This document shows positions 1 to 37,342 of a stretch of 37,342 bases of DNA, in pieces. The notes under the pieces are model-generated. The model did not search any database and was not told the DNA's origin. It was given only the letters and a program-made list of their open reading frames with translations. The position numbers and the translations under genes are program-made. Position 1 is the stretch's first letter; the number at the start of each line of letters is the position of its first letter. This DNA is from a bacterium (GTDB taxonomy: Bacteria > T1Sed10-126): positions 1 to 37,342 of the forward strand of contig PWHN01000062.1 of assembly GCA_003554945.1 (NCBI GenBank). Direction: 5' to 3'.

Positions 1-128
1 GGCTACTCAAAGGTGTTTGACGGATTTATAGCTGGCAATAGATCCTGGATGATCTGATTATTGCCAGATATACCTCGGAGATTGGCCGGAGGCCAATCAA
101 GAATGAGTCCCAACACCTTTGGGTAGCC
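1..128. repeat. Structured inverted-repeat element with two internal hairpins
   Basis: Bases 1-17 pair with 112-128 (16 of 17 complementary). Inside lie a second stem, 32-40 with 59-67 (9 bp perfect, extended inward by AGATC/GATCT at 40-44 and 51-55), and a third, 80-87 with 91-98 (8 bp perfect, 3-nt loop). Together they make a three-way-junction fold. It could be a structured RNA, a MITE-like element with terminal inverted repeats, or the terminator region of the gene upstream of the window. I do not recognise a known riboswitch or RNA family. The left edge may be cut by the window border. Confidence 0.6.
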
Positions 129-205
129 CGGCTTCAGCAATGATTTCAATAGAGCTTTTTTGTTTTATATTTATAATCAAAATTATTTTACTCGGGTGAG
201 TGATT

Positions 206-1204
206 ATGAAATCTCGTTTTATTGGTGCATTATTTTTAGTTCTTATCGGTATTTTCCTTGGACTGCTTACGGAACAACCGCTTCTGCTTGGTCTGCTTGG
301 CCTCGCCGTTGGTTGTTACTATGCTTTACTTGATTTGAGTTTGAAGAAAGTTACACATCGTCGTTTGATTGGGAGTAGTATTGGAGGGGTTACAGGATTT
401 GTTCTTGGTATTTTGACAATTTTGAGTATTCTCCAGGCTATTACCTACTTCCGGCTGGCACCGTTTGAGCTTGAAGGCACATTTCTCGCCACCTTAGTTT
501 TCACCCTTTTTGCTTTCACTTTTTTTGGTTTTTATCTTGGCAGTCTCTATATCAAAAAAATGGAGCAGGGGATCCGGGAGAGTCAGGAACGAGCCGCTCA
601 AATCTCTCCGAAGCTACTTGATACAAGTGTCATCATAGATGGCCGCATAGCTGAAATCATTGAGATAGGTTTTCTTGAGGGACAGTTTATAGTTCCCAAA
701 TTTATCATCAAAGAGATGCAGAATATGGCTGACAGCGGCGACCGACTCAAACGAGAGCGCGGGCGCCGGGGTCTTGACATTCTTAACCGAATGCGAGCTG
801 ATTTGCCGGTCGACATTATCATTACTGACATCGATTATCCCCACATTTCCGAAGTAGACTCAAAACTTGTCGCGGCGGCAGAAGAGCTGGGGGCAAAAAT
901 TGCCACCAATGACTTCAACCTTAACAAGGTAGCAAAACTTGAAGGAGTTCAGGTCCTCAACATAAACGAGTTGAGCAACGCTGTAAAACCGGTTTACATA
1001 CCCGGTGAAACGTTTGAAATTGAAGTCATCAAGGAAGGAGAAGAAGATGAGCAGGGGGTTGGCTACCTGGAAGACGGGACGATGGTTGTTGTCGAGGACG
1101 GCCAAAATCATGTCGGTGACACAATTAACGTGACCGTAACCAGTGTGATTCAAACGAGCGCCGGTCGTATGATTTTTACCGAAGCCGGCCGCATAGAAGA
1201 TTAG
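206..1204 (+). CDS. PIN/TRAM domain membrane protein, YacL family
   Basis: Predicted integral membrane protein with a cytoplasmic PIN nuclease domain and a C-terminal TRAM (RNA-binding) domain. The first 120 or so residues hold four hydrophobic segments. The PIN domain starts at 'LLDTSVIIDGRIAEI' with its conserved acidic residues and runs to about residue 255; the TRAM-like beta domain is the last 60 residues, from 'PGETFEIEV'. This architecture is that of B. subtilis YacL, whose gene also lies just upstream of ispD in Firmicutes. The real substrate is not established. I chose the ATG at 206; a GTG at 200 is in frame but lies within the purine-rich GGGTGAG that looks like the ribosome binding site. 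The gene leads into ispD-ispF. Confidence 0.9.
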   Translation: MKSRFIGALFLVLIGIFLGLLTEQPLLLGLLGLAVGCYYALLDLSLKKVTHRRLIGSSIGGVTGFVLGILTILSILQAITYFRLAPFELEGTFLATLVFTLFAFTFFGFYLGSLYIKKMEQGIRESQERAAQISPKLLDTSVIIDGRIAEIIEIGFLEGQFIVPKFIIKEMQNMADSGDRLKRERGRRGLDILNRMRADLPVDIIITDIDYPHISEVDSKLVAAAEELGAKIATNDFNLNKVAKLEGVQVLNINELSNAVKPVYIPGETFEIEVIKEGEEDEQGVGYLEDGTMVVVEDGQNHVGDTINVTVTSVIQTSAGRMIFTEAGRIED

Positions 1205-1247
1205 ATAAAAGTATTTTTTTGTAACATTGAGTATTGAGGCGAATAGT

Positions 1248-1982
1248 ATGTTTACCGGTTTACTGCTGGCTGCTGGAAGTGGACACCGATTCGGGGGCGA
1301 GGAGCCGAAGCAATTTGTCGAGTTGAATGGTCAGCCGGTTATAGAGCATTCTATCAGAATGTTTGAGCAGACAGACGAGATTGCAGCTTATGGAATATTA
1401 ACTCTGCCCGATTATCAGTCCCGCATTAAGACTATTATTTCTGCTCTGCCCACCAAAAAATGTAATTTCGTCTTCCCGGGTGGTAAAACTCGCCGCCAGT
1501 CAGTTGAAATTGGTCTGGAAAAGCTCTGTAAAGATATGTCACATGAACCGGAGGTTGTTGCTATTCATGACGCCGCCCGGCCGGCAGTTACAAGTATTCA
1601 TCTACAGGATTTGTTTCAGTGCTTTTGTGAAAATAGCCCGGATGTAAAAGGGGTAATACCAGGTTTGCCTGTCCGCGATACGGTAAAACGAGTCCGTTCC
1701 AGAAAAAACTCTGATTATGTGAGTGAAACAGTTCCGCGCGAGCAGTTGCGACTCATACAGACACCGCAAGTTTTTGACTTCGATTTTTTAACCAGTGCCC
1801 ACTCAAAGTGGTCTGGACCGGAGCCGACCGACGACGCAATGATGGTTGAAAAAATTGGGGGAGAGGTCCTGGTCATGCCCGGTTTGCCGGAGAACGTTAA
1901 GCTGACCTATCCCGGTGATTTAGAACTAATTCAAAATAATTTACTAAAACTCAGTCAAAGTGTGGTTAGTAATGAAAATTAG
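1248..1982 (+). CDS. ispD: 2-C-methyl-D-erythritol 4-phosphate cytidylyltransferase (IspD)
   Basis: Catalyses the third step of the MEP isoprenoid pathway: CTP plus MEP gives CDP-ME. The N-terminus has the nucleotide-binding signature 'LLAAGSGHRFGGEEPKQF' with the conserved Arg and Lys; 'HDAARPAV' and 'TPQVFDFDFL' are further IspD motifs, and 'PTDDAMMVE' the late Asp. The ATG at 1248 is preferred because GAGG (1236-1239) lies 8 bases upstream and the Rossmann strand begins right after it; a TTG at 1227 would add seven residues. Length of 244 aa is normal. It overlaps ispF by 11 bases, so translation is probably coupled. Confidence 0.95.
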   Translation: MFTGLLLAAGSGHRFGGEEPKQFVELNGQPVIEHSIRMFEQTDEIAAYGILTLPDYQSRIKTIISALPTKKCNFVFPGGKTRRQSVEIGLEKLCKDMSHEPEVVAIHDAARPAVTSIHLQDLFQCFCENSPDVKGVIPGLPVRDTVKRVRSRKNSDYVSETVPREQLRLIQTPQVFDFDFLTSAHSKWSGPEPTDDAMMVEKIGGEVLVMPGLPENVKLTYPGDLELIQNNLLKLSQSVVSNEN

Positions 1983-2454
1983 AACAGGCAACGGCTGGGA
2001 TCGGCACCAGCTTAGACCCGGTAAAAGTCTGAAACTTGCCGGTGTAGAGGTTGAGGCGGGGTATTGTGCGGTTGGCCACAGCGACGCGGACGCCCCCTTG
2101 CATGCCCTGATTGATGCTCTACTTGGAGCCGCCGGGCTGGGCGATATTGGGATGCATTTTCCACCGGACGAGGCTCGCTGGAAAAACGCTTCCTCGCTTG
2201 ATTTGCTCGTTCAAATCGTGGAATTGTTACAACAGAAACGCTGGCAGGTGGTTAATGTTGATTTGACGATAATATTTGAGCTGGCCAAACTGAGTTCTTT
2301 TAGATCTGAGATGGAAGAAAATATCGCACAATTAATACCCGGAGTTGAGTCAGTTAACGTTAAGTTCAAAAGCGCCGAAGGTTTAGGACCGGTTGGCAAA
2401 AATGAAGCAGTAGATGCTCTGGCTTCCGTCTTAATTAAAAACACTAAAATTTGA
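1972..2454 (+). CDS. ispF: 2-C-methyl-D-erythritol 2,4-cyclodiphosphate synthase (IspF)
   Basis: Cyclises CDP-ME 2-phosphate to MEcPP with loss of CMP, in the MEP pathway; usually a homotrimer with one metal per active site. The N-terminal metal motif is 'GNGWDRHQL' (Asp-x-His) and the third ligand is in 'GHSDADAPLHALIDALLGA'. 'DIGMHFPP' and the C-terminal 'KFKSAEGLGPVGKNEAVDA' are family hallmarks. About 160 aa, normal for the family. The ATG at 1972 is used; a GTG at 1960 would add four residues. The last gene of the yacL-ispD-ispF run; a repeat-rich spacer follows. Confidence 0.95.
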   Translation: MKIRTGNGWDRHQLRPGKSLKLAGVEVEAGYCAVGHSDADAPLHALIDALLGAAGLGDIGMHFPPDEARWKNASSLDLLVQIVELLQQKRWQVVNVDLTIIFELAKLSSFRSEMEENIAQLIPGVESVNVKFKSAEGLGPVGKNEAVDALASVLIKNTKI

Positions 2455-2970
2455 ATTTTCTCTATATAACCCTAAACGTAAATGTTTAGCGTCCTCAGGA
2501 TTATTGCGGGAACGTATGACGTCCCAGGGCTTGAACCCACGATCGTCATTGCGGGCTTGACCCGCAATCCATTTTTTCACCCCCCTTTGTCTTTCCCCCC
2601 TTCAAGGGGGGGAAAGACAAAGGGGGGATGGGTTTGAATGATAACCACGTCAAATTCAAGTTTAAGATGGATTCCGGCTCGCGCTCTCTTCGGTCGCTTG
2701 GCCGGAATGACGGCAAATTCAAAATGGATTTAACGTTCGTCATTGCGGTCTTGACCTAACGTTCGTCATTGCGGGCCCCGACCCGCAATCCATTTGAAGT
2801 TCGGTATTCGGTAATCGGTTTTGACGTCACTGAATACTGATTACCGATTACTGTTTCAATTTTGCGCTTCCTACGGTCGCTTGCCCAGGATGACGGAACA
2901 CGGGATGTTTTGTCTGGACCACGCTAAACAGGTACCCTTAAACTTTATTTTGCACAGGAGGATATGACGA
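2455..2970. repeat. Repeat-rich spacer with several palindromic units
   Basis: This 516-base gap holds no convincing gene. It contains a unit at 2544-2570 whose arms 2548-2555 and 2561-2568 pair perfectly. A long hairpin follows, with arms 2580-2600 and 2606-2627 (about 21 bp, C/G runs around a TTTGTCTTT core, loop TTCAA). Diverged copies of the first unit lie near 2740-2800. Another inverted pair (GTAATCGGT near 2811 and ACCGATTAC near 2842) follows. The two main unit types recur elsewhere in the window. The gltX ribosome binding site AGGAGG is at 2956-2961. Confidence 0.75.
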
Positions 2971-4419
2971 ATGACAAAAGAAGTAAGAACCAGATTTGCA
3001 CCGAGCCCGACAGGAGATTTGCACGTTGGTGGAGCTCGAACTGCTTTATTTAATTGGCTTTTCACCCGTAACCAGGGGGGCGATTATATACTGCGTATTG
3101 AGGATACGGATTTCAACCGTTCGGCTGATCAATATACGGAGCAGATAAAATCCGCTCTCGACTGGTTAGGTTTAAACTGGGATGAAGGACCGGATGTTGG
3201 CGGCCCGCACGAACCCTACCACCAGAGCCAGCGGTTAGACCGTTACAAGGAGGTGGCGGATGAATTAATGAAACGCGGGGTTGTTTATCCCTGCTACTGT
3301 ACGGCTGAAGAGCTGGAAGCTGAGCGGGAACGACAGCGAGCCCGCCGCGAACCGCCCCGCTATTCGGGCCGCTGCCGAAATCTCTCCGAAGCGGAAAAAG
3401 AAAAATTTGAGGCTGAAGGTCGCGATTACGCCTATCGTTACCGTATTCCTGAAAAACCGGCAACGGTGAAAGATATTGCCAAGGGAGAGGTTAGTTTCCC
3501 GCCGGATCAGGTGGGCGACTTTATTGTTATAAAATCTAACGGTTCTCCGGCTTACAATTTTGCGGTAGTTGTTGACGACCACGACATGGGGATTACTCAC
3601 GTCGTGCGAGGCGACGACCATTTAAGCAATACACCGCGCCAGATATATTTGTATGAAGAAATGGGCTGGCAGCCGCCTAAATGGTGCCACCTGGCAATGA
3701 TCCTTGGCTCCGACGGTGAACGGCTCTCTAAACGGCATGGTGCTACAGATGTGGAAGAATACCGTGAGAAGGGATTCCTGCCCGAGGCGATGGTCAACGC
3801 TCTGGCGCTGCTCGGCTGGTCGCCTCCCGACGGCGTGGAAGTTAAAGACGTTGATGAGTTGATCGAAGCATTTTCCCTGGAACGGGTTAACAAGTCGGCG
3901 TCTCGATTTGATTTTGACAAGGTTCGCTATCTCAACGGCCAGCATCTTCGCGCACTGCCGGCGACTGAAATATGTGAGCGCTTAGAAGATTTCCTCCCGG
4001 AAAGCCTTACTAAAAACGACCGGGAAAATCTGCCCGAAATTGTTGAATTATTACGCGAACAGCTCGAATTATTAACTGATTTCGCTCCTCTGTATGAGAC
4101 CTATTTTGTTGATTTTTCTCCCGAACCCTCAGCCGTTAAGTGGTTGGCTGAACAAGATGGAGCGTTAGAAGTGGTCACGGTTCTCAAAAAGCATGTAGAG
4201 GCGGCACAATCTTTTTCTCTGGCGGATGTTGAGTCCTTAATCAAGGCCGCCGGGGACGAGCTTGAACAGAGCGGCGCTGATCTTTACAAACCAATGCGAG
4301 TCGCTGTTACAGGTCAGTTGGAAGGGCCTGAATTCCATCGGCTTATGGTTCCCCTGGGCCGACAGCGCTGCCTGGACAGAATTGAAACTGTTCTTCAGGC
4401 GGTAGAAGATTTGAATTAG
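2971..4419 (+). CDS. gltX: Glutamyl-tRNA synthetase
   Basis: Charges tRNA-Glu, and in organisms using the transamidation route may also charge tRNA-Gln. Class I synthetase: the HIGH-type motif is in 'PSPTGDLHVGGARTALFNW' near the N-terminus and the KMSKS equivalent is 'ERLSKRHGA' near residue 255. 'DYILRIEDTD' and 'FAVVVDDHDMGITHV' are GluRS-specific. The C-terminal anticodon-binding domain ends with 'LMVPLGRQRCLDRIE'. Length 482 aa is normal. ATG at 2971 has AGGAGG nine bases upstream. Its place after ispF is the common Firmicute order; no cysS follows here. Confidence 0.97.
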   Translation: MTKEVRTRFAPSPTGDLHVGGARTALFNWLFTRNQGGDYILRIEDTDFNRSADQYTEQIKSALDWLGLNWDEGPDVGGPHEPYHQSQRLDRYKEVADELMKRGVVYPCYCTAEELEAERERQRARREPPRYSGRCRNLSEAEKEKFEAEGRDYAYRYRIPEKPATVKDIAKGEVSFPPDQVGDFIVIKSNGSPAYNFAVVVDDHDMGITHVVRGDDHLSNTPRQIYLYEEMGWQPPKWCHLAMILGSDGERLSKRHGATDVEEYREKGFLPEAMVNALALLGWSPPDGVEVKDVDELIEAFSLERVNKSASRFDFDKVRYLNGQHLRALPATEICERLEDFLPESLTKNDRENLPEIVELLREQLELLTDFAPLYETYFVDFSPEPSAVKWLAEQDGALEVVTVLKKHVEAAQSFSLADVESLIKAAGDELEQSGADLYKPMRVAVTGQLEGPEFHRLMVPLGRQRCLDRIETVLQAVEDLN

Positions 4420-4524
4420 CCCCACCTAAACTTTTCTTTTTTGTCTGCCGACAATAAAAACAGAGTTTTCCCTACAATCTTTATACTATCGATGGGTTAA
4501 TAGCCCAGGGAGGCAGAGTGAACA

Positions 4525-5802
4525 GTGGTTAACAAGGAGTTACGTATCGGTTTTGTTATGACACGGCTTTCGGGAACGGACGGGGTTTCACTGGAAACTA
4601 AAAAGTGGGACAAAGTTTTCCAGGAAGCGGGTCATAAAACTTTTTATATTGGTGGTGAGTTAGATACACCACCGGAAGAATCTATGTTCGTGGAAGAATT
4701 CCACTTCCAGCACCCCGATATTAAAGAGATACACGACCGCTGCTTTCAGAACGGCGCCAGCCGCTCGCCTGAAGTGAATCAAATGATAATTAATTATCAA
4801 GAGCGGCTAAAAAAGGCCCTCTATACCTTTATAGAAAAGTTCGAGATTGATCTTCTTGTCGCTGAAAATGTTCTAACTATACCTATGAATATTCCCCTCG
4901 GCCTCGGTTTGACTCAGTTACTCGCCGAACAAAATCAACTGCCCGTTATCGCTCACCATCACGACTTTTACTGGGAGCGAAACCGCTTCATATCCAACTG
5001 CATCTGGGACTACCTTAACGCCGCTTTCCCACCTACTTTTCATCAGGTCAGCCACGTGGTGATTAATTCGTCCGCCGGCCATCAGCTTGCCCACAGAAAA
5101 GGTCTTTCTTCTACACTTATACCTAATGTGCTCGACTTTAGCTCTGAACCGCCCACTGTAGACTCTCTGGATGAATATGCTTCCGACGTCCGCGAAACTT
5201 TCGAAATCGCCGATGACGAACTATTTGTTCTTCAACCTACCCGAATTGTGCCTCGTAAAAATATTGAGGAGGCAATTGAGCTTTTGAGCTATCTTGAACG
5301 TCCCGTGAAATTACTGATTTCACACGCTTCCGGTGACGAAGGATATGAGTATGAAAACCACCTGGAACGTTATGCCGATCACATGGGTGTTGATACGCTT
5401 TTTGTTTCCGATCAAATAGGTCATCAGCGTGGTAAAACTGAAGACGGTCAGAAAATATATTCCCTTGACGACATCTACCCGCACGCCGACCTGGTTACTT
5501 ATCCCTCCGACTACGAAGGCTTTGGCAACGCTTTTATTGAAACCATCTACTACAAAAAACCTATCGTTGTTAATAATTACTCCGTTTTTTCCATGGATAT
5601 CAAACCGAAAGGTTTTGAAGTCATAGACTTTGACGGCTATATTAAACAAGAAACGGTTACTAAAACTCGTGAAGTAATAGACGATCCGGAATATCGTGAA
5701 AAAATGGTTGAAAAAAACTTTCGCCTCGGTCGACAGTATTATTCTTTTAACGGACTGCGTCGCAAACTTCTTACGCTTCTGGACGATATTTTTGGAATTT
5801 AA
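4525..5802 (+). CDS. Family 4-type (GT-B) glycosyltransferase
   Basis: Predicted cytoplasmic retaining glycosyltransferase. The N-terminal Rossmann half begins 'RIGFVMTRLSGTDGVSLET', and the C-terminal half has 'LQPTRIVPRKNIEEAIEL' and the donor-site E-x7-E element 'EGFGNAFIE' near residue 330. No signal peptide or membrane segment is seen. GTG at 4525 is the start, with GGGAGG (4508-4513) upstream. The specific product is unknown to me. The overall style recalls enzymes that make glucosyl- or mannosylglycerate-type compatible solutes, which would suit a halophile, but that is speculation. It stands alone, 105 bases after gltX. Confidence 0.75.
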   Translation: MVNKELRIGFVMTRLSGTDGVSLETKKWDKVFQEAGHKTFYIGGELDTPPEESMFVEEFHFQHPDIKEIHDRCFQNGASRSPEVNQMIINYQERLKKALYTFIEKFEIDLLVAENVLTIPMNIPLGLGLTQLLAEQNQLPVIAHHHDFYWERNRFISNCIWDYLNAAFPPTFHQVSHVVINSSAGHQLAHRKGLSSTLIPNVLDFSSEPPTVDSLDEYASDVRETFEIADDELFVLQPTRIVPRKNIEEAIELLSYLERPVKLLISHASGDEGYEYENHLERYADHMGVDTLFVSDQIGHQRGKTEDGQKIYSLDDIYPHADLVTYPSDYEGFGNAFIETIYYKKPIVVNNYSVFSMDIKPKGFEVIDFDGYIKQETVTKTREVIDDPEYREKMVEKNFRLGRQYYSFNGLRRKLLTLLDDIFGI

Positions 5803-6180
5803 ATCCGTAGGATTTTTACTCCCCCCGCTCTAATCCCTCTTTTCTTACAACATTGTCTCCCGGTAGACTCCAATAACCCTATTGTCCTTTGCTGCTGCAA
5901 TGTCAACTATGCAAAACCTATCGACGTCATTCCGGACAACCGAGCACCAGAGCACTCAACACCTTGAGTGCTCGGTGCTCCGGACAGATCCGGAATCTAT
6001 GGTATCATAAAAATGGATTGTCGGGTTGATACCCGGATCTAGTCCGGGCACGATGGCCTGTTGGCAATAACGGGAGTTAGGTAGTTTCTATTAACTGTGC
6101 CGTAATGGTTGTATGATTTAAAAAATCTGATATTATCTTTACCAACGTATCAAACTAAATTCCTTTGGGAGGTTTTTTTA
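5803..6180. repeat. Spacer with long palindrome and degraded repeat units
   Basis: A gap of 378 bases without a convincing gene. At 5942-5980 there is a strong hairpin: 5951-5959 pairs with 5964-5972 around a CACC loop, and after a two-base mismatch 5942-5948 pairs with 5974-5980. It is flanked by CGTCATTCCGG-type sequence like the unit at 2544. The GGGAGG ribosome binding site for the next gene is just before 6181. Confidence 0.6.
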
Positions 6181-6945
6181 ATGTTAAAAAATTGTCGAAA
6201 ATACGCATTACCGCTTATGGTTTTGTTATCACTTACACTGCTCGTGACAGCCTGTGGGAACAATGATGCTGAGGCTGAAATTGATGAGGAAGAAATTGTC
6301 CTCAGGGTTAACGACCGAACCATCACCAGGCAGGAATACGAGGAACAACTGGAAGAACAAAAGCAAATGGTGGGGCCACAATTAGAGCAAGTCCCCGAAG
6401 AACAACGTGAAATGATGGAAGCCCAGATGGAAATGTCTCTGCAAGAACAGATGAAAAGTCGCTTGGTATTATTAGAGGCGGCCCTTGATGAGGGGATCGA
6501 AGTGACTGACGAAGATGTAGACGAATTTGCCGACGAACATCTTCAACCCGGGCACCTTGACCAACTTGTTGAGCAACTCGGAATTACCGAAGAAGAGCTA
6601 TATGACCGACTGCGGGAAGATGTGGCTATTGAGCGACTGATTTCGCAAAAGATTGATGAGGATGCCGAAGAGATAACCGAAGAGGATATGCGCCAGCACT
6701 TTGATATGCATCAGCAGCGCATGGAGGGACCGGACGGAGAAGTTCCTGAATATGAAGAGGTCGAAGACCAAATAAGAATGGAGCTTGAGCAACAGCAGGA
6801 ACAAGAAATTATTGAGCAGTTGCTCCAGCCGTTGATGGAAGAGGCTGACATTGAAGAAAACTGGCCGGAAGTTGATATGGAGGAGCCGGTTATGCCCGAA
6901 GCTCCACCGGCAGAGGGGCCTGAAGGCGCTCCACCTATCGAATAA
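6181..6945 (+). CDS. SurA N-domain-like lipoprotein (periplasmic chaperone type)
   Basis: Predicted lipoprotein of 254 aa. The N-terminus 'MLKNCRKYALPLMVLLSL' leads to the lipobox 'LVTAC' with the lipidated Cys at residue 25. The mature part opens with 'VLRVNDRTITRQEYEEQL', as in SurA/PrsA-type chaperones, followed by a Gln/Glu-rich helical region. There is no PpiC rotamase domain, so it would be a chaperone-only member. The tail is Pro/Glu-rich. The protein is strongly acidic, consistent with a halophile. ATG at 6181 has GGGAGG upstream; an in-frame ATG at 6109 lacks one and would bury the signal peptide. Confidence 0.8.
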   Translation: MLKNCRKYALPLMVLLSLTLLVTACGNNDAEAEIDEEEIVLRVNDRTITRQEYEEQLEEQKQMVGPQLEQVPEEQREMMEAQMEMSLQEQMKSRLVLLEAALDEGIEVTDEDVDEFADEHLQPGHLDQLVEQLGITEEELYDRLREDVAIERLISQKIDEDAEEITEEDMRQHFDMHQQRMEGPDGEVPEYEEVEDQIRMELEQQQEQEIIEQLLQPLMEEADIEENWPEVDMEEPVMPEAPPAEGPEGAPPIE

Positions 6946-7003
6946 GAGCTCCAGGGTTTCTTCAGCAATAATTCATCTTTACCCCACCTGAAGGAGATTT
7001 TCT

Positions 7004-8533
7004 ATGCCAAATCCCTTTGTCTTTGTTGTACTTGACGGGTTAGGACTGCGCGAAGAAGAGGAGGGTAATGCTGTTAAGGCAGCCTCTACACCTACTCTGG
7101 ATAACCTATTGTCAACCCGCCCCTGGTCTAAATTAAAGACTGATGGAGAAGGGGCCGGTTTGCCGGAAGGTCAGATGGGTAACTCTGAAGTCGGCCACAT
7201 GAACCTGGGAGCCGGCCGAACTGTCTATCAACCCCTGACCAGGATAAACAAAGATATTGAGTCTGGAGAATTTTTTGAAAATCAAGAACTGCTTGAGGCC
7301 ATTAACCGGGCTAAAAAATCAGGTGGTACTCTGCATCTTATTGGCCTGCTTTCCGACGGAGGCGTCCACAGCCATCAGGAACACCTAAATGCTTTGCTCA
7401 AGCTCTGTCGCCGACAGGGGCACTCCGACACGGCCATTCATGCTCTGCTGGACGGCCGCGACGTTCCACCACGCTCCGGCCACCGGTATCTGAAAAAATT
7501 AAAAAAAGACCTGGAAGAAATTGGTGTGGGACGGCTCGCAACTCTCGGCGGAAGATACTACGGTATGGATCGTGACCAGCGTTGGGAGCGGACTGAACGT
7601 GCTTATAGAGCGATTGTGGAAGGACAATCCGAAATAATTGAAAAAGATCCCGTTGAAGCGATTGAAACGGCTTACGAGGAACGCGATGAAAACGATGAAT
7701 TTGTTCAACCAACGGTCTTTGTCGACAGTAATGGCAATCCGCAGGCAACTGTGGACGATGGCGATGTTATCATATTTTTTAATTTCCGACCTGATCGGGC
7801 CCGGCAACTAACCCGGGCTTTAACTGAGAAGGGGTTTGACAAATTCGAAGTTGACCAGCCCGATGTTTATTTCGTCTGCCTGACTGAGTATGACGCTGAA
7901 TATGATTTGCCGGTCGCTTATCCGCCGCTTGATCTGACCAATGTTCTTGCCGAGTATCTCTCCAACCTTGGACTGAAACAGTATCATACTGCCGAAACTG
8001 AAAAATATGCTCACGTAACTTTCTTTTTTAGCGGTGGGCGGGAGGAACCGTTCCCGGGCGAAGAAAGAAAGCTAATTCCTTCACCTCAAATTTCAACCTA
8101 TGAAAAAAAACCGGAAATGAGTGCTTACGAGGTGACAGATCATCTTGTTGAACGGCTGAAGTCTGGTGTCGACGATTTTGTAATAGTTAACTACGCCAAC
8201 CCCGATATGGTCGGCCACACCGGTTATTTTGATGCCGCTGTTAAGGCCGTTGAAACAGTTGACGAATGTCTGGGTCGGCTTGTAAAAACAGTTCGAGAAA
8301 TAGGCGGCCAGCTTTTAGTAACTTCCGATCATGGGAATTCCGAAATAATGTATGACCTCGAAGAAGATGATGCTCACACCGCCCATACGATGTCGCAAAC
8401 ACCTCTAATTTACGTGGGGGATAAGAAGATAAAACTTAAGGACGGCATACTTGCTGACGTTGCTCCGACTATACTTGGCTTAATGGACCTGCCCGTCCCG
8501 GAAGAAATGACCGGGAATAATCTCGTTTCGTAA
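7004..8533 (+). CDS. gpmI: 2,3-bisphosphoglycerate-independent phosphoglycerate mutase
   Basis: Interconverts 3- and 2-phosphoglycerate in glycolysis/gluconeogenesis, Mn-dependent, alkaline phosphatase superfamily. The first metal Asp is in 'VLDGLGLREEEEGNAV', the phosphorylated Ser in 'GQMGNSEVGHMNLGAGR', and the late metal-binding motifs include 'NYANPDMVGHTG', 'TSDHGNSE' and 'AHT'. Length of 509 aa is normal. ATG follows AAGGAGA. The 3' end overlaps the convergent GH88-like gene by 65 bases (8469-8533). Confidence 0.96.
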   Translation: MPNPFVFVVLDGLGLREEEEGNAVKAASTPTLDNLLSTRPWSKLKTDGEGAGLPEGQMGNSEVGHMNLGAGRTVYQPLTRINKDIESGEFFENQELLEAINRAKKSGGTLHLIGLLSDGGVHSHQEHLNALLKLCRRQGHSDTAIHALLDGRDVPPRSGHRYLKKLKKDLEEIGVGRLATLGGRYYGMDRDQRWERTERAYRAIVEGQSEIIEKDPVEAIETAYEERDENDEFVQPTVFVDSNGNPQATVDDGDVIIFFNFRPDRARQLTRALTEKGFDKFEVDQPDVYFVCLTEYDAEYDLPVAYPPLDLTNVLAEYLSNLGLKQYHTAETEKYAHVTFFFSGGREEPFPGEERKLIPSPQISTYEKKPEMSAYEVTDHLVERLKSGVDDFVIVNYANPDMVGHTGYFDAAVKAVETVDECLGRLVKTVREIGGQLLVTSDHGNSEIMYDLEEDDAHTAHTMSQTPLIYVGDKKIKLKDGILADVAPTILGLMDLPVPEEMTGNNLVS

Positions 8534-9635
8534 GCCAGCTACAATAGGGGGGGAGCTCTCCCGTTGTTAAGATATAGAGGGCTTCCAGGGCGTAGTAGTC
8601 ACCCCAGATTGTGGCCGCGTTTATTCCCTTGTTTTTTGGATAATGGTAGCAGCCGCCGCTGATTAATCCGGCCGCATCTTCACTCCGTCGATAAAATCCG
8701 AATAAATCCAGTACCGTTTGTTGACCGAGTTCAAAAGAATCTTTGGCTTCAAAAACTATACCATCAATCAACAATCCCCCGGCAAGAATTGCAGCGGCTG
8801 TTGTATCCAGCTTCTCTTCCGCCGGATTTTGCCCGACGGCATAATCATAGGCGGGGATAGTCTTCTCACTGTTCTGGCAGTGATAGCTTACCAGCCCCCG
8901 TGCTGTCTCTCTATAATCGCTCTCGTTAAAGTAAATACTTCCGGCAATTAGTCCACGGTATAACCAGGCTAATCCGCGCGACCAGCAGCCCTTTTCAATA
9001 CCCTGCGGCGATTTTTCGGCAATAATTTCTCCAGTCGCCGGCTTGATGTATAAGACATGCCTCACACTCCCGTCTTCCCGTAAAAAAACAGCACTCGCAC
9101 GGTTCAGGTTGTTCTTTATACACTGACGATAGGATACACTTAGCGGTAGCGGGTCATTGTCTGCTGCCCAGTAGAGCAGCGGCAAATTCATATAGAGGTC
9201 GGTGGCGGTAAGCAGTGGCCTATTTTTTCGAAAGTGACAGATTAATCCGGACTGGCGGTGATGACAATCCATCAACCGCCTCGCTGCTTTTAAACATTTT
9301 TTGTAGGAGTTACTATCGCCGGTAAGTTCATAATTTATAAGGTGGGAATATTGATAACGGAAACCGGTGTTGAAATTACCCTGGTGCTTTTTTGTCACCA
9401 GACGGGTTAAATTTTTGGCAGTTTGTGAATATTCATGGTTGACCAGCGACCCCAGCCAAAAAATAGCCGGATAAAAACCGCTGACCCAGTCGTCGGCTCC
9501 CGCAGAAGCGAGTGTTTCCCAGTGCCCGTTACTGGTATAATAAGGGAACTGCTCTACACTTTCAGGTAAATTGCGTGTCTCGTTTTGTAGATATCGAATC
9601 AATGTTTTCTCAAAATCAGGTGCTGTAGGTAGCAT
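8469..9635 (-). CDS. Glycoside hydrolase family 88-like protein
   Basis: Related to unsaturated glucuronyl hydrolases (alpha6/alpha6 barrel), which act on unsaturated uronic-acid oligosaccharides by vinyl-ether hydration. Seen: 'DDWVSGFYPAIFWLG' near residue 48 and 'TATDLYMNLPLLYWA' at 143-157, the latter carrying the catalytic Asp (D146). The other catalytic Asp of the family, in an HDxGF motif, appears as 'FNTGF' (N89), so activity may differ. No signal peptide, so cytoplasmic. Start is uncertain: ATG at 9635 with GAGGG 11 bases upstream is preferred, a TTG at 9653 is the longer option. Tail-to-tail overlap with gpmI. Confidence 0.75.
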   Translation of the reverse strand: MLPTAPDFEKTLIRYLQNETRNLPESVEQFPYYTSNGHWETLASAGADDWVSGFYPAIFWLGSLVNHEYSQTAKNLTRLVTKKHQGNFNTGFRYQYSHLINYELTGDSNSYKKCLKAARRLMDCHHRQSGLICHFRKNRPLLTATDLYMNLPLLYWAADNDPLPLSVSYRQCIKNNLNRASAVFLREDGSVRHVLYIKPATGEIIAEKSPQGIEKGCWSRGLAWLYRGLIAGSIYFNESDYRETARGLVSYHCQNSEKTIPAYDYAVGQNPAEEKLDTTAAAILAGGLLIDGIVFEAKDSFELGQQTVLDLFGFYRRSEDAAGLISGGCYHYPKNKGINAATIWGDYYALEALYILTTGELPPYCSWLTKRDYSRSFLPGRAGPLSQV

Positions 9636-9704
9636 TACCGACACATCCCTCAAAAATATAGTACACTACGTTTTAATTGTCGGCAGATAAGAGGCGTTTT
9701 TTTA

Positions 9705-12005
9705 ATGAATAAAAAAAGATATTTATTAACTGTTTATGGAACGGTTCAGGGCGTGGGCTTCCGTCCTTTTGTATACCGGCTGGCCCGTGACTTTGATTTG
9801 ACCGGTCGGGTTGGTAACTCGGCGGCCGGTGTATATATTGAAGTTGAAGGGGAAGAACAACGGTTGGAATCATTTTTAAAACAGCTGCAGAACGGCATCC
9901 CGCCGGCGGCAGAGATTGTCTCTCTGAAAAAAGAAGTAAAAAAACCTGCCGGTTATAAAAATTTTAAAATAACTACCAGCAGTAACGCCGGTCAGGTCCA
10001 GGTTCGCATTTTGCCCGACCTTGCCACCTGCAAAGACTGTATGAACGAAGTTCTGGACAGCACTGATCGTCGGTATTTGTATCCTTTCACCAACTGTACT
10101 AATTGCGGCCCGCGTTATTCAATTATTCGCGGCTTACCTTATGATCGTCCTCTTACTTCAATGTCCGAGTTTAAAATGTGCGTCTCCTGCAGGCAAGAAT
10201 ATGAAGATGTCCTGGACCGGCGATTTCACGCTCAACCGAACGCCTGCCCGGACTGTGGTCCACGGCTGTGCTGGCTGGAAAACGGCGAGCAGATCAACGG
10301 GTCGACGGCGCTGAAAAAGGCTCAACAAAAATTAGAACAGGGTAAACTGTTAGCTGTCAAAGGACTGGGGGGCTTTCATCTGATAACAAGCGCCGTGGAT
10401 GCCGAAGCGGTTCTGGAATTGCGACGGGTAAAACAGCGTCCCGCGAAACCGCTTGCTCTAATGTATCCTGATTTAGATCTGTTAAAACGTGATTGCCAGG
10501 TCACTCCTACTGCTGAAGAGACTCTTGCTTCTACCGCTTCCCCCATAGTTTTACTAAAACGCAACCCCCGCTCAAAACTGGTTGATGAAGTTGCTCCTGA
10601 CACGGATAAAGTGGGAGTTATGTTACCTTATACGCCTCTGCACACTCTTCTTCTGGATTCTCTTAGCTTTCCGGTGGTCGCAACAAGCGCCAACATATCA
10701 GGCGAGCCAATACATACGGATATTGATTCCCTGAAACAATCACTGGGGCCCCATCTGGATGGAATCCTGTCCCACGAGCGCTCTATTGAAAGAGCCGTTG
10801 ACGACTCCGTTGTCTCCTTGCTGGAGAGAAAACCTCAACTTCAACGTATCGGTCGTGGTTATGCCCCGGCGACCTTTGATTTTGAGCCTGCTGCGGGTTC
10901 GGTTCTTGCCCTGGGCGGTCAGTTAAAGAACACCATCGCCCTGTCGCGTCGTGGTGAAATTATAACTTCCCAGCACCTTGGTGATCTTGCCGGGACTGAG
11001 ACGGTAGAGAATTACCGGCACTCGATTCAGGATATCTGCGAACTATATGAGATTAATCCTGATCTACTTGTCGCTGATCTTCATCCCGATTACTACAGTA
11101 CCAGCTACGGCCTTCGGCGGCCGCAACCGTTGTACCAGGTTCAACATCATCACGCTCATGCCGCTTCACTGCTGGTTGATCGGCAGGTCGATGAGGAAAT
11201 CCTGGCCCTCGTTTGGGATGGAACCGGGTATGGTGACGACGGCACTGTCTGGGGCGGGGAGTTCTTATTAGCCGATTTAAAAGATTACCGCCGGACTGCT
11301 CATTTTCGAATTTTTCCCCTGCCGGGAGGCGAAAAAGCGGTTGAAGAGCCCCGCCGCTGTGCCCTCGGTCTCTTGCAGGAATTGAACCTGGAGCCTTCCG
11401 ACGTCCGGGAAATTAAGAACGCATTTGATGATGATAAGCTGAAGCTATTGAAACAGTCACTTCAACGGGGGGTTAATACCGTAAAAACCTCCAGTGCCGG
11501 CCGGCTGTTCGACGGTGTTGCAGCATTGCTTGGCCTGGCTAAAAAAAATGAATTTACCGGACAGGCCCCCATGCGCCTTGAACAGGCGGCACGAAAGGTA
11601 AAGACAGATAGTGTTCTTTCTTATAAAATTATAGAGACTCAAAGCCGAGATGAAAAATGTTTAGTTTTTGACTGGGAACCAATGGTTAAAGAAATAATTA
11701 TGGCGCGGGGCCAAAGTGAGAATATAAATGAACTGGCGGCAGCTTTTCACAACACGCTGGCCGCAGCCTCTCTCGAGATAGTTGAAAGATTGGCTGTTGA
11801 CCGGGTAGGATTGACCGGCGGATGCTTCCAGAACAGCTATCTGACGGAACGTATTGTTGACTTACTGCGTAACAAAAACATTCAACCGCTTATACACCGC
11901 CGTCTGCCGCCCAACGACGGCGGTTTGGCTGTTGGTCAGGCGGCGATAGCAGAAAAACGTAGATCAGAATCTTCCACCGCTATTCCCCGTTCTTTTTCCC
12001 CTTGA
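9705..12005 (+). CDS. hypF: Carbamoyltransferase HypF ([NiFe]-hydrogenase maturation)
   Basis: Uses carbamoyl phosphate and ATP to make the thiocarboxamide on HypE that becomes the CN ligands of [NiFe] hydrogenase. Domains in order: acylphosphatase ('TVYGTVQGVGFRPFVYR'), two zinc fingers (CxxC pairs such as 'CKDC', 'CTNC', 'CVSC', 'CPDC', about residues 105-190), a YrdC-like domain ('LAVKGLGGFHL', 'VVATSANISGEP'), and a Kae1-like carbamoyltransferase domain ('QHHHAHAASLL', 'VWDGTGYGDDG', 'LTGGCFQNSYL'). 766 aa, normal. The last dozen or so residues are encoded by a palindromic repeat unit that also supplies the stop. hypC follows; hypA, B, D, E and hydrogenase genes are not in the window. Confidence 0.96.
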   Translation: MNKKRYLLTVYGTVQGVGFRPFVYRLARDFDLTGRVGNSAAGVYIEVEGEEQRLESFLKQLQNGIPPAAEIVSLKKEVKKPAGYKNFKITTSSNAGQVQVRILPDLATCKDCMNEVLDSTDRRYLYPFTNCTNCGPRYSIIRGLPYDRPLTSMSEFKMCVSCRQEYEDVLDRRFHAQPNACPDCGPRLCWLENGEQINGSTALKKAQQKLEQGKLLAVKGLGGFHLITSAVDAEAVLELRRVKQRPAKPLALMYPDLDLLKRDCQVTPTAEETLASTASPIVLLKRNPRSKLVDEVAPDTDKVGVMLPYTPLHTLLLDSLSFPVVATSANISGEPIHTDIDSLKQSLGPHLDGILSHERSIERAVDDSVVSLLERKPQLQRIGRGYAPATFDFEPAAGSVLALGGQLKNTIALSRRGEIITSQHLGDLAGTETVENYRHSIQDICELYEINPDLLVADLHPDYYSTSYGLRRPQPLYQVQHHHAHAASLLVDRQVDEEILALVWDGTGYGDDGTVWGGEFLLADLKDYRRTAHFRIFPLPGGEKAVEEPRRCALGLLQELNLEPSDVREIKNAFDDDKLKLLKQSLQRGVNTVKTSSAGRLFDGVAALLGLAKKNEFTGQAPMRLEQAARKVKTDSVLSYKIIETQSRDEKCLVFDWEPMVKEIIMARGQSENINELAAAFHNTLAAASLEIVERLAVDRVGLTGGCFQNSYLTERIVDLLRNKNIQPLIHRRLPPNDGGLAVGQAAIAEKRRSESSTAIPRSFSP

Positions 12006-12125
12006 AGGGGAAAAAGACAAAGGCGGACTCTCTTTTTTTTCCTTTCAACGTGGTGAAATACAAAGGGGGGTGCTCTCTTTTTTTTCCCTCGACGGGGGGA
12101 AAGACAAAGGGGGGGGAGAAGATGG
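11985..12125. repeat. Triplicated G/C-run palindromic repeat between hypF and hypC
   Basis: Three related units follow one another. Each has a pyrimidine run ending in CCCC, a short loop (TTGAA or CGACG type) and a run of G then AAAGACAAAGG, like the hairpin at 2580-2627. The first unit overlaps the 3' end of hypF. They may form RNA hairpins inside the hypF-hypC transcript. Confidence 0.7.
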
Positions 12126-12212
12126 GTTACCGCCAGTGGAAAAACCGCTGTAAGATTCTGGACGTGGATCAGCATATTTTTTATCTGATAGCTTGATAAA
12201 GGAGGACTAACT

Positions 12213-12446
12213 ATCTGTTTGGGAATACCGGGAGAAGTAGAAGAAATAATTCTTGAGGACGAGGTTGAACGGCTGGCGCGAGTTAACTTCGCTGGCGTCA
12301 AAAAGAAAGTAACCCTGACCTATTTGCCTGAAGCTGAACCGGGAGATTATGTCATCGTTCATGCCGGTTGTGCAATCAGCGTCATCGATGAAGAAGAAGC
12401 CGAAGAGACGCTGCGTTACCTGGAGGAAATTGCCGATCAAAGGTAG
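12213..12446 (+). CDS. hypC: Hydrogenase maturation chaperone HypC, apparent ATC start
   Basis: HypC carries the Fe(CN)2CO unit with HypD and delivers it to the hydrogenase large subunit through its N-terminal Cys (residue 2). Family members begin MCLGIPG. Here the in-frame sequence is ATC TGT TTG GGA ATA CCG GGA, so the family's Met position is an ATC codon at 12213. AAAGGAGG (12198-12204) lies exactly 8 bases upstream. The next in-frame canonical option, TTG at 12219, would delete the essential Cys. Upstream in frame there is a stop at 12189 and no ATG, GTG or TTG. The rest ('VNFAGVKKKVTLTYLP', 'GDYVIVHAGCAISVIDEEEA') is typical. 77 aa. Confidence 0.85.
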   Translation: MCLGIPGEVEEIILEDEVERLARVNFAGVKKKVTLTYLPEAEPGDYVIVHAGCAISVIDEEEAEETLRYLEEIADQR

Positions 12447-12473
12447 CACTAATCAATTGCTCCCTAACCTGGA

Positions 12474-12504
12474 TAATTCACGACAGCTTAACTGTCGTGA
12501 ATTA
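12474..12504. terminator. Perfect 13-bp hairpin after hypC
   Basis: Bases 12474-12486 are the exact reverse complement of 12492-12504, with a 5-base loop. It lies 27 bases after the hypC stop. No T-run follows on either strand, so it may be an RNA-stabilising hairpin rather than an intrinsic terminator. Confidence 0.5.
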
Positions 12505-12613
12505 CCCGTCCGCAGGACAGCCGTTTGTAGGCTTCTTGTTGGGTATTGGACAAAATATTATTATTGCAGTTATTTTCACAGACTGTAACTTACCAGTTGT
12601 TCTGTAAACGGCT

Positions 12614-12690
12614 GGGTTAACCCCGCCCATTTGACGAATGGGCGGCCCTTCGGGCGGTCTATGCATAGGGTTCATGCATAGGTCGGGCTA
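12614..12690. repeat. Cluster of consecutive hairpins in convergent spacer
   Basis: Within the 302-base gap between convergent hypC and the outer-membrane-type gene are GGGTTAACCC (12614-12623), arms 12624-12631/12637-12644 (8 bp perfect), GCCC-TTC-GGGC (12645-12655) and arms 12659-12666/12674-12681 (8 bp perfect). No open gene is seen. It may serve as bidirectional transcript ends or be a structured RNA; I cannot tell. Confidence 0.5.
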
Positions 12691-12748
12691 AGATAATAAA
12701 AAGGATTTCAACAGAGCCAGGTTTGTCTGATCAAATTATCAGTTCTTT

Positions 12749-13540
12749 TTAAAAGAAATTATAGACGAAATTTACCGTGGCTACGCTTCGTGTAGCTACT
12801 TCTTCAACTTCGTTTTCGTAATAGAGAGTAAAACGGTAGTTAATGTTAAGCCAGCGATTTAGCTCCGAAGTCAGATTGTTTTCCCACCGGACCTGATAAT
12901 CGTCGCTGTCGTCGGTGGGCATTGAACTCTCCACTTCTGACAAAAATTCTCCATTTTCAAATTGGAAAGAATAGGCTACTATCAGCTCATACAATGACTC
13001 CCAGTCCTCTGAAGGGTTCCACCCGCGGGACGCCCGGGGACCGGTTCGCAGCTCCAGCGTTCCGTAAGTTTCTGAATCAAGGAAATAGACGCCAAGGCCG
13101 ACAACGTTTTTCATACTCGTTGGGTGACCGAATTCGTTAAAAACCGAACGCAGTCGCATACTGCCAAAAGAGAAGACTTCGTCGCTTAACATGTAACGAA
13201 ATATGTTATTTTGATCGATTTCATCTTCATTTCGCTCACCGTCTATTTCACCGTATTGCATTCGTAAACGGTGCTCGTGGTTCCAGTTGTCGGTTGCCCG
13301 TCTGTAACGTCCGTTGATCGACGATGTCCAGCTCGACCTGTCTTCACCCGCTATTCCGGGAACATCCTCGTAGCTGTCCTGGTGAGCGGTACTTATTGAA
13401 GTTAATGAAAGAGCGGCCCGCAGAGATTTATTAATTCTGATTTCACTGGCCTGTAGACCACCCACAGCAGTTAATATAGAAACTGTCATTACCCCGATAA
13501 ATAAAAATAATTTTGACGGATAATTGTCATTTAACAGCAT
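12749..13540 (-). CDS. Predicted outer-membrane beta-barrel protein of unknown function
   Basis: 263 aa with an N-terminal signal ('LFLFIGVMTVSILTAVGG' then 'LQASE', likely cleaved after Ala-Ser or nearby). The mature part shows alternating polar/hydrophobic strands such as 'WLNINYRFTLYYENE' and ends '...VATVNFVYNFF', the C-terminal aromatic typical of outer-membrane proteins. This style fits small barrels of the DUF481 type, but I cannot assign a family firmly. Its presence argues for a diderm cell envelope. ATG at 13540 has GGAGG 7 bases upstream. Monocistronic and convergent with hypC. Confidence 0.7.
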   Translation of the reverse strand: MLLNDNYPSKLFLFIGVMTVSILTAVGGLQASEIRINKSLRAALSLTSISTAHQDSYEDVPGIAGEDRSSWTSSINGRYRRATDNWNHEHRLRMQYGEIDGERNEDEIDQNNIFRYMLSDEVFSFGSMRLRSVFNEFGHPTSMKNVVGLGVYFLDSETYGTLELRTGPRASRGWNPSEDWESLYELIVAYSFQFENGEFLSEVESSMPTDDSDDYQVRWENNLTSELNRWLNINYRFTLYYENEVEEVATRSVATVNFVYNFF

Positions 13541-13632
13541 TTTTTGGCCTCCGTCTGTTAATATTTACAGGTTAAATTTAGCCACATAGCTTTCAAGATT
13601 ATCCTTCTATTTTAAAAATTTCAAGAAAAAAT

Positions 13633-13661
13633 TTGACCCTGGAATTTTATTGTGCTATATT
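13633..13661 (+). promoter_or_regulatory. Sigma-A-type promoter for flagellin
   Basis: TTGACC (13633-13638), 17-base spacer, TATATT (13656-13661). The predicted start near 13668 would give a leader of about 145 nt before the flagellin ATG. I did not find a good sigma-28 match (TAAAGTTT/GCCGATAA type) in the same region. Confidence 0.6.
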
Positions 13662-13708
13662 TTAAGTAACTAAAATAGCAGGAGTTTAGCTCTATTACGT
13701 CTGTAGCG

Positions 13709-13805
13709 TCTCTTTCTAGCAGGGAAAGAGATTTGGGGGTAGGGGAGGTAGTAAATGGGGAATGGGATCACGGATGATCCTTATTAACTGCTCCAGGAGG
13801 GAGCA
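13709..13805 (+). promoter_or_regulatory. Flagellin leader with two CsrA-type hairpins, one over the SD
   Basis: Three hairpins precede the ATG: 13709-13716/13724-13731; 13765-13770/13775-13780 with a CGGA loop; and 13789-13794/13800-13805 with an AGGAG loop that contains the Shine-Dalgarno AGGAGG (13795-13800). GGA in the loop of a short hairpin is the CsrA recognition pattern, and the sequence around 13768-13778 is close to the CsrA consensus. A pair of sites, one covering the SD, is how CsrA represses hag in B. subtilis. No csrA gene is in the window. Confidence 0.55.
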
Positions 13806-13811
13806 CGACCG

Positions 13812-15290
13812 ATGGGTGGTCTTTTCAGGATAAGCTCTGCCACATCAGAGCAGCGGATTATGAATCGTCTTTCCAGAAATCAGCGTACTATGTCCCGGGC
13901 GAGGGAGCGTCTGTCAAGTGGTCAGCGTATCAACCAGGCCGGTGACGACGCTGCGGGACTAACAATTTCCACACGCCTTGAAAGCCAAATCCGTGGTTTA
14001 GATCAGTCAATCGATAACGCCCAGGACGCCATTTCCATGCTCCGCACTGCCGACGGAGCCATGGAAAAAATACAGGCCAACGTCCAGCGGATGCGGGAGC
14101 TGGCTGTCCAGTCGGCCAACGACAGTCTCACCGACAGCGACCGTGAAAATATCGAAGCAGAAATAGACCAACTGCTCGAAGATATCGATGACATCGCCGA
14201 ACGAGCCACTTTCAACGATAGACCCCTGCTTGTAAACGAGTTCCAACCGGAAGAAGAAGACGCCAACATTCAGAGCCTGGCCAACCGGGTGTTTAATGCT
14301 TCTTTTGAAGATCCTAAAGATCCGAATGACCCGGACGATATGGAGGCTGCTTACTGGGATGATTTGAGGGGGATGGCGTGGTGGGGAGGGGAATATAGAA
14401 TTCGTGATCTGGCCGCTCACGGTAATTACGCTGTTCGATTTTTGGACCCGGCCGGCCCGGATAGTAGAACTACCACCTCTCATAGATTTGATGTTGAAGG
14501 CGGGGCAGGTGTTGCCATGGGAGTTTCGGCACGTCTTGTCGCTGATGATGAGGATGCCGGGGATTTAAATACCGACGTTGATGCTGCCTACGACCCCGAA
14601 AATTCTGAAATTAATTTCAGAGTTAGAGTGTATGATGAAGATGATAACGAGCTGGATACAATTTCACCGGCAGCCTGTAATTTCAGCCAGATAGGTGCTT
14701 ACGAACATTTTTATTGTTCGGAAGAATGGGGGTATGACGAAGAAGCTGGCGAATTCGGCTATGTACCCATAGAGTTGCCTGAGGAAGCTGATAGCGCCCG
14801 GTTGGAGATCGAGGCCGGTGAACACGACACCAGTGTCAACCGAGATATTATGATAGATCGTGCTTTTGTTACTCAAACCGGCCACGGAAACCTTGATTTT
14901 CATCTCGGGGCCAATAGAGATGAACTTATTAATATAAGTAACGAAGATCTACCTGCTGTAACTTCAAGCACAATGGGAATTGGCGGCTTAAGTGTAATGA
15001 CTCGCAAAGACGCTAATGAATCTCTAATGTATCTGGAGGAAGCATTAGATAAACTAAGCACTGCGCGGGCTACTGTAGGGGCGGCTCAGAACCGGCTCGA
15101 GGGAGCCGTCGACTATATGATGATTCAGCGGCAGGAAGCCGAAGATTCTCGCAGCCAAATCAGGGACGCTGACCTTGCCGAGGAGACCACCAACCGACTG
15201 CGCAGCGATATTCTTACACAATCCGCCACCTCACTGCTCGGCCAGGTCCCCGAACAGGCCGCCGTCGCTCTCCGTCTCCTCCAAAATTAG
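13812..15290 (+). CDS. Flagellin with inserted beta-sandwich-like domain
   Basis: Filament protein of 492 aa. Residues 1-140 are a typical flagellin N-terminal D0/D1 ('MNRLSRNQRTMSRARERLSS', 'DDAAGLTIS', 'QDAISMLRTADGAM') and residues 358-492 are the C-terminal half ('DFHLGANRDELI', then '...LLGQVPEQAAVALRLLQN'). Between them, about 141-357, lies an acidic region opening 'RVFNASFEDP' and ending 'IMIDRAFVTQTG', with strand patterns resembling a carbohydrate-binding-module-type jelly roll. It has two Cys (C289, C302), unusual in flagellins, which could form a disulfide. ATG has AGGAGG 11 bases upstream. No other flagellar gene is nearby. Confidence 0.9.
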   Translation: MGGLFRISSATSEQRIMNRLSRNQRTMSRARERLSSGQRINQAGDDAAGLTISTRLESQIRGLDQSIDNAQDAISMLRTADGAMEKIQANVQRMRELAVQSANDSLTDSDRENIEAEIDQLLEDIDDIAERATFNDRPLLVNEFQPEEEDANIQSLANRVFNASFEDPKDPNDPDDMEAAYWDDLRGMAWWGGEYRIRDLAAHGNYAVRFLDPAGPDSRTTTSHRFDVEGGAGVAMGVSARLVADDEDAGDLNTDVDAAYDPENSEINFRVRVYDEDDNELDTISPAACNFSQIGAYEHFYCSEEWGYDEEAGEFGYVPIELPEEADSARLEIEAGEHDTSVNRDIMIDRAFVTQTGHGNLDFHLGANRDELINISNEDLPAVTSSTMGIGGLSVMTRKDANESLMYLEEALDKLSTARATVGAAQNRLEGAVDYMMIQRQEAEDSRSQIRDADLAEETTNRLRSDILTQSATSLLGQVPEQAAVALRLLQN

Positions 15291-15345
15291 TGTCAGAGTT
15301 AAACTTTAAACTTAAGAGTGTCAGAGTTAAACTTTAAACTTAAGA
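15291..15345. repeat. 28-bp tandem duplication
   Basis: The unit starting TGTCAGAGTTAAACTTTAAA is present twice head to tail at 15291-15318 and 15319-15345, immediately after the flagellin stop and before the convergent apbE stop at 15360. No clear GC-rich terminator is seen in this gap. Confidence 0.8.
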
Positions 15346-15359
15346 AACTTGTAATCAGT

Positions 15360-16397
15360 CTAAAAATCGATAATTTCTGCGTTGCGTACAGGGGCTCTTT
15401 TCTCACTTAGCAATTTTTGAAAACCTGGAGTAACCCAGTAGCTAAGTTTGTCGTTGTCCGTTTTCACGGCCATAAAGGTGTCATGCCCTATTTCCTTCAA
15501 CCCTTCTTCAGCGGTCGTCAAATAGAGTGAGGTCGACAGCAGGTCAGCCTCCAGGGCATCGTCGGCGACTACAGTAGTTGCGGCCACTCCCTGTACAGGA
15601 CGACCGCTTACCGGGTTGATAATGTGTGAATATCTTTCTCCCTCGTGGAAAAATGTTCTTTCGTAATCACCGCTTGTTCCAACGCCGGCATCACTTACGT
15701 TGAGGACGGCATCAATTTCATTTTGCGCCCGTGGGTTTTGTATGCCTATCGTCCATTTTTCATCTTCCGGACCATAACCACCGGCATAAATATTTCCACC
15801 AAGATTTATAAGATGATCAGAAAACCCACTGGTTTTCAATACTTCTGATGCCCGATCGGCGGCATAACCTTTCGCAAGCGCACCAAAATCAAGTTGCATA
15901 TCTTTCCGGGGAAGAGTTATGGTTGTATCGGATATCTCAAGCTGTTGCAATCCCACCAGGTCGCGGGCTTCATCTATCTCTTTATCACTCGGAATGTTTT
16001 CTTTCTGTTGGTAGAACCCCCAGAGGTCAACCAGCGGGCCAACCGTAATGTCGAAGAGACCATCGCTTTTATCGTGATATTTTTTTGCTTTTTCAACCAG
16101 CTTGATAAACTCCGGAGTCACCTCTACAGCTTTTCCTGGATTGTTGTTAACCTCAAAAGTCAGGCTGGTGTCAATGTAGTTTGAAAAAAGGCGATTAATC
16201 CGTTCAACTTCTTCATAGGCCTTATTGACAGCCGGTTCAGCGGTGGGATCAGGCACAATTATTCGCAGGAAAGTTCCCATGGTTGTAAAATCTCGTCTGA
16301 TTAGCTCCTGTTCTTTTTCTGTCCTTAAAAAAATCAACCCTCCCAGCAAGAAGAGAACTAAAATGATTGGCAACACCTTCTGCAAAAGTATTTTCAA
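15360..16397 (-). CDS. apbE: FAD:protein FMN transferase (ApbE family)
   Basis: Attaches FMN covalently to Thr/Ser of flavoproteins such as Rnf/Nqr subunits, using FAD; Mg-dependent. The N-terminal hydrophobic segment 'VLPIILVLFLLGGLIFL' is a membrane anchor or uncleaved signal, so the enzyme acts outside the cytoplasmic membrane. Seen: 'FTTMGTFLRIIV', 'LFDITVGPLVDLWGF', 'QLDFGALAKGYAADRA', 'NLGGNIYAGG', 'GVGTSGDYERTFFHEGERY' and 'HIINPVSGRPV'. 345 aa, normal. The start is a TTG at 16397 with AAAGGA 8 bases upstream; no later Met would keep the anchor. Its flavoprotein client is not in the window. Confidence 0.92.
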   Translation of the reverse strand: MKILLQKVLPIILVLFLLGGLIFLRTEKEQELIRRDFTTMGTFLRIIVPDPTAEPAVNKAYEEVERINRLFSNYIDTSLTFEVNNNPGKAVEVTPEFIKLVEKAKKYHDKSDGLFDITVGPLVDLWGFYQQKENIPSDKEIDEARDLVGLQQLEISDTTITLPRKDMQLDFGALAKGYAADRASEVLKTSGFSDHLINLGGNIYAGGYGPEDEKWTIGIQNPRAQNEIDAVLNVSDAGVGTSGDYERTFFHEGERYSHIINPVSGRPVQGVAATTVVADDALEADLLSTSLYLTTAEEGLKEIGHDTFMAVKTDNDKLSYWVTPGFQKLLSEKRAPVRNAEIIDF

Positions 16398-16600
16398 TCA
16401 GATCATCCTTTCAGGATCTTCGCCAATTGAATGTTTTTTTAAGCCGTTAATAAACTGTCTGAGATTGGTCTGTTATTTTTCCACTATATAGGTTAGAATT
16501 TTTTTAGTGGAAAGGAAAGAGGAACAAGACTGAACTAAGAAAAAGATTATCTGGCGTCAAATTTTATATATAAGCCTAAACTCATTGCAGGTGATGACAG

Positions 16601-18355
16601 ATGCATCCATGGGATATGAACGAAGAAGAGGCCCGTATGTTACAGGAAGAACTGGCGGAAGATTGCATTCTTGACGGCAAACCGGAGGTTGAACTGGTAG
16701 CCGGTTTGGACGTGGCATTCTATCCTGATAGCCGCATTTGTATCGCATCAGCGGTCAGTTATTCAATAACTAACCGGAGAGTCTACGAGCAGGTTGTAAA
16801 AATATCTGAACTGAATTTCCCCTATATTTCCGGTTTGCTGGCTTTCAGAGAAGCCCCACCGATGATCGAGGCGGCTATGTGCTTAAAGGCCAAACCAGAT
16901 TGTTATCTCGTTGATGGCCACGGCTATGCCCATCCGCGTCGGATGGGGCTGGCCTCTCATATTGGATTGTTTTTAGACACGCCAACTATTGGTTGTGCCA
17001 AAAATATTCTCGTTGGGGAATACGACGAACCGGCGGAACAGATTGGTTCTAATACTCAAATATGGGATGGAGAACCAGTTGGTTACGCCGTTAGATCGAT
17101 GGAAGAGGCCGCACCAATTTTTCTTTCACCGGGGCACATGATCTCTAATGAATACGTTCCCGAGGTTGTAAAACCTCTTCTGACAGAAAAATCTCGTATG
17201 CCTGAACCTCTACGGCTGGCCGATTATACCGCTGGAGTTGAGCGTTCAAAAATCGAAGGTCTTGTCAAACCTTTCACAGAACAGGAAACTGAAGTTTTTC
17301 TGCTGGGCGGCACCATCCGGGACCTGCTAACTGGCAAACAGCCTGACGACTATGATCTAATGGTTACTGATTTTGACAATCAAATCCAAAAGAATCTACA
17401 GGACGAGTTTGGCGGAAACTGGTTTACCCTGGACGAAGAAAGACAGATGTATCGCCTGCCGGGAGAAGAAGTTCAAATTGACGTCACAGTAGTAGGTGAA
17501 CAGGAAGTTGTGGATGATTTAGAAAGACGTGATTTTACCATTAACAGCATTGCTCTTGACATGGTTCGCGAGTCCTGGGTTGACCCAGTTGGGGGGCGAT
17601 CTGATGCTGAACAGCGAATACTTCGTTTAACTTCGGACGACTCACTTGATGAAGATCCCCTGCGGTTACTCAGAGCATATCGTCTTGCTGCCGATCATAA
17701 CCTGATTTTTGCAGATGAGCTTCAACAAAAAATTGGCGCCACCGTAGGAAAGCTGCAGGAGGTAAGCCGGGAACGAATAACCGAAGAACTTCTACGGCTT
17801 GCTGATCGCCCCGACTCTGCTGATTGGTTTCAGAAAATGTATGACGATGGTCTCATATCCGGCTGCTCCTTTTTTAGAAGCGAGGCAATTGCAGAGATAA
17901 GACTAATAGAGCACTGGCGGCCGGCGCTAAAAAACTATCCGACCCTGAATGTTCGGGAGTATCACGGGGGATATGAAACTATGGCCTGCTTTAAAACTGC
18001 TCGCTTAATCAGGCAGGATGAACTGGATTCCTGGCCGCTTCACCGCCAGATCAAACAACTGGCTCGCGGCAGCTACTCAGGTATGGAAGCAACAACTCCA
18101 GAGTTGCCTGTGTTGAAGTCTAACCATTTCAATTTAATGGGACGCCTGTTTGGCCGTGGCCTCTGGGAACGTTGGAAACGTGATCGGATGTTGAGAGCGA
18201 TAATTGAACTGGAAGAGTTTATTGAAAAACGTGAACAGGAGGAGCGAGAAATTGTAGAGGAGCATCGAGAGGACGGAAACATAGGTGAAGCTAAGGAACA
18301 GAGATTTGCGGAAGTCTTGCCCCAATACTGGGAGCAGACCGTAGGTAAATTGTAA
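16601..18355 (+). CDS. Endonuclease V - CCA-adding enzyme fusion
   Basis: One uninterrupted 584-aa frame with two enzymes. Residues 1-212 are endonuclease V: 'VAGLDVAF' (D37), 'FPYISGLLAFREAP' (E84, with the P-Y wedge) and 'LVDGHGYAHPRRMGLASHIG' (D105) supply the three catalytic acidic residues, and K134 follows in 'GCAK'. Residues 228-584 are a bacterial-type tRNA nucleotidyltransferase: 'LLGGTIRDLLTGKQPDDYDL' (D250, D252), 'VQIDVTV' (D294), 'RRDFTINSIALD' and 'EDPLRLLRAYRLAA'. No HD domain is seen. EndoV cuts next to inosine; the partner builds or repairs tRNA 3' ends, so a joint RNA role is plausible but inferred. ATG follows AGGTGATG. The next gene starts 9 bases downstream. Confidence 0.9.
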   Translation: MHPWDMNEEEARMLQEELAEDCILDGKPEVELVAGLDVAFYPDSRICIASAVSYSITNRRVYEQVVKISELNFPYISGLLAFREAPPMIEAAMCLKAKPDCYLVDGHGYAHPRRMGLASHIGLFLDTPTIGCAKNILVGEYDEPAEQIGSNTQIWDGEPVGYAVRSMEEAAPIFLSPGHMISNEYVPEVVKPLLTEKSRMPEPLRLADYTAGVERSKIEGLVKPFTEQETEVFLLGGTIRDLLTGKQPDDYDLMVTDFDNQIQKNLQDEFGGNWFTLDEERQMYRLPGEEVQIDVTVVGEQEVVDDLERRDFTINSIALDMVRESWVDPVGGRSDAEQRILRLTSDDSLDEDPLRLLRAYRLAADHNLIFADELQQKIGATVGKLQEVSRERITEELLRLADRPDSADWFQKMYDDGLISGCSFFRSEAIAEIRLIEHWRPALKNYPTLNVREYHGGYETMACFKTARLIRQDELDSWPLHRQIKQLARGSYSGMEATTPELPVLKSNHFNLMGRLFGRGLWERWKRDRMLRAIIELEEFIEKREQEEREIVEEHREDGNIGEAKEQRFAEVLPQYWEQTVGKL

Positions 18356-18364
18356 AACAGGCCT

Positions 18365-18700
18365 ATGAATTGGCGTTTTGTTGTTGACTGGGTGCCGGTT
18401 ATAACAATTCCAATTTTTATCACACTTTTTTTGTTTTTTTACCTTGCACTGACAAAATATGAACTGCCTCTTCCGCAATCCGGCAAACAAAATCAAACAG
18501 CCCCCGGACTTAATAAGGTCACTCTGTTTTTCCCAATCATTTTTACTTTTGTTTCCAGTTTTACGATTGTCTTGTTACCTCTTACCACGCCTGATATTGA
18601 GGCCGTCTATAATCAGTATTTACTTTTGCTTATCGCCGGTCTTATATTCTTTGTCGGTCTTTTGCTAACCAGCCAGGTGGTGACGGAAAAATGGAAGTAG
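18365..18700 (+). CDS. Small 3-TM protein in the NuoA position
   Basis: 111 aa, three hydrophobic helices (about residues 10-30, 52-72, 84-102) with a polar loop between the first two. This is the size, topology and gene position of NuoA (ND3), but the NuoA marks, the Cys in the first loop (YECG) and the FDxE in helix 2, are absent, so homology is only suggested. It overlaps the next gene by 10 bases and is 9 bases after the EndoV-CCA gene. Confidence 0.6.
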   Translation: MNWRFVVDWVPVITIPIFITLFLFFYLALTKYELPLPQSGKQNQTAPGLNKVTLFFPIIFTFVSSFTIVLLPLTTPDIEAVYNQYLLLLIAGLIFFVGLLLTSQVVTEKWK

Positions 18701-19191
18701 AAATTGCCAATTTCATCAAAAATAGACTGGAACCGAACGACCCGTTAAAGGTCATCCGGCGGGAACAAGGAAACCAACTTAAAGTAATACTGCCGGCTCA
18801 ACGGTTGAATCGTGTCTGCAGGGCGTTAAAAGATACTGAGCCGTATTATTTTCTTCATCTTAGCGATATAACGGCAGAACCATTAAACAGAAAATCTGAC
18901 AAAAGAACTCATGAGGTAATATGGCACCTCTATTCACATAAACTTAACTATAGGTTAAACCTCGCGGTAAGTTTAAAAGAAAGGAAATGCTTTCCCGACC
19001 TGTCAACTATCTGGCCATCCGCCGGCTGGCTCCAGCAGCGCTGTTTTGAATTATACGAAGCAAAATTTTCCGAAAATATCGATGAACGGCAATCTGTTTA
19101 TCCCTCCAGTTTTTCCTCTCAGTTCAAAAAATTCAACTCACAGGTTGACACAGGCGGGGAATCGGATGACCGGGTGGAGCAGATAAAATGA
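18691..19191 (+). CDS. NuoC-like (30-kDa) subunit
   Basis: 166 aa related to the 30-kDa hydrophilic subunit of complex I. The recognisable block is 'YYFLHLSDITAEP' followed by 'VIWHLYSHKLNYRLNLAVSL' and 'FPDLSTIWPSAGWLQQRCFE'. In normal NuoC this last part reads W-x-E-R-E-x-x-D, so it is diverged here, and the usual C-terminal LRRIL...HPLRKDYP is replaced by an unrelated polar tail. It overlaps the NuoD-like gene by 4 bases (ATGA). No nuoB lies before it, unlike standard order A-B-C-D. Confidence 0.75.
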   Translation: MEVEIANFIKNRLEPNDPLKVIRREQGNQLKVILPAQRLNRVCRALKDTEPYYFLHLSDITAEPLNRKSDKRTHEVIWHLYSHKLNYRLNLAVSLKERKCFPDLSTIWPSAGWLQQRCFELYEAKFSENIDERQSVYPSSFSSQFKKFNSQVDTGGESDDRVEQIK

Positions 19192-20315
19192 TTACCGCCT
19201 GGCCCACCGGTTTACGTGAAATTGATCTCCTACCGCCGGAATACCAGCCGTCCGGTTTTTATCCGGTCGGTGAGCTGGAAGTGGGGGAGACAGGCATTAG
19301 CCGATTTATTCCACGGCTTCGGCACGGAAAACAGGGAGGCAAATTTTCTATTCACCTGGTTAATTATCGACTGCAGGAGCGTCGGCTTCTATTTGCTATC
19401 GCAGTTGAAAAAATCTTAGAGTTTAAAGGACCTAACCCGCTAATCAGGATTATGCGGTGTATGGTCGCAGAGTTGTTACGTATAATAGGGCATCTTAATT
19501 GTCTCGCTCTTGCTGGCCACAGTGTAGGTGCTTTCAGGGTGGCCAGCGAAATAGGTAGAGATGCGCGATTAATACACGGTTGCTTACATGAGATGATTAC
19601 CGGGGGGAACGGTCAGAATTTTATTGTGCCAGGCGGTTTTAACGGGGACATAGATTCTTCTTTTTTTGACTCTGCCGATGAGGTTTTGACTATTTTGAAA
19701 AATCGCTTGAGCTATTATAAAAAAAATCTTATCAATGATTCATTCTTCATAGCTCGAACTCGCGGTGAAGGAGAGATTGATATCGAAACAGCCCTTGATT
19801 GGGGAGTTACGGGTCCCACTTTAAGAGCAGCCGGGGTTCGGAGAGATTTAAGAAAAGATAACCCACACAGTGCCTACGAAGAAATTAAGTTCCGTATTCC
19901 TATAGGTAAGAACGGTGACATTTACGATAGATTTCGTATTCGATTCCTGGAATTGAAACAATCAATCAACATATTCAAGCAAATAACTCGCGTTGTTTCC
20001 GGACACGATTACTCTGCTGATGATTTGCTCTTATTGTCGCCGGGAAAAATTAAGATTAATTCGCAGTCGCATTTATTTGGAAGACGCATAGTTCTTGCTG
20101 GAGAAAAATATGACACCGTGGATGAGGAACTTTACTGCTCTATGGAGTCAGCCTCTGGAGAGCTGGGCTGTTACGTCAGGGTCTTAGAAAATAATTATAT
20201 AGAGGCGCAACTTCGTGAACCGGGATTTGTAAACTTTCAAAGTTTACGGCGATTTGCCCAAAAAGTAAGACCTGAAGACCTGTCACTGCTGACCGCCAGC
20301 CTGGGGTTGTTTTGA
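19188..20315 (+). CDS. NuoD-like (49-kDa) subunit, quinone-site motif lost
   Basis: 375 aa homologous to NuoD. Strong family blocks: 'AIAVEKILEF', 'RTRGEGEIDIETALDWGVTG', 'LRAAGVRRDLRKDNPHSAYE', 'PIGKNGDIYDRF' and 'SASGELGCYV' then 'PGFVNFQSL'. The N-terminal GPxHPxxHG loop, whose His binds quinone, is absent, and no CxxC pairs are present at either end, so it is not a [NiFe]-hydrogenase large subunit. The C-terminus stops at 'LLTASLGLF', short of the usual DxVxGxxDR end. Overlaps nuoC by ATGA and the next gene starts directly after its stop. Confidence 0.88.
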   Translation: MITAWPTGLREIDLLPPEYQPSGFYPVGELEVGETGISRFIPRLRHGKQGGKFSIHLVNYRLQERRLLFAIAVEKILEFKGPNPLIRIMRCMVAELLRIIGHLNCLALAGHSVGAFRVASEIGRDARLIHGCLHEMITGGNGQNFIVPGGFNGDIDSSFFDSADEVLTILKNRLSYYKKNLINDSFFIARTRGEGEIDIETALDWGVTGPTLRAAGVRRDLRKDNPHSAYEEIKFRIPIGKNGDIYDRFRIRFLELKQSINIFKQITRVVSGHDYSADDLLLLSPGKIKINSQSHLFGRRIVLAGEKYDTVDEELYCSMESASGELGCYVRVLENNYIEAQLREPGFVNFQSLRRFAQKVRPEDLSLLTASLGLF

Positions 20316-21356
20316 TTGTATTACTGGAGTTTATGGTTGGCTATTACTTTTTTGCATACTCTTTTTTACTTTTCAATCGTAATAATTGCCGTTATTTTAT
20401 TGATTAATCTAGAGCGATACATCATTAATAGTGGTTCCACATTTACCACCCAAACTTTTTCTAACCGCGACGTCGTCTCAAAACCAACGCCATATTTTAC
20501 CGCATTCAAAGTTGCTCTACTTGCCACCTGTTTTTCGGTTCTTCCCCTGGGGGATTATAGTCTGGCTATTACAGAACTACACCCTGACCTGGTTAATTTT
20601 CAGGTGCTGGCGATTGCCTCGCCCGAGCAGGGGCTGTTGGTTCCCTTTGTCGTCGGTTTTTTTTATCTGCTTGCCAAATCAATGTCTGATTGTTTTTCAA
20701 ACAACCGGGACCGGCGATCGGTAATTTTCAACATCAGTATTGGGCTTCTATTTTTTGTTTTGTTTCTTGGATTATTTGCCACTAACTATACGACCAGTTT
20801 TCAAGAAGCAGTCACAGACCAGGCTGAACTGGGCTGGACAATCTATAATCAACCGGTTGGGGCTTTTCTCTTTCTCATCTCACTTTATATAATAATTCCA
20901 CTGCCGGGAACAATAAGTCAAAAAAACGATCTCCAGCAGACGTTCGTTCGAGGAGGGCTGATATTATTTCTTTCAGCGGTCTTTGTAAACTTGTACTTTG
21001 GAGGCTGGGTGTCACCATTTGAAAACTATAATTTTGCGCAAACCCTTTTTGACAGCCCTCTTGTCAATTCATTTCGTTCCTTAGTATGGTTTGGTCTCAA
21101 AACATTTTTGTTAATTTACTTATTATTTCAGCTTAAATTATTTCTGCCTAAATTACGATTTGACCAGCTTCTGCGAGGTATCTGGGGAGTTTTGATACCC
21201 ATCTCAGTAATTAATTATTTTATTACCGTCATTAGCTCAATCTATATTAAACCGGGGAGTAGTCAGTGGATATTTATACAGTCCGGCTGGCTAATAATTT
21301 TTTTAATTATTTTCTGGCGTCTGACCCCCCCAAAACAGGTTCATACGACGGAATAA
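20316..21356 (+). CDS. NuoH-like (ND1) membrane subunit, diverged
   Basis: 346 aa with about eight hydrophobic helices. Family traces are 'YNQPVGAFLFLISLY', 'LYFGGWVSPFENYN', 'WFGLKTFLLIYLLF' and 'LPKLRFDQLLRGIWGVLIPI'. The acidic quinone-chamber loop of NuoH (AExNRxPFDLPEAE) is replaced by 'IIIPLPGTISQKNDLQ', and the GWxSNxKY stretch is also lost. NuoH normally joins the membrane arm to NuoB/D. Start taken as TTG at 20316, right after the nuoD stop; the ribosome binding site is weak, so the start is uncertain. Confidence 0.82.
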   Translation: MYYWSLWLAITFLHTLFYFSIVIIAVILLINLERYIINSGSTFTTQTFSNRDVVSKPTPYFTAFKVALLATCFSVLPLGDYSLAITELHPDLVNFQVLAIASPEQGLLVPFVVGFFYLLAKSMSDCFSNNRDRRSVIFNISIGLLFFVLFLGLFATNYTTSFQEAVTDQAELGWTIYNQPVGAFLFLISLYIIIPLPGTISQKNDLQQTFVRGGLILFLSAVFVNLYFGGWVSPFENYNFAQTLFDSPLVNSFRSLVWFGLKTFLLIYLLFQLKLFLPKLRFDQLLRGIWGVLIPISVINYFITVISSIYIKPGSSQWIFIQSGWLIIFLIIFWRLTPPKQVHTTE

Positions 21357-21379
21357 AATAAAAGGAGATTAGCAAGTCT

Positions 21380-21892
21380 ATGGAGCATTTCATCTTCTTT
21401 TTTATGGCTTTGTTCGCTATTGCAAATGCCATCGCGCTGATTTTTGTACGTCGAGTTATAAACGGGATATGGATTTTTAGCTTTATCTGCTCGTTACTGG
21501 CCGCCATGATTTTCCTGCTTGGCGAGACATTTTTGGCTCTTTTTTATCTTGGTTTTTTTGGCCTTAATTCGCTGGTTATCTTCTATTTGTTCTTGCTTGC
21601 TGCCCCCGATGGAATAGAGAAGGAAAGCGCCAGCCGTCGTCTGAAAAATTATTTGCACGGTTTAGTTATATGGCTTCCACTGCTGCTGATTACGTTAGTT
21701 ATTTTTGTACCGTTCGCCGAAGTAACACTGTTGCCTGGAGATTTTTCTCTGGAGCTGCTCGGCGGCGAGCCAATCCATTACCTGGGCAAGGTAATCTCTA
21801 CGGGTTATCCGTTTGTCTTTACTGGTATAATGGTATTTGTGTTAACTTCGTTTGTCGGCGGAATCATTCTAAATAGTTTACAGGAGACATAA
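21380..21892 (+). CDS. NuoJ-like (ND6) membrane subunit
   Basis: 170 aa with five hydrophobic helices. 'FLALFYLGFFGLNSLVIFYLF' (about residues 52-72) matches the NuoJ TM3 region that carries the pi-bulge, with the usual YAGA changed to FFGL. The gene is preceded by AAAGGAGA and starts with ATG at 21380, 23 bases after the previous stop. No nuoI lies between the H and J genes, where it sits in standard operons. Confidence 0.78.
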   Translation: MEHFIFFFMALFAIANAIALIFVRRVINGIWIFSFICSLLAAMIFLLGETFLALFYLGFFGLNSLVIFYLFLLAAPDGIEKESASRRLKNYLHGLVIWLPLLLITLVIFVPFAEVTLLPGDFSLELLGGEPIHYLGKVISTGYPFVFTGIMVFVLTSFVGGIILNSLQET

Positions 21893-21893
21893 G

Positions 21894-22187
21894 ATGCTAA
21901 TCTATTATTTGCTTCTTGGGCTGATTATTTTTTGTCTCGGGATATACGGTTTAATTAGCATAAGAAATCCCTGGTACCGACCGCAATTTATCCTTCTCAT
22001 GCAGTCAGCGGCACTGTTTATTGTGCTTGCGCTCGGTCATTTTCTTAGCCTATCCAACTACCAGGTATTTTTTTTCTTTTTAGCTTTGATTTTTGTAAGT
22101 CAGTTTCTCCTCCTGACACTCCTTACTTTTTGGCGGCAGAAAAATATTCAAGAAGGTGAAGAGGATAGGGGAACTTTAAAATGGTAA
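21894..22187 (+). CDS. NuoK-like (ND4L) membrane subunit without the two Glu
   Basis: 97 aa, three helices, the usual size of NuoK. The pattern 'FCLGIYGLISIRNPW' matches the first helix and loop. The two membrane glutamates of NuoK (E36 and E72 in E. coli) fall on L34 and about V68/S69 here, so both are lost. It starts 1 base after nuoJ and overlaps the nuoL-like gene by 7 bases. Confidence 0.75.
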   Translation: MLIYYLLLGLIIFCLGIYGLISIRNPWYRPQFILLMQSAALFIVLALGHFLSLSNYQVFFFFLALIFVSQFLLLTLLTFWRQKNIQEGEEDRGTLKW

Positions 22188-23983
22188 ATACAAGCACGAC
22201 AGCACTTTTTTTGGGCATTATATTTTTCTTATATCTGGGGGCGATCTTTGGTCGTTTCCAGCTTTGGCGGCGGAAGAAAAAAGGGTTAAAGGAAACCATA
22301 TTTCCGATAATTTACTTTCTTGCCGCCGTTGCTTCCATCTGGCTGCAGATAACTTTTCAGCACCCGGTTGTCTGGGAGCTTTACGAATTTTTTAGTGCTG
22401 GACAAATCAATTTCAGACTTACTCTGTATTTAGACGAACTTGCCGTCTTATTTGTTCTTGTTATGACATGTTTACGGTTTTTAGTCTTTCTTTTTCCCCG
22501 TGAAAAAAATCGGCATACCGACCATATTTTAATCGACGCCTTGCTAATTTCCGGTCTATTTTTTTTTCTGGCGGGAGATTTAATTTTATTGCTTGTCGGA
22601 TGGTCTTTAATTTCACTGGTTGTTCTATTCCTTAATCGCAAAAATGTTGAGCAACTGGCGATTGATAATCGAATACGTAACCTCTTTTTGTTAAATAGAT
22701 TAAGCGACTTTATCCTGATGACCGGTACAGTATTATTTTTCATTGAAACCGAATCAACCGTTCCTGTATTGCCTGGAAATAGACCGGTTGAATTCAGTTC
22801 CTTAATCCCGCTCTTTTTCGGCGCTGCTGCTGTAATTCGCACTGGTCTTTTTCCTTTTACCAACTGGTTTAAAACGGTTTTTGAACCAGAAATTTCATTA
22901 AATGCTTTTATAAGCTCTATTTTACCGCTACCCGCCGGACTTTACCTGATTGCTCGCTACCGTTTTTTGTTCGAACAATCTCTCCTGGCAATAAGTTTGC
23001 TTTTATTTTTTATCGTTATTACTCTGTTATACGCAGTTCTGGAGAGTTTTTTTAGTGAAAAATTAAATCAAATTATTTTTTATCTTTCCACCGCTCAAAT
23101 ATCCATCAGCCTGATTTTCACTCTTTTTGGTTATTATCGAGCAGCGATCTTTTATTTTATTCTACAAACTACCGGAAGATTGCTTGCCTTAGCCGGTGGA
23201 ACGATGTTGACTAATGGCAAAGAGAAGAGGGGGGACTTTCTGGGCCAGGGACAGATATCGCCTTTCGCCGGCTGGTTAGTCTTTTTGGGTCTGTCCAGCG
23301 TAGCCGGTCTACCTCCCCTTGGTGGGTTCTGGGGCAATTACGCTCTGCTTGCCTCTCTGGCAGAACAACCCGGTGGATTTTTACTATTTCCGTTTATTTA
23401 TCTGTTCTTTATTCTGTTTACTTTTTCAGCAGCTCGCGCTGCTTTTGGAATCTTTATGACAAAACCAGAAACAACCAGCCGGGTGAAAGAAAAAAAACTT
23501 TATGATTCAATAGCTGCCTTTATTTTTGCTTTCTTTGTTTTGTTTGGCGGGCTGGCCGCCTACTTGCCGTTTTTCGAGCAGATTAGCATCTTACCGGCAG
23601 CTGGACGAGCTGGACATTTGACGACCTATCTTTTGTTGTTTGTCGTAACATTCTTTACACCGGCACTATTATACAAACGTCTAAGGTATCGAATCTCTCC
23701 TGGGAAAGATTTTGTTCTGGAAATACTGCCGTTTCAAATCCAAGAGGAGAGTCTGGCGCAGACGGCTTCTTCGGGTTGTAAATTATTTTTTAAGAAAAGC
23801 TCTAATCTTGTTAAATTCATTGAAAAAAATTTATTGACACCACTCTGGATGTTGCCTAATTTTATAATTAAGCTTTCTACAGCTTTGATTCGATTTTTCC
23901 ATACCGGGAAAACGGTTCATTACCTCAATTATACGCTTTTGACGTTAGTTGTGATTTTTTTCTTGCTCTATTTTCTTGGATAA
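22181..23983 (+). CDS. NuoL-like (ND5) antiporter-type subunit
   Basis: 600 aa, about 16 helices. Clear family features: the Mrp/NuoL core, 'GLSSVAGLPPLGGFWGNY', and the C-terminal lateral amphipathic helix followed by a last TM ('HYLNYTLLTLVVIFFLLYF'). Aligning by eye with E. coli NuoL, the core charged residues are exchanged: E144 to S142, K229 to R220, H254 to S245, H334/H338 to Y325/Q329, K399 to N386. This is the most distal pump subunit in complex I. ATG overlaps nuoK. Confidence 0.88.
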   Translation: MVNTSTTALFLGIIFFLYLGAIFGRFQLWRRKKKGLKETIFPIIYFLAAVASIWLQITFQHPVVWELYEFFSAGQINFRLTLYLDELAVLFVLVMTCLRFLVFLFPREKNRHTDHILIDALLISGLFFFLAGDLILLLVGWSLISLVVLFLNRKNVEQLAIDNRIRNLFLLNRLSDFILMTGTVLFFIETESTVPVLPGNRPVEFSSLIPLFFGAAAVIRTGLFPFTNWFKTVFEPEISLNAFISSILPLPAGLYLIARYRFLFEQSLLAISLLLFFIVITLLYAVLESFFSEKLNQIIFYLSTAQISISLIFTLFGYYRAAIFYFILQTTGRLLALAGGTMLTNGKEKRGDFLGQGQISPFAGWLVFLGLSSVAGLPPLGGFWGNYALLASLAEQPGGFLLFPFIYLFFILFTFSAARAAFGIFMTKPETTSRVKEKKLYDSIAAFIFAFFVLFGGLAAYLPFFEQISILPAAGRAGHLTTYLLLFVVTFFTPALLYKRLRYRISPGKDFVLEILPFQIQEESLAQTASSGCKLFFKKSSNLVKFIEKNLLTPLWMLPNFIIKLSTALIRFFHTGKTVHYLNYTLLTLVVIFFLLYFLG

Positions 23984-24000
23984 GCCTCATCTAAAAAATC

Positions 24001-24140
24001 TTCCCCCTTGAAAGGGGAAGAGTTAGCCGGATTTCATCATTCCGGCCCCCGAGCCGGAATCCATCTTGAATTTCAAGGGGGAGTTTCCTCCAAAAAGCCC
24101 TCTCCCCGGAGGAAGAGGGCCAGGGGGAGGGGGAAAAATA
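24001..24140. repeat. Palindromic repeat element inside the complex-I-like operon
   Basis: The 220-base gap between the nuoL- and nuoM-like genes contains a composite element: CTTCCCCCTTGAAA (ending near 24013) pairs with TTTCAAGGGGGAG (near 24071-24083), enclosing an ATTCCGG/CCGGAAT hairpin (24039-24060). A second G/C-run unit follows (24084-24140). The same units occur at 2544, 2580, 11985 and 34650. The trailing GAGTAGTTA...AATTTTT is shared with the sequence after the nuoN-like gene near 27170. Confidence 0.75.
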
Positions 24141-24203
24141 AGGTGAGTAGTTATTAATTTTTTACCTGGAAATTTTGCTGTTAAGAGGTGTGCCGTATAA
24201 CCG

Positions 24204-25712
24204 ATGCTCTTATTGTTTCTAATCCTATTACTCATAATTATTTCAGTGGGCAGTTATTACAGCCAGCGAGCTGACTCAATTCTAATCAAAAAACTCACTG
24301 CCCCAGTTACTTTCACAGCGTTAACAACGGTTTTGGTCCTGCTGCTTGTATTAATCTGGCAGATAAACGGAGGTTTTGATGGTCCGTTTATCAATAATTT
24401 GCTCTTCGAATTCTCTGTCTCGCTGCCGGCGGTCGGACCAGGTGGACAACTTCATTTTGAAGCTACCTTTTTGGGAATATTGCTTGCAAGTTTCGTCACC
24501 TTATCCATGGTTCTCTTCCTGCTTGTATCCCTCGGAGAAAAACAAACAGAAGAATTTGTTAATTATCCGCTTCTACTGCTATTAACCGCAAGCTACTTAG
24601 GTCTTTTCTTGAGTCATAATTTGATACTTTTTTTGATTTTTTGGGAACTTGTTCTTGTGCTCACTTATTTTGCCGGCAGCGGTAGAGGCGGCTGGAGGCA
24701 GCAAAATATATTTGCAGAACCAGCTGTCTTCAAGCTCATCTGCAGTTCATTCTTTTTGATCTTCATAATTTTTGTTTATCATCATACTGTTGACCTTACG
24801 GGAGAGTCGAACTTATCTTTGGATTTCCTCTCCCAAATTAGCCTGGCCTCCAACAGTTCTAACCTGCTCTTCTGGTCGGTTTTATTTTCCTTTTTACCGG
24901 TCAGTCTCATATTTCCATTTCATTCCCTGTTAACAAGGGAGAGAAAACATAATTTTCTCAAGCGGCTATCTTTCACTATCCTTTTGCCTTTGTCCACAAT
25001 ATATATACTGAATCAGTTTTTGCTCCCCGTCGCCGGCCGCTCCAGTTGGTTTTTAGTTACTATAGCTTCTTTCGGTACTGTTTACGGTGCAGTGCTTGCT
25101 TTGCGCTCAAAAAATTACAGTTCCTCAATTGAATGGGTTGCTCTGACCGGTTATAGCGGAGCTTTCGCAGCACTGTTTATTTATAAACCTACAGCTGCTG
25201 CAGCTTCTATATTACTGGCCCTGGCGGTTTCTTTAGTGCTATTAGTAATGATTTTGTTGGATCATCTCATTCAGATTAAAAAAGAGGATAACAATCAAGT
25301 CGGACTACAGTATTTATTCACTGCCGATCTACATTTATGTGTTCTTTTTGGACTGATTTTATTCAGTATGACCGGTCTGGTAGGTTCGGCTTTTTTTCCG
25401 GTATACTTGATGATTTTAGGTGAACTGGTTACGGTTGGCTGGCTGCCTGTTCTTTTCTTGCTGACGGCCCAGTTTATTTTAACGGTTTATTGTTTCAAAC
25501 TCTTAGTCGAACATTTTCCTCTGAATTCAACTATTAGTCTGCCCCTGCGCGGTATCAAGCCTGCTTTATACATAGCGCTTGTCCTCTTGATACTGGCCGG
25601 TCTAATACCTGGACGTTTCTTGAATCCGCTGGTAGAAGATGTCAGAGAATATTTGGAGCTGGAAAAAATGGAGCAATATTCCCAACAGATAAAAATCTAC
25701 GAGGAGAGCTAA
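24204..25712 (+). CDS. NuoM-like (ND4) antiporter-type subunit
   Basis: 502 aa, about 14 helices. The conserved Glu of TM5 is kept ('LILFLIFWELVLVLTYF', E148). By eye, the TM7 Lys (K234 in E. coli, KMPVVPLH) falls on V233 in 'VSLIFPFH', the TM8 Lys (K265) on P262, and the TM12 Glu (E407) on a Tyr in 'FFPVYLMILG'. The start ATG at 24204 has GAGGTG about 13 bases upstream, rather far. It follows a repeat element, so translation is less tightly coupled here than elsewhere in the operon. Confidence 0.85.
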   Translation: MLLLFLILLLIIISVGSYYSQRADSILIKKLTAPVTFTALTTVLVLLLVLIWQINGGFDGPFINNLLFEFSVSLPAVGPGGQLHFEATFLGILLASFVTLSMVLFLLVSLGEKQTEEFVNYPLLLLLTASYLGLFLSHNLILFLIFWELVLVLTYFAGSGRGGWRQQNIFAEPAVFKLICSSFFLIFIIFVYHHTVDLTGESNLSLDFLSQISLASNSSNLLFWSVLFSFLPVSLIFPFHSLLTRERKHNFLKRLSFTILLPLSTIYILNQFLLPVAGRSSWFLVTIASFGTVYGAVLALRSKNYSSSIEWVALTGYSGAFAALFIYKPTAAAASILLALAVSLVLLVMILLDHLIQIKKEDNNQVGLQYLFTADLHLCVLFGLILFSMTGLVGSAFFPVYLMILGELVTVGWLPVLFLLTAQFILTVYCFKLLVEHFPLNSTISLPLRGIKPALYIALVLLILAGLIPGRFLNPLVEDVREYLELEKMEQYSQQIKIYEES

Positions 25713-25715
25713 AAG

Positions 25716-27101
25716 ATGGAACTGTTTTTTCCAATTCCCGGCTTAATTCTGCTATTTGCTGCGGTTATTTGTCTCTTTTGGGCTCAGTTGTTCCCAAACC
25801 GACGTGGGCTGGCTCTAATATGTCTTTTTACTCTTCTGGCTCTTGCAGTAGTTAGCAGTAGGGTGGGGGGGATTGGTGGCTTAAGTTTTGATCGCTTATC
25901 GAATTTCGGTTTTTCCCTGGTCATCATTTTCCAGATATTTATTCTGGGAATCTTGAAAATATTTATGGATCAAACAAATTCAAAAGATCTGTTTGTCTAT
26001 TTCTTTTTTGTAACGACAACCTTTGGTCTCTACCTTTCAGTTCATTCTTACAACCTTCTCGCGTTTTTTGTTGGTCTGGAACTAACACTTATTTCACTTC
26101 TATTCCTGGGTCTAAGTTCACAGAAAAAGCGAACCATTGAAGCTGGTTATCGATTTATGTTTCACAATTTGGTGGGAACCTTTTTTCTGGTGCTGGTGAT
26201 TCTCTATTTTTATTCTCATTTTGAAACCCTGCAATTGCCCGCTCAATCAATTTCTCTCTCCTCGGCCCAAACAATCCCAATCATATTACTATTCCTGGGT
26301 ATAGCCTATAAAATCGGGCTGGGGCCATTTTACTTCTGGCATCTGGATTGGTTAACAGCCGCCCCCATGCCGATCACAGTAATCATGTCGACTTCTTACA
26401 GAATTGCTCTCTTATTTTTTCTATTCCGTCTTTTCCGGATTTACTTGCCTCAAGTTTCACCACAATGGTTAGTCGTCGTAGCAGGATTATCGTTGTTCAG
26501 CCTAACCGTACCACTACTACATGCGCTCGGGCAAACCAATTTCAAACGAGGATTTAGTATTTTCTTGTTTGGGCAGCTCGGGCTGTTTTTTCTTCCTCTT
26601 GCCCTGCAGCCTGTTGAGGCCCAACCTGTGGTTTTATTTATTTTATTGACCCTGTTAGCCGGGCTGGTTGGCTTGATTGCTCTTGTTGCTCTTTATAACC
26701 CGGGCGACAGAAAAGAATTACACGAAATTGATCCCGGTAGCTCAAAAGAACTCTACCACAACAGGTTCTCCTGGGCTTTCCTCTGGTTGAGTCTTGGATT
26801 ACTTCCTCCCACGGTGGGTTTTGTGATTAAAATAATTTTGGCAGACGTATTTGTAATTCTGCCTCCAATTTTCTATTTTTTATTATTTCTATCAGGCTAT
26901 TTACTACTTGTTGGTTTTTGTATGAAATCAGCTATAAATTGTCCGGTTGCAATGAAAACTGCAACAACCGAAGGCGGCCCCTCATTTAACGGCAAGATAT
27001 TTCTAAAGCTCAGCCTGTCGGGTTCTATATTTTTAACGGCGGGACTTCTTTTTACTTTCGAACCAGTATTCGATTATCTTCGTTATTTACTGATATATTA
27101 A
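25716..27101 (+). CDS. NuoN-like (ND2) antiporter-type subunit, key residues kept
   Basis: 461 aa, about 14 helices. It keeps the functional core: E122 in 'LLAFFVGLELTLISLLFLG' (E. coli E133), K199 in 'GIAYKIGLGPFYFWHLDW' (K217), R229 for K247, and K372 in 'GLLPPTVGFVIKIILA' (K395). So this subunit may still move ions. It starts 3 bases after the nuoM-like stop and is the last gene of the run. Confidence 0.88.
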   Translation: MELFFPIPGLILLFAAVICLFWAQLFPNRRGLALICLFTLLALAVVSSRVGGIGGLSFDRLSNFGFSLVIIFQIFILGILKIFMDQTNSKDLFVYFFFVTTTFGLYLSVHSYNLLAFFVGLELTLISLLFLGLSSQKKRTIEAGYRFMFHNLVGTFFLVLVILYFYSHFETLQLPAQSISLSSAQTIPIILLFLGIAYKIGLGPFYFWHLDWLTAAPMPITVIMSTSYRIALLFFLFRLFRIYLPQVSPQWLVVVAGLSLFSLTVPLLHALGQTNFKRGFSIFLFGQLGLFFLPLALQPVEAQPVVLFILLTLLAGLVGLIALVALYNPGDRKELHEIDPGSSKELYHNRFSWAFLWLSLGLLPPTVGFVIKIILADVFVILPPIFYFLLFLSGYLLLVGFCMKSAINCPVAMKTATTEGGPSFNGKIFLKLSLSGSIFLTAGLLFTFEPVFDYLRYLLIY

Positions 27102-27500
27102 AGTTTTGCGGTTTCTCCTTTCTGAGAACTGACTCACCCTAACCTTCTTCCTCCAGGGGAGAGGGAATAGATGAGTAGTTACAATTTTTCGCCGGCAAAC
27201 CGGTGATTTTCAGAAAATAGTTGAATATGTCATTAATTTACTCGTATTTTCCTTGACATACAGGCTATTTCTACTTATTTTCTTATGTAGATGTTTAATT
27301 TCGGCTGACAAGCTTCAGCTTACCTGATTACCACCCAATGCTGCTGGTTGTAATCTTCTGCTTGAATCTGTTGGGCCAACTCACTTGACTTTAACTTGAT
27401 TTGGTTAGTCGTGGGTTTTATAGCGATAGTGTTTAAACTATCTTTTTAAAAAAATTAACTTAGTTTAAGTACGTTTCAATCTTTTTTAGGAGGCTTTTTT
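27102..27500. other. Spacer with repeat remnant and long leader of carbamoyltransferase gene
   Basis: A gap of 399 bases. 27131-27170 holds a degraded G/C-run repeat like that at 24084. A promoter candidate lies at 27253-27281, giving a leader of about 210 nt. In the leader, 27425-27430 pairs with 27437-27442 and is followed by TTTTT, a weak terminator-like hairpin that could act as an attenuator. The ribosome binding site AGGAGG is just before the ATG at 27501. No gene is seen. Confidence 0.5.
27253..27281 (+). promoter_or_regulatory. Promoter for the carbamoyltransferase pair
   Basis: TTGACA (27253-27258) is a perfect -35 box, followed by a 17-base spacer and TATTTT (27276-27281). Confidence 0.6.
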
Positions 27501-28541
27501 ATGCAAACAAAAAGTTTGCGAGGCCGTGATTTTCTCACTCTTCGTGATTTCACTGAAGAGGAGATTAACACTTTTCTTGACGTAGGATTTGACCTGAAGC
27601 GACGTTTTGCAATGGGAGAAAAACATTCCCATCTGTTAGAGGACAAGTCGCTTTACATGGTCTTTTACAACCAGTCCCTGAGGACTCGGAATTCTTTTGA
27701 ATCGGGGATGACTCAGCTTGGAGGACACGCTCATTTTCTGGCGTCCGACAAAATTTATACGCCGGCCGTCGAGGGTGAAGAAAAAGCGTATTCCACTGAG
27801 CGCGTATCTGACGTGGCTCGTGTGCTGGAACGATACGGTGACGCTATCGCTATCCGAATGTATGGCCCACCAACTGGCTGGGTTTACGGTAAAGCTAACA
27901 GCTACATGGAAGAATTTGCTCGCTGGACAGACATTCCGATTCTCAACATGGAATGTGACAAGTATCACCCCTGCCAGGCCCTGACTGACATAATGACTGT
28001 CAAAGAGAAGCTGGGCCAGTTGAAAAACAAAAAGTTTGTTATGTCCTGGGCTTACTCTCCATCCTACGAGAAACCGCTCAGTGTCCCTCAGTCCGCCATT
28101 ATTGCGGCAACCAAAATGGGAATGGACGTAGTCCAAGCTCAACCTAAAGGGTTTGAATTGGACGAGGAGATTACCGATGCCTGTGCAGGCTATGCCGAGA
28201 AGTCCGGCGGTAGCTTCGAGGTAAGTTATGACATGGAGGAAGCGTTTGAAGACGCTGATGTTGTTTATCCGAAATGCTGGGGCTCCAAAGCGGAGTTTGA
28301 AAACGTCGCCCAGGGCGATGATTCCGGCATGAAAAAGCTTTTTGAGGAAAACAAGGACTGGAAGTGCGATCAAGAAATGCTCGACATCGCAAAGGACGAC
28401 GCTCTTTACATGCACTGCTTGCCCGCTGACCGCGGCTGGGAGGTCTCCAACGAAGTTATGGACGGTCCTCAGTCCGTCATATTTGACGAGGCTGAAAACC
28501 GAATGCACTCCCAAAAAGCTGTCATGAGCCTGGTGATGTAA
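27501..28541 (+). CDS. YgeW-type knotted carbamoyltransferase (first copy)
   Basis: Aspartate/ornithine carbamoyltransferase superfamily, knotted branch (with YgeW, N-acetyl- and N-succinylornithine carbamoyltransferases). The carbamoyl-phosphate loop is S59-L-R-T-R63 in 'FYNQSLRTRNSFE', and 'YHPCQALTDIM' is at 155-165. 'SWAYSPSYEKPLSVPQSAII' and 'DADVVYPKCWGS' closely resemble YgeW. The C-terminal 'MHCLPADRGWEV' keeps the HCLP motif. YgeW works in anaerobic purine/ureido-amino-acid breakdown in other bacteria; the substrate here is unknown. 346 aa. AGGAGG precedes the ATG. The next paralogue starts 1 base later. Confidence 0.85.
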   Translation: MQTKSLRGRDFLTLRDFTEEEINTFLDVGFDLKRRFAMGEKHSHLLEDKSLYMVFYNQSLRTRNSFESGMTQLGGHAHFLASDKIYTPAVEGEEKAYSTERVSDVARVLERYGDAIAIRMYGPPTGWVYGKANSYMEEFARWTDIPILNMECDKYHPCQALTDIMTVKEKLGQLKNKKFVMSWAYSPSYEKPLSVPQSAIIAATKMGMDVVQAQPKGFELDEEITDACAGYAEKSGGSFEVSYDMEEAFEDADVVYPKCWGSKAEFENVAQGDDSGMKKLFEENKDWKCDQEMLDIAKDDALYMHCLPADRGWEVSNEVMDGPQSVIFDEAENRMHSQKAVMSLVM

Positions 28542-28542
28542 G

Positions 28543-29580
28543 ATGGCTTTAAGAGAAAGCAGTCTTAACGGTAAATCCATGATTACTACCCAGGAATTAT
28601 CCCGGGATGAAATTATGGAGATTATTGAACTGGCCGAGGATATGCAGGAAAATCGTTTTGCTGATAAATACAGCAAAGTCCTCGACCAGCGTAGTTTCCT
28701 TATGTTCTTTTACAACCCCTCGGTTCGCACACGCCAATCCTTTGAGATTGCCGCTACCGAGTTGGGCGGACATGGTCTTTACATCGAACCGGGCAGTATG
28801 CGCCTGCAGCAGCTCGACAAACCGCCTGAAGAACAGGGCGGCGAGACGATTGAAGACGTTGCCGGCGTTATGAACCGCTACGGGGCCGGTGTGGGCATTC
28901 GAATGCTCGAAGATAAAATTGACCGCTATGGCCGTGGTGACGAGGTATTGCGCGAGTATGATAAATATCTCGACAAACCTCTTGTCAGTTTTGCGCACGA
29001 TCGTTTTCATCCCTGTCAGGGCCTGGCCGATGTAATGGGTTATCGCAAACACGTTGGCAAAGATCTTGAAGATGTGACTATTGCTCACGTCTGGGGTCAC
29101 GGTGCTCTTGCTCGCTCGCATTGTTCCGTCCAGGAGAGTATGCTTATCTCCTCACGACTTGGAATGAATGTGCGAGTGGCTCACCCGGAAGGCTACGACC
29201 TCGACGAAGAGGTTGTGGAGTGGACCAAGGAGAACTGCAAAGAAAACGGTGGTAGTTTTGACATTGACCACGACCCGGTAGATGTCTACGAAGATGCTGA
29301 CATCGTCTACTCCCGTAACTGGATGAGCCGTGACGCTTATCAAGACGGTGAGTTTAAGAAGGAAGAGGAGATTGAAAAAGCACTTAAATACACCGACTGG
29401 ATCTGTGATGAGGAGAAGATGAAGCTTACTGACGACGGACTTTTCTCCCACCCGATGCCGGTTGACAGACGCCATGAGGCTACTGATGAAGTTGCCTCCG
29501 GCCCGCGTTCAATCATCCTCGACATTGCTGAGAACAGGCTTCACGTCCAAAAAGCCTACATGGCTCTTTCTATGGGCTAA
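28543..29580 (+). CDS. Knotted carbamoyltransferase paralogue with altered HCLP motif
   Basis: 345 aa, a diverged paralogue of the preceding gene. The carbamoyl-phosphate loop S60-V-R-T-R64 ('FFYNPSVRTRQSFE') and 'FHPCQGLADVM' (155-165) are intact, so carbamoyl phosphate binding is likely. The amine-side motif HCLP is changed to HPMP ('SHPMPVDRRHEAT'), and 'AHVWGHGALARSHCSVQ' replaces the YgeW knot-region sequence, so the second substrate probably differs. The two genes are one base apart and end in a shared strong terminator. Function unknown. Confidence 0.82.
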   Translation: MALRESSLNGKSMITTQELSRDEIMEIIELAEDMQENRFADKYSKVLDQRSFLMFFYNPSVRTRQSFEIAATELGGHGLYIEPGSMRLQQLDKPPEEQGGETIEDVAGVMNRYGAGVGIRMLEDKIDRYGRGDEVLREYDKYLDKPLVSFAHDRFHPCQGLADVMGYRKHVGKDLEDVTIAHVWGHGALARSHCSVQESMLISSRLGMNVRVAHPEGYDLDEEVVEWTKENCKENGGSFDIDHDPVDVYEDADIVYSRNWMSRDAYQDGEFKKEEEIEKALKYTDWICDEEKMKLTDDGLFSHPMPVDRRHEATDEVASGPRSIILDIAENRLHVQKAYMALSMG

Positions 29581-29613
29581 ACCTGTTCCAGGTTATGCAG
29601 ATTTGATTAATTA

Positions 29614-29646
29614 ACCGGTCCGTGCTCTTCGCACGGACCGGTTTTT
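29614..29646 (+). terminator. Rho-independent terminator after the carbamoyltransferase pair
   Basis: A perfect 12-bp GC-rich stem (29614-29625 with 29631-29642), loop TCTTC, followed by TTTT. It separates the two carbamoyltransferases from the carbamate kinase unit. Confidence 0.92.
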
Positions 29647-29761
29647 ATTAATAAACCTATTGTTTATACTTTTCTGTGAAGTAAAGTTATAGTTTGATTT
29701 CAAAATTGAGTTTGTTTTTGTTCTGTACAAATGAATACATTAAATCCAAGGAGGCAATACA

Positions 29762-30706
29762 ATGCCTACAGCAGTCGTTGCAGTTGGAGGAAATTCTTTG
29801 ATCCCCGAGAAAGGGAAGGAAAGTGTTCCTGATCAGTATTCCGCCGTGGTCGCAACAGCCAAACACATCACCGGAATGATTGAAAAAGGTTGGGACGTAG
29901 TCGTAACCCACGGAAATGGTCCCCAGGTTGGTTTTATCCTGCTGCGGGCTGAACTGGCTAAAAAACAAGCAGGCCTGCATGAAGTCCCGCTCGATTCTTG
30001 TGTCGCTGACACCCAGGGCGCTATTGGCTACACTTTTCAGCAGGTACTAAAAAATGAATACAATCGCCGCGGCATCGACAAGAACGCCGTTACCGTAGTT
30101 ACCCGTGTTCTGGTCGATAAAGACGACCCCGCCTTTAGTAATCCCTCAAAACCTATTGGCCCCTTTATGGACGAAGAAGAGGCGCGCCAGCACGAAGAGG
30201 AGGACGGCTGGGATGTTGTAGAGGACGCCGGCCGGGGTTACCGCCGTGTTGTCCCGTCGCCCGCTCCTTCTGAAATTATTGAGGAGGAATCTATAAAGGC
30301 TCTTGTTGCTCGAGGAGATACTGTTATTGGTGTTGGTGGCGGTGGGATTCCCGTCTACGAACGTGATGATGGGATTATTGCCGGCATTGAAGCTGTTATT
30401 GACAAAGACGCCGCTTCTGCGGTTCTCGCTCAAAACATTAACGCTGATCTTTTCCTTATTTCAACTGCCGTTGATCAGGTCTGCCTTAATTTTGGTGAAC
30501 CTGACGAAGAAGCTCTCGATGAAATGACTGTTTCTGAAGCCAAGCAGTACATTGACGAAGGACACTTTGCTCCCGGTAGTATGAAACCAAAAGTAGAGGC
30601 TGTTGTCGATTACCTGGAGGGCGGCGGTAAAGAAGCTATCATTACTTCGCCCGCTAAGCTTGAAGAGGCGCTTGACGGTAACGCCGGTACTTCGGTTAAG
30701 GTTTAA
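29762..30706 (+). CDS. arcC: Carbamate kinase
   Basis: Transfers phosphate from carbamoyl phosphate to ADP, giving ATP, CO2 and ammonia; the energy-harvesting step of arginine, citrulline and ureide fermentation. Seen: 'VVAVGGNSLIPEKGKESV', 'VVVTHGNGPQVGF', 'RRVVPSPAPSEIIEEE', 'VIGVGGGGIPVYERDD' and 'VIDKDAASAVLA'. 314 aa, normal. ATG at 29762 has AAGGAGG upstream. It starts a second transcription unit and is followed 5 bases later by the PLP enzyme. No arginine deiminase gene is present. Confidence 0.95.
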   Translation: MPTAVVAVGGNSLIPEKGKESVPDQYSAVVATAKHITGMIEKGWDVVVTHGNGPQVGFILLRAELAKKQAGLHEVPLDSCVADTQGAIGYTFQQVLKNEYNRRGIDKNAVTVVTRVLVDKDDPAFSNPSKPIGPFMDEEEARQHEEEDGWDVVEDAGRGYRRVVPSPAPSEIIEEESIKALVARGDTVIGVGGGGIPVYERDDGIIAGIEAVIDKDAASAVLAQNINADLFLISTAVDQVCLNFGEPDEEALDEMTVSEAKQYIDEGHFAPGSMKPKVEAVVDYLEGGGKEAIITSPAKLEEALDGNAGTSVKV

Positions 30707-30711
30707 ATTCC

Positions 30712-31905
30712 ATGACCAACTATCACATAGGTTTTAGTTGTCTGGTCTGCGGCACCGAACATGCTGCTGATTATGACGGATACGTCTGTAAGGAATGCGA
30801 AGGTAAGCTTGACGCTGATTACGATTATCATGCAATGTCGGACGAATTTTCTGTTGACTCCCTTAAGTCTAATCCTGACCGGACTGTCTGGCGCTATGCG
30901 CCGGCCTTTCCGTTCTCCGATGTTGCCAACGTACCTAGGTTGTTCATGGGAATTACTCCCATCTACCGCAATCGTGATCTGGAAGCTAAAACTGGCGTAA
31001 ACGAAGTCTATCTGAAGGATGACTCCCGGCTTCCTTCCGCTTCTTTCAAAGACCGCGCCAGCAGCGTTGTTATGACTGTGGCAATTGAAAAAGGTATCGA
31101 TAAAGTGGCCTGTGCTTCAACCGGAAATGCCGGCTGTTCATGGGCCTGTATGGGAGCCGCTTGCGGTATGCCGGTTATTATCTTTGTGCCCGCCTCGGCC
31201 CCCAAAGCCAAAATTGCTCAGCTTGGCGTTTATGGCGCTGATGTCCGTCAGGTCGACGGAACCTATGATGACGCCTTTCAGCTCTGTGCTGAAGAATGCG
31301 AGGAACATGGTTATTTTAACCGCAACACCGGTTTTAATCCCTTTACTCGCGAAGGTAAAAAATCAGTCTCTTTCGAAATCTGGGAACAGCTTGGTTTTAA
31401 AGCTCCCGGGTCGGTTTTTGTTCCTGTTGGCGACGGCAACATTATCAGCGGCGTCTGGAAGGGTTTTCGAGATCTTAAACAGCTTGGTTTAATTGAAGAA
31501 CTTCCCGCTATTTATGCCGTCCAGAGTGACGCATCCGCCGCTATTGCCCGTACAATTAGAAAAATCCAGAGCGGTGACGGTGATGCTGATAATATCCAGT
31601 TGGAAACTGTCTCGGCTAATACGCGGGCCGACTCTATTGCTGTCGACTCTCCGAGTGATGGAGTTGCCGCAGTGAAAGCCGTTATTGAAACTGGTGGCGA
31701 CGCTGTTACGGTTTCCGATGATGATATTTTGGATACGATTCCGGAACTGGCTTCCAGTACCGGGATTTTTGCTGAACCTGCCGGAGTAACAAGTATTACC
31801 GGCTTGAAAGCTCACAGTGATTCAGATGCAGAAATACCGGGACCGGCTGTCTGCCTGGTCACCGGAAACGGACTTAAAGATGTGGAGGCGGTTCTTGAAC
31901 GATGA
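30712..31905 (+). CDS. Threonine-synthase-like PLP enzyme with N-terminal zinc ribbon
   Basis: Fold-type II PLP enzyme, 397 aa. An N-terminal CxxC...CxxC ribbon (C10, C13, C26, C29) precedes the catalytic domain. The PLP lysine is K113 in 'LPSASFKDRASSVV'; 'CASTGNAGCSWACMGAACG' and 'VPVGDGNIISGVWKG' bind the cofactor phosphate. It would be called threonine synthase by homology. Its position between carbamate kinase and ornithine carbamoyltransferase, with no hom or thrB nearby, suggests instead a beta-elimination or replacement on a diamino acid, in the manner of YgeX; this is inference. It overlaps the next gene by 4 bases (ATGA). Confidence 0.8.
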   Translation: MTNYHIGFSCLVCGTEHAADYDGYVCKECEGKLDADYDYHAMSDEFSVDSLKSNPDRTVWRYAPAFPFSDVANVPRLFMGITPIYRNRDLEAKTGVNEVYLKDDSRLPSASFKDRASSVVMTVAIEKGIDKVACASTGNAGCSWACMGAACGMPVIIFVPASAPKAKIAQLGVYGADVRQVDGTYDDAFQLCAEECEEHGYFNRNTGFNPFTREGKKSVSFEIWEQLGFKAPGSVFVPVGDGNIISGVWKGFRDLKQLGLIEELPAIYAVQSDASAAIARTIRKIQSGDGDADNIQLETVSANTRADSIAVDSPSDGVAAVKAVIETGGDAVTVSDDDILDTIPELASSTGIFAEPAGVTSITGLKAHSDSDAEIPGPAVCLVTGNGLKDVEAVLER

Positions 31906-32810
31906 GTAAACGTGATTTTGTTATTCTTACTGACTATGACAAACAGACCCTGAGCTCGATTGTAGATCGGGCAATTGAAATGAAGGGTGGAGCTAAACCT
32001 CACCGTGGCGAGGACAAAGCTCTGGCTATGATTTTCACCAAACCTTCCACCAGGACCAATGTTTCTTTCCGTATGGCAATGCACAGGCTTGGTGGAACGT
32101 CAATGTATCTGGGCCAGGAGACACTTCAACTGTCACGCGGTGAAACAATCGGCGATACCGGCAAAACGCTGGCTCGCTACGTCGATATTATTATGATTCG
32201 CACCTTCGATCACCAGGACGTGGTGGATCTTGCGGCCGGCTCTTCTGTTCCGGTCATTAACGGCTTGACCGATCTCTGTCACCCCTGTCAGGCGATGGGC
32301 GACGTAATGACACTAAAGGAATCGCTGGACGGTTCCCTGGAAGATGCCAAGCTAACGTATATTGGCGACGGAAATAACGTCTGCCACTCGCTTATTCACG
32401 CAGCTGGGATTTTTGGTTTTTCTTTGACCGTCTCAGCACCTGAACAGTTTGCCCCTGACTCCGACGTGCTTAAACCGATGCAGGATCGTAATTCCAACAT
32501 TGTGGTAGATAGTGATCCGGTTTCCGCTGTCCAGGGAGCTGACGCTATCTATACTGATGTCTGGGTGAGTATGGGTGATGAGGATGAAGCAGACAAGCGT
32601 TATGAAATTTTTGGTGACTATCAGGTTAATTCTGAGCTTCTGTCTCACGCCAAGGACTCCTGCATTGTTATGCACTGCCTGCCGGCTAATAGGGGAGAGG
32701 AGCTAACCGACGCTGTGATGGACGGTGAACAGTCACGCGTCTTCGAACAGGCTGAAAACCGTATGCACAGCCAGCAGGCTATCCTCGAATATCTGCTTGG
32801 CACAATTTAA
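31902..32810 (+). CDS. Ornithine carbamoyltransferase
   Basis: Converts ornithine plus carbamoyl phosphate to citrulline, or the reverse when coupled to carbamate kinase. 302 aa. The carbamoyl-phosphate loop is S49-T-R-T-N53 ('KPSTRTNVSF'; the last residue is usually Arg). 'DLCHPCQAMGDV' (125-136), the ornithine-binding 'DVWVSMGDEDE' and 'MHCLPANRGEEL' are typical of OTCase. Translationally coupled to the PLP enzyme and next to carbamate kinase, which favours a catabolic (ArcB-like) role; without arcA I leave the symbol blank. Confidence 0.88.
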   Translation: MSKRDFVILTDYDKQTLSSIVDRAIEMKGGAKPHRGEDKALAMIFTKPSTRTNVSFRMAMHRLGGTSMYLGQETLQLSRGETIGDTGKTLARYVDIIMIRTFDHQDVVDLAAGSSVPVINGLTDLCHPCQAMGDVMTLKESLDGSLEDAKLTYIGDGNNVCHSLIHAAGIFGFSLTVSAPEQFAPDSDVLKPMQDRNSNIVVDSDPVSAVQGADAIYTDVWVSMGDEDEADKRYEIFGDYQVNSELLSHAKDSCIVMHCLPANRGEELTDAVMDGEQSRVFEQAENRMHSQQAILEYLLGTI

Positions 32811-32962
32811 CCCGGTTTCCGATTTTACATCTGAACCTTCTAACGTATCTTTCCTCAGCACTCAGCGCTCTGAATGCTCGGCAAGAGCTTTTTTCCTCTC
32901 TTACACCAGGGGAGAGTAAACTGAGGGAAGGTTTTGATGTTACTGGTGGTATTAACCGGTCA

Positions 32963-33325
32963 CTAATTTACCGTTTTTTCGCTGATACGGTTTTCTTCAT
33001 CCACCAGAATACAGGATGGCGAATGATTAATAACCTTCGTCTCTTCCATATGAGCGTAGGCGAGAATAATAACCTTGTCGCCTACTTGGGCTTTCCGGGC
33101 GGCAGCCCCGTTGAAACAGATAACGCCTGATCCCGCTTCCCCTTCAATCACATACGTTTCCAGGCGTTCGCCATTGTCTATGTTCACAACCTGTACTTTT
33201 TCATTGGGGACTATTCCGGCGGCATCGATTAGCTCTTTATCAATTGTGATACTGCCGGTATAATTTAAGTCGGCGTCGGTCACCGTAGCCCGGTGAATTT
33301 TTCCCTTCAGAACTTCTACTAACAT
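32963..33325 (-). CDS. panD: Aspartate 1-decarboxylase
   Basis: Pyruvoyl enzyme making beta-alanine for pantothenate/CoA. The self-cleavage site Gly-Ser is in '[10 protein letters not shown]' (about residues 21-30), and '[15 protein letters not shown]' and '[20 protein letters not shown]' are family-typical. 120 aa. I start at the ATG at 33325, because GAGGTG is located 5' of it; an in-frame ATG five codons earlier overlaps that ribosome binding site. Monocistronic; panB and panC are not adjacent. Confidence 0.95.
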
Positions 33326-33654
33326 CGATTTACACCTCATAAAAATAAGTTAGCTATTAGTCAGTAATTTTCGTAAACATGTGAGACCCCTTAATTTTGC
33401 TTCCGAGCATTATATTATATCATCTGAATCGATAGTGTTAAATTGGCATCTTTTATTTGGCAGGACCTTCTTTCGAATCCCTTTTTCTGCAAGGGCGCGA
33501 GGTAAGTGATGCGTAATTACGAACTTGATCTACCGTTCGTTATTATGGAACCCGCTCCGTACCCCATGTTTAAGACCTTATTGATCGACTATCAATAATT
33601 TCATCAGCAACAGCAGACAACTTGATAGTTTTCCTAAAAATAGGAGAAAATAGA
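33326..33654. other. Divergent promoter region between panD and the HIT gene
   Basis: A gap of 329 bases between divergent genes. It holds the panD promoter and the HIT-gene ribosome binding site (AGGAGA, 33642-33647). Nothing else recognisable. Confidence 0.5.
33414..33442 (-). promoter_or_regulatory. Promoter for panD
   Basis: On the minus strand: TTTAAC (33442-33437), 17-base spacer, TATAAT (33419-33414). Upstream of panD by about 85 bases. Confidence 0.6.
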
Positions 33655-34074
33655 ATGAGTTCCCCATTTCTTGATATCCCAGAATCAGAGTGGATAGCCC
33701 ACAATCAGCATGCTTTTGCTATTTATGACAATTATCCGGTAACCAGGGGACACGCTCTAATAATTACCCGCCGCCAGGTGCCCACCTGGTTTGAGGCCAC
33801 AGCCGCTGAACATAAAGCTATCTTCGATTTAATAGCTGAGCTCCGTCAATATCTGAAAAATGAATTTGATCCTGATGGCTTTAATATCGGCGTAAATTGT
33901 GGTGAGACTGCCGGACAGACTATCGACCACCTGCATGTGCACCTGATTCCCCGTTACCGGGGGGACGTTGATGATCCGACCGGGGGAGTGCGGCATGTAA
34001 TTCCCGAACGAGGCAATTATAAAGATAATTCCATAGAAAATTGGCAGGAGTCTGCTCCCGGAGCAAACTTATAA
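33655..34074 (+). CDS. HIT-family nucleotide hydrolase/transferase
   Basis: 139 aa with the histidine triad 'HLHVHLIPRYRGD' near residue 100 and the N-terminal 'GHALIITRRQVPTW'. HIT proteins cleave nucleotide phosphoramidates or dinucleoside polyphosphates; the exact substrate cannot be told. ATG at 33655 has TAGGAGA eight bases upstream; an earlier in-frame ATG at 33622 has none. Confidence 0.9.
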   Translation: MSSPFLDIPESEWIAHNQHAFAIYDNYPVTRGHALIITRRQVPTWFEATAAEHKAIFDLIAELRQYLKNEFDPDGFNIGVNCGETAGQTIDHLHVHLIPRYRGDVDDPTGGVRHVIPERGNYKDNSIENWQESAPGANL

Positions 34075-34143
34075 TTAAGGCTCCATATAATCTATTAAAA
34101 ATAGAATTGTTCTAAAATGGGTTGTGTAAGAAAATCCGAGCGA

Positions 34144-34524
34144 TTATAGTTTATTTCTCGAATTTTTTATCTCTATCCGCGCTTCGTCTGTCTCCAGTAT
34201 TAGTTCTTCTATTTCCCATTGGCCGGCGCTTCTCTCCGCCTCAATGTGCAAAACACCTTTTTCTTCGCTCCCGGCTACCGGTATAGAGAGGGCTGCTTCT
34301 CCGCCTGGACCGCTGGTTGAAACTGATCCAGTTACAAACCACCAACGCGCTGCAACTGGAGCTCCCAGAAGCTCTTCGGCTTCTTTTGAGTTTTGAACCC
34401 GTTCCAGGGCCAGTTGATATGGCGTGCTGAAGCGAAAACCAATGCTGACTCCAACAAAAACCAATAGACCCAGACAAACTAATCCCAGCAAAATTGCTCC
34501 TATTAATTTTAACCACCAGAACAT
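34144..34524 (-). CDS. Small membrane protein with a Coa1-like domain
   Basis: 126 aa. One N-terminal membrane helix ('LIGAILLGLVCLGLLVFVGV') and a soluble domain with 'PYQLALERVQNSKEAEELLG' and 'WWFVTGSVSTSGPGGEAALS'. This layout (Y-x-x-A-x-x-x-V, LGxPV, then a G-x-A strand) matches the Coa1/Tim21-type fold seen in many bacterial proteins of unknown role. A cytochrome oxidase link should not be assumed in an anaerobe. Starts 449 bases upstream of, and divergent from, the ArfB-like gene. Confidence 0.6.
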   Translation of the reverse strand: MFWWLKLIGAILLGLVCLGLLVFVGVSIGFRFSTPYQLALERVQNSKEAEELLGAPVAARWWFVTGSVSTSGPGGEAALSIPVAGSEEKGVLHIEAERSAGQWEIEELILETDEARIEIKNSRNKL

Positions 34525-34973
34525 CTTTGTTCACCTCAAATTCCTCGGTTTCCTTGTTGCTTCTCAAACATATATGTCGACTTCACTCCATTTCTATACC
34601 CAGCCGCCATCGTCGAACTTGACCCGCCAAACCAGCACCCCCGACCGTCATTGCCCGGCTTGAACGGGCAATCCAGTGACGTTGACCTTGATCTTGACCT
34701 TGACTGTTGATCATCACCGTTGCCGTTGATTTTGACTTTTGACCATCGACTATTGACCAACGTCTTCGACCGTCGACTGTCGACCATTGACTCCCGCCCA
34801 AGGACTCTTGACCATTGTAAAAATAGGTTAGTTGCGCCATTCCCCGACACCAATTATAATAAGATTTGCTGCTGTTGTAATCCTTTTAATTGCTGAGTCT
34901 GAAATTACTGACTTGATCCTCATTCTCTTTTAACAAAACGCTCTGATTTTCCCGGACATGAAAGGCAGAAACA
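34525..34973. repeat. Spacer with palindromic unit and TTGACC-type degenerate array
   Basis: No gene is supported in these 449 bases. A palindromic unit is at 34644-34675 (arms 34650-34657 and 34665-34672, perfect). From about 34674 to 34815 a degenerate repeat of TTGACC/TTGATC/CGACC-type hexamers follows, roughly every 6 or a multiple of 6 bases in its first part. It resembles the repeat debris at 2540-2860. Confidence 0.6.
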
Positions 34974-35438
34974 ATGAAACTATCGGAAAACGATGTGACC
35001 TTTGAATTTATGCGTTCCGGGGGCCCGGGAGGCCAGCATGTTAATCGCCGCTCAACCGCTGTTCGGCTGCGCGTTAGTCTTGAAGACCTACCAATACAAT
35101 TTTCTCAGAAAAAGGATCTGCGCCAACATCTGCCGGCTCGACTGCTTACCAATGACGACGAAATAATCGTTGAGAATAGAGAATCACGCTCCCGTCAGCG
35201 TAATAAAGAACAGGCTCTAAATACAGCGGCACAAGAAATTGATAACGCACTTGTGCGCGCACGTCAGTCCCGGCGCAGCAAGAAACGAAAGCAACGTGTT
35301 CAAAGTGGCGGTGGTGGTGGCGGCCAGCAAGAGGATATTATCGAAAAACAAAAAAAGCGTCGGCGGGCCGAAACGACTGACGATCTGTTGAAACAGGCTT
35401 ATCTCGAAGATCCAAATTTGCTCGAAGAAGACGAATAA
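34974..35438 (+). CDS. ArfB/YaeJ-type peptidyl-tRNA hydrolase (ribosome rescue)
   Basis: 154 aa. The release-factor GGQ motif is at residues 19-21 in 'RSGGPGGQHVNRRSTAV'. After the catalytic domain comes a very basic stretch ('RARQSRRSKKRKQR', about residues 95-108), as in ArfB, whose tail enters the empty mRNA channel of stalled ribosomes. A Gly-rich linker (111-116) and an acidic end follow, longer than usual. It starts 5 bases after GGCAG-rich sequence and is 4 bases before the M48 gene, suggesting an operon. Confidence 0.9.
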   Translation: MKLSENDVTFEFMRSGGPGGQHVNRRSTAVRLRVSLEDLPIQFSQKKDLRQHLPARLLTNDDEIIVENRESRSRQRNKEQALNTAAQEIDNALVRARQSRRSKKRKQRVQSGGGGGGQQEDIIEKQKKRRRAETTDDLLKQAYLEDPNLLEEDE

Positions 35439-35442
35439 TTCA

Positions 35443-37122
35443 ATGCAATCAAATGATCTAAAACCAGAAACTTTTTACGATATTCGCGACGATGCTACCC
35501 GAGCTATTTTAATGCTTACCCCGCAACTGCTAATTGTCTATTCTCTCAGTGTCGGTCTGCTGGGAGCAATTATCGCTTCCTTTTTACTCCCCTCAAACGG
35601 CGTTAGTTCCATTGACTGGGGATATTTTTGGGAATACTTTCTTTACGGTGCCGGCCTGGGCTTACTGCTAGCCTTATTTCATATTTATCGCGCTTACACA
35701 AAGTCCCCGGCAAATATAGCCGGCCAGCTCGGGGCCGAACCACTGGATAGCTCCGATCATTACCACAACACTTTTGAAAACGTTGTCGAAGAAATTTGTC
35801 TGCCTGCCCCCGTAGACCGGGTTAAGCCACGCGTTATCCCTTCCTCACGTACTAATGCTCTCGCTGTTGGCGACCAGGAGGAAGCAATCGTTTTAATTAC
35901 CGAGGGCGCTCTCGGCCGGCTGCGCCGCGATGAACTGCAGGCGGTCGTCGCTCATGAAATGGCACATATTTCTTACGGTGACGCCCGGCTCAAATCATTT
36001 ACCAGCGCCATTTTGCAAACATTTGAAATTTTTAGTTTTAAAAATATATCTTTGTCACGTTATAAAAACCGTCGTCGCTCCCGGCTCCGTTTTCGTGGGC
36101 GGGGCGCCGCTCTTTATCTGTTACTTGTCGTCGTCTCCACGCTATTAAAGGGATTCAATAGAATTATAGCTACCGGTATCTCCGTCCAGCGGGAATGGCG
36201 AGCTGATGGCACAGCGATTGAATACTGCCGCGACCCGGTCGCGCTCGCTGCCGGTCTTTATCAGCTTGGTATGGTTAAACCAAAAATTGCTCCTGTAGGC
36301 AACCCCTATCCAGTAGATTCTTACCGCGAAGCGGTCAGCTCGCCCGCTTTTGAATCCCTCTTGCTCGTACCTTTTGATTCTGTTTCACGCCAACACAAGA
36401 CCAGTACAATCATTGATCGCTTATTTCATACTCATCCGCCGCTTGAGGAGCGAATTAACCGACATCTTAAACTCGCCGGAGAACCTTATTCAAATCTTGT
36501 CTCCAGGCTGGAAAACGAACAACCTTCCCCTGACGTCCCTTTCCGGGCCATGCGTGATAAAGAGGGCAACCCTCTGCAGCAGCAGAAGTGGTGGCTGCAC
36601 CGGGAAGGAGAGAGTCGGGAGGTTTCCTTTCTTGACTTACTCACCGGTAAAGCGTTGGATAAAGAAACTCTACTTGCCCACGAAAAAGATGAAGACTGGA
36701 GTTCACCGGATCAGCACCCCGAGTTTAGTGCTATTAAAAAAATGGTTGAGGCCGATGGAACTAAAGAAAACTGTCCCGAGTGCGAAGTTCCCCTCTGCCG
36801 CCGGGTCTACCTGGGAGTGCCAATTAAAGTTTGTCTTGCCTGCGGAGGTATTGCCCTGACCTGGCGCCAGCTGGTAAGATTAGAAGCCCGGCACCGTGAC
36901 GGTGAGTTGCCGGCAAGACTTGGAAAAATAGAGGAATACACGGGTTATCACGGCAGTGAAGCAATTCCCGAAGATGAGATCACCGGCGGCGAATGTCCTC
37001 ACTGCAAGACGTCTTTTCGGACTAAGCGTTACCGGGGTACAAAACTGATAGTAGATCAATGCACTGTTTGTAAATTAACCTGGTTCCGCGAAGACGAATT
37101 AACTATTGCTCTTAACCTTTAA
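35443..37122 (+). CDS. M48 family membrane metalloprotease with two C-terminal zinc ribbons
   Basis: 559 aa, HtpX/Ste24-like. Two N-terminal membrane helices (about 22-49 and 58-82). The zinc motif HEMAH is at 171-175 with the third ligand Glu in 'QREWRADGTAIEYC' (about 250). A further hydrophobic segment precedes this Glu. The C-terminus carries two zinc-ribbon units of TFIIB type: 'CPECEVPLC...CLACGG' (about 440-470) and 'CPHCKTSF...CTVCK' (about 520-550). Such ribbons are not part of standard HtpX and may recognise substrates or partners. Probably quality control of membrane proteins. ATG directly after the ArfB-like gene. Confidence 0.88.
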   Translation: MQSNDLKPETFYDIRDDATRAILMLTPQLLIVYSLSVGLLGAIIASFLLPSNGVSSIDWGYFWEYFLYGAGLGLLLALFHIYRAYTKSPANIAGQLGAEPLDSSDHYHNTFENVVEEICLPAPVDRVKPRVIPSSRTNALAVGDQEEAIVLITEGALGRLRRDELQAVVAHEMAHISYGDARLKSFTSAILQTFEIFSFKNISLSRYKNRRRSRLRFRGRGAALYLLLVVVSTLLKGFNRIIATGISVQREWRADGTAIEYCRDPVALAAGLYQLGMVKPKIAPVGNPYPVDSYREAVSSPAFESLLLVPFDSVSRQHKTSTIIDRLFHTHPPLEERINRHLKLAGEPYSNLVSRLENEQPSPDVPFRAMRDKEGNPLQQQKWWLHREGESREVSFLDLLTGKALDKETLLAHEKDEDWSSPDQHPEFSAIKKMVEADGTKENCPECEVPLCRRVYLGVPIKVCLACGGIALTWRQLVRLEARHRDGELPARLGKIEEYTGYHGSEAIPEDEITGGECPHCKTSFRTKRYRGTKLIVDQCTVCKLTWFREDELTIALNL

Positions 37123-37204
37123 TCCGATAATAAGCACCTCCTTCATTTGTAAACGGATTGGTGGGAGCAGGCACTTTAAACATGTCTCTTTTATTTTTTG
37201 AGTT

Positions 37205-37342
37205 TTGATTCTAACTTTCACACTTTTTAACTTTCACACTTTTTAACTTTTTAACTTTCACACTTTTTAACTTTTTAACTTTCACACTTTTTAACTTTTT
37301 AACTTTCACACTTTTTAACTTTTTAACTTTCACACTTTTTAA
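37205..37342. repeat. 8-mer tandem array (TTTCACAC/TTTTTAAC)
   Basis: Repeats of the 24-base unit TTTCACAC-TTTTTAAC-TTTTTAAC and shorter variants run from about 37212 to the end of the window, so the array is cut off. Nothing coding. The unit is made of two related 8-mers, suggesting slippage growth. Confidence 0.85.

Follow-up and report, generated by a model that had tools for sequence, protein, structure and literature searches.

Can a complex I whose operon holds none of the genes for iron-sulfur or flavin subunits still be a redox enzyme, with the missing parts encoded elsewhere in the genome, or has it become a membrane machine of another kind? This question is raised by an operon found in a 37,342-nucleotide stretch of bacterial DNA (contig PWHN01000062.1 of assembly GCA_003554945.1, phylum T1Sed10-126), hereafter referred to as the window. 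The window is a whole contig of a 2.2 Mb draft genome composed of 121 contigs (93.5% complete).

Gene content and genomic setting of the operon

In silico analysis of window positions 18365-27101 distinguished nine open reading frames, arranged in the canonical nuo order A-C-D-H-J-K-L-M-N:

18365..18700, + strand: small membrane protein in the NuoA position, 111 aa (assigned by position and three hydrophobic stretches)
18691..19191, + strand: NuoC-like protein, 166 aa (PF00329, 55 bits)
19188..20315, + strand: NuoD-like protein, 375 aa (PF00346, 170 bits)
20316..21356, + strand: NuoH-like protein, 346 aa, TTG start codon (PF00146, 54 bits, C-terminal third)
21357-21379: H/J gap of 23 bp, the position of nuoI in canonical operons
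21380..21892, + strand: NuoJ-like protein, 170 aa (PF00499, 20.5 bits, below the cut-off; NCBIfam NuoJ, 21.7 bits)
21894..22187, + strand: NuoK-like protein, 97 aa (NCBIfam NuoK, 28.3 bits)
22181..23983, + strand: NuoL-like protein, 600 aa (PF00361, 66.6 bits; PRK06590, 84.9 bits)
24204..25712, + strand: NuoM-like protein, 502 aa (TIGR01972, 41 bits)
25716..27101, + strand: NuoN-like protein, 461 aa (TIGR01770, 88.9 bits)

The C, D, H, J, L and N proteins were recognised by Pfam or NCBIfam models, and K and M weakly by NCBIfam; PF00361 exceeded the Pfam cut-off for both the NuoL-like and the NuoN-like protein, and the A-position protein matched no Pfam or NCBIfam family. Eight of the products are thus homologues of complex I subunits (C, D, H, J, K, L, M and N) encoded in nuo order, with A identified by position only. 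Genes for B, E, F, G and I are absent, and these are exactly the subunits of complex I that carry Fe-S clusters or flavin. At the place where nuoB would lie in a canonical operon, A and C overlap by 10 bp (18691-18700); this overlap and the 23-bp H/J gap leave no room for a B or an I gene. The initial annotation, which had described nine packed genes with no nuoB between A and C, no nuoI between H and J, and no nuoE, nuoF or nuoG, is borne out in all of these points, and the operon consists entirely of genes for subunits without Fe-S clusters or flavin.

Counterparts of all nine genes, ordered alike and again without B and I, were found in the middle of a contig (C147) in the only other genome of the phylum that was compared (G001, hereafter the relative), a 91% complete draft genome representing another genus of the same family. 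In both genomes the operon is preceded by a gene for an endonuclease V/poly(A)-polymerase fusion protein and followed by genes for two carbamoyltransferases and a carbamate kinase. The identity between the two genomes is 21-36% for the nine proteins vs. 59-84% for the proteins encoded by the neighbouring genes. Since the same genes occupy the same syntenic place in another genus, the arrangement is not an accident of assembly, and the initial annotation's reservation that the B-less, I-less order might be unique to one assembly has been removed.

The window copy of the fusion gene (16601-18355, same strand), in which endonuclease V is joined to a poly(A) polymerase/CCA-adding head, lies 9 bp upstream of the operon, and that of the relative (4631-6385 of its locus) 15 bp upstream of the nine genes. 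Downstream, window positions 27501-32810 carry two tandem carbamoyltransferase-like genes, a carbamate kinase gene, a threonine-synthase-like gene and a third carbamoyltransferase-like gene, and this gene order is largely conserved in the relative. The L/M gap of the window (23984-24203; 220 bp) is a GC-rich, repeat-like stretch containing no gene, and the matching gap in the relative is 33 bp long. An Rfam search of the window gave zero matches.

Residues of the quinone site and the proton path

The proteins of both genomes were compared, residue by residue, with as many as 40 canonical subunits, taken from loci of other genomes and from E. coli; the NuoM and NuoN reference sets, kept free of NuoL paralogues, comprised seven and six sequences, respectively. 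In the NuoD-like proteins, His220, His224 and Asp325 (E. coli NuoCD numbering) are replaced in both genomes (in the two, His224 by Ser and Lys, and Asp325 by Ser and Leu), while position Tyr273 is not alignable in the window and is Tyr in the relative. In E. coli NuoCD, the head group of the quinone is held by His224 and Tyr273, the former being paired with Asp325 (PMC8138167). The window NuoD-like protein is also devoid of the [NiFe] CxxC motifs. The NuoH-like proteins of both genomes lack the loop following TMH1 and the TMH5-6 loop (E..R.PFD..EAE.EL..GY..EY), and the conserved ERE..D..G motif of NuoC is replaced in both. The canonical E51 of NuoA occurs in neither A-position protein, and D79/E81 are absent from that of the relative (weak alignment).

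Three features of respiratory complex I (14- or 11-subunit), i.e., (i) NuoB with cluster N2, (ii) NuoI (8Fe-8S), and (iii) the quinone site of NuoCD together with the TMH5-6 loop of NuoH, were therefore not found in the nine-gene complex. The residue losses in C, D and H are stronger evidence than the absence of genes alone. Electron flow through the complex is not supported, because there is neither a cluster-bearing subunit nor a recognisable quinone site.

The predicted (AlphaFold) structure of the NuoD-like protein (pLDDT 76, pTM 0.81) matched complex I 49 kDa subunits in Foldseek (E 6e-21), and a low-confidence model of the NuoH-like protein (pLDDT 66, poor over residues 40-105) matched NuoH/ND1 (E 6e-6); canonical homologues served as the alignment for both models, which biases them towards the canonical fold. 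Judged by its model, the NuoD-like protein keeps the NuoD fold.

The role in pumping of the Glu residue in TM5 and the Lys residues in TM7, TM8 and TM12 of the antiporter-like subunits has been reviewed (PMC7613608). In the NuoK-like proteins both conserved Glu residues are lost (E36 changed to Leu or Phe, E72 to Gln in both genomes). The NuoL-like proteins of both genomes carry Ser in place of Glu144, Tyr in place of His334 and Asn in place of Lys399, and Lys229 and His254 are replaced too. The NuoM-like protein has lost Lys234 (TM7), Lys265 (TM8) and Glu407 (TM12), with the TM5 Glu144 kept in the window only. The proton-path Glu, Lys and His residues of K, L, M and N are mostly kept in N alone: the NuoN-like proteins of the two genomes, only 28% identical, both retain the TM5 Glu133 and TM7 Lys217 (Glu122 and Lys199 of the window protein) and both have Arg in place of the TM8 Lys247 (window Arg229), whereas the TM12 Lys395 survives only in the window. 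Nor is there support for ordinary proton pumping through L and M. As most of the proton-path residues of L, M and K are gone, the complex cannot be regarded as just a proton pump with a driving force other than electron transfer.

The reading that we favour, with a probability of about 0.58, is that of a repurposed complex I, i.e., a non-redox membrane complex whose remaining ion path most probably lies in NuoN. NuoN is proposed as the working part since it is the only antiporter-like subunit left with a plausible half-channel; this putative role is read from three residues, with the TM12 Lys missing in the relative. In an ancestor of the phylum without quinone respiration, the five subunits with Fe-S clusters or flavin (B, E, F, G and I) would have disappeared, leaving the membrane arm (A, H, J, K, L, M and N) with the Fe-S-free peripheral subunits C and D as a cytoplasmic cap. 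The quinone chamber (the His and Asp residues of NuoD and the NuoH loops) and the Glu and Lys residues of NuoK, NuoL and NuoM would then have been replaced, and NuoN, which kept its TM5 Glu/TM7 Lys pair and has Arg at TM8, may be the working half-channel of an ion-handling complex. In such a complex the C-D-H cap might gate or couple NuoN, and the distal L and M and the small subunits J and K would be mainly structural. We infer from the sequences that the nine products assemble into one complex and that ions move through it; what drives or regulates this complex, and its biochemical function, are put forward in the same conditional sense.

Selection, NuoB supply and alternative readings

All 18 frames (nine genes in two genomes) are open. 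The identity between the two genomes at codon position 2 is 0.52-0.57 (0.26-0.33 expected from shuffled codons), and at codon position 3 it is 27-34%, close to the expectation of 25-29%. Judged by these codon comparisons, the nine genes are shown to be under purifying selection, although their synonymous sites are saturated. The constraint is weaker than that on ordinary genes, as indicated by their fast evolution relative to the neighbouring genes. Both lineages have departed from the canonical residue at 247 columns whose conservation among canonical subunits is 90% or higher, and at 60 of these they have the same replacement (about 19 expected from summed per-subunit shuffles), a result that concerns the age and retention of the changes and not their mechanism, because kinship makes a shared ancestral state visible. 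The shared replacements include His to Tyr and Lys399 to Asn in L, Glu72 to Gln in K, and Lys247 to Arg in N. This excess of shared new residues favours an ancestral change of function over decay.

These results bear directly on the view that the operon is a relic, i.e., a complex I functionless since the loss of respiration and slowly decaying in both lineages. The high divergence of the proteins and the loss of nearly every catalytic residue would be expected of a relic, but intact frames for all nine genes in both genera in spite of saturation at synonymous sites, the signal of purifying selection, the number of shared replacements and the fully kept gene order would not, and we consider this explanation unlikely. 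It is rather improbable that the complex lacks an ion path altogether and serves only as a structural scaffold in the membrane or as an assembly platform: such a function would agree with the loss of ionisable residues from L, M and K and with the missing TM12 Lys in NuoN of the relative, but speaking against it is the retention of the NuoN Glu (TM5), Lys (TM7) and Arg (TM8) in both genomes at only 28% identity.

NuoB and NuoI were both sought in the whole genomes. A search with PF01058 identified one NuoB in each of the two genomes, located inside a complete and separate Mbh-type [NiFe] hydrogenase operon; a profile built from 21 complex-I NuoBs, applied at E<=10, retrieved only these two hydrogenase NuoBs (95 bits) vs. 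230-241 bits in two control genomes. No protein of either genome matched NuoI (TIGR01971) over the cut-off, and the best match (66-68 bits) is a 4Fe-4S protein of the hydrogenase/Mrp cluster. The NuoB and NuoI searches suggested by the initial annotation yielded only genes of the hydrogenase/Mrp operon. In the window genome, the hydrogenase operon (contig C104:78000-97612) encodes NuoB, its own NuoC-like protein, a large [NiFe] subunit with RxCGxC and DPCxxC motifs, a NuoH-like protein and an Mrp set. The relative contains a matching hydrogenase cluster, which reaches the contig end just after nuoB. At the C104 locus the Mrp antiporter set is complete, and there are additional genes for electron input (FAD/NAD-binding and 4Fe-4S proteins).

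The complex could be a redox enzyme assembled in trans if the hydrogenase, or another donor that was not recognised, lent its NuoB and NuoI-like proteins to dock on C and D. With exactly one NuoB and one best NuoI-like protein per genome, sharing is formally possible, but the operon to which both genes belong supplies C-, D- and H-type subunits of its own. The nine-gene complex has lost the conserved motifs of C and D as well as the quinone residues, so that no acceptor site can be recognised in it. We regard this explanation as improbable, and supply of NuoB/NuoI in trans was rejected on the ground that the sole NuoB of each genome belongs to the hydrogenase operon. The non-redox option raised by the initial annotation gains support from the fact that the hydrogenase owns the only NuoB/NuoI-like genes and from the loss of the redox-site residues of C, D and H. 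An assembly or binning artefact, or a recent deletion in one genome, is hardly credible: the window does represent just one of the 121 contigs of a draft genome, but the same arrangement lies mid-contig in a second genus, between the same neighbours and at 21-36% identity, and an assembly gap at the operon was rejected given the closed junctions and the syntenic relative.

Other redox genes were also surveyed. Matches to the NuoF type (PF01512) included, as identified from their sequences, RnfC-like proteins and one NuoF-like gene that is flanked by frames of the NuoE-like and NuoG-like/[FeFe]-hydrogenase types. No UbiA/MenA-type enzyme was found over the Pfam cut-off in the window genome, where a sub-threshold UbiA-like match occurs, and the relative has one UbiA domain over the cut-off, in a 556-aa frame. 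It is plausible that the host is a quinone-free anaerobe.

Comparison with known systems and search for further relatives

The Mrp cation/proton antiporter is assembled from NuoL/M/N-, K- and J-like subunits and is not known to have NuoC, NuoD or NuoH. In contrast, the nine-gene operon has C, D and H in full nuo order and contains no MrpE-, MrpF- or MrpG-like genes, and so differs from an Mrp system (MrpA-G without C, D and H), which is described as a non-redox relative of complex I (PMC7419157). The window genome possesses a separate Mrp set beside the hydrogenase, apart from the operon. The Mbh-type [NiFe] hydrogenase with an Mrp module is a member of the complex I superfamily and has C-, D-, H- and antiporter-like subunits, as does the window operon; however, it has NuoB and [NiFe]-binding Cys motifs, and the window NuoD-like protein is accompanied by neither. 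The hallmarks of [NiFe] group 4 (Mbh/Ech/Hyf), namely the N- and C-terminal Cys motifs and a NuoB-like subunit, are present in the C104 operon and missing from the window.

Among the closest known systems is the 11-subunit complex I of Desulfitobacterium hafniense, which has the same gene order once B and I are removed and is devoid of the N module (E, F and G). That enzyme keeps NuoB and NuoI, with the same Q-module function proposed (PMC11238625), whereas the nine-gene operon lacks both genes as well as the Q-site residues. DAB2 (DabA/DabB) is another non-redox machine, whose cytoplasmic protein is driven by a membrane subunit resembling NuoL (PMC13144422). DAB2 is a two-subunit CO2-hydration complex which, unlike the nine-gene operon, is without C, D and H; its DabB2 keeps the proton-transfer residues of NuoL, unlike the window NuoL-like protein, and no DabA was recognised in the operon.

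There is still no agreement on how complex I couples electron transfer to the movement of ions. A membrane arm with a C/D cap, but without B, I and the quinone site, would constitute a natural deletion experiment on this question, and would bridge the non-redox relatives without C, D and H (Mrp, DAB) and the redox members, all of which keep NuoB. We give about even odds to the broader proposal that the whole complex I architecture (membrane arm and C/D cap) has given up redox chemistry for good and makes up a new class of machine, driven by ions or gating them, in which NuoN still works and the domain that once reduced quinone acts as a gate or carries out some other reaction.

A search of the open-access literature found no B-less complex I, and thus no published precedent for the nine-gene complex. 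The NuoDs retrieved in a contig scan with the window NuoD-like protein came from Chloroflexota, Nitrospirota and other groups and were 26-36% identical to it; 38 of the 42 loci contain a NuoB-like frame. A NuoH profile run over 386 genomes scored above 600 bits in the window genome and the relative only, the next match being 72 bits; among ten next-best NuoH loci examined, eight had the full canonical loop motif and two gave no motif match. A quick NuoD tree, used here for this grouping only, unites the proteins of the window and the relative (SH-aLRT 99), both of which sit on very long branches (3.35 and 3.7). Several proteins of the window genome give the impression of being acidic, as in halophiles.
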